Shown here one piece after another: positions 1 to 64,000 of a stretch of DNA of 64,000 nt (position 1 is its first letter; every line of letters starts with the position of its first letter). Under the pieces are notes generated by a model. The model ran no database searches. It was given only the letters and a program-made list of their open reading frames with translations, and was not told the origin of the DNA. Made by a program: the position numbers and the translations under genes. The stretch spans positions 16,440,564-16,504,563 of the forward strand of contig CM044957.1 of the NCBI GenBank assembly GCA_024516035.1, read 5' to 3'. The DNA comes from Bactericera cockerelli. Taxonomy: Eukaryota; Arthropoda; Insecta; Hemiptera; Triozidae.

Positions 1-2
1 CT

Positions 3-1367
3 AGTATAGTTGTTCCTATTTACAAGAAAGGAAACAGACAAGACTTAAACAACTACCGACCTATTTCTTTACAGACGAACTTTAGTAAAATTCTTGAAAA
101 ATGTGTACAAAACCGACTTGAACATTACTTGACAACAAACAACCTTTTAACTGACAAACAATATGGATTTCGACGTGGCATAGGTACTGAAGACGCTCTA
201 CTTGACCTAACAACATACTTACATAGTAACATAGACGACAATAAAAAAGTAATCGCCATATTTCTCGACATTTCAAAAGCATATGACTCCATAAAACATT
301 CGACATTACTGACACAACTTAAAAAACTAGGAATAACAGACAAAGTACTAAATTGGTTTGACTCCTACTTGACTGACCGAACACAAAAACTGAAATTAAA
401 TTCCCAGTTATCTGATCGTGTACAGTGTCGTGCTTTTTCAATTCCGCAGGGCACAATACTCGGTCCTTGTTTGTTTAATTGTTTTATTAATTCTCTTCCT
501 GGAATAAGCAAGGGCCAAGTATTTTGCTATGCAGATGACACAGTACTATGCTACTCATCAAATAACTGGGAAGAGACTCACCGACTTGCATCTACTGACC
601 TGACAAACATTCAAAACTGGTATATACAAATGTCCCTTCAAATCAATCTTTCTAAATCTCATTATATGACTTTTTCATCAGACCAGAGAGGACAGCCACT
701 AACATCAACAATACAACTAACTGACATTGAAAATAAAACAATAACATTACAAAAACTGACAAACATACGTTACTTAGGTGTTATACTTGACGAAAACTTA
801 AAATGGACAGCACATATTACTTCACTCAAAAACAAATTACGACACTTGACTTATATTTTCTACAATCTAAACCAAGTCTGTAATGATACACTACTTCGCG
901 AAATATATTTCGCGTTAGTTCAGTCACTTTTACAATATTGTATCACAGCTTGGGGAGGAGCGTATGAAAATATAAAGACTCAACTACGAAGGACTCAAAA
1001 TATACTTCTCAGGACTATACTAAAAAAAGACAAACTTTTTCATACTGACCAATTATACAAACTATTTAACGTTCCTACACTAGATGACATTTACATTTAC
1101 AAAACAAGTATATTTGCTATAAAGAAAAAACATACCTGGACTAGAAACCCTAACACATACACTACAAGACAGACAGGACAAATGATCCAAACACTCAAGC
1201 ACAAATCACTAACAAAAAGACATTTTTCATACGTAGGTAGCAAAGTTTTGAATGAGATACCTGAAGATTTTAAAGATAATCCAAATTTTACAATTTTAAA
1301 ATACAGACTGAAACAGTGGCTGTATATTGAAAACAATAGAACTAAAATCTCGAATATTTTAAAATGA
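3..1367 (+). mobile_element. Non-LTR retrotransposon reverse transcriptase, 5'-truncated by the window edge
   Basis: One open frame runs from the first complete codon at position 3 to a stop at 1365-1367 (about 454 residues; first internal Met at 129). It begins inside the RT domain with NYRPISL. Then come SKAYDSIKH (catalytic Asp region), IPQGTILGP, the catalytic box YADDT at about 531-545, and a C-terminal region typical of LINE RTs (YCITAWGGAY). The endonuclease domain and any ORF1 would lie left of the window. The RT frame is intact, so the copy may be young. The order and spacing of motifs suggest a Jockey/CR1-like LINE, but the clade cannot be fixed by eye. It lies on the strand opposite the mannosidase gene, left of its last visible exon, so it may sit in that gene's 3' introns. 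Confidence 0.9.
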
Positions 1368-1982
1368 CATCCCCCCCCCACCTGAATTATTTGAATGTAT
1401 AATAATTACCTAAAACTATTTTATTTTTCTAGTTTTTTTAATTTTCTTATTATTTTTTTTTTTTTTTTTTAACTAAAAGGACAGTTTATTAACATTATAA
1501 ATATAATAAAAAGTGGCCCAACACATGCTTTGTATAATGGGTCACTTAAACTTGCCATATTTTAATTTTTAGTTGATCAAATTTATTTATTTAGATATAT
1601 ATCTATTGATGAAGATGTAAAGTATTTGTTTAATAAAAAAAAACTTTCGAAAGTAAAAAAAAAAAAGAAATGTTGTGGGGTTAATCCTTCTATCTTTTCC
1701 AATCAAATTATCTATTTTAATATCTATGTGTGTTCTTTTTAATTTCAACTTATTTTGAATAATATTTAAGAAATAAATACCTTCATATTGTGTTACAATA
1801 ATAATACACATTCATTTTAATATGTGTTTACATAATAATAAAAAATACTAACGGGTGGGATTCACCCTCGTCCATGGAATGTAAAAAAAGAACAACATCC
1901 TGTGTCAAATGAGGATGTAAAGTAAAATATGTTTTAAATGTAAAATTACTAGTTGTTAGGGCCCGAGGTGATGTTCACTCAC
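1368..1982 (+). other. 3' untranslated tail of the LINE, then AT-rich non-coding sequence
   Basis: The LINE stop is followed by a C run (1371-1379), T-rich sequence, and A-rich tracts at about 1636-1646 and 1658-1670 that could be the retrotransposon poly(A) end. From there to 1982 I see no gene; this is intron sequence 3' of mannosidase exon 15. Confidence 0.5.
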
Positions 1983-2210
1983 CTTCATCTTGATAGCGTG
2001 GGACCAGGTCTCCCAGGAGAACTCATTGGCAGGAGACAGGAGCACCCAGGGCGCATGGAACCTCTCCAGCTGCAGCAGGCTCTCCCCGCAGGCAGGCTGG
2101 TTGACCAGCACGGCATGATGCCCGTACACCCTCAGGCCTTCCGAGTACTCGGTCTCGTTCAGAGCCTCCCCCACCCCGAATGCGTCGTCATGGAGTAGCC
2201 GACGGTGTAC
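1983..2210 (-). CDS. Man2b1: Mannosidase exon 15, last visible exon
   Basis: 228 nt (76 codons) coding for [20 protein letters not shown], then [20 protein letters not shown] and [13 protein letters not shown]. VHRRLLxDDxxGVxEALNE follows IELM directly in the family. It ends at a GTGAGTGA donor in phase 0, so at least one more exon is expected to the left. Confidence 0.93.
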
Positions 2211-5200
2211 CTGTAAGGAAAGACATGTTTCAGAAGAAGTTAACCCACTAATAAACGAAAATAGCCATATTTATACTATCATTACAGAGACATATTTCAG
2301 AAGAAATTAATCCACTAATAAACGAAAATAGCCATATTTATATTATCATTAATATCGATGGTGAAGACATAAATATGTAAGGGTTGGGTGGAAGAGATTG
2401 CCATATGCAATAACCCCGCTCTTTAGTTAGGACATATGTATATATTTTGTTTTTTTTTTCTTGTTTATATTATTTGTCTGTATATATGTTCTACCTACTA
2501 ATAAAGAGTTTCTAAATAAATAAATAAAAATAAAATAAAAATTATATTTATAATTACAGTTTTGGAGGACCAGTTTGAACTCATCTAGGGTCCTACACTC
2601 TAAATAAGAGTCATTGTATTCCCTCAATCAGAGACTGAGAAAAAATACAAAATCTAAATTGGTGCAGTAGTTTCACAAGGCGCCTAACTGGTAAAAATGA
2701 GTGTACGGGTTCGCATCCAGGTTTTTTCTCTCTCGAAGTTTTCTATTAAAAGTCCAAACTCTGCACGATGGTGTGAACATAAATATGTAATACCCATAGA
2801 CCAGATATAGGGAAGAGGAATGTGTGTTGTATACATGTATACTGCTTAACCATTCAGCGCGCGATTAGATCAGTGGTTAAGAACTCGCTTGCCATGCGGA
2901 AGGTTCCGGGTTCGATCCCCCTTGCGGACAAGAATTTGTAATTTGGTTACAATAATTGTTTGTAAGGGATACCTTCCGGTGCGCTCGTGTTGACCCAGCA
3001 CCTAAATGGGAAGTATTGTGTCACTCTTCGCCCATCAGAAGGGAGGCACACTACGGGATGGGCAGGCTAAAACACAGAACACAAGCGTCTACAGTAGCTC
3101 CTGTTTCACGGCTACGAAATAAAAAAGGCTGTGAAACACTCATCTTTAAAAAAAAAAAAAAAAAAAATAGAAATTAAATGGTTTTTGATGTGAAAATTTT
3201 GTATCTTTCACTAAAAGATGGATTGTGTTGGGATCACAATATTAAAATTTTGTCCACCGATCCTTGACAGTTTCAAAGCCGAGTTTACCATGAGCTCAAT
3301 CTGCCCCTCCTGCAAGCTGGTTCCCCCCTCCGCCCTGTCCACCAGCACCGTCAGGTTAGACTGGGGAGATCTCAAACTGATCCGCGACGTCACCGGGTAG
3401 TAGTTTCCCGACACCGGTTCATTCACTTCGTAGTTCCACGTGGGTCGCTGGTTCTTCACTCGCCGCAACATTTCCCGCCCGTTGGAGTCGGTGTAGAATG
3501 TGTGCTCGTTGCGAAGATCCTGGATTGTGTAGCGGCTGATGATCTCTTTGCCTAGCCCGTCTCTGTGGAGCGAGAAGATTCATAAATGTAGGAGCCTCTG
3601 TAGCAAATAATTGCAAATTTAGGGTGGAATTAATAGACAACATCAATAACTTAAGTCGTTGGTAAGTGTCCGTTTTCCCTATCTTACACAGTACGCAATC
3701 CGTGACTTAGCGCCACAGAGGTATTACAACGTCTATTAATTCTGCCCTTAGTATTTGACTTATCTGCTTATGACTAAGGGCGGAATTAATAGACGTTTTT
3801 GTAATACCTCTGTGGCGCTAAGTCACGGATTGCGTACTGTGTAAGATAGGGAAAACCGACGCTTAACAATGACTTAAGTTATTGATGTTGTCTATGAATT
3901 TCGCCCTAAATGTAGGTACCATAAGTCTCGGGTATCGGTCAATTTATAATAATAGTCACTTATTTATACTTATAATGCCAGATTAGGACTGAAAAATTGC
4001 TTTTTCCCAGCAGTTGTTTGGATCTTTCATAAATTTCTTGGGTTGGCCCTTTTTTTATATGCTATACTAAACTCGTATGTCAATGGTAAAAGAATAATAA
4101 TAAATAGGTGATTTTTAATCACTTGAATATGGTCACGGGTGTTTTATTTTTATTTATAGAATTTATACCATTAATTTCAGACGTCATGGGTGAGTAATTG
4201 ATTACAAGTAGAAATATTCTCCAGTAGAATTACTTACTCTATCGGAATTGGACCCACAATCCATTGCACATCAATGTTATCTGAGTCCTTGTATAGACGG
4301 ACAACTTGGCTGATCCAATCCACAGAGAATGTTTGATGAATCTCGCTCACTAGTTCTCCTGTGGGAGTCAAACGAAAACAAAGCCAATATTGATATTGAT
4401 ATAGTAATATTTGATATAATATATAAATATCAAATATTACTCACTGTGACCAAGTCGTTTATATATATATTTTTTAAGGTAGAAGTTCTCCGGAACCGCT
4501 TTAGCATTACTTCAGGGCACTTTACCTTTAACCATGCCATTCCGGAAACTCGGTGAGAAAATCCGTCCGGGATTTGAACCCGCAATCTCCGGGTCAGCAA
4601 CCAATGCTCTTAGCCACTGAGCCACGGAGGTTGGCTTAACTCGGCTCACACGCACATGAATCGGGTTACAATCTTGGAGAGCTCTAAATATTTTGGATTT
4701 CTAATTTTGATAATTTGTATTAAATTCATCGTTTGTGTGTACGAGTATGTAGGTAGTACCAATAAATTTAAAAAAAATCTGAACCCCTTTATAGGCCAAT
4801 AAAAAGAAAATACAATCACGTGTGTAAACAAGAATTGCTAAAGGATTAGTTTTGTATCTTGGAACGTATAAATCCCTTACATTGGGGGTTCAATCCTTGC
4901 ATGGGGATTATTATTATGATTTAACACTTTATTGGTTCTTATCATATCTCTCTTTTTCACATTGGAATTATATAGTACTTTAATTCAAAGTTCCTCTTTT
5001 GCAAATCAAGAAGAAGAAGAAAAAAAAATAAAATAAAAATAAACTGACCGTTATACACTGTAGAGTTTTTCAAAGTTACATCAATAGCAGAGCCATTGTT
5101 TCTGAAGATATAAGCGCCCGAAGATCGCCTATCATAGCCACGATTGTCGCCACTGGCAGCAATGTAGTAGGCGAAGTCCTGAGTGAAAGAGGACACTTTC

Positions 5201-6457
5201 CCTTTCTTGATGACAGACTCAATAGAGCCGCTTGGACCTAGCTTGAGACCAAAATTCTGAAACAAAGTCCAAAAGCTTAACACGTTGAACACCATGAAAC
5301 TAACCGGTGGGTTTCATGGTGTTTTACTGATGTTCCGTGAAAGTCGCCGGTGGGTTTCATTCAGATTTTTCAGAGCACACAATGATCCTCAGTCATGAAA
5401 TCCACCGGTGACCTGAAGGGAACATAATTAAAAATCCCAATTTTATCCCATGTACCTGAGAAAAAAAAATTGAAAAAAACCTCGGTGTTCAACGTGTTGA
5501 GAATTTTTATCGGGGTCAGGAGGAATAGCATCACTAAGGGTAGTATTATGCAGAGTCCTCACTGTAGGGATGCCTGGGTCATTACAAAATCGTCTCTGCA
5601 TACCAGCCTAAACATCCTGGTCATTTATTAGGAGTACCTCAACTAAGAGAAATTACAAGTTGAGAAAAATAAATGCTAAAGGCTTGACTAGATTCGAAGT
5701 TATTCTGTCCTGGTAGCTAAGTGGTGAAGGCGGCGCTCTGTGAATCCTAAGGTCCCGGGTTCGTAACCCAGCCAGAACATGACAAAATATCCTCCCGTTT
5801 GGGATTTTTACAATATAATAGTACGTCTTGAGCTTATTCAATGAAGAATAAGGTTGGCGAAAAACTAAAGTCTGTCCCGGTAGCTCAGTGGTAAAGGCGG
5901 CACTCTGTGAATCCAAAGATTCCAGAGGTCGTGGGTTCGAAACCCAGCCGGGACATGACAAGTTATCCTCCCATTTGGGATTTTTACCACACAATAATAT
6001 GTCTTGGGCTTACTGCTGGAATAATGGGACTTTAATTGTCCTAATCGGGTAGTTTGAATAAGGCGATATTAGTATTATTATTGTTGCCTATGGCAATCTC
6101 TTAAGCTCAAACCATTTATTTAATTTGTCTCATGCTCTGTTGATTCACACACTCACGTTGTTCCCGATGAAGTCCACACTGGAGGGCTGGGGCACATGGA
6201 TCACATCCAGGGGCGTCCCGGTGACAAAGTAGGACAGGAGACCCAGGGGAGGAATCTGGGAGGCTTTGAACACGAGCTCCACCCGGGCCGAGGAGACGTG
6301 CTGTCTAGCTGGGTTCTGTAGGATGGCGGGGTGAATGGGGACGGTCTGGGTGGCAATGTCGTGACCTGGTGGAAACAAAGCCAACATTGGTGAGACTTTA
6401 ATTGAAATTTGTGTTAATCACAATCGTCCGATTACAAGTCCGCCGCCTTATCGATCA

Positions 6458-6500
<43 letters not shown>

Positions 6501-9500
6501 TAGGTATTAGGTATGTGTATTTCTATATTGGGGACTTTAACACAGGAAGATTTAACCTTTTGGCTTTTGGAGGTATTTGCATCTGCTCTTTGGATCGAGG
6601 TGATACATTTGCGGCTTCCTTCGATAACCCCGCCCTTTAGTTAGGACATATATATTATGTATATATGTCCTAACTAAAGGGCGGGGCCGAGGACATATAT
6701 ATTATGTATATATGTCCTAACTAAATTTTCTTCATGTTTTACATTTTTTATATTTAAATTTTCAACCGATTTAGATTAAATTGTTCACCATTCTTCTTTT
6801 AGAATTTAATGTTTTTATGACATGTTTATAATTTGTATAAAGGTATTGTACCGTTAATAAATGTACCCGTATACCGGGCATTATTATTATTATTATTATA
6901 TATTTATTTATTTACTTTCTCTCTTATATTGTATGTATTTTAATTTGTAATTATTTGTGTTGTATATAATATGTCCAATTAATAAAGTGTAAATAAATAA
7001 ATAAATACATGACATTCTCTCACCTGAAGCGTTCTGCACCAAATATTTCAGGGCACCCAGTACCGGAACTCGCACGTTGTAGTCCACAGGGTGACTCAGG
7101 GGATTGTACAAGGTGATCACAAAGTTCTGAGCACGCTCGGAGATTTCACACTCGCTCATGTTGAGCTTGAGGCAAGAGTAGAAGACGATATTGTCGGCGT
7201 GTCCGTTGTGGTCCTTGATGAGTAACTTTCTGGTGGCGGAAATAAGAATCTCTTTAGATTATACCTGGATTCCAATCCTAAACCTCCAAGTATCATGTAA
7301 CTATGTACATTTTTGAAATAATTGTCAATACTCTTTTTTTTTAATAATAAATCATTTGTTTTATTTTTCATATTTTTTTTACAGAGGACCCATCCTAAGC
7401 CATTTTTATTTGGCTTCTAAGATTTCTAAGGTTAACTACACTTCTCTTACGATTATTGAAATGAAATAACACAACGCCCAGTTAGGTTAGGGCTTTCAAA
7501 CCCCCGTCTTGAATGACCTATGATATTAAATAAATACCAAATTATTACAATTTATCATCTAATACTTTTGGATGCCTTTAATCCAGTAATTGGTCAAACT
7601 ATCAAAACCGTTTGCTTACATTATTATTATGTGAAACTATGAAATTATTCCATGTATCTTAACTCACAAATGCCCACGTTGCGCTAGCTAAATTAGCAAA
7701 TTATATGCGAAAAATTTCATCCATTGGGTGGGATCTGAACCAACGGATTTCTACGATTCTGGATTACTATTAGACTATCGTTAACCACTTCTACCACGAA
7801 TGCATGTTTACTAAGTTTCTTCTTTTGTATTACTTATGTTGATAAACCTTCGTGTGATGCATGTGACTCACTTGATAGACTCCTCAGTGGCCCTGTGGGT
7901 GCCATTCATGGCGCTGAACACGATGCGGGCGTAGTCATACGCCACCTGCTGCTTCTCGGTGCCCGTGATGGCGTCGTGGTGTTGCATGATTCCCACCGCC
8001 TCCTTGATGGGCGATAAGTCCGCCCGGGAGTCTGTCTGACTGTCCAGCTGCTTCGCCACCTGATCAGAAAGCTCAACACTCAGTGTCTCATACAAGTTCT
8101 TTTAGTAACCTCTTCGCGCCCAATGTCCTCGTAATAGGACATTTATTTTATAGACCTAAGTACCCAAGCTAAAATTTTATACTACCAAGTAGTATAAAAT
8201 GGTGTCCTCGGGTGAGGACACCGGTCACTTTGTACTACAAAACAAAAAATGGTGTTGGGCGTGTGGAAATACTGTCAAGCCTTGATATAAGAGAAACCTC
8301 GAGATAACAGAACAAATTTTAGGTCCAATTTATCTCTCTCTAAGGGAAAATAGCCTCTTTATAAGAGAAAACTGGATATAAGGAACAAAAACTTCTGATC
8401 CTTTAGAGTTCTATTATATCCAGGAGTCAGGTTCGACAAACAGGTACACTGGTACATCACTCTCGTGATTAACACAAATACCGACCTCAGGGGCTTGATT
8501 GATAAGACGGCGGACTTTGTGATCGGAAGTTGGTGGTTCCAGTTCCAAGTTGAGCAAATTAAATATTCACTAAATGTAAAGCTAGTTTGAGTGGTTGAGA
8601 TTAACAAAAATATGATAGAATTAACAGTAACAACACACTCGAGATTAACACAAATATAAGACTTTCTCACCGACCTCAGTAGCTTGATCGATAAGGCAGC
8701 GGACTTGTAACCTGGAGGTCGGTGGTTCAAGTCCCGGTTTCAGCGTAGATTTAGTAAAGCGAGTTTGAATAGTTGTGATATCACGATAGTGATTAACACA
8801 AATATGATAACTTTTTAACTTTAAAAACTATGATAGAATTAACATTAACAACACACTCGGGATTCACACAAATATAAGACTTTCTCTCTAATCTCTCTAC
8901 TAATGTCTGTCCCGGTAGCTCAGTGGTAAAGGCGGCACTCTGTGAATCCAGAGATTCCAGAGGTCGTGGGTTCGAAACCCATCCGGGACATGACAAGTTA
9001 TCCTCCCATTTGGGTTTTTACCACATAATAATATGTCTTAGGCTTACTGCTAGAATAATGGGACTTTAATAGTCTTAATCGAGCAGTATAAATAAGGCGA
9101 TATTATTATTAATATTATACTAACCTGAGAGAACCGGAAAGCCAGCCGCTCGAAGTACTTGGTGGTGGGGCGGGAGGTGAAGTAGCCGGTCCAGCAGGCG
9201 GTGTTGTCGCTGCAGTAGGGGAAGAAGTCGTCTGTCTTCAGCGTGTAGTTGAGGTTGTGCGCGTTCACAGCTTTCAGATAGCAGGAGGGGGTGGAGTAGA
9301 AAGCGTACACGTTCTCCTGCCTCATGTTCACGTATCTGAGTGCCAAGTCGAGTTGCAAATGAGTGGAAATATTAGGAGTTGGCCAAATAGAAGAAAAAAA
9401 ATATTCAAGTAGTCATTGCTGCTGATATATTCTATAGCTATGAGAATTGAAAATTTATGGCCGGCTCAAGACTCGACTGCTGGGTCCCAACTTATGTAGA

Positions 9501-12500
9501 TTTTCGCGTCACGTGATCGATTTCCACATATCACAGAGTTCCAAATTGATCACGTGATGCTAAATCTACATGAGCTGGGACTCGACCCTGGCCTCAATGT
9601 CTCAGGTCAAGTTTCAGCCTAGCACAAGAAGTGTGCTATACCTACACAAGAGACGTTTCAGAGTACTTTTCACTACATCTTATGTCTGCTATCATTTGAC
9701 CTAAAGGTGTGCAATTTCGCATGTATCTGGACATTTTTATCTGTATGCAAAGTTAAATAAATATATCTGTTATAAATGTTCTAACGAAATAAATAAAAAT
9801 CTAGTAAAATAAAGAAGTTTAAAGGGTGCAATTTACACTAAAATAAAACAATCAACTTGGTCTAGCTTCATCTCAGAAATTATTTGCATTAATGTTTTTA
9901 GTGGGATCAAATTCTACAACACTGTAAATTCAAGAGTTACTTTTCGCAGTTTTTTCATATCCCATGAATATTTTGGGACTTAAAAGTACATACGTACACT
10001 ATACAGGGTCGAGTGCGAGTTTTACTCGTACATGTGGTAATAAAGTGAGTCTATTTCAATAGGTAAAAATACCAGTAGCCCATTCCAGAAGCACTTTCCA
10101 CTCTCCGAATCCCCTAATCTCCTTTTAGCCATCACACAAAACACTCTGATTGGTTATTGCGTTCAAATTAACCAATCAGATTACGTTGTGTGACAGTTGA
10201 AAGGGATTTATGGAGATTTGGAGAGTAGAAAATGTTTCTAGAACAGGCTCCAGATACAGCACAAGTTTCATAAAACCAATTCCTGTCTGACTTTTTCTAC
10301 ACCAGTTCCATTGAGCTGAAGCTTTTATGAGGTAGGTCACATGTGCGTGCAGATTTCTGACCTCAATCATACCGAGCTACAGTGGCCTTGTTAAAGCCAT
10401 ATATTATTTGTTTTTTTTTTTTTTATCAAAGCGGTTTGATAGAAAAGAATGCCTTTGGCGATAATACCACATTTTGTCATTTATGTAAATAAATTTTACT
10501 AAAAGAAAAGAAAAATGCCTCTACGACTTGTTAATTAGCAATTAGCGTGCAAAAAAACTGTTGGTTAACAAATAATTCCATCATGCAAATTATTATAAAC
10601 CCAACCACCAAAAGACAAGTTTTTTTCTTCCATATTCCATAATGAGTATGTACACATGATTGATTCTACTTGTGAATAAAAATAAATGAAAATTAACATG
10701 CATAGGAATGGACAGGTGTTGCGTCATTTATTATTCAGTTTTTGTCTTCGAAAGCCAATCTTCAACTTCTACCCCATTAAAAGTAACATGCCATCCCGTT
10801 TTTTCCCCCCTTTTTTTCTCGGTTTAAATCAAGTTGAACGTGTTGAGTACCATTAAATAAAAATAATCCACAAATAAAAAAATCTCAACATTTGGTGACA
10901 TTTACTTACTTTATCAACATATCGAGATATTTGAAATTTAAATAAGCATACTGATAGTTGAAATCATCGCCCATTGTTATTATTATATTGTTAGTTGTAT
11001 AGGATTCTTCTTGCTTTTTAACATAAGCTATGAACTGATCAATCTGAAAGTAATGTTAGATTAAAATAGTCAATTCCACGAGGTCCATTCTACTCAAGAG
11101 AAGTGTTAACAAAAAAGTTAGACCCGTTATGACCCGCATATATCCTGCCTGTCATTCCTTTCGATGCCATATTTAAAAAAATGCCTTTCTTTTGGGCCTA
11201 AAAGAATCCGCTTTTTTTAAATTTACCTTAAAATTAACCCAGCGAATCCCTTTTTAAGGGAGGGGGGGGGGCGAACATTCCAGTCAATGAATTATTTCAA
11301 GAATAACTTCTTTTGCATCTGTAGCGTTTCCATTCACCCATTCAGGCGACCACGTAGAATTCATGCCGATCAGTCATAAAAAAAACCCCGACGGTATAAA
11401 TAAGAGCCCAGTAAAATAAACCTTCTAATTTTGACCCCGACTGAAAATATTCAACCATTTCAGGGTGTCCTACTTACTTTATCAGCATGTCTAAGTTTTG
11501 GAAATTATAAGCAGCGTTTTGATAGTAAAAGTCCTCGCCCATTGTAAGAATAATGTTATTGCTTGTGTATTGTAGACCCTGCTCTTTTACGTAGCTAATA
11601 AATGTGTCGATCTGGAAAGCCGAAATAACAAATAGAACTATTGGCTGTGTCGTACATTGATTTTGGTGTATTCACAGTGGGCTGGGAGTGTAGAATAATA
11701 ATAAATAAATGAAATATACAGTGGAGTGGATGTTGGTTGTTATTGCTGCTGTGCTGTAAATGTTCATAACTAGTTCACATGTCTAAAACACTCCCTGAAA
11801 ATTTCAGCTCGATTGGACAAAAATTGCAACTCTTATCGCGATAAGTCATTTTCGTCCAAATCGTAGCCTAGCTCGATGTTACTTAACATTATGTGGTCCA
11901 AACCATACAGAAAATTCCTAGTATCAATGGAGAGTTTCAGCTCGATTGGACCAAAATTACAACTTTTATCGGGTTACATACAAACATACATAGAAACGGA
12001 CAAGTGCCACTCGAGTTAAAGGCAGTGGTGATTCACTTCGTTCGCAATTGAACGCTATCAAAGTGATGTGAAGAATTGGAATTCTTATTTTCGATTTTTA
12101 AAGTATTTTACTTGATTTAAGAGGAAAGGAATTCTTTGTCTTACAAAGAAATCCTTTCAGAAGACACGTAGGTACTTAAACTGAATACGGAAATATTGTT
12201 GTAAAACAGTCAAGAAGTTATTGAAATTTAGTGTTTTTCCTAATCAGTAAAATGTCAATACTGATGAAACGCATCACAAGGAAAAATACCTATCTTTAAG
12301 TAGAATTTCCTCTAAGAAACACCGAACATCTCTACAGATTTAGGCTAATCATTCGTTATGAAGTGGTCAGCTGGTCAGTGCATTTGCGAAAAAGGACTGT
12401 TACGTTTTTAGTTGAAAGCAAGTTGTTTATTATTATTATTCAGTCGTTTTCAAGTCATTTTTTCTCGATATATCTATATCTAGAGTTTAGTCCAATTCAC

Positions 12501-15500
12501 AAAATAACGTCGAAAAACGGTCGAATTCAGGCTCTGTTGAAACATTAAATTAATAAATAAAGTAATTTTCTTATTCAGAACCCAAAAAAGATTCCACCCT
12601 CATCTGGGATGAACAGAAGATTAAAAATAACAAAAGATTAAAAATAATAGAAGATTTAAAATGAGCTGAGCTGCAAGCTGCAATTGGTTAATTTCGTTGG
12701 ACAGTGATGAGTTTTTCCAGAAACCATGGGTTAGAATATTTCTGAGATAACTTTGACACAGAAAGTTAAAAACAAGAGTATGAGTTCAATCAAGCTTGGT
12801 TTCTACATAACGACTTATCCGACGTTTTTTTCAAAATAATTTGCATTCGATGAATCAGTAGTATTCATCTACATAGTTTTTTTTTTAACTTAAATTGTGC
12901 TCCGGAACCGCTTTCGGATTTTTTCAGGGCACTTTTGCACCTAAGGCATTCCGACCACGAAGAAACTCGATCAGAATTTTCCGGTCCGGACAGGATTCGA
13001 ACCCTCCGGGTCAGTAACCAATGCTCGACCACTAAGCCACGGAGGTCCGCTCGTCTGCATAGTTACATTGGTAGGTGGGTAAGGCGGTCAGCAAAATATC
13101 GACTGAGATTTCAATTTTATGAAACGAGGCCACTAAAATAAAATAGGTGCTTCATGTTAGTGGGCTCCTTGCAAACTAGAACCATCATGGGGCTAAGGAT
13201 ATTTGATAAGTTCGTGATTATCCAAAAACTGAATTCGGTATTACTCGTTAGAGAAAACGTGGGTTAAATCGCTATGTGAACACAAGGCTCTATGGATTAT
13301 TATAAGTTTATCAGGTCAAACGCACACAAGTCATTCCATTAATACAAAGGGAAAAATACCTTATAAGTTTATCAAGACTTTTGAAATAGTAGGCCGCGTC
13401 TTGGTACGTGAAATCGCCTCCCATGGTTATGATCACGTTATTCGACGTGTAATATTCGGCCTGGCCTTTCACGTAGCCTAAAAATTCTGTGATCTAAAAA
13501 GGTAAGTAGGTATAATTTAATAAGATAGGTATAATGAAAGGATGAAATATATTTTTTTTATACCAGTGGATTAGATGTTTTGAACTTTAAACTTGATAAT
13601 GTGTTTTTCTAAAAATATTTTTGAATTTAGTTGATACAGAATTAATAAAATTAACAGTAGGTCAATGTAATTTAATCACATTTCTAATGATGCGTTATCA
13701 CTATATTTTGTTCATTAATAATAGTATTAGTGTTATCATTAATGAACACAAATTATGAATATTTCTCATCATAGCTCATCATGTCATGAACTTTCACAAC
13801 CTTTTGATTACGTTATCAGAAATTTCATGAAAATAGTTCATAATTTTACTATGATAAAGGAAAAAAGATAGGTAGTACCTATGTAAACAGTAACTGACAT
13901 GGGGAACTAGGTTTGTTGTACATATTTTATCTGTAGTGGCTTTGCCAAAGACATCTTCATGGAGGCGTACTGGTGACGGCATTGAGCCATATCTTATTTT
14001 GGCCTCCAAATAAGCAACCAGGGCGTCATTCTAAAAAGCACTGTCACTCTCAAAATCTCGCCTTCAACTATCAACTTGCGTTTAAATAACGCATTCTCTG
14101 AATGCATTATTTAACGAGTTTTGACGATTGAAAGGGAGATTTGGGGGCTTTTGAGAGTGAAAGTGCTTTTAGGAACGATGTCCAAGTAAAAGGAAAATGA
14201 GATGCGATGTTTCAATATCTACAGAGCACTTCAGGTGAAGGCGTGAGTCTTATCCATGTCGAATCAAGTCTGATACCTAGTTTTCTACGATGACAGATGC
14301 TTACCTTGTCTTTGATATTATACTCTGGACTTTCCTCATCGTCCACCAGGGGCGCTTCACCGCAGAGAATATCAAAACAGAAGCCGTTAGGTGCGCTGTA
14401 AGTGTTGTAGAGCGCATGCGTGAAAATGTTTCCTTTCGTTCCTATAAAGACAGTGGGTAGAAGAAATAATTTTAAAGAACATGGATATAACTAAGGGTTA
14501 ATTTCAAAAGACTGTCCAAATGATCGGTAGGAAAGTCAACTTTTTTAATGTGACTTTTTAAAGGACATACTATTTCATTCTTAGTGCATTCAAATTGGCC
14601 TATGAAAAAATAGTTTATAAGGTACTTAGAATGAACATGAACAAGTTCACGTTTTTTTTCAGGACAAAATAGGTAGGTACTTAGTTTATACCATGCTAAA
14701 CTATATTAGGTTAGGTTAGAATAGTTCACATCAAGTTCTTTGAAGCCAATTTAATATACCTAATTACATATCATAAAAAAAAAACGGTTATGTACTTTGA
14801 GGCCACCATTATTATTTACATTTTTCAACAAAGATTTACAGTTAGGTCATTTGATTAATGAAAAAAGTCTCAGAACTCTAGGAAAAACACTCATCATATT
14901 TTCCTGACAAAGTACGTTCAATAAGATTTTCATGTATTATTATTAGGTAGTTTTGGAAAGTAACATAATTATTATTATTTATTAGTTAATTTCAGTGATT
15001 CATGAATTTCCCAGCGCACTGACTCACCTATACTGTCGCTCCCTTGCCAAATCATCTCCATCTGTCTGGTGTCCAGACGATGTCGCTTATCCTGGTAGTC
15101 CTGTCGTCCGAACATGAAACCATCGTACCCCATCTGACTGAAGAGGGAGGCCTGTTCTCGCGAATGACCGAAAGGGTCAATCTGCCACCCAACTCGGGGG
15201 CGACCACAATGACCGAAAGTGTCGTTGAGCTTTCTGTTGATCAAAAATGGGTTACATGTTACATGATTATTGCAAGACTTAGAAAATTTAACTATCATTG
15301 ATTTACTTTCACTGTGAATGTATCGGTGGTAACTGTAAAAAATAGGGAGATTAGGAGATTATGAGAGTGGAAAGTGTTTCTGCCACATAGTACTGGTCTC
15401 CGAAAAGTTCGAGATATCCAAAAATGGTTGAAGTAAACCCCCATTATTTTTGGATTTTTAAAATAAAAAGAAACCCTGGGGATAAGAAACACTACTAAAA

Positions 15501-18500
15501 GTTTCGTGCTGCGTCCTCTAAACCAGCGGTCGGCAACCTTTTGAACTACGCGGACCCCTAGCTTATCTCGAAATTTTTTAAGGGACCCCACATTACAAAA
15601 GCGGGGGAGGGGGGGGGTAGTTGGGGGGAAGTAGGGTACTTCGGACTATTTATGATTCGAGCTCATGAGCTATTTTTCTTCTTCTTTCTTTAAATCCTGA
15701 AATGGCTTCGCGGACCCCCGGGGGTCCGCGGACCCCAGGTTGCCGACCGCTGCTCTAAACAAATACAAACACACAAATGAATCATTTTATTATTATAAAA
15801 TAACTCGGTCAAGTCAAAGCTCTGCTTTATTCGCAGATAATTGAGCTCGCTCAACTTGTCAATCAAACAGAGGAATTTCTAGTCCGAACTAGGTCTGAAA
15901 ATTGTGCACGTCTATAAATAAAAGGGAAGACCGCTTGGATCAGTGGATGACTTGTGACTCGAGTTGAAAATTAAAGTATGTCAGTCAGAGATTGTATGCC
16001 CGGACCAAATTAGGGGGCAGGGAGGGGTCTTCTCTCAAGGGGTTCAATTAAAACTTCGGTTAAATATTAACCTAATAGGTTAATATTTGTTGACTTCTAA
16101 TCTGTAATCATTTCAAATCCCAGCGAGGACAATAATTTCCGACAGGAAGTATGCCTTACGTGACCCTGATTAAAGGTTACCTACAACTTGTAGCAATAAA
16201 ATTTGGTATAAAAAGATATTATTTTTATACCTAATTTGTTACGGAAAAAATCTTCATTTTGATTTTTAACAATACGAGTATTGAGTATTCATGTAGGTAA
16301 TATTTACAGGAGAAAAGATGAAATAATTAAAATAAAATAAAGAGTACCTAGTAATCTGGAAGAATTGAAAACATAAGATATTAATTACTTTCTCTGTCAC
16401 TAAACCATAAAGTTAAAACTGTAGCATCGACCCTGCCTCCGGCAAGAATCAAGATCAATTGAAACAATAGTGGAAGTTAGTAGTAACCTACCTCAATATT
16501 ATTCAGGATACCTGTCTGGAACTAGCAGTCACTGTGTCAAGTGCATATCATTCAGGATCCAAATGGAACTTGCAGTGGAGTGACATTACGCACTTGACCC
16601 ACCGACCAGTGGCGACGCGTGACAATCAGTTCCAGTTCACTAATCTCTTTTCTCTTCTATGTCGTGATGAGATATACCTATTAGTTGAAAGCCTCTCGAT
16701 GCAAGAAAAAAAAATCTTTGAAAGAGAGAATGATTTCAGAAGAGCGTTGAGCGTATTATCAAATACACATTGAAGATAGTATAGTACCTATATTTTACAA
16801 ACAAAAACATCCATAGGACTACTTAATGTGAACAAAATCTTACAAAGAGTTTCATCTGAACCGTACGAATATTCTAAAAACGTGAAAAAGCAGCTACATA
16901 GCAGACATGTTAATAAATTTGATTGAGTTAATTAATCATATTTATCATCTTACTATCGGACCCATGGGCTCAATATTAAACGCGAAATTAATACACATTT
17001 AGAATCAATATCATCATTGGTCGTCTGAATTTGAAGAGTTTTCTGACGCTTCTCCAACTTTGATGAATTTTGTTTACCTGAAGTATGTGCTGTATTTTGT
17101 TTGGCTCTTTATTCCACCCAAAGTCATCAGATTGTAGGTACAATTTATTCGCCACTAGTCTCTAATCAAATCAATAGATTGTCTTGAACTTGGTCCACGA
17201 CACTGGCATTATTATTACAAGCATTGTTTTTTACGACCATTATTGTTATTATTGTGGTTATTATTCATGTGACCCGCAGACCTGAATGTCTTGAGCATTT
17301 CAACTATGTGATATAACAAGCCAGTAACCTTTAATGGCCCATTGTTTTTTCTGCACTCAAAGATAATATTTATGTTTTACTTATAAGAACTTTGTCAAGC
17401 CCGGTGGTATTCCTGCAGATTTTTTTGGGTGAACAATTACTGAATATGTATCATATTTGTTTATGTTTTACTCAAAGATAATATTTATGTTTTACTTATA
17501 AGAACTTTGTCAAGCCCGGTGGTATTCCTACACATTTTTTTTGGGTGAACAATTACTGAATATGTATCATATTTGTTTTCATAAAGTTGACTAAACATAT
17601 CTATTTACTACCTGCAAATAGCCAGCCTCCGTGGCGTAACGGTTGTGGCTACTGCCCGTAGTCCAGAGATCCTGAGTTCGATTTCCGGTTGGAGCAGACT
17701 TTTCGCACAGAAAATTCTGTTCCCTCCGAACATGTGAGGCTGGCAATTCCGGCCCTACCCAGGCTGGGTGAGGTTAATGTGGGTAGCTGGTACGATTCCC
17801 AGCGAATGGAGGGTAATTCCCCCGTCCTGTCTACCTCAAGTCAGGACGTTAAAACCAAATAGAATCAATGGACATGAAAGGAGCCTAGACATCGGATCTG
17901 GGCGTCAATATAATCCTCTCACCACCGTGATTTAAGTATCAATACCTATCTCACGGACACGGAATTATTATTATTACCTGCAAATACATTGATACTAATG
18001 TGTAGGTTCTCGCTCTTCTTTACAGAAACAAACGAATGCCTGAAACTTGAGATCTGGGGACCTTAGAACGTAATATGGCACTAAAAACTGGACATTAAGA
18101 TTTTAGAATTTTTTTTTATATAAATATTTTAAGGAATGTAATAATTTAAAATAGATTCGTAGGCCCAAATTTCAAAACTCATGAAAATATCTAGCTACAA
18201 AGAAAAACTTCTGATAGTAGTAAGTATAATTGGGTTGAGCCGGTAATATTAGGTAGATCGAAGTTCCGGATTTGGGGACACCAAGTCTTCCTTCACCACT
18301 CTAGACGTTGCTTAACTTCAGTGGTGTCACGATAGCTGATGTAAGAGTATTCGCCTTATTATGGATGAGATCTAAACATCTTCTGTTCAAAAGCCCAAAA
18401 AGACGGCTACTTGTTTTTCATCCCTAGACGAAGTGAGACAATCAGCTGGTTACTTCAGAGAACAGATCTGTGTCGCATGTCAACGAGGAGTATCTAGTTC

Positions 18501-21500
18501 AAGATCCTACTGGTCATCTCACTGCCTAGCCTTAGCCGTCCTGGTTCGGAATCTAATGATCCATATCGCGAGAGCTTCCACTAAACAATGGAGGAGATAA
18601 AATAAAAAAAGTTAAAAAGTTAAAGTAAGAATTATTTGTGCTTAAGTAAGAGCCCAATTACAATTTTTGTGGGTAGCACAGCATTAATAAGAACCTCCTT
18701 TACCAATTCAGACGCGGTGACTACTTGAGAAAATAATAATACTAGACCAGCATGTAGGTAATGGTGGTAAACACACAATCTCAGCAAAAAATCTACTATT
18801 ATGAAGGGTATTTTTGTCAAAAAGAGAGTTTAAACTACCTGTAAGGATCAAAGTAACATCCCTGTGATACAAGGCGCTAAGGACAGAGAACCTTAAAGTA
18901 AAGACCAGTCGATACGATAAGCACAAAATTGTACTAAGGGCCTAATCCATTGAGAAAAAAAACATATAAAACCGCCATGTCGCCGCGGGTGAATAAGAAC
19001 TGTAAGTAATATACCATAGTAATTTATAATGGTTCAGTAGGTATGCCAAAATTTCACTTCAATTAACATTTATAATCCTGTATTACTCACAAAATTCTCA
19101 AGAAGATCTCGCTATGTCACAAGAAATTCATACAGTAATTATTGTGCATGAGATTGAATGTTCTCTTAATGTCTACAATTCTTTGTCGTTGTTCTGATTG
19201 TACTGGACTAGTTTTCTGCTGGAATTGCAAGAATTATTAGGAATGTTAAGATTGTTTTGTCTGAAAGAAAAAGTGTTCAGCATTCATTCTGCAAGAAGAA
19301 ACAAAATGATCAAGATTTCTCTCTTTTTTCCCTTCTTGTATATTTGTTTAATCTTTTTGTTTTTCTTTATATTTCATTGTGTTCTACTGTATATATTTTT
19401 TGTTCTACCTAATAAAGATTAAAAAAAAAAAAAAATGTTCAGTCACATACCTGAGGCCCCAGGAGAACTGGTCAATGGTGGATGTGTAGTGCACGACCGC
19501 CTCGTCATTCATGGACCAGGCCCCTCCGATGAACTCCAGGCGTCCCTGGTTCACCAAATCCTTCACCTGCTTCTGCACCAGCTGGCTCTGTTTGGTCCAC
19601 CACTTCCAGAAGAACGCCGTCTCGACATAGATGAACCTAGAGGAGGGAGGGATTCGTAAACCTTCATTAAGGGCCGACTTATGAAACATCAGGATTACTA
19701 AATCTTGGTGGACACTATCCCTTAATTTTCACCTTGACAACAACTGCAGAGGTCATAATTATGCCGGGCTTTGTATCTGTGTATTAACTATTTGGCGTAA
19801 CAGGGCTGTAGCCAGCCTTCGTGACGGAAAATTTGGTTTTAAAATACCTATCGGTCAGCTGATAAAATCTAAGGGTCGGCTTGGATTTAATAATCCTTTT
19901 TCATAATACAGCCTTAAGGATAAATAAAATATTTCTCCCTCAATCAGATGAAATTATACTACCCAGTCTTCCCTCTTCAAATTCGGGATAATCAATTTAA
20001 GTCCCCTAAAGCAACAGTCATGAATAGCTTTAATCTGATGGTCTGATGAGAATTGGATGATCTACTAAACTATAAGAACAGATTGGAATGACTTTCACTC
20101 GATACTGAGAGTACCGGACTGTAGGTACTAAAGGAATTAGAAGAAATAATATCAATCAAGAAACTCGAATATGCGAAGCTAAAAGTTGTCTTTCATTATC
20201 TGGCAATCCAGTTCTTCCAATAAAGGAATTGCAAAGATAGACACCAGAAGTCCTACTTGGCTCAGACGACAACACGCCTGTCTTTAAACCTGAAGGTCGC
20301 GGGTTTGACTCATCCTGTCTAGGGAATTTATTAACTTCTATATCCAGGTAATTATACTTACTTTTTCTTAGGATCTGCAATCAGCTCTCGAACCACTGAA
20401 TCCAAAATGAACTGAACTCCTGCTAGCTGAATATTACTTTTGGCTGAAAAAGACAAAATGCAGACGGTATAGATGGATTTTCTTTAAAATTAAAAACTCT
20501 GACCTATTACCATATAATAAAACTCATAAAGAAACACTGCTATGATGTTGCTCAGTACTAGCGTAGACCTATTGTAGGATTGAATTTTATAGATTCACCA
20601 AGAAAAACGGTGAGTATTAAATTATGTCCGAGAAAGGAATTTACTTGTAATTTGATTTTCACAAGGTACAGTAATCGTTGAGACATTTTGTTATTTATTT
20701 TTTTATCACTCAAAGGCCACTACACTCAAGCTGCCGAAAGGATTACTTACTTCCATAGTAGTACTGATCCACAGTTTTCAGCCAGCCAACGTCATCGTGA
20801 GTGTGAGGAATGATGTGCACATTCAGGACGTTATCTTTGGGCACAGGACATGACTGCAAAAGACGAAACCAATAATAAGCATTATTAATATTTCCAAATC
20901 GATATTAAAATAAAGATACTTATCTTTACAGCCTTTATCATACTCGTCCTATTTTCTAGCCCTGAAACAACAGCTACTTTAGATTCTACTAGTCTGTGTT
21001 GTGGCCATCCCGTAGTGTACCTCCTTCTGATGGGCGAGAAGTGACAGTTACTTCATTTTTAGGTGCTGGTTTAACGCGAGCATTGAAAGGTATGAGGTGT
21101 CCTTTAAAAATATCTGTAATCTATTTATGATTACAAATTTTTATCGGTCCTGGTATTGAAACCTTCCTTATGGTTAACGAGGATCTTACAACTGAGCTAA
21201 TTGTGCGCTTAATAATTTACTTTTATAATTTGATGGTTACCACACCACCGATGGAACATGCCTCCCAACACATTTCACTCAACTCGGGTCTAAGCGCAGG
21301 CCCAACGCCACTAGTGATATGAATATCATACAAGAAATAATAATCCACAGTGACGGTAATCTACCTTGATAAAATTTGACATGTCCGGAACTCAGAACAT
21401 GAAATTTCATGTTACAAGCTACCTTAACAACTGAGCTTTTCAAAGTCGGCTTATTTTCAAAATGTGTTACAAGGACGAGTAACATTACAAGGTCTGCTTT

Positions 21501-24500
21501 TTTTTAATTTTTCTTCGGTTGTTTTGGTGATGTCTTGCAAGATAAGACGAAACATGTCAATGGGGTATCAATGTATGTTTTATATGAACTAGTTGAAAAC
21601 CTATAGTTCATAAAACCTGCGAGGCCCACGTATAAAATCAACGAATTACTGAAGAGATGTGGAAACACTTTCTCCGCATGCAAGAAATGCATCCTGTCCT
21701 CTGTCCAGCCTAATAGAGGCTAAGTCAATACCAACAGACAGTCAAATGATAATTTCATAAGAAGATAAACGTATCTAATTATTAAAACAAACAACTCATG
21801 CGGGCATGGTTCATGCACTAAGCCTTCTTACACAAAGAAAAGGGAAAACGGTTAAATATAATTCCATTACAGGAACAAAGTTTTTTATTTATGTGTTAAC
21901 AAATAAAACTTCCTAATAGGTCCATATACAACGTACAATAATTATACATACTCGTAGATGAATGCAGTGTACAACACACAAATACCTTGAAACTTTCACA
22001 CCTTAAACACAACTCGGGTTTTAAGTTATTTCCTTTGTCAATGTATTTAGCTGAAGTTCTTATTCTCGGGCCGAGCTATTATTGTGTCCGGACAAAATGA
22101 TTATTCAAATAGATTTAACTTACATACGTCCACAGAAATGTACGTATACAGCGGGGACATCACTTTCTAACTCCTCTCTGAGACCGAGCACTTTTACCAA
22201 ACTATTGTGTCCAAAACTGTCCCGATGAAAGGACGCTTAAATTTGTCTCATTCAAATTGGTTCCATCATCACCTAATTTGGACAGTATGGAGGCGTTAGG
22301 ATGGTCAACGGGTTCGTCTATTTACATAACAGTTTTCAAAGCATGAATTTGACCTATCAGTTTATGAGATATATCTATGAATTGAAAGTGAGTGTATCTC
22401 TCTGTTAGTGATATTGAGATCCTGGTTTTGTGTATGCTTCTTTTATTCACTTAACCTGAAAAGGTAATTTAATTTTCCTTTAATGTTTTTCTTTTTGTTT
22501 AAAATTCAACAAGTTTATTACTCTGTAAAAAAAAACCAGTAAAATACCTATCTACATTGTTTAGATTTAGACTTTTGGGATAACGGGACTTTTTAGTCCA
22601 AATCGAGTAGTATGAAGAGATCTACTTCCGAAATGGTTAGAAGTAATAATGTAGTTCTTTCAATGATTCTTCCAATGAGAAACCTTGATCAAAGGATTTA
22701 TAATTTCAAGTAAAATATGAGTACAGTCAAATATGAGTGATAATTTCTATAACATACAAGTATAGGTATAAAACTATCTGCAGCTAAGCTATGTACATTG
22801 TACAATGTACAAGGTATGTACGCAATTCAGGTTTCAATAAAGCTCAAAATTTCTAATCCACAAAAAACTAACTGATTTACGACCAAAAAAAGAGAGAGTA
22901 GGTAAATGTAAGTATCATTAACGAGACTTAAAATACGAAATTAATAATTGGGTAGTCAACCTGAATATGCCAAGAGCGTTTAGTACCGAATCATAGTCAC
23001 TGGAGTTAATGATCCTTATGATAGCTCAGTTTTGATTGACATGTGTGTGTCCAAAAAAAGAGACATTCAAATTTGATGTCGCTTGTGCTATTCAAGTTAT
23101 GCAGATATAAAAAACACAGATGTGTTTTGAGGAAAGTAAACGTTCTATTCCAGAATTTCAAGTGCCCTTGACACTGTTCGGAGCAAGTGACTGAAAAGTG
23201 TGGCTGGTTGTCAAGAGGTTTGGGTGTTTCGGTCACAGCAGTTAAAAAATACTTTTATTTATTTATTTTTTAAAAAAATCCCTCGTCTAATATAACTATT
23301 TTACTGATTTGGCTTTATTTACCTAAAGAACAAAATTATGACAAAATACACATATTTTATGGTCATGGCAGTTCAGAGATTGCCAACCCGTAGCTCAACC
23401 TTATTTCTTTCTTTTTTATGGAAATCCATACTAAATAATAATATACCTATTTTTGTAACTCAGTTGCTCAATCGATAAGGCAGCGCGGACTTATAACCGG
23501 AGGTCGGTGGTTCGAGTCCTATGATCAGAAAAGATTTAGTAAAGCAGTTTAGAGTAATGAAATTATAATATTTCATCGTGATTGACACAAATATAATACA
23601 TTATTATATTGATAGCCAGTAGAGCCACGAGTTAGTTCCTCGTGCTTATCTGACCAATTTTTTATCATCAGAAAAACAATAAAATATCAATAAATTATAT
23701 TTATAAAAAAATCTGGTGTAAACATCAAACGACTTTCCTTATCATATTAGGAATGGGAACAGGACCAAAAGCCACTTGTGAGTTAACGCTAACAGTTTGC
23801 TATAAATCGGTGTCAAATTCGTAATCAGCACCTCAAAATCATTGGATTTGATATGTCGCAACCCCCATCTAGGGTGAATAATAAAAAAGTTAGTACAAGC
23901 AGGTCCCCCCCAAAATACCGGTAAATTGGGGCCGGGTTCCAAAAAGTTCAAGATATCAAATGTTGCTCTCTAACTCTAACTTTGTATCTTTTTTGTATAC
24001 CAATTCAAAGAAGCGGCGCTTGCGGCCAATATTTTCGGCACACACACACACACAGTGTACACAGACAGACGGACAGACAGACGCACGGACCAATGGCTGA
24101 AAACAATAGGCTTTCTTGGTATCCTGAGGCTACGATTCGTCCAGAAATGTGAAAAACTGGGTAGGTCAAATTTTCGACGAATACAATACTTTCCTTATTA
24201 TAGGATAAGGAAAGTAAAAAGTAGCTAATTAAAAAGTAGAAAGTAAAAATACAGGCTATATAAAATGAACTATTGTTCTCTAACTTTTTTGTATCTTTAA
24301 GCAATTCAAAGAAGCGGTGCTTGCAGCTAATACTTGCGGCACAAACACAGACAGACAGTCAGACAGACGCACGGACCAATGCCTGAAGACAACTTTTTTG
24401 GTATCCTGAGGCTATGATTCGTCCAGAAATGTGAAAAACTGGGTAGGTCAAATTTTCGACGAATACAATACTTTCCTTACTATAGGATAAGCTGTAAGTC

Positions 24501-27145
24501 TGTTGAATAACACCCAAGGGTTTCAGATTAGTCAGCGTCGATGGCACATTAAATACATATGTCCTCTTGAGATCACTCAAGTTGAGCAACGTCAAGCGAA
24601 GTCAAGACTTGGTGAGTGATCACTCAAATTCGAATTCTCGTGATACTGGCTGCTCCCGGTCCAATCTAAGACGGGTGAGGTAAATATGGGTACATAAAAT
24701 AATCATTCGCTAAAACAGCTACTTAAATTTACCTCACCCAGGAGTGAGGGCCAGAATATCCAGCATCACGAGGATTCGAATTTGAATGGTAACTCATCCA
24801 AATTTTAATCTCGTAGGATGTTGCTTAACTTGAATGAAAAAAAACAAGAACTAAAATTGCTTTTATTTTTTTATCTTTTTTATCGTTTTTTTTTTTAAAT
24901 TATTAAATCTTTCTATTTTGTAAATTACCTACTTAATGAGTGAGTAATTGAATATGCTTGGTTGTGCCTGAAAACTATGTAGGTAACGGTCTCTAGCAAC
25001 TACTAAGGTCATGTCAGGACGGGGCTTTTACCCTACTTACTACCTACATTAACCTCACCCTGCCTGGGTTGAGCCAGGAATAGCTAGCATCACGAGAGTT
25101 CTACGTTTCTAACCTCGCTGGACATTGCTTAACTTCAGTGACATAACGAGAACTTGGTAAATACACATTCAACGTGCCATCGCGCATCGACACGACCCCG
25201 ACAATGTTATTAAACATCTTCATATTCATCAAAATGATCCATTTACGTCACCGGATCTACATAATATATATGTATTTCTTCTATTATTAATATTGTTTTA
25301 GAATTTTAAACCCATCAGACCCTTATACAAGAGGCTATTTCAAGAACTTGGTGTCAAGAGTCATAATTATAATAGGTATTATTTTGTACATAAATACTAG
25401 ACTTCAGTTGTCCACCGGTTTTTCTATTAAATTTTAGATCAAATTAAATGTGTAGGTACTTAATGCAATCAATGTTTTTCAACACATACATTGATTAACT
25501 TACATACAACATACAGGGTGGGGCAAAAGTCTGGAAACCCCTAAATAACTTTCGAATGGCTTCTTCGGTAAAATTAAAATTTTGTACGGTAAACCGGACT
25601 AATAAGACCTTCTTTTAGAGTGGGGTCGATTTTTGTTACCGGCCCCCATGTCGGGGCCAGGGGGGCCAACTTCATTTTTTTAAATACGAACCCCCACCTT
25701 GCGATACATTTTTGAAAAGGTCTTTAAATAAGAAATACATTGGTGTAAATTTTATTTTTTTAATATTAACTGTTTGCAAATGGCGTCCAACTTTGTGTAT
25801 GCAGTAAAGTCTGGAAACCCCTGAATATCTTTCGAAAAGGCTTTCTCAGTAAATTTAAAATTGTGTACGGTAATCCTTGGTAATTAGACCTTATTTTAGA
25901 ATGGGACCGATTTTTTTTACCGGCCCCCATGTCGGGGCCAGGGAGGCCAACTTCATTTTTTTAAATACGAAACCCCACCTTGCGATACATTTTTGGAAAA
26001 GTCTAATTACCCCGACTTATTGTGCACAATTTTAAATTTACTGAGAAAGCCCTTTCAAAAGATATTCAGGGGTTTCCAGACTTTACTGCACACACAAAGT
26101 TGGACGTCATTTGCAAACAGTTAATATTAAAAAAAATAAAATTTGCACCATTGTATTTCTTATTTAAAGACCTTTCCAAAAATGTATTGCAAGGTGGGGG
26201 TTCGTATTTAAAAAAATGAAGTTGGCCCCCCTGGCCCCGACATGGGGGTCGGTAACAAAAATCGACCCCACTCTAAAAGAAGGTCTTATTAGCCCGGTTT
26301 ACCTTACAAAATTTCAATTTTACCGAAGAAGCCATTCGAAAGTTATTCAGGGGTTTCCAGACTTTTGCCCCACCCTGTATACATTTCCAACACATTCGAT
26401 GGAGGTATTCCAACACATGTATACCTCCATCGAATACAAAGTACAAAAACATAAACATTAGTTCATTTAAAAACGGCAACGGATAGCGAAAAGTTAGTAA
26501 GAATCAGTATAAAAATAACCACTTCTTATCTACTTACTATCCGGTACACTATACACTCCTATAGCTGGAAGAAGTTCTATTAATCATCAATAAAAAATTT
26601 AAAGATCATACACGAATGTTGTAAAGACAAATTAAAACCAATTTTATTCCCGGGTGTACTTATCTACTTACATACCGGGTATACTTTTGTATTACTTCTG
26701 GGTAAACTTATCTATTTTATATACACATTTATCCTAATTTTCATGGGGTACAGTTTTGATGAGTTCAAATGAAAAGAAAATGATAGGCTGTTTAGGGTGA
26801 AAATCGCACAATGTAATATTGTAGGAAGTGATGGATTTATTTTATTGATAATGTAAGTTAATCTTAGGGCAGCATTAAATTAATAGACGTTTTTATTATA
26901 CCTCTGTGGACTTCAGTCTAGATTTTGCGTATTTGTTTAAATGGGGAATCTAATGCTAAAGTCCAAACTTGTGATCTTGATTTTGCCTATTAATTTCGCC
27001 CTTCAGCCCAAAGAACTCTTCAGATAGCACTCACCTCATATCCACACACAGGGGCTTCAGTCGCTTTGAAGTTGTCCGCAAACGGATGCGATAAAACTAC
27101 GACGCAGCCCGCTAACAGAAGTCCGACAAGACCTAGAACCTTCAT
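1983..27145 (-). CDS. Man2b1: Lysosomal alpha-mannosidase (GH38), 15 exon positions, 3' end beyond the window
   Basis: Hydrolyses terminal alpha-linked mannose from N-glycans during glycoprotein turnover in the lysosome. Joining exons 1-15 with one copy of exon 7 gives an unbroken frame of 2604 nt (868 residues). The human enzyme is about 1000 residues, so roughly 130 C-terminal residues lie left of position 1. Visible hallmarks: signal peptide (about residues 1-19); HTHDDVGW with metal ligands near H56 and D58; QIDPFGHS with the expected nucleophile and Zn ligand D180; TMGxDF near residue 302; QHHDAITGT near 416-424 with the last Zn ligand; FYTDSNGRE and GNYYPV of the beta-rich C-terminal part. 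All joins fit phase and GT-AG. Some insects have several tandem mannosidase genes, so orthology to one paralog is not settled. Introns are full of SINEs and MITEs. Coordinates span introns. Confidence 0.93.
2430..2545 (+). repeat. A-rich 3' end of a retroposon
   Basis: T-rich sequence followed by a TTCTACCTACTAATAAAG-like end and an AAAT-rich tail. A similar end (TTCTACCTAATAAAG plus poly(A)) occurs at 19403-19435, which suggests the 3' terminus of one LINE family. Confidence 0.45.
2855..3172 (+). repeat. tRNA-derived SINE, family S3, with poly(A) tail
   Basis: The tRNA-like head has an A-box-like TAGATCAGTGGTTAAGA and a B-box-like GGTTCGATCCC. A unique body follows, then a 19-nt A run at 3150-3168. 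Reverse-strand relatives occur at about 20955-21205 and 51345-51620. It lies between exons 14 and 15. Confidence 0.85.
3289..3562 (-). CDS. Man2b1: Mannosidase exon 14
   Basis: 274 nt containing [40 protein letters not shown] and [20 protein letters not shown], ending [19 protein letters not shown] and LTVLxDRxxGGxSL are strongly conserved. Acceptor CCACAG, donor GTAAACTC. A foldback MITE begins about 55 bp from the acceptor. Confidence 0.94.
3617..3910. mobile_element. Foldback MITE in mannosidase intron 13
   Basis: The first ~130 bp (ATTTAGGG onward) and the last ~130 bp (ending CCCTAAAT) are near-perfect inverted repeats. Both include the block around CTTACACAGTACGCAATCCG. A second, more decayed member lies at about 26870-27005 just downstream of exon 1. 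No coding capacity. Confidence 0.8.
4238..4358 (-). CDS. Man2b1: Mannosidase exon 13
   Basis: 121 nt coding for [20 protein letters not shown], then [20 protein letters not shown]. It matches family blocks VxEVxQxFxxWxSQVVRLY and EWxVGPIP. Acceptor CCACAG, donor GTAAGTAA. Phases fit exons 12 and 14. Confidence 0.92.
4480..4636 (-). repeat. tRNA-derived SINE, family S4
   Basis: On the minus strand the head reads TCCGTGGCTTAGTGGCTAAG and later GGGTTCAAATCCCGGACGG, like tRNA A and B boxes. The body includes GGAATGGCATGGTTAAAGG. A second copy lies at 12897-13051, also on the minus strand. Confidence 0.8.
5049..5256 (-). CDS. Man2b1: Mannosidase exon 12
   Basis: 208 nt beginning [20 protein letters not shown], then [20 protein letters not shown] and AYIFRNNG, the last being the family motif SGAYIFRP. 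Acceptor TTTCAG; the donor GTCAGTTT is less canonical than its neighbours. A 220-bp MITE (5279-5498) starts about 22 bp upstream of the acceptor. Confidence 0.92.
5279..5498. mobile_element. MITE with 15-bp terminal inverted repeats
   Basis: Begins AACACGTTGAACACC (5279-5293) and ends with its exact reverse complement (5484-5498). The inside contains further inverted blocks around CCGGTGGGTTTCA. It is inserted just upstream of the exon 12 acceptor. A terminal fragment resembling it lies near 10835. Confidence 0.75.
5705..5870 (+). repeat. tRNA-derived SINE, family S1, diverged copy
   Basis: Head CTGGTAGCTAAGTGGTGAAG, B-box-like GGGTTCGTAACCC, then a body shared with the copy that follows immediately at 5874. 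Confidence 0.75.
5874..6085 (+). repeat. tRNA-derived SINE, family S1, well-preserved copy
   Basis: Starts GTCCCGGTAGCTCAGTGGTA, and a CCGGGAC at the end of the tRNA-like head can pair with the first seven bases as an acceptor stem. GGGTTCGAAACCC acts as a T-arm/B-box. The body ends in an ATT-rich tail. Other copies: 8909-9118 (+) and 29829-30056 (-). No isotype can be assigned; it is a SINE, not a functional tRNA gene. Confidence 0.85.
6157..6365 (-). CDS. Man2b1: Mannosidase exon 11
   Basis: 209 nt coding for a segment containing [20 protein letters not shown] and [10 protein letters not shown]. IPPLGLxxY is conserved in lysosomal mannosidases. Acceptor CACCAG, donor GTGAGTGT; it ends in phase 0. 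Confidence 0.92.
6459..6500. repeat. (CA)n microsatellite
   Basis: About 40 bp of uninterrupted CA dinucleotides in mannosidase intron 10. Confidence 0.95.
6628..6686. repeat. 59-bp near-perfect palindrome
   Basis: Arms of about 27 bp (CCCCGCCCTTTAGTTAGGAC onward) flank a five-base centre. Another arm copy follows at 6691-6724, and a related single arm is near 2414-2435. This is probably the terminal hairpin of a mobile element. Confidence 0.75.
6735..7012 (+). repeat. LINE/retroposon 3' ends with ATT and AAAT tails
   Basis: Two AT-rich 3'-end-like segments, one ending in an (ATT)n tail near 6880-6897 and one ending AATAAATAAATAAATAC at about 6990-7007. No coding sequence. The second abuts the donor of mannosidase exon 10. 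Confidence 0.45.
7024..7229 (-). CDS. Man2b1: Mannosidase exon 10
   Basis: 206 nt coding for [20 protein letters not shown], then [20 protein letters not shown] and LVQNAS. This is the start of the beta-sandwich region (family pattern CxxLNxSxC, YNPL). Acceptor CACCAG, donor GTGAGAGA. A LINE-like A-rich 3' end (about 6900-7010) lies immediately beyond the donor. Confidence 0.92.
7720..7800 (-). repeat. tRNA-like head of SINE family S6
   Basis: The minus strand reads GGTAGAAGTGGTTAACGATA, then GTTGGTTCAGATCCCACCCA. It matches the head of the longer copy at 63528-63742. Confidence 0.65.
7872..8059 (-). CDS. Man2b1: Mannosidase exon 9: Zn-ligand motif QHHDAITGT
   Basis: 188 nt beginning [20 protein letters not shown], then [20 protein letters not shown], ending EESIK. 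The His in HHDAxTGT is the fourth Zn ligand of GH38 enzymes and is present here (near residue 418). Acceptor GATCAG, donor GTGAGTCA. Confidence 0.95.
8272..8438. mobile_element. Decayed pogo/Tigger-like MITE
   Basis: Contains CTTGATATAAGAGAAACCTC near the left and TATATCCAGGAGTCAGGTTC near the right, resembling the GGTTTGACTG-ended element at 41852-41994. The ends are too diverged to define a TA duplication. Confidence 0.45.
8481..8618 (+). repeat. tRNA-derived SINE, family S2, diverged copy
   Basis: ACCGACCTCAGGGGCTTGAT, then a B-box-like GGTGGTTCCAGTTCC and the family body. A better copy follows at 8670. Confidence 0.7.
8670..8812 (+). repeat. tRNA-derived SINE, family S2
   Basis: ACCGACCTCAGTAGCTTGAT head, GGTGGTTCAAGTCCC B-box, and a body ending AACACAAATATGATAAC. 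Other copies: 23454-23605 (+), 28370-28470 (-), 28548-28687 (-), 31266-31414 (+), 32657-32780 (-). This is the most frequent SINE in the window. Confidence 0.82.
8909..9118 (+). repeat. tRNA-derived SINE, family S1
   Basis: Near-identical to the copy at 5874-6085, with GTCCCGG/CCGGGAC pairing retained. It ends in an ATT-rich tail about 7 bp from the donor of mannosidase exon 8. Confidence 0.85.
9125..9335 (-). CDS. Man2b1: Mannosidase exon 8
   Basis: 211 nt coding for [20 protein letters not shown], a [11 protein letters not shown] segment and [20 protein letters not shown]. These match the family blocks YSTP.CY, DFFPYAD and [15 protein letters not shown]. Acceptor ACTCAG, donor GTTAGTAT. 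It ends in phase 0. The start may be off by one base; it was set by reading frame. Confidence 0.93.
9460..9592. mobile_element. Foldback MITE, ~130 bp
   Basis: GGCCGGCTCAAGACTCGACT at one end and a roughly complementary GGGACTCGACCCTGGCC at the other. Internal inverted CGTCACGTGATCGAT and ATTGATCACGTGATG arms. Confidence 0.65.
10080..10253. mobile_element. Foldback MITE, family M4
   Basis: Inverted arms: CACTTTCCACTCTCC left, GGAGAGTAGAAAATG right. The inner AACCAATCAGATT pairs with CTGATTGGTTATT. A related element is at 14022-14188 and a single arm near 15340-15400, all in the same gene. Confidence 0.7.
10910..11043 (-). CDS. Man2b1: Mannosidase exon 7, variant C (nearest to exon 8)
   Basis: 134 nt; begins [20 protein letters not shown], carries TMGDDF and ends FKYLDMLI. 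Acceptor TTTCAG, donor GTAAGTAAA. The base composition is more AT-rich than that of other exons of the gene, but the frame is intact and the conserved residues are kept, so it does not look like a dead copy. Confidence 0.88.
11478..11611 (-). CDS. Man2b1: Mannosidase exon 7, variant B
   Basis: 134 nt; begins [20 protein letters not shown], carries TMGEDF and ends FQNLDMLI. Acceptor TTTCCAG, donor GTAAGTAG. It is open, with no frameshift, and 28 of 44 aligned residues match variant C. Divergence is concentrated at exposed-looking positions and in the residue just before the catalytic-motif Asp. Confidence 0.9.
11780..12010. repeat. Dispersed repeat with a twice-repeated TTTCAGCTCGATTGGAC block
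   Basis: The block occurs at about 11803-11820 and again at about 11935-11952 within a ~200-bp segment. Such blocks are common in insect intron repeats. No coding sequence. Confidence 0.5.
12010..13359. other. Intron between exon 7 variants A and B
   Basis: Holds a reverse S4 SINE (12897-13051). Otherwise AT-rich unique-looking sequence with no supported gene. Confidence 0.6.
12897..13051 (-). repeat. tRNA-derived SINE, family S4
   Basis: The minus strand carries the same head and body as 4480-4636 (CCTCCGTGGCTTAGTGG and the GGAATGCC region). It lies between exon 7 variants A and B. Confidence 0.75.
13360..13493 (-). CDS. Man2b1: Mannosidase exon 7, variant A (first in transcription order)
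   Basis: 134 nt; begins [20 protein letters not shown] and ends FKSLDKLI. It contains TMGGDF, whose Asp corresponds to the residue proposed as acid/base catalyst in the mammalian lysosomal enzyme. The acceptor follows TTTTTAG; the donor is GTATTTTT, weaker than those of variants B and C. Same length and phases as B and C; 27 of 44 aligned residues match B by eye. Confidence 0.9.
14022..14188. mobile_element. Foldback MITE, family M4
   Basis: AAAAAGCACTGTCACTCTCA left and TGAGAGTGAAAGTGCTTTTA right, with inner arms around AACTTGCGTTTAAATAACGC. Related to 10080-10253. Confidence 0.75.
14305..14441 (-). CDS. Man2b1: Mannosidase exon 6
   Basis: 137 nt coding for [20 protein letters not shown], then [20 protein letters not shown] and KDK. 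It matches the family segment YNxYxPPxGFCFD. It ends in phase 0, and each of the three exon 7 variants starts in phase 0, so any of them can be spliced to it. Confidence 0.93.
15028..15233 (-). CDS. Man2b1: Mannosidase exon 5: nucleophile exon
   Basis: 206 nt coding for [31 protein letters not shown] and [16 protein letters not shown], ending in [10 protein letters not shown]180 of WQIDPFGHS is the expected catalytic nucleophile and Zn ligand, as in the mammalian enzyme. Acceptor AACAG, donor GTGAGTCA. Separated from exon 4 by 4.2 kb of repeat-rich intron. Confidence 0.95.
15524..15752. mobile_element. hAT-type MITE, 229 bp, with 8-bp target duplication
   Basis: Terminal inverted repeats CAGCGGTCGGCAACCT and AGGTTGCCGACCGCTG (16/16). 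They are flanked by identical CTCTAAAC at 15516-15523 and 15753-15760. An 8-bp duplication with CAGNGGTCGGCAACC ends is the classic hAT signature. It lies in mannosidase intron 4. Non-coding. Confidence 0.93.
15761..17621. other. Mannosidase intron 4, no gene seen; 115-bp direct duplication
   Basis: AT-rich intron sequence. A tandem duplication with a period of about 115 bp spans 17355-17580; the two units (each starting ACTCAAAGATAATATTTATG) differ by few bases. No supported coding segment. Confidence 0.65.
17622..17975 (+). repeat. tRNA-derived SINE, family S5, full-length
   Basis: The head CCTCCGTGGCGTAACGGTTG and B-box-like GAGTTCGATTTCC are followed by a ~280-bp body ending CACGGACACGGAATTATTAT. 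The 3' ~110 bp recurs at 38496-38605. The body block around CAGGCTGGGTGAGGTTAATG resembles segments near 24660, 25040, 41465 and 61350, a dispersed family. Confidence 0.78.
17976..19190. other. Mannosidase intron 4, continued
   Basis: No coding exon seen. 18230-18360 resembles the dispersed repeat that contains GTTGCTTAACTTCAGTG (also near 25130, 31690 and 61435). Confidence 0.5.
19191..19436 (+). repeat. Retroposon 3' end with poly(A), abutting the exon 4 donor
   Basis: T-rich sequence, then TTCTACCTAATAAAGATT and an A run at about 19421-19435. The end lies about 15 bp from the mannosidase exon 4 boundary. On the gene's strand this places a long T tract right after the donor. Confidence 0.6.
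19451..19636 (-). CDS. Man2b1: Mannosidase exon 4: catalytic-domain strand [13 protein letters not shown]
   Basis: 186 nt coding for [13 protein letters not shown] through [20 protein letters not shown] to FSWGLR. Both blocks are diagnostic of GH38 lysosomal mannosidases. The acceptor is CTCTAG; the donor GTATGTGA lies only about 15 nt from a retroposed poly(A) tail on the other strand. Confidence 0.94.
19637..20361. other. Mannosidase intron 3
   Basis: No coding sequence seen. A weak tRNA-like segment on the minus strand near 20240-20330 may be another decayed SINE. Confidence 0.45.
20362..20443 (-). CDS. Man2b1: Mannosidase exon 3
   Basis: 82 nt coding for [20 protein letters not shown] and PKKK, matching the family segment AGVQYILDS before the FIYVE strand. 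The acceptor is TTTTTCAG, the donor GTAAGTAT. Phases fit both neighbours. Confidence 0.9.
20751..20853 (-). CDS. Man2b1: Mannosidase exon 2: first metal-binding motif
   Basis: Codes for residues 38-71: SCPVPKDNV, then [15 protein letters not shown], then [15 protein letters not shown] is the GH38 signature; its second His and last Asp are Zn ligands in solved structures. The acceptor follows a pyrimidine tract ending in GCAG; the donor is GTAAGTAA. The length of 103 nt leaves one base for the next exon. About 6.2 kb of intron separates it from exon 1. Confidence 0.92.
20955..21205 (-). repeat. tRNA-derived SINE, family S3, 3' portion and decayed head
   Basis: Minus-strand match to 2855-3172, including the block around CTTCTCGCCCATCAGAAGGA. 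The tRNA-like head near 21160-21205 is diverged. Confidence 0.65.
21206..23453. other. Mannosidase intron 1, left part
   Basis: AT-rich intron with no supported exon. Short open frames on both strands have no recognisable content. Confidence 0.5.
23454..23605 (+). repeat. tRNA-derived SINE, family S2
   Basis: CTCAGTTGCTCAATCGATAA head, GGTGGTTCGAGTCC B-box, and a body ending TTGACACAAATATAATAC. Confidence 0.75.
24000..24500. repeat. Tandemly duplicated ~300-bp dispersed repeat
   Basis: The block from AATTCAAAGAAGCGGCGCTT to ACTTTCCTTATTATAGGAT (about 24004-24210) recurs from about 24303 to 24490 at roughly 90% identity. Both contain CAGACAGACGCACGGACCAA. Confidence 0.7.
24535..24860. repeat. 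Dispersed repeat in inverted arrangement
   Basis: GTCGATGGCACATTAAATAC, then TCGAATTCTCGTGATACTGG, followed by inverted relatives ending near 24860. The same family occurs near 25040-25210, 41345-41560 and 61330-61500. Confidence 0.55.
25514..26377. mobile_element. 864-bp Tc1/mariner-type foldback element with four related arms
   Basis: TA-flanked at both ends (25512-25513 and 26378-26379). The termini are CAGGGTGGGGCAAAAGTCTG and its reverse complement. The whole element is a long inverted repeat. Each arm itself has two similar direct segments (AGTCTGGAAACCCCT at about 25530 and 25808), so four related blocks lie head to tail and then inverted. No transposase is encoded. Confidence 0.88.
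26378..27034. other. Mannosidase intron 1, right end
   Basis: Holds a short GGAGGTATTC/GAATACCTCC-type inverted repeat near 26398-26436 and a diverged relative of the 3617-3910 MITE at about 26870-27005. No exon seen. Confidence 0.5.
27035..27145 (-). CDS. Man2b1: Mannosidase exon 1: start codon and signal peptide
   Basis: The ATG at 27143-27145 begins [20 protein letters not shown], a short basic start, a hydrophobic core and a small-residue exit: a secretory signal. The exon ends at the codon for E37 (CGYE), with donor GTGAGT. The frame is open for over 100 codons upstream, but that extension is not mannosidase-like, so the Met before the signal peptide is preferred. Confidence 0.88.
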
Positions 27146-27509
27146 GACGTCTACCTTCCGCACTGACTGAACATATCGTACTGACCGGAGCCTGACAAGC
27201 AAACAGAGAGGCGTATGGATAAGATTAATATGTTGGGTATATTCCTCGTATGATTTGTATGGGACTAGTTTTATTATACACACTTCCAGTTGCAGCGTCA
27301 CTAGAATAGATTTAATTGTGAACTTAATTGGACAATTGCCATTGGATTGTGTATCGAGTTGTTCGATAGGTTCATGTCCCTTAGGAATCACGCAAGTAGA
27401 AGTAATGGTAGCAAATTTGAAGGAACCCGCAAGATGTTTTCCCCATTTAACTCGGTGTGTTTCCATAGGGCTAAAAACAAAATTTTCGGGTGATTTTTGT
27501 TTGAAATAA
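27146..27509. other. 5' flank of the mannosidase gene
   Basis: Should contain the 5' UTR and promoter. I see no clear TATA box or initiator at a suitable distance, so no promoter is called. Confidence 0.4.
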
Positions 27510-28045
27510 AAGAAAATTTTGATAGCGGATTCAGTTAGAATTTTTGAAAATATTTGTCGTCGGAATCATTGGTTTTGGTTACCTGGCACCGTTCCGCTCA
27601 TATCCACCAAAAAGCGGTAAAACGACAATTGTGATACCTTTAGAAGATACAGGCATTTTGCAGGAATCGAATACTCTCCCAGGCTTTCTTGTAATAGATA
27701 CAGAATGGGAAATGCTTCTGGGAAATGTCTTTTGCTATCATACAGAAAGTACATTTCCCAGGAAAATTGTCTGTATTCCTTTAAAAAAGCCACAACTGCC
27801 CTGATTATTTTCGCATTTTTTTGGCAGAACTGACGGCCCAGAGATGGAATGATTTGAGCATTATAATGCTCTAATACTGGGAGAAAAAGTTCGATGGTAG
27901 GAAAATTCCTGTATCTCCTTGAGATAAGCCAAAACTGCCTGGCGCCGTTTAGCCACTCTTGGGCCGATATCGGGGAAACAGTGCCAGATATCCGAAAATC
28001 GATGACTCCTACACAAAATTTGGCCTTAGAGTATACCAGTTTCCT
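27510..28045. mobile_element. Foldback element, family M7, copy 1
   Basis: The left part GGTTACCTGGCACCGTTCCG and the right part GGGGAAACAGTGCCAGATAT are inverted. Internal arms include GGAGATACAGGAATTT-like blocks in both orientations. It is related to 48705-49312. Long antisense frames across it are by-products of its symmetry. Confidence 0.65.
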
Positions 28046-28369
28046 ATGAATGAGCAATATCGGCAGTTGAGCCTAACATAGATACAACCCACAACATATC
28101 GTCGTCGTTTTTGCAACCTCAATGTGATTGATATCAAGCCGATTATTATATTAGAGTTTGATAATCCTGGCATGAAGAGTGTCTACAGTAATGTGCAAGT
28201 ACAACACCACATATCCATCACAAACCTCACACACAACGCACACGCCAGAGATTTTCCGATGTTCCCTAGCCGATGTTGATATCAATTACAGGCTGGACAA
28301 GTATCGTTTCAGATTAACATTTTTTTTATCTCATCGTCTCTTTCGGGCCGTATGAAGTTAATATTTGTG

Positions 28370-28470
28370 TCAGATACAATTATTATTCAAACTCGCTCGA
28401 CTAAATTTTTGCTTAACTTGGGGCTTGAACAACCGACCTCCAGGTTACAAGTTCGCCTCTTCGGTCCATA
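28370..28470 (-). repeat. tRNA-derived SINE, family S2 (5' part)
   Basis: The minus strand carries the tRNA-like head with GGTCGGTTGTTCAAGCCCC and the start of the body. Confidence 0.65.
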
Positions 28471-28547
28471 AAAATATGAAGAAAACCTACGAGTATAACG
28501 CCGAAATATTTGTACCTATTTATCCAAGTAGCTATCTAAGTAAAAAG

Positions 28548-28687
28548 TTATCATATTTGTGTTTATCATTTTCATGATATCACTACTCAAACTCGCTTTA
28601 CTAAATCGACGCTGAAACCGGGAATTAAACCACCGACCTACAGGTCACAAGTCCGCCGCCTTATCGATCAAGCTACTGAGGTCGGTT
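28548..28687 (-). repeat. tRNA-derived SINE, family S2
   Basis: The minus strand starts ACCGACCTCAGTAGCTTGAT with a GGTGGTTTAATTCCC B-box region, then the family body. Confidence 0.78.
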
Positions 28688-29224
28688 TAACTATCTAAGT
28701 ACATAGGGTAAATGTAGATAAATGTCCGTCTCAGAATATGTCTGTCCGGGTCACCACGATACATTCTGGAAGCAGAATCCGAATCCAAGATATCATGACC
28801 CCAAACATGTGCTTCATATCTAGAGTAAAGTCTGGACTTGAACATTTGTTCTGGTTTCTGTTCTCGTAGCATTCCTTGATAAGAACTAGAAGCAACCAGC
28901 GCACGCCAGGTTGTTCTTATCGTTAGGGTAACAGGCATCATGTCAGGATGTCCAGATAACAAGAGATCTGGCGGGCAAGTGGACACACTGTCCACTCGGC
29001 TATCTGCTACTTTATAGAAGACAAGTTGAGATATCAGGAGTCTGCCGAGAGTGATAACAGTATTGACACTATTTCACGCTAGGACATGAAACTGCGTTAG
29101 TTTCCACACATCATAATTAAATCCACAGGATGTGATTCAGTTTACTAGCCCGCATAAAGTACCTATCTATTTCTATTCTAATCAATACATGGACTCAAAT
29201 GTACAATTTGTACTAATCTCTATA
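28688..29224. other. Non-coding stretch
   Basis: No recognisable gene, RNA or repeat family. Confidence 0.5.
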
Positions 29225-29719
29225 CAGAGTGAACGAAAAGTCCCAGGACGGATTTTTTAATAGCCCAAGATCTTAATCAAACTGTTTTCCTCCGCGAATC
29301 TCGCTCGAACACTAGCTGTGGGACCGGACGTGTTATATATGGAAAAACCAAAGCTACCAAGTGATTTAACATGAAAATCTACCCTGATATAATGTATCAC
29401 ACTCATGGTTTAACACATTTATTCCGAAGAAAATTCCATGATTCCGCGGGGTTGATCAAAGATCCGTTTGTTCAAAGTATCGAGTGAGGGGTCAATTATG
29501 CGTAGAATTTTACGTAGCTTTTGAATATCAAATAATAAATAGAGGGTTCCATTTAAAAATCGAAAATTGATGCCTGTTTCACTACTTTTGGGACACCATG
29601 TAGAAATTTCAATTCCGGCAAAAAATGGACAATCTTGCGTTAGAACTTCATTCAAAAATTTGAGTATCTTGAACTGTTAAAAAGATAAAAATCCGTTCCG
29701 GGACTTTTCGTTCACTCTG
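29225..29719. mobile_element. 495-bp mariner-type element with ~30-bp inverted termini
   Basis: CAGAGTGAACGAAAAGTCCC at the left and its complement at the right (ending GGACTTTTCGTTCACTCTG). TA is found at both flanks. A 78-codon minus-strand frame (29419-29655) inside is not recognisable as transposase. Confidence 0.8.
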
Positions 29720-29828
29720 TAAAACTCAAATATATGCGTGTCTAGCTGACTAATCTGACTATGTCCTCTTGGGGATTGTCTATTAACAATACCACAGCCC
29801 AAAGGGTAACAGATATATTTTTTTTTTA

Positions 29829-30056
29829 ATAATAATAATATCGCCTTATTTATACTGCCTGATTAGGACTATTAAGTCCCATTATTCCAACAATAAGCAC
29901 ATGACGTATTATTAATATTATTATGACATGACAAGATACCCTACCAAATGGGAGGATAACTTATCATGTCCCGGCTGGGTTTCGAACCCGTGACCTCTGG
30001 AAACTCTGAATTCAATTCACAGAGTGCCGACTTTACCACTGAGCTACCGGGACAGA
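29829..30056 (-). repeat. tRNA-derived SINE, family S1
   Basis: Reverse-strand copy: the head reads GTCCCGGTAGCTCAGTGGTA, the B-box GGTTCGAAACCC, with an ATT-rich 3' tail at the left. Confidence 0.83.
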
Positions 30057-30127
30057 TTTTTCATGAGAGTTGACCCCCTAAACCACCGTCAACAATTCCA
30101 CTAAAGAGTGTTGTTATTATTAAATTC

Positions 30128-30225
30128 AAAGTAGTCACCGTGGCCGAGTGAGTTAGTGCGCTAGGCAATGCACGCATGGTCAGTTGGTCACCTGGGTTCG
30201 ATCCAAAGCGGGGCATGAATTTTTC
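30128..30225 (+). repeat. tRNA-like SINE head
   Basis: CACCGTGGCCGAGTGAGTTA as an A-box region (similar to leucine/serine tRNA heads) and CTGGGTTCGATCC as a B-box. The trailing GGGGCATGAATTTTTC is shared with family S6. Confidence 0.6.
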
Positions 30226-30405
30226 TGCTCTGTAGTTGAATATTCGGGGTCCACTCATATCTCGTGAGGAAAATTAAAATAAAATATTAAAAAATATTTA
30301 TTTTACGTAGAAAACGATCAATGCAGTCTTATTGGTCAACAAAAAGGCGTCTACATTGCAAATTTCGGAGGCAACGGTGCAATGTTGTTCAACATTAGTT
30401 AATTG

Positions 30406-30868
30406 TTTTAAAGGCCTCATTGAGAGAAGTGCATTTCTACAAATTTCAGTGAGCTACGACATACCGTTCTCGAGATACAGGATCGGTTGTCCTGGCTAAT
30501 ATCCCTATGTTCTGACCTAGAACTCGTTTCAGAAGATTCATTTTTCATTAAAGTTTTGATGTTATTCGAATAAGGTATAACTCGACCTATTTTGTTGATG
30601 TTAGTTTCTGGTTGGATTTCTTAGCCAACCGGACGACCAGCCGACAAAAGTTTTAACAAAAAAACGTATTGAGTTATACCTTGTTCGAAAAGTCTCAATA
30701 AAAGGAGTTAAAATCAAAATTTATCCTTCTGAACATACAGTTGATGAGTTATAGGTCAGAACATAGAGATATTAGCCAGGACGGCCGACCCTGTATCTCG
30801 AGAACGGTATGTCGTAGCTTACTAAAATTTGTTGCAATGAACTTCTCTCAATGGGGCCTTTAAAACAA
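30406..30868. mobile_element. Foldback element with ~200-bp arms
   Basis: TTTTAAAGGCCTCATTGAGA left and TCTCAATGGGGCCTTTAAAA right. Arms include CGTTCTCGAGATACAGGATC paired with GACCCTGTATCTCGAGAACG. A fragment of its centre recurs near 32130-32215. Confidence 0.75.
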
Positions 30869-31265
30869 AATACCACAAGACATAACATTCTATTTAAGAT
30901 TTTAAAGTTGGTCCGTGCCCAGCCTGACTAGGGCAGCGTAGGCATTTTTTGTTGTTGCTGAAACCCAAAAAAAAAGTCGCCCGTGACCCTTTCAAAGGCT
31001 ATAAACCCCCCCCCTCCCAAATAATAAGTAAACTATCTAAGGTTATTGTTAAAATTAGTGACTTATGAAGAAAAAACAACTCCAAAACTTTTTTCGGTGC
31101 GCACCTGACAAAACTACGGATGTTATAGGTATTACTAATATAATTAATCAATAATTTATTTAACATTCAGAAACGAGGAAAGACAGCACAGTTTTTGTCA
31201 AAAAAATATTCCATTAGGGTGACACAGCAAACACACACATAGGTTGTCAATATTTATGTAATATT

Positions 31266-31414
31266 ACCGACCTCAGTAGTTTGATCGATAAGACAGCGGC
31301 GGACTTGTAAAATGGAGGTATCGATGGTTCGAGTCCCAAAATCGGTAAAAATTTAGTAGTGTGAATTTGAGTAATTGTGACATCATGATAGTTAACCACA
31401 AATATGATAACTTT
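31266..31414 (+). repeat. tRNA-derived SINE, family S2
   Basis: ACCGACCTCAGTAGTTTGAT head, GATGGTTCGAGTCCC B-box, body ending CACAAATATGATAAC. Confidence 0.78.
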
Positions 31415-31739
31415 ATTTTTCATCAATGTAATATTTATGGGAATGAATGTTTATTAGAACAACTCCTGGAGTAATTTACAATTATGCAATGTGGACGAGA
31501 ATTAACAATTCATGAAAGAGTAACAAAACTGATCCGAAGAGTTTTTTTTACTAGTTTTATCCTTCTTTCACTAAAAAATCACAAACCAGCTACTCATATT
31601 CACAACATTCAGCCTGGATGGGGCCGGGAATAGCCAGAATCATGATGGATTGATTTTTAGTGGTCACCGTCCAAGTTTCAACTTCAATAGACGTTGCTCA
31701 ATATCAGTGATTTTACGAAGAAATTTAATGCTGTATCTA

Positions 31740-32115
31740 CCAGAAGGGACGTGCTCTGGTGTGGGATGCAACCTGTTCTGATTCACTAGCGAGAACCAAC
31801 ATAAGCGATGCTGAAGGATCTGGATTTTCCTCTGAGAACGCTGCACGCAAAAAGCACTTGAAATACTCAAGGATCAAAGACAACTATAGCTTTCTTACGT
31901 TTTCAGTTGAAACGTTGGGTCCTGAAGCAACTGAGTCGATATTTTTTCTAAGAAATATGGTCTCTGCCCTTCGGCGCGTTTCTTGTGATTCTCGCTCGCA
32001 TCAGTTCTTGATACAAAAAATATCACAGGCCATAGAAAGGGCAAAAACTCGAGCATCAAAGGCACGCTTCCTCTCGGTAGTGAGTTCGAAGAAGGGTTTT
32101 ACCTTTGAAATATAA
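31740..32115 (+). pseudogene. C-terminal fragment of a non-LTR retrotransposon polyprotein
   Basis: The open frame from about 31759 to the stop at 32113-32115 reads MWDATCSDSLARTNISDAEG, then SVETLGPEATESIFFLRNMV and FLIQKISQAIERAKTRASKA. The pattern VWDxTCxDTL...VETLGP...FLxQRISxAIQRGN is common at the C-terminus of LINE ORF2-like proteins in invertebrates. The RT part is missing, so it is a dead 5'-truncated insertion. Confidence 0.65.
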
Positions 32116-32656
32116 TACTCTACCTATGCTGATGATGTTAGTTCCCGGTCTGGTCGGATTCGTCAGCCAGCCGGACGACCACCTGGCACAAGTTTTAACG
32201 AAAAAACCAAAGTTGTATTTAACGTGCCATTAACGCTGGTTCGACTAATTCTAATGTCTTTCTTTAGTCATTTCCTCTGAAGAAGCTCACCTCCACTTGC
32301 TCAGTCATTGATTGGGGAATTCATGCAGGAACGTATAACAATGGCTATTGACCTATTAAATACCATGATTAAGTTCCTCAAGTAAGGACAATGCATTTGT
32401 GGCATAGCACTCACTCCACTGCTATGTGCATAGGCCGCATGAGACTTTCCCCTATTTTTACTGGCAAATTAGTACGAGTAAAATAAACTTCGCTTAAAAT
32501 TTGCTACAGGCCGTTACAGCTCAATCCTCAAAATTTCTTGGGAAACTACGTACTATGAAGAATTTCAACTTGAATGAACAAAATAATGAGGTATTTTTTT
32601 ACAAGTTTCTGAGGGTCCAGTCAGTTTAGTTCATAAGGTACTCATGTTAACATAAT

Positions 32657-32780
32657 GATATAATTATGATGTCACGATTACTACAACTCGCCTTACTATA
32701 AACTTTTGTCCTACACAGGTTTTGAAACACCGACTTCCATCTTATAAGTCCTCAGACTTAACGATCGAGCTCTGAGGGTA
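32657..32780 (-). repeat. tRNA-derived SINE, family S2, diverged
   Basis: Minus-strand head (CAGAGCTCGATCGTTAAGTC) and B-box-like GGTGTTTCAAAACC with part of the body. Confidence 0.55.
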
Positions 32781-35700
32781 AACTTGACCCAATATCACCC
32801 ATTACTTGTAATTTTCCCAATGAAACTATCATGTCATTCGTAAAAAAATCTAGGGACTCGGGATATTTTACCTCAAACACAGTTTTTCCCCAGTGCCCTT
32901 CATAATTCTGTAGGCACTTCCTTATAAGGGAAAATCCAAAAAAGATTAAAATTATCTACATATTTAAACTAAAAAAAAAACATTTCATGTAACTGATTTT
33001 ACTTACCATTTTATGAAATGGTCCGAATAGGCAGGGATAAGGGTGAAACACATTTTGACAAACATATATTTTTCTAAAAGTTTCAAAAAGTTATGAGATG
33101 AAATGATCACATAATTTTACCGAGGAAATCTCGGTTTTAACTTTTACACTAACTAGGTTCTGAACAATTATTTTTTAGATACTAGGTCAAGTACTATTTT
33201 AGTACTACATTCGAAATGAATAATAATCGTGTTGAAAGAGGCTTGTCCTCGGTACCTGCTAACGTGTACCATGTACACAATACATGTATGTTTTCTACAT
33301 TATGCGATACTGTGACATCATGCGATGCACAAATAATGTACAGATGTGTTTTTTAAGCGCTAAACAGTCACTATACCTCGCTACCCATTGGATAAATATT
33401 TATGACGGGCAAGGGAGCAACTCAGAGCAATTTATTGCACATGGCTATGAATTTAGACCTAGAAAGATTTTATTTGTTTTTAATTTTTTTTTTTTTCAAT
33501 ACATAATAATGTACAAAATGTTCATGTGTTGATAAAACAACTAATATCATTAATAAATTATTGAGCGATAAATTGTGAGAAGAAAAATTGGTAGGTAGCA
33601 TCATGAAAAAGAAAAAAGAAATCCAGATCCCACTTACCACCGATACTTTTCAATTTTTTTCCAAAGAAATTTTGGTAACTTGTCTATTTTTATGTTTTTT
33701 ACGTGTTTTTAGGATTTCTCATTAAGAAGATTTGTGCATTCTTACAAAGGACGCTATAGTGAAGTGGCGCTGGACTATAGCGGCTTTTTAAAAGCGGACA
33801 ATTTCTTGTTTATTAAAGATCCTAAAAAAACGTAAAAAATCATAATATACAAATGTCGAACAAGCTATCAAATTTTGTGCGTGAAGTGGCGCGGTCAGGC
33901 TCGTCGTTGAAAAAAAAAAATCGTAATTGGAAAAGTATCGTTAAGTGTGAATGCGATAAGAGTGTTTTTCTCCTTCGGATTTTTGCCATATTTGGTTTTA
34001 ATATTTTGTAAACAAATCACAGCCTCTCGAAAACCAACTAACGAATAACGGAGTATATATTAGAGCAGTGAATTGTCTTTAGGACCTTGCGAAATAGTGG
34101 TAGAAAAAAACAAAACAAAATTAACATATCTAATGAAAATACCATTCACGACCTGCCTTGAGATTTCCTTGCATACTAATCCGTCACCGCAGATATACAT
34201 AAGAACTAGTAAAGTACTGCTTATGTATAATTTTAAATTATACATCATAGAGGTTTTTCATTTTAATTTTAAAATATCAATTTCCTCAACAAAAAATACA
34301 TTATAAATATCAACGAAGGATTGACAAAAAAATGATGCAAAAATAATATTTCGTTACATGAAAATAATCTACCAAAAGAGACATCTGATGGACAATATGG
34401 CAAAATGGACAGTAATCGCTTCTGATTTGTTTACACTATTGCTAATATGGATAACTGATGATCAATTACAATACAATAAGTCTATTAAATATGTACAAAA
34501 TTTTGTAAGAATCCGTTCAGTATAATTCTCGAATTTTGTGTATTGTAAGAAATAAAAATAACATACATAGAGATAGAAAGACACAATAAATACCCCAGTT
34601 GCTCAGGAGACTACGAGAAGTCAAAACATATGATTTTCTTTTGTATTAGGACAATTATTTTTCAGAAACGAACATAACAGTTTCGGTATCATTGAATAAG
34701 ATAGGTAGTAAACTTAATGCAGTTTTGAAACATTTCAGATTTCATAATAAATTACGTAAAAATATACAAGTTTTTTTTTATGAAAGTTGAATTAATTATT
34801 TCGTTCACTAAATTATGTAATTTTTTATTAAATTGAAAACGAAATTTTTTAACTGCAACTGCAATTTATTTAAACGTCACGAATCACAATTTTATTTGTT
34901 TAAATCCATTTTTGTAAACAACAAGAAAAACACATGAGTAAATAAAAATAAAATGCTCCTACTATGACTTTTCTTATCTAGAATGAAATCTAACACAGAG
35001 GAGACTGTACTTCCGGACAGTCTAAACTAGAAAAACCTCCGAGGTGTGACTGCAGCTCTGTGGCTAGAGCTTTCGAGTTCGAAGACCCAGTCAGGCAGAA
35101 TATTATAACAAAAAAAAACAACATTTTTCCACTCTTGCAAAACTGGTCGCTGAAGCACTAAGCAACAGATTAATCAGTCCATTTCTCTTTTGGGCTTAAC
35201 GGATGACTAGTTAAAACCCCAATTATAGCTTATCTGTGCAATTAGGTAATCTAGTAATTTATGGAAAAGGCATTTGAGACGAAGACTTTTTAAAAATTCT
35301 TTCTTAACTAAGATTAAGTTCTAGCTCTATTGAAAAAAAAAAAAAAAAATCATAGATAGGTGAAAATATTTAAACAAATTCCTTTTATGTACCACGAGTT
35401 TATTCAGTTAAGACAAGAATCATTAGTTGATAAAAATATAAAAAATAAAATAAAATGGGCGTTTATTTTCCGAGTTCTTTTTATAGCTATAGTAAAGATT
35501 CAAATAAACGTTAGATTGTAAAAAAAATAAACAATAATTGTAAGGTCAACATTACATTGATTCAAAATTACTTTTTTTGGAATCAAGAGAGCCTAATTGG
35601 TCAGAAACTCAGAATAGAAATTTTATCCCAATTTTCAAGAAAGTAACAGATTGCAATACCTTCTACAACCTAATTTTAGACAATAGAAAGTAAAAAAGGA

Positions 35701-36424
35701 CGCGAAACACTCATCTTCCATTAAAATATTAAGAATACTCGCAAAAAATAAAGAATGATGCGTGCCGATAATTGGTTCAGTTAGAATCATAATAAGAGTT
35801 AATACTAAAATAAAAGTAACAAACTAGGAACATTCAATAGGTCTTCGTAGTAAGTCTTCCCCATTCATGTGTGAAATAAGCACAAGGAACTCAGAATAGA
35901 CTTGAAATATACACTTCCCATGACACAAGACAACATTAACAATTCACATTTGAAAGGATCATTGAAATCACAGTAAAATAGTACAGAACAACAATTAATT
36001 GTACACATTATGTACAATTTCTTTAAAAAAAAATAATATTAAAAAAAAAAAAATTCTTTTAAATCAAAGGTTATTGTTAAGTGGAAACTTACATAGCTCT
36101 CATATTATTGACCTCACCCAGCCTTGAATCATGAGGATACCTAAAGCAATTGTATTTGTCAGGGAGCGAATTTGAAAATATTGCTTGGACAAAATATCAT
36201 ATTAATACTAAATCGTAATATTAAAAATATTAAGATTGAGTTTTTTCCGTTTTTTTTTTCTTAATAAAAAACAGGTTTCAACAACAATGTTGTCTGCTCT
36301 CTTTCAGGAGCATATATGAAAACATTTCTTTCGAAAAGTCGAGTTGTTTCATGGTGTCTAAGAAATAATTCCATCGGTACATTACAAAAAAAAAATCTAT
36401 AATGAAGCGATAACCTATTTTTTC
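32781..36424. other. Long AT-rich stretch without a supported gene
   Basis: Only short, low-content open frames. A weak tRNA-like segment lies near 35040-35095, and a trace of S3 near 35697-35717. No promoter, exon or RNA gene is supported. Confidence 0.6.
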
Positions 36425-36975
36425 AACTACAGAGTCCCCCATGGTTTATGAACCATTTTGGAATGCCCATATTTTTCGAAACTGAAGCTTTCTAATGACT
36501 TTTTTCTTTCATGAGACTAGAAAATAGAGAGCCATTTATTATAATACTCACCATTTACGTTTTCAAGATCACATCACGGAGGTTTTAGAGTGCATGAATT
36601 CAGAGCTCAGGCGTTCTCAAGTTACGATGCATCGCGTTTACCAACATGTATTTAGGGATAGAATTGATTTTCAGGTTTCATAGCATCTTTCAGTTCTTGT
36701 AGGGCTTTTTTTGGTTTTTACCCAAATCAAGAATACAAGGAATCCAGGCTATCCCCAAAGACCTTTCAGTAAACGCGATGAACAGTTCGAGAGAATGTCT
36801 CAATTCATGCATTCGGCATCAAGACCAACATCTTCATGGTGATTGATGTGATCTTTAACACGTAAATTGTATTTGTTTTCTAGCATTCCATCAAAGAAAA
36901 ATTCATTATGAAACTTCAGTTGTGACAATAGAGGCATTTCAAAATGATTCATGATCAATGGTGGACTGTGTGCAT
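36425..36975. mobile_element. Diverged foldback element, ~550 bp
   Basis: The left half (ATGAACCATTTTGGAATGCC; CATTTACGTTTTCAAGATCA) is inverted in the right half (GGCATTTCAAAATGATTCAT; TGATCTTTAACACGTAAATT). The arms have drifted, suggesting an old copy. Confidence 0.6.
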
Positions 36976-37244
36976 TAATTTTCCAAAGATATTAGGATTG
37001 TTAAATTCATAATTTTGAAATGATTCTTATCCTATTTCAACACAATGTTGAAATAACTTTTGAATTACACGATGATACAATATCAATTTCAGTTTAGGAA
37101 TTATAAATAAACTGTTGCTCAATGGTAGGTACTGTTATCACATCATTTTAAAAACCGAAAATGTACCTCGAGTAGTTTACCCCGCGACACACAGGAGCCG
37201 AACACAGCGTAGAAACCACAGCACAGCTCCACAGCAAGGTCCAT

Positions 37245-37388
37245 TCATTTCTCACCTCCCCGGGATCTCTTGCCTCCTACCCTCCCCCGCTTCCCTCCCT
37301 TACCTGCGGAGGTGCTGGCTTCAGCTTTGCTACCAGCAGCTGAGGTGCTCGCTGCAGCTTTGCTACTAGCAGCGGGCTTCTTCTTTGC
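37245..37388 (-). CDS. RFC1: RFC1 terminal exon
   Basis: 144 nt including the stop (37245-37247). Begins AKKKPAASSKAAASTSAAGS and ends KGGKRGRVGGKRSRGGEK. Acceptor TTGTTTCAG, phase 0, matching the previous exon. A GTAAGG inside (about 37300-37305 on the minus strand) could be a further donor, but the in-frame basic tail looks like the usual RFC1 end, so reading through is preferred. Confidence 0.78.
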   Translation of the reverse strand, partial: AKKKPAASSKAAASTSAAGSKAEASTSAGKGGKRGRVGGKRSRGGEK

Positions 37389-40300
37389 CTGAAACAAACG
37401 AAAATAAGTTGTTCAGTCAACCACTCAGCGGAAGGACATTGTGATTGGATATTGCGCATTTGAATTCTTATTTTTTGGTATAAGTTGAGTGAAATCGATA
37501 GTAGTGTTGTAAAACACCTATAAGCGGCGGGTGTTTGAAAACACATAACTTGGAAAAAGTGTTGGGTGTTTTTCTCCAAATCAAATATTGTGTTTTTGTC
37601 AGTCACGTGTTTCATTGAAAACACCTCTCTGGTTGGAAGAAAAACACGAAACACTTGATTCCTATTTGGGTGTTTTCAAACACCCACCTCTTTTAGGTGT
37701 TTTACAACATTACTATCGACTTCACTCAACTTTATACCAAAAAATAAGAATTCAAATGCGCAATATCCAATCACAATGGAGATAGAGCGCTAGCGGTGAT
37801 TCAAATTCAACTAATGTGTTTTTCACAGTCACATTTCATCGTAAACACTTATGACCGATTCTTCATTTTTGCCAAAAACACGAACCACCTAACCTCAAAA
37901 TCAGCGTTTCGCTCGAAATACGCTTACTTTTTGCAAATTCAGAGATTGGCAAGAATATAAACAAAATTGTGGCGGTAATTTAAAAAAAACCTTCATTATG
38001 TGAAATTGAGGCGTATTTGGTGTTTGATCATTTGTCAAATAATTAAATATAATAATCTTTACTCTATAGAAATAAACAACGAATTTGATTATTCAACAGG
38101 GTTCAACAAACAACCATAAACATTATTTACGAAAAATTCTCTAGAATAATTCATTTTTAATTCTCATTAAACTATCCCTTTTTCTCTTTTACCTTACTAC
38201 AGTCATTGCTTCCCAGCTTCATTTTTTTTATATTTCTTCATCTGTTAACTTGCCGATGAGGGCGATGAGGTAAAGTGAAGTCGCTGAGATTAATGTTTTG
38301 GGGATCGCGCATGGCACTTGGTCTATTTTTGTGCATAAATTTAAAATTGTCGAAATCGAATTTTGTTTCAACGAAATTCGGATCGCCCTAAAAGATTATT
38401 GCTTTAAACCTGGCGGGACACAGTCATATATATATTATATACGAATGTCAAGGAACCAAGGTCTGTCGTAATCTAGCTTGTGATCAATTGTATACTATGG
38501 ACATGAAAGGAGCCTAGACATTGGATTTGGGCGTCCATATAATCCTCTCACCACCGTGATTTAGGTATCAATACCTATCTCACGGACACGGAATTATTAT
38601 TATAATTGTATACTATTTGTAAAATATTTTTTTTTGTAATTATTACTTAGTTACGCGCGCCCTAAAACTTTTTATATTCTTGTTGCAAATAATATTGAAT
38701 GTTATAGATGGCGGCATGCAGTCATATCCGACATTGAAGGAACTAAGATTACGACAGACGATTACAACAGACCTTTTGGTTCCTTCAATGTCGGATATGA
38801 CTGCGTGCCGTTAGGTTATAATCGAGTTATTTTGCCTTAAATTACAGGCAATTGTATTTGCAACAATAATAAAAAAAGTTTTAGTTCGCGTGTAAGTTTA
38901 TAAAAATTACAAAATTGATTTAAATTTTTTATATTTATGATAAAAATAGAACGCAAATGACTTCTGCTAGTAGGATTATATTTACTCTGCGAGAAAAAAA
39001 CATCTTAGTAAAAAAATCTTGTGACTGAGGTATGTATTGTTAGTACCTCTTTGGTAACTTCAGCAATAAGAGTTAAAATATTTTGCCGTACCCTGTAGAA
39101 ATTTCGATAAAAATTTCAAGACGTTGGTAGCTTCGGGTACATTAGCTTTTCTTGTTTTTATGCTTTCTGTTTATGTTCTTGAATTTTTAAATTTTGGCGC
39201 TTTTACTTTTTTGCTACCTTTGGCGTATTTCACAAAAAATACGCCAACTCCGTTTCGCGAGAGCAAAACTCTACTGGCGCTATCTTGAAGAATCCTTTGG
39301 AACTAACATTTTTCGAAAAACACGGTGTTTTTTTGAAGGTGAAGAACCGAGTCTTATCTGATTGGGAGAAAAACACCAAATACTTATTTCCAATTAAGGT
39401 GTTTTCAAACACTCACCTCTCTTAGGTGTTTTCCAACAATATTAATCTAAAGGGAAGTATTAATAGCTTTTTCAATGAAATACAACAAGCTTGCTTGGAC
39501 TAAAGATTAAATTATTACTGAGGTTGACAGGCAACCATAAGCGTCTTGATATGGGTTACTTGTTCTGTTGTCAAGTCGAACGCGGCAGTCGGTACAGAGT
39601 TTCTATTACATTTTCTGGCGCGGCAATAAATGGCATGTTCCAGAAAAAATTCAAACAAAAGTAACATCCAAGTGCATTAGGCAAATTGCGTAATTTATCA
39701 AGAGTGCCTCGCAAGAAAATTGTGTGCATCCCTGAAAAATATTTATGTATGCAATGTGCAATGAACACGAACGGTGACCTCTTGAGAATTTCCAACCTGA
39801 TTTCAGATTCAATATTCAAGAAGATTTTTAATATTAACGACTATTTTCAATGAATATTTTTGTGCAAAATTGCTAACCCAACTTCAACTATTTAAAATCT
39901 TTTAACATTAGTTGCATACGTATGACATTTTCTCATTGAAATACAATACTCACCATGATCATAGCGTCAGCATCCACATTGCCCGACCAATAGTGCATGC
40001 CATATGTCTGCACCAGAACAATACTTACCATGATCATAGCGTCAGCATCCACATTGCCCGACCAATAGTGCATGCCATATGCCTGCACTAGAACAATACT
40101 CACCATGATCATAGCGTCAGCATCCACATTGCCCGACCAATAGTGCATGCCATATGCCTGCACTAGAACAATACTCACCATGATCATAGCGTCAGCATCC
40201 ACATTGCCCGACCAATAGTGCATGCCATATGCCTGCACTAGAACAATACTCACCATGATCATAGCGTCAGCATCCACATTGCCCGACCAATAGTGCATGT

Positions 40301-41791
40301 CATATGTCTGCACTAGAACAATACTCACCATGATCATAGCGTCAGCATCCACATTATCCTCCTCCTCGGTATCCTCCGGCTCCTCCTCCCCCTCCATTCC
40401 TTCCTCTTCGTCTGCTTTGGGGCCCTTTCCTTTCTTCACAGGAGCTACCAGGGCATAGGGTGTCACTATCGCGGCCTTGTTGTACGCCCTTGTAAACGCG
40501 GCTTTCACCTGAATTAAGAAACAGAGTTCATGATCTTACTTGGATATTTGATCGTAGATGATAAATATTGACGCCATAATAATACCAGTAACAGGAAAAA
40601 AGAACGGGCAGGTTCTTTGTGTGTGAGCTGACAGAATTTTGATGACCTTCAAGAGGGATGGAAGTCCATACCTTGTTACTAAGTCCCGCATATCCATTAG
40701 CCTCAGTTATTTGTGATTTTACTTCCGAGAAGAAAAAAAAATATTTCCTGACATGTCGAAACCTCCGGAGCAACTTTGGTTTTGTATCTGTCTCTTATTT
40801 GCATTCCTTGCAAATCTCAGAAACTACTGAACGGATTTTAGCGAAATTTTGTACAAATAATTATAGGAGATGTATTGTAGTCATTGTACATGGTCCCAAT
40901 ATAATTGTATCAGCTTCAAACTAGCATATCGTATTGTAGTCATTGTACATGGTCCCAATATAATTGTATCAGCTTCAAACTAGCATATCTTGGAGATAGA
41001 GACCATGCGCCTAAACTCTAACTTTTTAATTAAACGTTATATCTCGTGAACAGAATTAGAGGAATGCAAGCTGTTTTCCCGTTAGTCTTGTGATCTAGTT
41101 AGCAGAGGGATCCGTTGGTTCTAATCCCATCCGATACTAGAATTTATTTGAGTATATAACCACATGATAATAAAACTGTGAAAGTTAGGTGGTAGAAAAT
41201 GCTTTAAGCATTAACCTCGGCTGGTGGTTACCTTCCTCTAAAGAGTATTATTATGTTGTAACTTCTGTTTTAGATAACATATTCATATAATTTACGTTTC
41301 GTACTAGCAGATTACACCCGCTTTGTAGAGCCATTAAAAATTAAACTAGCCAACGTCGATGGCACATTGAATACACACCAGTTCTTATTCTCATTCAGTC
41401 ACTGAAATTAAGGCTAAGAATCGGATGGGTGACCATTCAAATTCGAACCCTATTCCCCTGCTCGCTTAGGCTGGGTGAAGTCAATTTGTGTAGCTTGTTT
41501 GTGAGTTTCCAGCGAATGGAGGTTAAAACCAGCATCGTCATATATTATCATGTAGTTGAAAAAAAAGGGTGGTTTACCTTGCTCTCGATCTTAGTCATGG
41601 GGTCTGTTGCATGAGGCCAGCTCGCCACCTCACAGATGCTATCCAGATCCTCCCTTGTCAGACAATAATGTTGCAACAGGGCCAAGGCATCTGCAACACC
41701 ATCCGAGCCATTTTTGGCTAGAGGTTCCAAGATGGCATCTCTGAGATAACGCATGTAGTCGAGATTCATCGATTCCTTACTGCTTGACATT
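37245..41791 (-). CDS. RFC1: Replication factor C subunit 1, last three exons (5' part not in view)
   Basis: RFC1 is the large subunit of the clamp loader that opens and loads PCNA at primer-template junctions in the nucleus. The three exons join in one frame (214 + 180 + 144 nt) and give the C-terminal ~178 residues: a helical part (NLDYMRYLRDAILEPLAKNG, LLQHYCLTREDLDSICEVAS), the diagnostic IESK-VKAAFTRAYNK block, an acidic tract, DADAMIM, and a Lys/Ala/Ser-rich basic tail. Vertebrate RFC1 ends the same way: acidic stretch, ETDAMI, Lys-rich tail. The BRCT and AAA+ exons should lie at higher coordinates, but none was found between 41792 and 64000. Either a very long intron spans the hexamerin gene, or the upstream exons are missing or misassembled. 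Coordinates span introns. Confidence 0.88.
37438..37782. mobile_element. Foldback MITE with repeated GTGTTTTC motifs
   Basis: The left arm GTGATTGGATATTGCGCATT is complemented at the right (AATGCGCAATATCCAATCAC). Internal AAAACACC/GGTGTTTT arms. A related fragment is at 39295-39440. It sits just upstream of the RFC1 terminal exon in the last intron. Confidence 0.8.
38496..38605 (+). repeat. 3' part of SINE family S5
   Basis: Matches the last ~110 bp of 17622-17975 (GGACATGAAAGGAGCCTAGA to CACGGACACGGAATTATTAT). Confidence 0.78.
38712..38812. mobile_element. Short foldback element
   Basis: GGCATGCAGTCATATCCGAC and its near-complement GTCGGATATGACTGCGTGCC flank a short centre. A decayed relative lies at about 38408-38475. 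Confidence 0.7.
39944..40355. repeat. 75-bp minisatellite across the RFC1 exon-intron boundary
   Basis: Five full 75-bp units start at 39944, 40019, 40094, 40169 and 40244, followed by a 37-bp partial unit at 40319-40355 that is the genuine exon end. Each unit holds the last exonic codons (NVDADAMIM) plus the donor and about 45 bp of intron. Units differ by one to a few bases; the unit at 40019 has GTAAGT where the others have GTGAGT. Confidence 0.96.
40329..40508 (-). CDS. RFC1: RFC1 penultimate exon, shortest form
   Basis: 180 nt (60 codons): VKAAFTRAYNKAAIVTPYAL, VAPVKKGKGPK, a Glu/Asp-rich tract and NVDADAMIM. Acceptor TAATTCAG; the first donor GTGAGTATTG is at 40327-40328. Five further donors lie downstream in a 75-bp tandem repeat (at 40252-40253, 40177-40178, 40102-40103, 40027-40028 and 39952-39953). 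The frame stays open through all of them, so the exon could extend to 39954. Confidence 0.88.
40872..40989. repeat. 59-bp direct tandem duplication in an RFC1 intron
   Basis: Two identical or near-identical units, 40872-40930 and 40931-40989, each starting GTATTGTAGTCATTGTACAT. Confidence 0.92.
41082..41252 (+). repeat. tRNA-derived SINE, family S6
   Basis: A diverged head (GGATCCGTTGGTTCTAATCC), then ACCACATGATAATAAAACTG and the block GTTAGGTGGTAGAAAATGCT shared with 63528-63742. Confidence 0.72.
41578..41791 (-). CDS. RFC1: RFC1 antepenultimate exon
   Basis: 214 nt: one base completes a codon from the previous exon, then 71 codons from MSSSKESMNLDYMRYLRD to MTKIESK. The acceptor is CTCAACAG, the donor GTAAACCA. 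The Met encoded at the second base of the exon is probably internal: family alignments continue upstream, and a good acceptor immediately precedes it. Confidence 0.87.
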
Positions 41792-41851
41792 CTGTTGAGG
41801 GAATAAAAATGATTCGTTTGTATGTGTGCTGTGCATGTCTGTACTTTTATA

Positions 41852-41994
41852 TAGTCGAACCTGGAAATAATGAGAACTCAAGGGACTGGAATTTTTTCTC
41901 TTATATCCAGGATTCTCTTATAAAGAGGTTATTTATCTTAAAGAGAGGTAAATTTGACTTAAAATTTGTTCTTTTATATCCAGGTTTGACTGTA
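41852..41994. mobile_element. pogo/Tigger-like MITE
   Basis: Ends GTCGAACCTGG and CCAGGTTTGACTG between TA dinucleotides (41852-41853, 41993-41994). The ends resemble the CAGTCAAACCTGGATAT termini of pogo/Tigger elements. Internal arms repeat TTATATCCAGG. It starts about 60 bp upstream of the RFC1 exon acceptor. Confidence 0.72.
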
Positions 41995-42569
41995 TTTCGA
42001 AAACCACAAGACATACGATTATTGAGCTCAAAATTGGTATGGTGCAACTCAAACCGTCCATTTACAAACATGGAGCTTGTGAATGGACGGTTTGAGTTTT
42101 TCAGCCTCCAAGACAAGACATCACTCATAAGTCATTTCTTCTTTAAAAAAAAACAATGAAATTTTTACTTCATGGTACATAGGGAGGTTGGCTGTATGAA
42201 ATGGCCTTGCCTACCAATGTAAAAAAACTAAATATAGGGAGTTCTTTCGATTGAGCTACTGAGGTCGGTCGTTGGTTTTTTCTATTATTAATATTTGTTT
42301 TTAAAACCATCAGATCTTTTCCAAATTTTTAATGAAAATTTACCTAGTCAAGAACCGATGTCAATAATCAAGACTATTATTATAGGTATTCACTTCGGAT
42401 GACGTTCCTATTTCATCTAGCGGTAACACAACTAGTTTATTATAAATCATCCGAGCGGACCTGCGATGTTGCTACCGAGACAAATTACCGAAAAAGTTCA
42501 TGATCGGGTTTGAAAGACCGACGGACAAAAGTGCACGAAACAGACAAGTGTAGAGGCTTGTCATATACT

Positions 42570-42812
42570 CGTACATATGTATAGTCCTATCAAAGTCCTA
42601 AATAAAAAATTGGGTATAAGAAAGTTAGCTGTCCGCTTGGTGTCAAGATTGCTGAAGGGGGGGCAACCAACAACTTTGGATGAACTGTTCCTGAGCATGC
42701 ATGGTCGTCTTCAATCGAAACCCAAGATTTTCGAAACCCATTTGGCGAAAAAGAAAGTTTTGTTCCATCATTACAATGGTTCTGCCCATCAACTTGGCTA
42801 AAAATTGCTTTC
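42570..42812 (+). pseudogene. Mariner transposase relic
   Basis: The frame includes LGIRKLAVRLVSRLL, resembling KLGMRKLCARWVPRLL of mariner transposase, and KKKVLFHHYNGSAHQLG, resembling the catalytic KVLFHHDNAPAH block. In the second, the Asp is replaced by Tyr, so catalysis would be lost. The segments between are missing or scrambled. An internally deleted, dead copy. Confidence 0.7.
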
Positions 42813-43121
42813 ACATCTGACCTGGCTAACTGTGATAATTTTTATTTGCTAAAAATTTGGCTTAGGAGTAGAAGATCCAACTCAAATAACGAGGTCCACT
42901 CTCAGACAAAAGGCTAATTTCAAGACTTACAAGAGACATACATTTTGAGGGAGCAAAGAAATAGCAACGGTGATGGGAAAAGTGTGTGGTCTTGAAAAGA
43001 GACAACGTTGACAAATATAAGTCAGTTGTGTAGGCAAGTGTATCCAAATGCAGGCTCTTAATAATCCAAATTCATCAACCCTATTATACCCTTACCAGTG
43101 ACGGAGATACAGATCTTCTTG

Positions 43122-43152
<31 letters not shown>

Positions 43153-43157
43153 AGTTA

Positions 43158-43189
43158 ATCACACCTCAAGGGTACCCTTGAGGTGTGAT
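43158..43189. repeat. 32-bp perfect palindrome after a long A tract
   Basis: ATCACACCTCAAGGGT and its exact complement meet with no spacer, right after an A run at about 43122-43151. Confidence 0.9.
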
Positions 43190-44917
43190 CGCGCAGTCGC
43201 ATCACCTGAAGGATCTGGGCTAAAAATCAAAATTTCAGCACCATAGCTTTAACCGTTATGACGTGTGACAGAAGGCGTGCGGAAAAGGGCTTGTGAATAG
43301 GACTTTTTTCTCATATGAACAAACCCCCCCTACAAGAAATTTGATGTGATACCAGTGTGGCCAAATACAGGAACTTCTTTATTTCTTTCCATTTTTCTGG
43401 AAACAGAATTAAATGTATTTTTTTGGTTGATTCCATTACTTTCCTTTCTATAGGATTAGGAAAGTAAAAATCATACCCGTTAAAAAATTATAAAAAATTG
43501 GACAGACTAATCATCAAACTTGTTCGAGAATAATAACAAGCAAGGGTACATAATGTTATACAAAAAAAAAGAACCTTAGTGGAGGTGGTATAAATAAATA
43601 TACTATAAATAATGATAATATAAACATTACTTTCAGTCTAATCAAATTTGTTGATATGATAAAGTTGTATGACCTTTCCAAAAGAGTCAATTTCACTTGA
43701 TAAACACTTGACGGGGTCACAGGCCAGACAAATAACGTAACACTTTAAAATTAAAATTGGGAAGGTGAAATTAAAAATGTCGGTTGTTATCATGTGCAAA
43801 TGATATGATTTGCCAAAGATACCACGAGCTCTTCTCGTTTTCATATCACAAAACCTTCTTAACTTATACATACAATACAATACATATACAATAAGGGCAA
43901 TACACAGCAAATTCCATCAATCCAGAAGATATTAATATTCTCAATGATGGAACTTCTTCTATGTGTGCACTGTGCATACTATCATACTTCTATGTGTGCA
44001 TCTGTTTTTCTTTGTGTTATTATGTCACAAGTGTCACAACTCTTTTGGGTAGCAAAGCATTACGAGACACCTATCACTTTCCCAAGTAACAAATTGCTTG
44101 CTCGTACATTCATACAAAAAGCTACTCAATTTCCCTCACGAGGTATCAGTGTACCCCGTAACATCCAAAGTACAGGGCCAAAAAAATACGACTCCGCCGC
44201 GATATGAAGCCGGGTAACCTGTATGCAAGTCGAGTGCGCTACTCTCGGACAAGGTGTTAACCTATTCTATCCTATTTTTTAGGAGCAGGTTGTTTTTTTA
44301 GCTGTATGGAATGGCCTCGCCTACCCATGACAAAAAAATGTTCTTGTAAGTGCAATAATAAAAATATTAAATCTAATGAGCGCAAAGCACAAAGCTATTA
44401 AGCCCAGACCGAAAATCCCAAAAGTAACAAGAACATTTTTTTGTTGTTGCTAATGACAGGACAACCTCTAGCCAGGTTCATAAATAAAAAATAAAATAGT
44501 CAGGCTCTCCTGGTTAAAGGAAAAAAGAATAAGTCACTGCCTGACAAGAACCATCGAAAGAAAAGAAGACATGAAACTTTCTTGTTTTTGGTTCTTCATA
44601 GAACTACCAGCTAGGCTGGTTAGGTATTCGACTTCCGTTAGTTTCACAGAGTTCTGACATCTATTTTGTGTCCCCTTTTCACGCAAAAATAGTATACAAG
44701 AGGCCTTTTTTAGAGTATCTATTATTTTCAAAACAAATGTACGTAAAGTCATGAGCAGACTTCCGTTTATTGAATCAACCGAATTTATGATGACCGAGCA
44801 TCTTGCAAAACTATTCATCATTCAGCAACCCAGACACAATACAAAATGACTGCATTCCAGAGAAAAACAAGAATGATAACAAAAACAAATGCTATATCAT
44901 TGAAATTCGTTTAAGGG
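43190..44917. other. No supported gene
   Basis: Short frames only. The 95-codon minus-strand frame at 44534-44821 is not recognisable. Around 44300-44345 is a repeat (GGCTGTATGGAATGGCCTTG-like) also seen near 42185 and 50962. Confidence 0.5.
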
Positions 44918-45872
44918 CTGAATTATAAAACAGGATTAGGTTTAATCTGAGTCGACGCTATCCCTTAATCCGGGCTATAGTACGCTGTGATATGCCCGGT
45001 CCACACTAAGCGAACATTGTTGGCGAACAATGTTCGCTGACAATGTTATTTCAAAAAAGTCGTAAAAACATTTTCTAATAACAAATTATGTTATTAGAGT
45101 TATTAGACCTATGTTCGCTAACAAAATCTGATGTTCCAAAACTTGTCGGTAAATATCAAAGGAAAAAAAATGTTATTTGGATGTTTTTCCTCCTCTCGCT
45201 GTCTGCACCTACCCTCCCCTCTTCCTCCACTTCAGTATTTCTTTCTTCCCGTACAGTGTTTAAGCTTCCTTGTGCTTACCTGCTTATTTAGTAATTTTAT
45301 TTTGCCAAGTTTTTTGAAACTAGCTTATTTATTTAAAATGGAAGATTGGCACAAAGAAAAATGTTTGGACTTAATCAAGGCTTTTCAAGAGTATGAATGG
45401 GTGTTTGTATAAGACAGATTGCAAGGACTATAATAATACCATCAAGAAGAAGGATGCTCTTCATGCATTAGCTATGTAATTTAGAATAAGTGTTGACTTA
45501 TTGTCAAGAAAGTTGAACTCCCTCCTATAAGCTTATAGAAGAGATAAAAAGAAAGAAACTGATTCAAAAAGGTGTGGATCAGGAACACAAAACTTTGTAT
45601 AAGTCAAAATGGTTTGCGTTCAAAGCAATGTTATTCAAGTTACTTCAGTGTGGACGGCTTTGCTGAACATTCAGAATAACATTGTTCGGATAACATTGTT
45701 AGCTAAGAATGTTATCCGCACATTTTGTTCGCGAACATTGTTAGCTAACAATGTTCGCTTAGTGTGGACCCGGCAATAGAATGAAACTCCGACTTGAGGG
45801 CGTGTCTGGCTTAGCTTAACTTTAATCCTGTTTGACCTGTTTCATATTCATAATGTGACCCTTAAGCTTTCA
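44918..45872. mobile_element. MITE interrupted by a second transposon
   Basis: The outer element has inverted ends (AGGGCTGAATTATAAAACAG left; CATATTCATAATGTGACCCT right). A shorter, uninterrupted relative is at 46196-46350 (GGGCCGAATTATGAAACAGG to CATAATTTGGCCCTTA). The two allow the insertion point at 44992/45776 to be seen. Confidence 0.75.
44993..45775 (+). mobile_element. 783-bp PIF/Harbinger-like transposon with a MADF-domain relic
   Basis: Inverted ends TGCCCGGTCCACACTAAGCG and CGCTTAGTGTGGACCCGGCA, flanked by ATA on both sides. Inside, from about 45338, frames read MEDWHKEKCLDLIKAFQEYE, then DCKDYNNTIKKKDALHALAM, then AYRRDKKKE and YKSKWFAFKAM in different frames with stops. This is the layout of a MADF/SANT-like DNA-binding protein, which is encoded by Harbinger-type transposons. 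The frame is broken and no transposase is present. The clade assignment is an inference. Confidence 0.7.
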
Positions 45873-46195
45873 GTGCATACTCTATAAGCCCATATGATGG
45901 AGGTAATTAAAATATATTAAAGGCCCTCAATGGTTTTCTAGGGCCAGATCGGACTCATATTATTATTTATCACACCTTTTCATCTAGTTTAAATCGTTCA
46001 TGGGTTATGACTAGCAACAGACAGCGTACGGTGCATGAAGGGGTTTGTTAATAGTTTTTCTTCTTTTCTTTAATAGGAAGGACATCACCTCTCGTCTAAA
46101 TTTGGTCTTGTGTCTGTCTATTCGTTATTTTTAACTTTCTAAATACTGTAAGGAAATAGAAAGTACTGCTACCGGTAACATTTCTGGAGGAATTA

Positions 46196-46350
46196 GGGCC
46201 GAATTATGAAACAGGATTAGATTTAATCTAAGTAGACACTATCAGCTGACAATAGTACGCTCTGATTGGTTGAAATTCCCACTAGATGACGTGGGGATAG
46301 TGTCCACTTAGTTTAAATCTAATCCGGTTTCATAATTTGGCCCTTAGACT
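46196..46350. mobile_element. MITE, uninterrupted sister of 44918-45872
   Basis: 155-bp inverted-repeat element with GGGCCGAATTATGAAACAGG left and CCGGTTTCATAATTTGGCCC right. Middle block GTACGCTCTGATTGGTTGAA. Confidence 0.8.
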
Positions 46351-47819
46351 CTCCTGCTTCTAAAAAATTGATTTTTATTGATTGATTCAAATGGGTTTTT
46401 CGTATGTAGGTGTAACAGCTGATATCAAAAATTAATGAGCATCTAACATTTTTGAAATTTTTTCATAGAATGTTAAATTTTCTTCGATAAGTAATTAGAG
46501 AACAATTCATTAATGGTGACCGATACTAGAAAAATATGATTAAATCAACTTGAACAAATTTTACACGTGACATAAATATGTAATTGTTTTACAAAATTCC
46601 AATTTTTTGGTATTTTCTGAAAAGACTAAATTAAAAAAAAAAATGCAACCGAAGAAAAATATCTTCGAAACTACGGAACGGATTTTAAATATGTTTTGAG
46701 GTATTGTAGGTGGTTTATGCCATATCAAATCTATCAACTTCAATACTTCAATTTGCTTTTATGTAGGTAAACCGGAATTTGATTAATTTCTGTACATGTT
46801 AATGTGTGACAGTATAATTTTACATCAAATGTTAATAAAAAAAACACAACAGATTATTTTAAAATAAAATTAATTGAGGAAATCTGAAAATTTCAAACAA
46901 ATATCGTAAAAGTTTTACAACTGTCCGATACAATTTTCTTCTGTCAGATCGTCATAATATTGTTCCGCGATACAGATGTTCTTAATACTAAAAAGTAGAT
47001 CTTTATTACATATTATTTTATTTATGTCTTTCCTTAAGGTTTTGTGTCCTCAACCATGAAGAATAGAAGAGTTTGTAAATTCTTACACCAAATTAGTTTG
47101 AAAAAAAGTGTAGAAAAGGTATAATTTTTAAAAAAATGGAGAACCTAAATAAACATTCGTTCAGACATACGAATACTATCAGCGTAGCGTAGTTATCAAT
47201 ATAAAAAGAGACCAATTGCCAATACTATCTGTCTGTGCCTTATTATTAGGTAAGAGAAAGTAATCAGGAAAAATATTGAAAATAAAAACATTTGTCAGAT
47301 GGATTAATCTTAAGTCTTAGGTTATGCCAGGTCATTTTTATCTTCTTTTGATAACAGCTATCAGTTTTAATATTCACTTATTTGCAATTAATGTAATGAC
47401 TGTCCGAAAGTAAAAGCTTTATTATGTAAGAGAAATCAACTTGAAGAAATCCTGAGTGCAAGTACATGGAACCATTTGTACAAAATACAAAATCTGTATG
47501 TTCACTTATAAATCGAGATCAACAGAACAGAATAACATGAAACTTTGAATACTTGTTCCTCAGGACCCTTGGGTGATGATAGGCTAAGTCACATGTCAAA
47601 ATTCGCTTTACTTTTTTGTAAGAAAAAAGGTACTTTTTTCAAAAAAAGTAAAAATGAGTTCCAATTTTAACCAACAAAATAATATCGACACTTAAAATTC
47701 GCAGAGAAATTTGCCATGCCTCAGTCACTTGCGAGTAGGAGTGTCAGTTTGTTAATAAATAATGTATATGTTGCTTAACTGCCGAAATCAATCACTGAGC
47801 AACAAAAAACCAAAAAAAA
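46351..47819. other. No supported gene
   Basis: AT-rich sequence with only short frames; nothing recognised on either strand. Confidence 0.55.
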
Positions 47820-48480
47820 ATCCTCCAAATCTCAGCACTAGCACTCAGTGCCACAGCTGCAGATTACACAGCGCCTATTTGGAGAAGCTCCAGCCACACT
47901 AAACAGGTAGATGTAGCTATGAATGAAACCACAGGAATCATCAGTGGGGGCCTTAAGCCCACATCTTTGTGTCACCTATATCAACTCGCAGGTGTATCTC
48001 CGCCAAACACCCAGCGAAGCTTCTGAAGGTGAACTCACGAAACAAACAACCAACAGCAGACATCCCTTTTTCAGACAAGACATCCAACCATCTAGGCTGG
48101 AATCAAGGAAAAATTCTATCTGTACCACAGATCCCCTTGGTGTTGATTCTAACGTTGGAAAGATGGAGATCTGGAGACAGCAGACACCAGAGACTTTAGT
48201 TGACACGAAGAAGGAGGAACACCTGGATCAAACCATATCCTATCTTCAAGTCACTAAATCGGCTTTGAATCAATGTATCCACGAGTAGATTCAATATGAA
48301 AAAGTGGGAATACACTCAAGATGCTAGCTGTGAATGTGGATAACTACAAACACCCGTCCATCTCCTAGTCTGCAATCAACTATATAAAAAATGTACACTG
48401 AAGATGCTTGCACACGATGGCTAAAGCAAAACACCCAAGCCATGTCCATGGCATTTTTTGGATGTAAAAGATTTGAGTAG
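47820..48480 (+). pseudogene. Non-LTR reverse transcriptase C-terminal relic
   Basis: From 47829 the frame reads SALALSATAADYTAPIWRSS, then HTKQVDVAMNETTGIISGGL and LCHLYQLAGVSPP before a stop. It matches the LINE RT C-terminal pattern ALxYSTAEYCAPVWxxSxHT...VDxxLNxxxRIxxGxLxPT...LPVLAGIAPP. Further decayed sequence continues past several stops to about 48480. It is a different LINE from the one at 3-1367. Confidence 0.72.
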
Positions 48481-48704
48481 TGATAGCTCTATGGAGGGAT
48501 CTTAAAATGCTCGGTCCGCGATCTGGTATTTGGCAATGTTCGTAACCGCAAAATCGGTCCTTGAAATACTAAGCGAAAACAAAATATGCTTACACAGTAA
48601 GAATACCAGTTCGCAAGCTGGCCTTTTTTGAAATGCTTAAACCCCAATGGGTGACGTAAGATCTAGGTTATGCGAACTCGGAAAAGCTAATAATACGGTA
48701 TCAA

Positions 48705-49312
48705 AAATTGATACCGGATTCGGATATATCTTTTGATAAACATTGGCGTGGAAATCATAGGTTTTCAGTTATCTGACATCGTTCCGTCGCTATCCGCTCA
48801 GAGATGCAAAACTGCAGGAGGCAGTTTGACTTTCCTTTAGGAGATACAGGAATTTTTCAGGAATCGAAAATGTTCTTACTTTCAGTAAGAGAGCACAAGA
48901 ACGTTCACACCTAGGACGTCAATTCTTCCAAAAAAAAACGTCAAATCAGATCCAGGTAGTTGTTATAGGAGGTTTTCTTTTTGGCGATACAGAACTACTT
49001 TCCTTATGATAGCAGAATAAAAAAGTTTCGCTAAAAAGCGCTAAATTTCTGAAGAAAAAATGTTTGAAAAGACTAGTCCGTAACGGCCCAGGGATTGTGA
49101 TGTTCGAGCTTTCTTTGCTCTCAAACTAGGAGAACATTTCCATTCCTGGAGAATTCCTGTATCTCTTAAAAGAACGGCACAACTTCCCGCCGCCGTTATG
49201 CAACTTTGAGCGATTAGCGGTGGAATGGTGCCAGATAACCCAAAACCAATGACTCCTTCGGAAAAGATTTTCAAGAAATTACCTGAATCCGCTATCAAAA
49301 TCTCGGTATTTA
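48705..49312. mobile_element. Foldback element, family M7, copy 2
   Basis: Left: ATACCGGATTCGGATA and TTCAGTTATCTGACATCGTT. Right: GGAATGGTGCCAGATAACCC and ACCTGAATCCGCTATCAAAA. Internal GGAGATACAGGAATTTTTCA pairs with GGAGAATTCCTGTATCTCTT. Related to 27510-28045. Confidence 0.72.
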
Positions 49313-50124
49313 ATAAAGGATAGCCACCAGGAGGATTATAAGCTTTTCAGAAGATCTTACGCCGCCCATCGGGGCTTGAGCATTTCTCAAACAGCAATAG
49401 TCACTCAAACGATTCCCAAGAAATGCATTTCATGCATAGCGTGGGAATCAAACCAACAGATCCTTACGCTACCTACTTTTTCTCAAACCTACTTTGGGTC
49501 GACATTGTTCAACCTCTTCCACATGGTTGAGGTTGGTTCTGGCATTCCTATTTCCACATTTTACCTTTCGGGCTGAATTAAGGTTGAATGCCTTTCCTAA
49601 TGCTAATAATGTTAAGGGTGCCAATGATTTGTATTATTGTGTTTTGGCTTGACAAAACTGCTACAGTATCTGTTAACGTCTCTCAGCGAGCAAATACTCG
49701 TATTATTTCTCAAATTAAGGTTAAAAAGGCCTTTATAATTATATGGCCGTGTAGAGATGGATAACTATCTATTTATTTTTTAATTTTACATTGAACTATT
49801 TTTAACTATACATTGGAGACTATCAATTAACACACAGTAATAGATACAAGTATCATCTTTATGTGTTTATGAACTAAAATATGTGCCGTTACAAAATTTG
49901 AGAATTGTAGTCCCATGCATCAGATTTTATCCATCATAAGGAGCATATTATAAGAAGTTTCTGGTAGTCTCCAGTAAAATTATACTTGTGCATGTACATA
50001 TACAATTATACAGTCATATACATTCATGTGATATGTATACTGTAGAATTACAAGTACAAAAACTAAGTACCTCAATAATTTCTGCCTTATCAATAATTCG
50101 TTATTTTTAACCTTTCCTCTCTGG

Positions 50125-50188
50125 ACCTGATAAGAAAGGGCCCACAAAACCTGGCAAAATTTGATCACCCTTTATCTTTACTTATCAC
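50125..50188 (+). promoter_or_regulatory. Cluster of three GATA-type sites upstream of the hexamerin
   Basis: TGATAAG at 50128-50134 and TTATC cores at 50172-50176 and 50182-50186 lie 25-90 bp upstream of the TATA box. GATA factors drive fat-body genes in insects and hexamerins are made in fat body, so a role is plausible. The sites are short and could occur by chance in AT-rich DNA. Confidence 0.45.
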
Positions 50189-50210
50189 CCACTCAATCCG
50201 AAGAAAGGCC

Positions 50211-50252
50211 TTTATAAGCGGAGGTCTGAGCGAAGGTAAGGTATTCAGACAG
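50211..50252 (+). promoter_or_regulatory. Hexamerin core promoter (TATA box and initiator)
   Basis: TTTATAAGCGG (TATAAG at 50213-50218) lies about 30 bp before ATTCAGAC (50243-50250), which fits the arthropod TCA(G/T) initiator. The start codon follows at 50261, giving a 5' UTR of roughly 14 nt. Confidence 0.65.
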
Positions 50253-50260
50253 CAGCAATC

Positions 50261-50390
50261 ATGAGGTTCACTACTGCAGTTTTAGTAGCTCTCATTGCTG
50301 TTGCCACAGCCAACGTTGTCAGCAACGCCAACTTTGCCAACAACAACAACTACAACAACAACTACAACAACAACAACAACAACAATGGAG
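50261..50390 (+). CDS. Hexamerin exon 1: signal peptide and first Asn tract
   Basis: Codes MRFTTAVLVALIAVATANVV, a signal peptide probably cleaved after residue 16, then ANFANNNNYNNNYNNN and more Asn. The donor is GTGAGTCC; one base is left over. The start is the first ATG after the promoter. Confidence 0.9.
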
Positions 50391-53300
50391 GTGAGTCCTA
50401 TTTCAACAATAATATTGCTAGGATAAAGTTTTAAAAATACTATTTTTACAGTTTAGTACTCAATTTTTTCTTTACTAATGAAGTTCTTTTACAGTAATTA
50501 AGTAGGTAACTGTCAAATTTAACGGAAAAGAGCTAGTGCTTTAGCTTAATGGGCCAAAAGTTTTTCCAAAAGTATTTTTTTTTAAAGAAATTGATAAGTC
50601 ATAACGGTTTAAGCTAGAGAAATGAGAACTTCATATGTGTTCACAGTTCATGATAAAGTGCAAATAGTTTAACCCAAATGGGACATCTAAGGGTCCTTTG
50701 AGGGCCAATTTTCTTTTTAAAGTGACAGAAACGTGAAATTTCGTACCCATATGAATTTTAATGAGGGACCCCAAAAACGGCGAAAACTATTTTTTAGAGT
50801 CCTTGAGAACTCCAAAATAGTAAAGTATTTTACTATTCTATAAAAGTTGTATACACTGCTTACATCTTTTAAGGCGCAGTCCAACTGTAGTCCTTTATAC
50901 ATTATCCTTTATACAAACTGTACATTTATCTTTCAATATAAGAGCACTATAAGCTTTTTACTTGGCTGTATGGAATGGCCTTGCCTACCAATTCCAAAAA
51001 AAGCTTTTCACTCTCTCCTACAAATTAGAGCTCCGATCATTTCTATTCTCGTTTTTTTATCACAAGTAATATGACAACCACAATATTAGAAAAGCCAAGC
51101 AAACGGAAAGCCAAAAATTCAAAGTTTGAAATATTTCAATTTTACCATTTACTGAAAATCCATTCCTTTGAAGATCCATTCTATTTTTGTGATAGATATT
51201 ATGATCAATAATCATTATTTTTAAGCTAAATAAATTGAAAAGCAGTATTTTTGAGCTCTTGTATTTCGTATTGGCATTTTTTGTATTTTGGATCTTGTGT
51301 CGATTAACTATATTTTTTTAATATAATACATACCATTACATAAGTATAAATATGAGTGTTTCACAGCTTTTTTTATTTCGTAGCCATGAAACAGCAGCTA
51401 ATCTAGACGCTTGTGGTCTGTGTTGTAGCTTGCCCATCGCGTAGTATGCCTGCCCTCTGATGGGCAAGAAGTGACACAATACTTTCCATTTGAGTTCCTT
51501 ACAAATTACGAACAACTGCAATCAAATTTTGAATACAATTTTTTGCCGGTTCTGGGGATCAAACCCGGGACCTTCCGCATGGCAAGCGAGTATCTTACCA
51601 GTGAGCTCATCGTGCTCTAATTTACATTTTTTGTTGTTGTTGTTTTTTACAAATTAACGGGGTTTACCCATGTTTAAATTAACGGGGTTTACCCTTGTTT
51701 AAGATAAACACTTACTAGTTAATTTTTGTTGGTTGTTTCAGATTATGTCTTGAACCAACAACAACTCCAAACCCAGAAGAACATCCTCCAGCTCCTGAGC
51801 AATGTTCAACAGAAGAACCAGAACCAAGAGCAAGCCAGCATTGGATACAACTTTGCCGCCAACTTCAACGCTAACAACTTCCAAGTACGTAAAGATTTTG
51901 TATTGAAAATTACGGGTTTCGTGTACATTGTCTTCTCAGTGTACATTTATTTTTAAGGTGTTGAAAGCTGGGAAATTTCTATAATCCTATACCTAGTTCA
52001 AAATTGTTTTGAAATTAAAAATATAATAAAACACGGATGCTTGTATGAATAGATGTTCCCTATAAAATAATTATTTATAAAATAATTTAACAAGAACAGG
52101 ACTCGAATTCGTTGCCAACGGCCTGACTCCGGGGTTAGACACTTTGGTATAAGCACTAGAAATCGAATAAATCAATGAAAGCATCGTTATATATTTAAAA
52201 TATTTATTCTTTAGAACATAAAAATCTCATTCATAAGTAGAATTATCAGAAATGGTCCATAAATGGATGTTATTAATTCAATATTTTTAAACTGTTATAA
52301 TAACTCATTTCAGCATGCGGCTGGATACTAACTTTTACCTTATTCTTCCTTACAGAACCCGGAAGCTGCCCAGCAATACTTTGAAGCTTTCCAACAAGGT
52401 CAACTCCAACCCAAGGGCTCTGTGTTCTCCACCTTGAACAACAACCAACTCAACCAAGCCGTCCAATTGTTCGACCTCTTCTTCTTTGCCAACGACTTCA
52501 ACACTTTCTACCAAGCCGCTTGCTTCGCCAGAGATCAAATCAACGAGGGCCAATTCGTGTACGCTTTCTACGTGGCCATCGCCCAGCGTCCCGACACCCA
52601 GTACCTTGCTCTTCCTGCCATCTCTGAGATTTACCCTCAACTCTTCGTCAAGGCTTCCGCCATCAAGCAAGCCCAGGATGCCGCTGCCCAAGGTAACAAT
52701 CAACACAAGCGTCTAAAGTGGGTCTTGTTCAATGGCTATAGAAATAAAATGCTTGAAAAACACTCAGTTTTTCTTTAATGCAGTTCATATCACATTTAAA
52801 AAGAATTTCTCCGTTGTTAAAATCCTAGTACCTATTCATGTTAAATAAATATTATTTCTAGCACAAGGTCTCTTCACAATCTTTTTCGGGAGCGCAGGAT
52901 TTCCAAGATCCTCTGTTTCTATTTGAATTATTTTACATTATTTTCTTTATACTCTGGTAATGCCGTCACTGGTCATAACTCATACAAGTAACTATGTATT
53001 CATTTTTACTCTCGAGGTATGATGTATCCAAAGTATAGGGTAGAAAATTTTCTACACAGCTGGAATTCGAACCCAGGTCTCCTTGCGTACAAGCCTGGTG
53101 CACTACACCACGTAAAATCCTAATATTGTTACTATTTTGTAGTAATGGGAAGAGGAAGTAATGAGAGAATTTGTTTTAGAAGTGTCCTTTATAAGGGTTT
53201 ATAGGAAGCAGCCAAAGAAAGAAACTAAATTGAGTGTTTTTCTTTCATCAGGACAAAACAACTTCTACACCAAGGTTCAACCCGCTGGACAGCAAAACGA

Positions 53301-56300
53301 GTGTCAAGATGAGAACAACATAGTTGCTGAGTGCAATGACAATGAAAACGCTGTCAGCTACTTCAGAGAAGATGTTGCTTTGAATGAAAACAACTTCTAC
53401 TACCACATTCACTTCCCATTCTGGTTGAACAGTCAGAAATACAACAAGAACAACAACAACAACGGAAACAACAACAACAACGGAAACAACTACAACAACG
53501 GAAACAACTACAACAACAACAACAACAACTACAACGGAAACAACTACAACGGAAACAACTACAACAATAACAACAACTACAACGGAAACAACTACAACAA
53601 TAACAATAACAACAACTACAACAATAACAACAACTACAACGGAAACAACTACAACAATGCCTACAACGGACAGAGCAGCTCCAAGGGGTACTACTTCAAC
53701 TACAATGGTCAAAGTCAATACAACAACGGCCAATACAATAACTACAACAACAACTACAACAATGCCCAAAACTACAACAACAACAACAACTTCAACAATG
53801 CCCAAAACTACAACAACAACAACTACAACAACAACAACTACAACAATGCCCAAAACTACAACAACAACTACAACAATGCCCAAAACAACAACAATAACAA
53901 CAACAACAACAACAACAATGCCAAATACAACAATGGTTTCGCTTTCCGTGGAGAAATCTTCTACACCTACCTCCAACAAATCGTTGCTAGATACAACCTG
54001 GAGCGTCTGTCCAATGGATTACCTCAAGTTCAACAGATTGAATACGACCAAACCATCCAGGTAAGTTTTCAGATACGATCATTCTGATGAAGATCCGCAT
54101 TATTAACTAAAAATATTTACCAAATCACTTGCAATAATTTCTCATAGAAATAGCAGATCATGTTGAAATCTGTAACAGAACTGACAAAGCAGCCGTCAAT
54201 TTACTCGATAAACAGATATTAACAAAATCATTAGTCATATCATGCGGTGCAGTTGGTGAATGGATACATATGGTTCAGCCTTCTACAAGATCGCCAAGAA
54301 AGTTGTCAACATTCTGAACACACACTTCTTTTGTCGATTTTGCTTTGGATAACACAAAGTTTTTTTGTTGTTGCAGATGAGTTTAAATATTCATCTATTT
54401 AATTTCTCTTTGTGTGTTCTAGTCTGGATTCAACCCTGAACTTCAGTATGAAAACGGACAAGCTGTTCCCAACAGACCCGCTAATGTTCAGATTGAGAAC
54501 AACCAGGCTAACAGCAACAACAATGAAAACAACAACTTCGCCAATGCTTTTGTCAACTTTATCAAGACTCACGAACAGAGACTTTTTGAGGCTATTGACA
54601 CCAACGCCATTCAAACCGTAAGTTTAAAAAGTACCTACAGGAGCAAATATTCGGTTAAAAATATTTCCTCCCAAGGAAATCGATCCCGCGACATGAGTAG
54701 GTTAGTCAAGAAGTCTGGGTTCGATAACACTAACCTGACAAAAGCAAAATAATAGTATTTTTTTAAATTAATTTTTCAATTTGAATATCAAAGCACGTAG
54801 ATCAAAGTATTTTTCCACGTAATAAAACTAACAGACAACTATTATGGACATTGGAGCGATCGCAAATAATTAAAAAGTAAAGCTTAGGAATATATTTAAC
54901 AATGTCTTGTTTCTCTTTCCCTGCTTCAGAAATTTGGATCCTCCACCCCAATCAACCCCTTCTATGCCACCAACACTGTCGCTAACTGCGCTGAGTCTAA
55001 TGCTGACTGTGCCAACAACCAATACTATGGATCTTTCTTCACCGAACTCTTGAAGCTTGTAGGAAGCGCTTCCGACGCTAACAAAGAATTGGGAGTAAGT
55101 ATCCGGACTCAATTGCATCTATTCTATTATGACATCATTTAGTAGAAAATTGAATCTTCTTTCGCAAACCTACTTGGGGTCGGCGTTCTTTTGATGGAGT
55201 CTTATCCTCCACTCTTTTGTGTCTTTATATTTGGTTGGTTATGACATACATATAAGTCATCATATAGCAAATTCTCACACAAAGATTGAAAACATTAAAA
55301 TTTAATTGCACTTTCTTAGATATTGCACTTGTAAGATTAAAACATTTTCATTTGTATGGGTTAAATACTTGTGAATTTGAAACGAGTTACTCAGGTTGCA
55401 AAATAAAATAGAATTATGGGAACAATATACATTAAAATCACTCACTCATGAACTATTTTTTATATATTTTTTTGCTTCAGCTTGCCCCATCTGCCCTGGA
55501 AAACTACCAAACCCAGGTCCGTGACCCAGCCTTCTACAAGATCGCCAAGAAAGTTGTCAACATTCTGAACCACTACAAGAACGTCAACTACAAGCCATAC
55601 TCTAACCAAGAGGTAAGTTTAAAGAAAACATCAAAGCCGCTATTATAACTTCATACAAATAGATAGAAACAGAAACATTGTCTGTTTCTATCAAATAGAT
55701 AGAAACAGAAACATTGTAATTTCAAACTTGAATAGTAGTGAAAATAATTGAACAAGCTGAATTAAAAACTGATATTTTTAATAATAATAATAAAACTTCA
55801 ATTTTCATTTACATTGGGCCTATAATAATGGAAGATCTTTTAATGATTCAGAAATAAAAAAAAATTCAAAAGCTCTCAACACCTTCAGCTTTCACATTTT
55901 AAATACGTAGAAATTACCTGTCCAAAAATAATTTCAAAAACGAAAATCATGAAACAACAGGTAGCTTTTTTTTGACATCTGCAGATTAAGAGTCGCAAGA
56001 CAAGTAAATTTGAGACAACTTTGAAAACTCTAACATTAAATATCATTTTATTTGTTTCAGCTGAGATTCAATGGAGTGCAAGTTCAATCCTTTGAAGTTA
56101 GCCCATTGGTCACCTACAACGACTACGCTAAAGTTAACATCAATAACGCGGTGAACAACAGCGGTAACAATTTCGACAACGACCAATACAACAACAACAA
56201 CTACAACAATGGAAACAACTACAACAACAACTACAACAACGGAAACAACTACAACAACAACAACAACGGAAACAACTACAACAACAACTACAACAACGGA

Positions 56301-59300
56301 AACAACTACAACAACAACTTCAACAACAACAACAACAACTTTAACAACAACTACAACAACAACAACAACGGAAACAACTACAACAACGGTAACAACTACA
56401 ACAACAACAACTACAACAACGGTAACAACTACAACAACGGTAACAACTACAACAACGACCAATACAACAACAACAACAACCAATTCAACAACGGCAACAA
56501 CTACAACAACAATGGCCAGTACTACAACAACTACAACAACAATGGCCAGTACTACAACAACTACAATAATAACAATGCCTTCAATGGACAGAGCAGCGCA
56601 AAGGGCTACTACTTCTACGGAAACAAAAACTACAACAATAATGCCCAGAACAACTTCAATAACCAAAACTACAACAACAACTTCAACAACAACAACAACA
56701 ACCAGAACAACAACAACTTCAATAACCAAAACTACAACAACAACTTCAACAACAACAACAACAACCAGAACAACAACTTCAACAACCAGAACAACAACAA
56801 CTTCAACAACCAGAACAACAACTTCAACAACAACAACAACAACAACTTCAACAACCAGAACAACAACTTCAACAACAACAACAACTTCAACAACAACAAC
56901 AACTTCAACAACAACAACAACTTCAACAACAACAACAACTTCAACAACCAGAACAACAACCAGAACAACAACCAAAACAATGCCCAAAACTACAGAGCTT
57001 ACCAGCAACGCCTGAACCACAAATCTTTCAACTACCGTGTTGTCGTAAACAGTAACCAAAACCAACCAGCCTTCATCAGAGTATTCATTGGACCCAAATT
57101 CAACCAGAACGGAAAACCATTGAATGCTGAACAACAACGCCAAAACTTTGTTCTCCTTGACAAAGTTGCCGTTCAATGTAAGTGCCTATTATAATGATAT
57201 TTGATGAGAGGTTGCTATAAATTACATAATAATAAAGTAAAATATATTTACTAACTGACATCCTTTCGATGTTTACTACAGACACAGTACAATATTTTAG
57301 AGATGTTATTACAGGGTGAATGGTGGATCATTTTTATTTTTTCTACTACTTCTGCAAACTTTAGAAGTCCAAAGTTTCTTAGTTTTCTAATAGATAAATT
57401 AAATATTAGTAGTAATAATTATTAAGAGATCAGGTTCGTGGGAAGAGTGTATTTTTTTTTCAATAGTCAACATGTAATCAATAAAATAAATAAAACAACG
57501 AAAATACTCAACCTTAATCTAATATACTGGTAATCTTGCACATACAGCAGTAATTATGACAGTTATGTACATAAATTTGCATCGATGAATGTTTCAGTGC
57601 AAGCTGGTCAAAACCAAATCCAAAGAAACTCCAACCAATTCACCGAGTCTGCCAATGAGGCTGCATCTGCTGCTCAAATCTACAACAGAGTTCAACAAGC
57701 CCTCAATGGAAACCAACCAATCTTCTACAACAACAACAACAAGGTAAGCACGGAATAATGAACTTTGTTGTAAAAGTATCCATTAATTTTCTACTTAGTG
57801 CGGACTGTCGACTGATCGTTAATTTATTTAGTAATCTCAACAAAAAATACACTTATTAACCAAAATCCTTTAGCAAAAGAAAAAAAACCATAAACAGAGA
57901 CAAAAATACTTCCGATATTTTCTATTAGATGTTTTCGGAAGTAAAACCAACACATAGGCGATTTTTTGTATAAAAGTTCAAGGAAATGTTTCTTGTTAAC
58001 ACTGAATATTCTCCTAGAATGTGCAGAGCGGATTAATTGGACTTTCGAAAGGCACATGGTACCTACTCGTATCTCACTGGTTGTTTTGTTTCTCTTGTTT
58101 TCAGAACAACAATGCTCCCTGTGGTATCCCGAAAAGACTTCAACTACCTAAAGGCTCCACACTTGGTCAACAATATGTGATCTACGTTATTGTGTCCCCC
58201 CAAATCGACAGCCAACACCCCCCAGTTACATACCAAACTCCATGTGGAAACCAACAATACTTTGACTTTAGATCAAGCTTGTTCCCATTCGACCGTCCAC
58301 TGAAACAACAAAATGAATTCAACACACCCAACGTCAACCAAAACAATGCTTTCCAACAATACTACTGTACCAAATACTTTAACAACAACTACAACAATGC
58401 CCAAAACAACAACAACAACAACAACTACAATAACAACAACAACTACAATAACAACTTTGCCAACTACCTGTGCAGAAACTTCAACAAACAAAACAACAAC
58501 TTCCCCAATATCCAAGAAGCTAATGTATACCAACCAAATGCTGCGTTCGCTAATGTAGTTATTTTCCACAAAAACAACCAATACCCACACAGTGCTAACA
58601 ACAACAACAACCAATATGACAATCAAAATATAAATGGAAACTTCAATTACGACAACAACAACGCCCAAAACAACAACTACAACAACGCCCAAAACAACAA
58701 CTACAACAACGCCCAAAACAACAACTACAACAATGCCCAAAACGGCAACAACAACTACAACAACGCTCAAAACTACTTCAACAACAACGCCCAAAACAAC
58801 AACTACAACAATAATAACAACAACTACAAAAACGCCCAAAACTACAACAACAACTACAACAACGCCCAAAACTACAACAACGCTCAAAACTACAACAACG
58901 CCCAAAACTACAACAACGCCCAAAACTACAACAACGCTCAAAACTACAACAACTACAACAATCAAAACAACAACAACAACGCCCAAAACTACAACAACGC
59001 CCAGAACAACAACAACTACAACAACGCCCAAAACTACAACAACAACAACAACAACAACGCCCAAAACTACAACAACAACAACGCCCAGAACAAGAACAAC
59101 TACAACAACAACCAAAACAACAACAACGCCCAAAACAACAACAACAACAACGCCCAAAACTACAACAACAACAACAAGCCCAGAACAAGAACAAACTACA
59201 ACAACAACAACAACCAAAACAACAACGCCCAAAACTTCAACGGCCAAAACAACAACTACAACAACGCCCAAAACTACAACAACGCCCAAAACTACAACAA

Positions 59301-59744
59301 CGCCCAAACACAATAACAACAACGCCCAAAACTACAACAACAACAACAACGCCCGGAACAACAACAACTACAACAAAACCAAAACAACAAACGCCCAAAA
59401 CTACAACGGCCAAAACAACAACAACAACAACGCCCAAAACAACAACTACAACAACGCCCAAAACAACAAACAATGCCCAAAACAACAACGCTCAAAGCTA
59501 CAATGACAACAACAATGCACAAAACAATTTTAACAACAATAATGCACAAAACACTGTTGTTGCTACCAGTGGAAACAATGAACAAATCAACAACACCAAC
59601 GAACAAAATACCGAGGCTAACAACGAAAACAAGAACGGACAAGACAACACAGGAGCCGGTAACAACGACAACTACCTCATCAAGCACAAGTACTACAAAG
59701 TAGTCAAAAATTCCGCTGAAAACCAACCTGACTTACTAGTTTAA
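50261..59744 (+). CDS. Asparagine-rich hexamerin storage protein, 10 exons
   Basis: Hexamerins are secreted, hemocyanin-derived storage proteins made in fat body and used as amino-acid reserve. Joining exons 1-10 gives one frame of 4386 nt (1461 residues) to the stop at 59314-59316; usual hexamerins have about 650-750 residues. Order: signal peptide; short Asn/Tyr tract; hemocyanin-N-like part (residues ~45-203, LQPKGSVFSTLNN, FANDFNTFYQAACFAR, NEGQFVYAFYVAIAQRPDTQ); M-like part (~210-640, YFREDVALNENNFYYHIHFP) with a ~165-residue N-rich insertion; a ~280-residue N-rich insertion in exon 8; C-like part (FNYRVVVNSN, FIRVFIGPKFNQNG, CGIPKRLQLPKGS, FPFDRPL, NVVIFHK); then a long AQN/NYNN tail. 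Copper-ligand histidines of hemocyanins are not evident. Two +1 shifts (near 59305 and 59467) would add ~140 residues to the stop at 59742-59744. The end coordinate given includes that tail; spans introns. Confidence 0.9.
51345..51620 (-). repeat. tRNA-derived SINE, family S3, in hexamerin intron 1
   Basis: Minus-strand copy: head with GCCATGCGGAAGGTCCCGGG, body CTTCTTGCCCATCAGAGGGC, ending near GCTGTGAAACACTCATATTT. Well preserved relative to 2855-3172. Confidence 0.83.
51742..51884 (+). CDS. Hexamerin exon 2: start of the N domain
   Basis: Codes DYVLNQQQLQTQKNILQLLS and continues to NFNANNFQ. It matches the hexamerin start KQKxIFELLxHVxQ. Acceptor TTGTTTCAG, donor GTACGTAA. Confidence 0.88.
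52356..52692 (+). CDS. Hexamerin exon 3: N domain core
   Basis: 337 nt containing AAQQYFEAFQQGQLQPKGSV, ANDFNTFYQAACFARDQINE and QFVYAFYVAIAQRPDTQYLA. These align with LPKGExFS, AKDFDTFYKTAAWAR and NEGMFVYALSVAVIHRPDT of insect hexamerins. Acceptor CCTTACAG, donor GTAACAAT. Confidence 0.93.
53020..53118 (-). repeat. tRNA-like SINE head in hexamerin intron 3
   Basis: The minus strand shows CACCAGGCTTGTACGCAAGG and CTGGGTTCGAATTCC, resembling tRNA A-box-to-B-box spacing. Confidence 0.5.
53252..54060 (+). CDS. Hexamerin exon 4: M domain with Asn-rich insertion
   Basis: 809 nt. It starts with the M domain (SYFREDVALNENNFYYHIHF, like YFTEDIGLNAYYYYxHLxYPFW). It is interrupted at about 53440-53935 by N/Y/G-rich sequence that contains NAYNGQSSSKGYYFN, then resumes GEIFYTYLQQIVARYNLERL. 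In ordinary hexamerins these two parts are almost contiguous, so the insertion replaces a loop. Acceptor TTTCATCAG, donor GTAAGTTT. Confidence 0.92.
54276..54319 (+). repeat. Orphan copy of hexamerin exon 7 inside intron 4
   Basis: 44 bp (CAGCCTTCTACAAGATCGCC onward) identical to 55527-55570 in exon 7. It has no splice sites and is flanked by unrelated intron sequence. Confidence 0.92.
54423..54617 (+). CDS. Hexamerin exon 5
   Basis: 65 codons: SGFNPELQYENGQAVPNRPA, a short N-rich stretch, then AFVNFIKTHEQRLFEAIDTN. It matches the GYxPxLxYxNGxxFPxRP and EEREIRxAIDxG segments of the M domain. Acceptor TTCTAG, donor GTAAGTTT. Confidence 0.9.
54930..55094 (+). CDS. Hexamerin exon 6
   Basis: 55 codons: FGSSTPINPFYATNTVANCA and DCANNQYYGSFFTELLKLVG. 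It holds Cys residues (NCAESNADC) that could form a local disulfide. Acceptor TGCTTCAG, donor GTAAGTAT. Confidence 0.88.
55481..55612 (+). CDS. Hexamerin exon 7
   Basis: 44 codons: LAPSALENYQTQVRDPAFYK, then IAKKVVNILNHYKN and YKPYSNQE. It matches the M-domain end (PSALExYxTxLRDPxFYxLxKRIxxLFxxYK). A 44-bp piece of this exon recurs in intron 4 at 54276-54319. Confidence 0.93.
56061..57177 (+). CDS. Hexamerin exon 8: long Asn-rich insertion and start of the C domain
   Basis: 1117 nt. Starts LRFNGVQVQSFEVSPLVTYN (family pattern LxFPGVxIxxVxVxxLxTYF), then about 280 residues of N/Y/G/F/Q-rich sequence (about 56160-56990) with a NAFNGQSSAKGYYFY island. It then resumes HKSFNYRVVVNSNQNQPAFI and RVFIGPKFNQNGKPL. 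Donor GTAAGTGC. Confidence 0.93.
57598..57743 (+). CDS. Hexamerin exon 9
   Basis: Codes QAGQNQIQRNSNQFTESANE, then AQIYNRVQQALNGNQPIFYN and NNNK. It matches LxxGxNxIxRNSxxFxxxxxD. Acceptor GTTTCAG, donor GTAAGCAC. Confidence 0.92.
58105..59316 (+). CDS. Hexamerin exon 10: C domain and AQN-rich tail, open to the first stop
   Basis: Starts NNNAPCGIPKRLQLPKGSTL, then YVIYVIVSPQID and RSSLFPFDRPLKQQNEFNTP. It includes two N-rich inserts and NAAFANVVIFHKN, then about 225 residues of tandem N(N/Y)NNAQN-type repeats. The open frame stops at TAA 59314-59316. At 59179-59193 five codons (PRTRT) read out of register with the repeat, bracketed by compensating shifts. Acceptor TTTTCAG. Confidence 0.88.
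   Translation, partial: NNNAPCGIPKRLQLPKGSTLGQQYVIYVIVSPQIDSQHPPVTYQTPCGNQQYFDFRSSLFPFDRPLKQQNEFNTPNVNQNNAFQQYYCTKYFNNNYNNAQNNNNNNNYNNNNNYNNNFANYLCRNFNKQNNNFPNIQEANVYQPNAAFANVVIFHKNNQYPHSANNNNNQYDNQNINGNFNYDNNNAQNNNYNNAQNNNYNNAQNNNYNNAQNGNNNYNNAQNYFNNNAQNNNYNNNNNNYKNAQNYNNNYNNAQNYNNAQNYNNAQNYNNAQNYNNAQNYNNYNNQNNNNNAQNYNNAQNNNNYNNAQNYNNNNNNNAQNYNNNNAQNKNNYNNNQNNNNAQNNNNNNAQNYNNNNKPRTRTNYNNNNNQNNNAQNFNGQNNNYNNAQNYNNAQNYNNAQTQ
59317..59744 (+). CDS. Probable hexamerin C-terminal tail, out of frame with the preceding ORF
   Basis: After the stop at 59316, AQN-type repeats continue in the +1 frame to about 59467, and from about 59466 in the next frame. There they read AQSYNDNNNAQNNFNNNNAQ, then VVATSGNNEQINNTNEQNTE, and finish YLIKHKYYKVVKNSAENQPD LLV with TAA at 59742-59744. 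Polyadenylation signals follow at once. The non-repetitive, codon-like end suggests this is the true C-terminus. Either two indels are assembly errors in the repeat, or this allele is truncated. Confidence 0.65.
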
Positions 59745-59750
59745 TTTAAA

Positions 59751-59770
59751 TAATAAATATTGAATAAACA
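59751..59770 (+). terminator. Hexamerin polyadenylation signals
   Basis: AATAAA at 59752-59757 and again at 59763-59768, just after the stop at 59744. A further AATAAA is at about 59886-59891. The position supports 59744, not 59316, as the real gene end. Confidence 0.75.
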
Positions 59771-60355
59771 TTTTAAGCTCATATTTATATGAGGAATTGA
59801 ACTCATCTGGAGATTCATTTTAATGAAACACTTGAGTTTCCATATCTTTATGTAACAATGATTAACATTATTAATATTTGTATCAAATAAATGTTGCTTT
59901 ACCTTCAAGCAAATACAATTTTGAGAAATGCAATGCTGTTATTTTTCTTTGGTGATTTCATTAATACTCAAATGTTAATACTAAAAAAATCAGGTGCTTG
60001 TTCTCGAGTAAAATTTTTCTTGAATTCCCTCAAAATAATATCGTCCCCAAACATCATACTCCATGGGGCTTTGCCCCTTACATCGTGCTATAAAACATCT
60101 ACAATCAAATCAAACAGAAACGAGTTTATTACCAACACTTGATGCCGACTCACACATACTTCAAAAACCCATTGTTACTCGTACCTCGTACTTAACAAAC
60201 ATATTTCTTTTCTTCTCAATAATAATGTAGATCTACCATTGTTAATGGAATGTAATACATAAGGTAATCAAAGTTGCCAAAGGAAACGTAAGTTCAGTCT
60301 CAGAGACTCAGACTCCTGTAACACGATGTGCGAGCAATTTGGGTGCTTATAATTA

Positions 60356-60799
60356 CACTCACAACTCACACACACACACACTCACAACTCTCACAACTCT
60401 CTCTCACACACACACACTCACAACTCACACACACAACTCACACACACACACACTCACAACTCTCACAACTCTCTCTCACACACACACACACACACTCACA
60501 ACTCACACACACACACACTCACAACTCTCACAACTCTCTCTCACACACACACACTCACAACTCACACACACAACTCACACACACACACACTCACAACTCT
60601 CCACAACTCTCTCTCACACACACACACACACACTCACAACTCACACACACACACACTCACAACTCTCACAACTCTCTCTCACACACACACACACACACAC
60701 TCACAACTCACACACACACACACTCACAACTCTCACAACTCTCTCTCACACACAACCCACACACACACACACACACACTCACAACTCACACACTCACAA

Positions 60800-60837
<38 letters not shown>

Positions 60838-60861
60838 ACTCACACACACACACACTCACAA

Positions 60862-60901
<40 letters not shown>
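60356..60901 (+). repeat. Complex CA/CT minisatellite, ~545 bp
   Basis: Alternating (CA)n runs and CTCACAACTCTCACAACTCT-type blocks repeat about eight times. The strand is almost free of G and nearly free of T outside the CT steps. Open frames reading poly(His/Thr/Ser) across it are artefacts. Confidence 0.95.
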
Positions 60902-60903
<2 letters not shown>

Positions 60904-61529
60904 ATACATGCACACCATATAATTACAGGGACCGGAATTTCACGCAGCTACAGAGACCCGATTTTTTTTAATAGTTTGGTATTTCTTTTTACATAAATGA
61001 AGACGTTGAATGTTTTCATTTAAAAAAATGTATTTTCCTAATTTTTTTTTCAATTATTTTCCAACGAAATTAAGCATTTTCTAAAAATGTACTTTAAAAA
61101 ATGTACTAACAGCGGACAGTATGGAATCAGTGTCTTTTTAGTACAAAGAGTGAAAAGGTCATTGCATGTTGCATACTCGTAGAGATGCCATGTTATTATA
61201 TGGGTAGGTATTCATGTTTAGAAAGAATCATTAAGCCGTGTTTATTTTCTATAACTAGACTAGAACATCAACTGTATGGTTATATCAGGATGGGATTTTT
61301 ACCCTCCATTTGCAGGAAACTCGCAAACCTGATACTCAAAATAACCTCAACCAGCCTGAGTGAGGCCGGGAATAGCCAGCATCACGAGAATTCGAATTTG
61401 AATGGTCACCAATCCAACTCCTTATCTCGCTGGATGTTGCTTAACTTCGGTTACAGAACGAGAACCGGTGCTACTAGGGTGTACCTTTGATCTTGCGAGA
61501 TACTTACTTCGACTCGAGAATCAATCATG
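60902..61529. other. No gene; one dispersed repeat
   Basis: 61330-61490 belongs to the GTTGCTTAACTTCGGTTAC / CCTGAGTGAGGCCGGGAAT repeat family seen near 24535-24860 and 41345-41560. The rest is AT-rich. Confidence 0.5.
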
Positions 61530-62455
61530 TAGCGCTCGCTAGGCTGATTTCTTTCCACCTCTGAGAGGCACCGCCAGGCGGGCCCGCTAAGGGGCGGCGA
61601 TCAAAGTTGGCCGAAAAATGTGTTCGAAATTTAAAATTGATTTTCGATTCGTATTCTACGAAAAATTTAAAAGACTCCTCCAACTGTAGCGTGCGCCGTG
61701 CTATACTAAATGCTGTACTATTTTTCATGTTTGTTTAAAAATGTATAGAACTTCTCACTTTTACATCTTTCCACACTGTAATGACTACCCAAACCCAAAT
61801 TCGTTAAAATCAATGAAACACCGTGTCAACTGATGGATAAAATCTTTTAGATAGGGACCAGTCTGTGAATGTATATATGTAAAATAATAATTAAAATAAA
61901 GAAATTGAATGTACAATTAAAAAAAAAAAAAAAACCAAAATGATACGAAACTAAAATCAAAAAATCGAAATGCAAAATCTATATCTAAACTTTCTATACA
62001 TGGCTGGACTGCTGGACATAGTCTTTTCATTCCAACTCACAATCCTCTACACAATTATTGGTTTTTCATATAGCTTCGTTTAGCGGGTTCCGCCCGAAAG
62101 CGGCGCCAGGCAGTTTCGGCCTTACGGTAGGTGTTACAAAACTTTACCGGGAATCAAAAGTGTTTGTCTCGGCGGGCTTACACTTTTTTTACGGGCGGGG
62201 GTGCCGTTGCCGAAAATTATGTTCGAATTTTAAAATTCGAACATAATTTGATTTGTATTCTACAAATAATTTAAAGTAATTTGCCGACTATTGGTTTATT
62301 TCTATCTTGCTCCGTTCGGCGCGTATACCGCCCGAAAGCGGCGCCAGGTAGATGGGTGTTTTCGTTAGGAGATACAAAAAAAATAATCCTGGAATCAAAA
62401 GTGTTCGTCTCGGCGGGCTGACACTTTTCCACCTTTGAGCGGCACCCCTGGGTTG
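61530..62455. repeat. Three related GC-rich segments
   Basis: 62055-62225 and 62285-62455 are direct copies sharing CCGCCCGAAAGCGGCGCCAG, GGAATCAAAAGTGTTTGTCT and TCGGCGGGCTTACACTTTT. 61530-61640 resembles the end part in inverse orientation (CACCGCCAGGCGGGCC). No clear ends or target duplication. Confidence 0.6.
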
Positions 62456-63527
62456 CATACGGCTTTAGGTTTAAGTATGGTCTGTTGAATACATATTATA
62501 AGATAATAAAGAATATCCAAAAGCATAATTAAATTAAATACAATATGCTGCCACAGTAGGAATAAAACCTACAACCCTTTGGTTTGGGGTTGAAAAGTTT
62601 GCTAGATTTCAACTAGCAATAAATAGTCTGGTACCGACAACTTGATATTGACGAATTTCAAAACATCGCTGAGTATTTTAATAACATGGTAGGATTATTA
62701 TTCTATGTCGTACCGGGCCGGGGTTACCCTATTGTCCACGGTCTAGGGCTTCGTTGTTTTCGCGCACTTGGGTCTAGGATATAGGGTGTTCCGTTGTGAT
62801 ACCCTACTTAGGCGGAATGAAAGTTGTCAATCCCGATCGTACTCACCCAGCCCTTGCAGAGTCGGGAATTCGCTATAGTCAATCAACAATATTAACATAC
62901 TGAAACACATTAATTATGGCCTGGGTAAAACCACTGCTAAATGTGAAAATTATTATTCTTACTGATATTTCTGATTATCCCAGATGAGTTTATTGTACAC
63001 TATCTACTGAACCCAGTCCCATTATTAAGGTGCGAGAAATCATAAGACATGGTCTTAGCATCGTAATCGTGCATGAGAAATGTTGCACATTACCAAAAAA
63101 AAAAATTCTTTTTCCACAACTCCGAATTTCCAGAAAGAGAAAAATAATAATTTCACCTAATGTAGGTCTACAGAGTATGTGACCCACTTGGGGAACCGAA
63201 AATAAATGGAATAAAACTAGAACAAAACAGAAAGGACTCTAGTCCATTGAACCAAAACCGGAATTTTATACACATCATAATCTTGTAGACCTTTGTTAGC
63301 AATAGGTAATGCAGAGAGAACACAGATACCCTTGAAGTTAATACTCAAACTGGTTTCTAGTTTCTATGTTAGATAAGAACTGTGAAATAACCGAAATTCG
63401 GATTAAAACCAGTTGCATAATTTAAACGCGGTGTTTACAATTACTTTAATTACTGCATTATAATAGACAGTAGTTAATAATGTCCATTACGAACTTTTGA
63501 CTTATCCACAAGTGAATAATTGTCAAT
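62456..63527. other. No supported gene
   Basis: AT-rich sequence. Short frames on both strands have no recognisable content. Confidence 0.5.
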
Positions 63528-63742
63528 CGTCCGCTATTCTTCAAGTGGTTAACGCGCTGGTCTAGTAATCCAGGTTGCTTAGGGATCCGTTGGTTCGAAT
63601 CCCACCCAGTGCATGAATTTTTCCTCATTAATTTGAGTTTGTGACCACATAATAATAAGACTCTGAGGGTTAGGTGGTAGAAAATGCTGTGAGCATTAAC
63701 CTCGCCTGGTGGTTACCTTCCACTAAAGAGTATTATTATTAT
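63528..63742 (+). repeat. tRNA-derived SINE, family S6
   Basis: Head TTCAAGTGGTTAACGCGCTG, B-box GTTGGTTCGAATCCCACCC, body with GGTTAGGTGGTAGAAAATGC and an ATT-rich tail. This is the best copy of the family in the window. Confidence 0.82.
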
Positions 63743-64000
63743 CAAGATAGGGATACCCAGCATAATAGAGTCGGGTATAGCCAGCAGAATGTCCATTCTC
63801 ACAATAAGGAAATTGGTGGTTTCGATATCAACCATGATCTTTTGACGTTCCGGTGACTATTCCCGAGCCTACTCAAGCTGAGTGAAGAGAATTTGAGTTG
63901 ATAGGTTCTATGTGAAACAAACGCACCCTTAGTATTATATCATGACATGTCAAAAAAGTGTTTTTTTTGGGAAATGACAAAACAAAGTTTGAATGTTTAT

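Follow-up and report, generated by a model that had tools for sequence, protein, structure and literature searches.

Exchange of mutually exclusive exons is known to alter the properties of metabolic enzymes, human PKM and KHK being examples. To our knowledge, neither gene exchanges in this way the neighbour of a hydrolase's catalytic acid. Insects have clusters of this kind in Dscam1 and Mhc, catalogued for instance in Kassiopeia (PMC3923563): homologous exons stand in tandem, alike in length and phase, and their splice sites match. The cluster reported here is built likewise. Clusters of the Dscam1 and Mhc type use one exon at a time, as is proposed for the psyllid set. The terms LManII and CG6206 are absent from the text of the Kassiopeia paper (PMC3923563). 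In a literature search covering titles and the beginnings of abstracts (mostly of non-subscription articles), an alpha-mannosidase with mutually exclusive exons was not found described.

Three versions of exon 7 in one gene

The variants lie in a gene for a lysosomal alpha-mannosidase, in an insect that resembles psyllids. It lies on the minus strand of the window, the whole stretch of 64,000 nucleotides that was analysed, and its model has 15 exon positions there, all on that strand. Exon 1 (27035..27145) provides the start codon and a hydrophobic N-terminus, and exon 2 (20751..20853) the zinc ligands in HTHDD. Exons 3 (20362..20443) and 4 (19451..19636) are followed by exon 5 (15028..15233), with the catalytic nucleophile in WQIDPFGHS. 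The partners of exon 7 are exon 6 upstream (14305..14441) and exon 8 downstream (9125..9335). Exon 9 (7872..8059) carries a zinc ligand in QHHDA; then come exons 10 (7024..7229), 11 (6157..6365), 12 (5049..5256), 13 (4238..4358), 14 (3289..3562) and 15 (1983..2210), the last one found in the window. The Glyco_hydro_38N, Alpha-mann_mid and Glyco_hydro_38C domains are all present in the isoform with variant B. The zinc-ligand, nucleophile and acid/base motifs of the protein are present as well (HTHDD, WQIDPFGHS, TMGxDF and QHHDA). Judged from the encoded protein, the gene is a MAN2B1-type lysosomal alpha-mannosidase (GH38), and acid activity in the lysosome is predicted. The roles assigned to the residues of these motifs are those known from LAMAN and, for dGMII, those given in a published account (PMC13204073).

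Exon 7 is present three times, as 7A (13360..13493), 7B (11478..11611) and 7C (10910..11043). A preliminary description had proposed three separate exons of 134 nt, with identical phases, good splice sites and no stops, and all of this, coordinates included, was recovered exactly, the splice sites being AG acceptors and GT donors. It had also held that any one variant alone keeps the frame and that two together shift it; joining exons 6, 7 and 8 bore out both statements. With 7A, 7B or 7C alone, exon 6 is joined to exon 8 in a single open frame that runs throughout the gene model. Each of the combinations AB, AC, BC and ABC has a stop in its second variant, 5-8 codons from the beginning. Inclusion of all three (402 nt) would restore the frame length, yet a stop follows 8 codons into B. 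Skipping all three leads to a stop about 111 codons on. The donor of 7A is weak (GTATTT), a point against the reading proposed below.

The resemblance among the variants is far beyond chance, with tblastn E values between variants of 4e-14 to 2e-15 within the window. Of the 27-28 shared residues out of 44 given in the preliminary description, the lower figure holds for A-B and for A-C (27/44 each), and B-C exceeds the range with 29/44. Third codon positions hold the largest share of the pairwise differences, and synonymous divergence between the variants is saturated (NG86 dS = -1). For the private changes of single variants, selection was not significant (p 0.37 for A, 0.44 for B and 0.08 for C). 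The locus has three of the features by which mutually exclusive clusters are recognized: tandem exons of equal length (134/134/134), homology, and compatible splice sites and frame. A fourth, a single variant in every mature mRNA, is predicted.

Pairing between introns was scanned as duplexes in the psyllid sequence alone, with six intron pairs and four block shuffles of each. Three pairs fell within the range of their shuffles, one was weaker than all of them and one (-44.4 kcal/mol) lay 0.3 kcal/mol below the range. The sixth, far below its shuffles at -59.1 kcal/mol against -34.5 to -42.2, joins two palindromic elements, one in the intron before 7A (14025..14195, self-complementary at 69% over 163 positions) and one in the intron after 7C (10080..10275, 73% over 168 positions). 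That the two are copies of one repeat was considered and rejected, as blastn shows no match between them. No clear pairing of the selector type, with a docking site and a selector before each variant, emerged among the six pairs.

Active-site residues and the two types of exon 7

All three variants keep TMGxDF, and the residue before its Asp is Gly in A, Glu in B and Asp in C, as the preliminary description had it. The variants also differ at position 321, where A has Thr, B Tyr and C Asn. Its placing of the variation at the active site was likewise upheld: psyllid positions 318 and 321 are equivalent to Asp340 and Arg343 of dGMII, which a 2026 review names as selectivity positions of Golgi mannosidase II (PMC13204073).

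Coupling between these two positions extends well beyond psyllids. Among 120 relatives listed, 110 of 122 instances of exon 7 have either Gly318 with Thr321 or Asp/Glu318 with Asn/His/Gln321. Over the 122 exons, Thr accompanies Gly in 60/64 and is absent from 54/58 of those without Gly. Site 328 also tracks the type, being Tyr in 49/64 Gly rows vs 2/52 Asp/Glu rows. Many of the insect relatives listed are annotated as isoform X1, X2 or X3. In Thrips palmi, isoforms X2 and X3 diverge at 18/44 positions within the exon-7 segment and at 0/990 elsewhere. The models of an ant (Acromyrmex, P0019) and a braconid (Cotesia, P0066) hold both types in tandem, Gly first, in the same order as in the psyllid. 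Psyllid relatives themselves differ, Diaphorina having an A-type exon and Cacopsylla a C-like one: 7A is identical at 38/44 residues to Diaphorina citri P0003, and 7C, by identity, is barely nearer to Cacopsylla melanoneura P0002 (31/44) than to the Diaphorina A-type (30/44).

We also compared 84 pairs of proteins whose identity, exon 7 excluded, is 80% or more; the pairs are not mutually independent, and type was defined as Gly or not Gly. In the 40 pairs of unlike type, the mean difference is 41% inside exon 7 and 16% outside; in the 44 of like type it is 12% and 15%. Judging from these database proteins, a choice between two forms of exon 7 may be made in many other insects. The arrangement is hence less singular than had been supposed, since its two types are widespread among the insect proteins listed; what stays special to the psyllid is the third copy.

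Mutually exclusive use of exon 7 is supported indirectly, by the Thrips palmi isoforms X2 and X3, by the types found in psyllid relatives and by the early stops predicted for products with several variants. If correct, one locus would give rise to up to three enzymes, with exactly one copy of exon 7 in each mRNA. Splicing in the psyllid would take one variant at a time, and nonsense-mediated decay would clear products that lack exon 7 or contain several copies of it. The acid/base Asp319 lies in exon 7 together with its neighbours 318 and 321, and from this we infer that exchanging the exon retunes the pocket for the substrate. With Gly/Thr, form A would be neutral there; C (Asp/Asn) would be acidic and resemble the Golgi enzyme at 318, and B (Glu/Tyr) would be acidic and bulkier. 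Effects might be expected on linkage preference and, through the pKa of the acid/base, on pH optimum, and substrate preference may thus differ among the variants. An old set of mutually exclusive exons by which the substrate pocket is tuned, enlarged in the psyllid by a third variant, is in our view the best explanation of the locus (probability about 0.8). Within this set, 7B and 7C probably stem from a more recent duplication, in the psyllid lineage, of an exon of the Asp/Glu type.

Alternative readings

One could imagine that the exons are leftovers of tandem gene copies or an artefact of assembly. Lysosomal mannosidase genes of Drosophila are indeed duplicated and partly clustered (PMC4006722). 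At this locus, however, the window holds no second copy of any of the other 14 exons, and a fourth exon 7 was not found there (the next best tblastn match to any variant has E 0.49). The variants are 60-64% identical in DNA, which speaks against misassembled alleles, and tandem pairs occur also in gene models of other insects. With the other 14 exons single and the variants 36-40% apart, we set this reading aside as very improbable. A more serious doubt concerns B. Function might be limited to A and C, or even to A, with B, or B and C, decaying as unused duplicates. Two protein searches found no counterpart of 7B in other proteins, which is weak evidence because one of them had a single candidate and isoforms are hidden by clustering at 90% identity. 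The private changes of 7B are spread 7, 3 and 6 over the codon positions, so that an excess at third positions is absent, and copies drifting at random through 24-60 substitutions keep an open frame, taken by itself, in 10-35% of cases. Against decay, 7B has exactly the length of the others, retains 11/11 of the positions with conservation of 95% or more among 118 exon-7 peptides from insects, and has its AG and GT intact, with acceptor and donor scoring high on a crude score built from this gene. In a neutral simulation, frame, splice dinucleotides and 10 conserved residues were all kept with P 0.011-0.015 at 16 substitutions and 0.001-0.002 at 24. Variant 7C already lacks one of the conserved residues counted. 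The Cacopsylla protein carries a C-like exon. Decay of B, or of B and C, seems improbable to us.

The other question is whether the alternation of Gly with Asp/Glu arose once. The swap may be real and its two types may have arisen many times, by recurrent exon duplication and parallel change. Trees were made with a quick method, without bootstrap, and with columns 318 and 321 masked. They place A with the Diaphorina and aphid Gly exons (SH-aLRT 97), and B and C with Cacopsylla (SH-aLRT 95). Rows were ungapped, leaving the aphid Gly rows one residue out of register in the first half and on a long branch, so that it is the exon's second half that groups them with A. The Glu exons of braconids lie apart from the type groups of ants, bees and vespid wasps. 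The masked tree requires 18 changes of type, and recurrent duplication or gene conversion is therefore possible; thrips exons of both types group together. A profile without 318 and 321 classified 78/112 exons correctly when each was left out in turn, a poor result from a test biased against close relatives; A, B and C fell on the right side, the Diaphorina (-0.22 bits) and Cacopsylla (+4.81 bits) exons on the wrong one. Apart from a few positions, insect exons 7 do not fall neatly into the two types. However, the AU test does not reject a single clade for the Gly exons (p 0.34), 44 columns being too few to decide, and the types mostly separate within ants, bees and vespid wasps and within Drosophila and related fly rows. 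The distribution of Tyr328 also points away from many origins, which we consider unlikely, though a good deal less so than decay of B. Only tentatively, and with rather less than even confidence, would we go further: the lysosomal alpha-mannosidase of insects may have been splice-switchable since early insects, between a neutral Gly/Thr and an acidic, Golgi-like Asp/Glu with Asn/His/Gln beside the acid/base and at the holding site, the forms differing in linkage preference and pH optimum, with Glu/Tyr added by psyllids.

Comparison with known mannosidases and exon clusters

If the proposal is true, splicing around the catalytic acid would allow a single lysosomal gene to act on several glycan substrates or in several compartments, and insects may tune their lysosomal mannosidase by splicing. 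It also suggests that cloned insect enzymes, such as the Drosophila LManII of inhibitor selectivity tests, may represent one active-site form only. MAN2B1/LAMAN of family GH38 (structure 1O7D) and the jack bean enzyme (6B9O) share the domains, zinc ligands, nucleophile and acid/base motif of the psyllid protein. In alignments, positions 318 and 321 are Ser and Gln in the bovine enzyme and Asp and Gln in that of jack bean, in contrast to Gly/Thr, Glu/Tyr or Asp/Asn in the psyllid. The two enzymes are not known to have more than one form. In Drosophila dGMII, Asp340 stands beside the acid/base Asp341 (PMC13204073); 7C likewise has Asp at this place, and the Glu of 7B comes close to it. Arg343 of dGMII is unmatched by any variant, and the relatives of the psyllid protein are lysosomal enzymes. 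The two-type exon 7 is more widespread than first assumed. What sets the psyllid set apart from the clusters of Dscam1 and Mhc is that its exon encodes the acid/base residue with which a lysosomal glycosidase performs catalysis.

The gene and its exon 7 copies

The lysosomal alpha-mannosidase gene lies on the minus strand, with exon 1 beginning at 27145 and exon 15 ending at 1983. Its protein has GH38 N-terminal, middle and C-terminal domains together with the motifs HTHDD, WQIDPFGHS, TMGxDF and QHHDA. The protein is still open at its end, so one or more terminal exons follow those identified. In a protein search (best 120 of 5164 matches listed), psyllids take the top four places, making a psyllid source very probable; the proteins of Cacopsylla melanoneura (P0002) and Diaphorina citri (P0003) both show 78% identity across the full query. 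The D. citri models P0003 and P0004 lack most of exon 8, YLKAV running directly into AKQLD; either the annotation is faulty or the exon is skipped.

As the preliminary description had it, three 134-nt copies of exon 7 stand between exons 6 and 8: 7A (13360-13493), 7B (11478-11611) and 7C (10910-11043). A search of the window found no further copy, and none of the remaining 14 exons in duplicate. The claim that any one variant alone keeps the frame holds as well. Any combination of them (AB, AC, BC or ABC) terminates 5-8 codons into its second variant, and when all are skipped a stop follows after about 111 codons. A full enzyme therefore requires exactly one of the three.

How might one exon be chosen? 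Two introns, of 1748 and 434 nt, lie within the cluster; these and the two flanking it are all GT-AG, and enforcement by splice-site crowding or by U2/U12 mismatch is therefore unlikely. By a crude score built on the gene's other exons, the donor of 7A is weak (4.1) and those of 7B and 7C are strong (10.7). PMC6071210 suggests that decay of multi-inclusion products may contribute where exon length is not divisible by three. Intron-intron pairing was scanned for six pairs, with only four shuffles each: three pairs fell inside the shuffle range, one was weaker than every shuffle and one was 0.3 kcal/mol stronger than its shuffles. The strongest pairing (-59.1 vs -34.5 to -42.2 kcal/mol in its four shuffles) joins the intron before 7A to the intron after 7C, at two palindromic, each self-complementary elements (14025-14195 and 10080-10275). 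By blastn these do not match each other; the element after 7C alone partly matches a third stretch of the window (15346-15382). This pairing of outer introns is not of the selector type. The elements are MITE-like and, if paired, could conceivably affect looping or skipping.

Exon 7 among relatives

The variants differ at residues 318 and 321 (A Gly/Thr, B Glu/Tyr, C Asp/Asn). Across 122 instances of exon 7 in the 120 relatives listed (best 120 of 5164), Gly occupies position 318 in 64, Glu in 27, Asp in 25, Asn in five and Ser in one. Thr321 accompanies 60 of the 64 Gly318 rows vs 4 of the 58 others, Tyr328 occurs in 49 of 64 Gly rows vs 2 of 52 Asp/Glu rows, and the pairings Gly/Thr and Asp/Glu with Asn, His or Gln together account for 110 of the 122 instances. 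Between Thrips palmi isoforms X2 and X3, the exon 7 window holds all 18 differing sites (0 of 990 elsewhere). For Cataglyphis niger and C. hispanica the differences number 15 of 44 residues inside exon 7 and 17 of 958 outside it. Among the 118 proteins with one exon 7 motif, 84 pairs share at least 80% identity outside the exon. The 40 unlike pairs (Gly vs not Gly) differ on average by 41% inside and 16% outside, the 44 like pairs by 12% and 15%. Gene models of Acromyrmex charruanus and Cotesia congregata carry both types in tandem, Gly first.

From a second protein search (120 of 373 matches listed), 30 rows with informative names were chosen for reading; ten lacked the motif, seven of them non-insect. 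Six of the ten non-insects read (rotifer, two gastropods, two nematodes, monkey) have Ser with Gln or Asn. The rest have Met/Tyr (a mite), Gly/Gln (a mite and Loa loa) or Cys/Thr (a fluke).

In quick trees of the 44 exon 7 residues, A falls in a set of six Gly rows (SH-aLRT 98 on all columns, 97 with 318 and 321 masked); in the masked tree this set includes Diaphorina and aphids. B and C group with the Cacopsylla exon (95 either way). These groupings suggest that the split of A from B/C predates psyllids and that B and C arose by duplication within the psyllid lineage. C is nearly equally identical to the Cacopsylla exon (31/44) and the Diaphorina A-type exon (30/44), so it is typed by residues 318, 321 and 328 and by the tree. 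The Gly and Asp/Glu types may or may not stem from a single event in early insects: the masked tree requires 18 type changes, but a one-clade constraint, 19 log-likelihood units lower, is not rejected (AU p 0.34).

Among 118 insect exons, eleven positions reach 95% conservation or more; B retains all 11, A and C ten each. In a drift simulation, the probability that frame, splice dinucleotides and 10 conserved residues all survive was 0.011-0.015 after 16 substitutions and 0.001-0.002 after 24. Private changes of each variant alone gave no significant constraint.

Neighbouring features

Past exon 15, on the opposite strand, lies a retrotransposon, an open frame (3-1364, plus) that encodes a reverse transcriptase domain (RVT_1). 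Three plus-strand tRNA-like matches in the mannosidase introns (8909-8990, 5707-5779, 5874-5955) are probably tRNA-derived short repeats; ARAGORN reports only the first, without anticodon identity. A 75-bp tandem array (39943-40355; 5.5 copies, 98% matches) overlaps a minus-strand open frame. A hemocyanin/hexamerin-like gene (about 52330-57190, plus; Hemocyanin_N, _M and _C) has frames with long asparagine-rich low-complexity stretches, and AAC-type repeats run on past it to about 59470.

Active site and known systems

Aligned to the bovine lysosomal enzyme (1O7D), residue 318 is its Ser, adjoining the acid/base Asp (Asp319), and residue 321 its Gln, two residues past that Asp. According to a 2026 review (PMC13204073), Ser318 is the lysosomal counterpart of Golgi mannosidase II Asp340, a residue whose ionisation depends on acid/base protonation. 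The review places this residue in a pocket that carries charge in the Golgi enzyme but is neutral in its lysosomal counterpart; Arg343, the key holding-site residue of the Golgi enzyme, is replaced by Gln321 with Leu272. On the alignment and these roles, exon 7 therefore swaps residues that separate the Golgi and lysosomal enzyme classes. Such a swap may alter linkage preference or pH optimum.

Mutually exclusive splicing as a type is well known. Literature searched by title and abstract start yielded no description of it in an alpha-mannosidase. Isoform names in databases indicate that annotation has already met alternative exon 7; the three-copy form was found in this window alone, relatives being compared as protein sequences.
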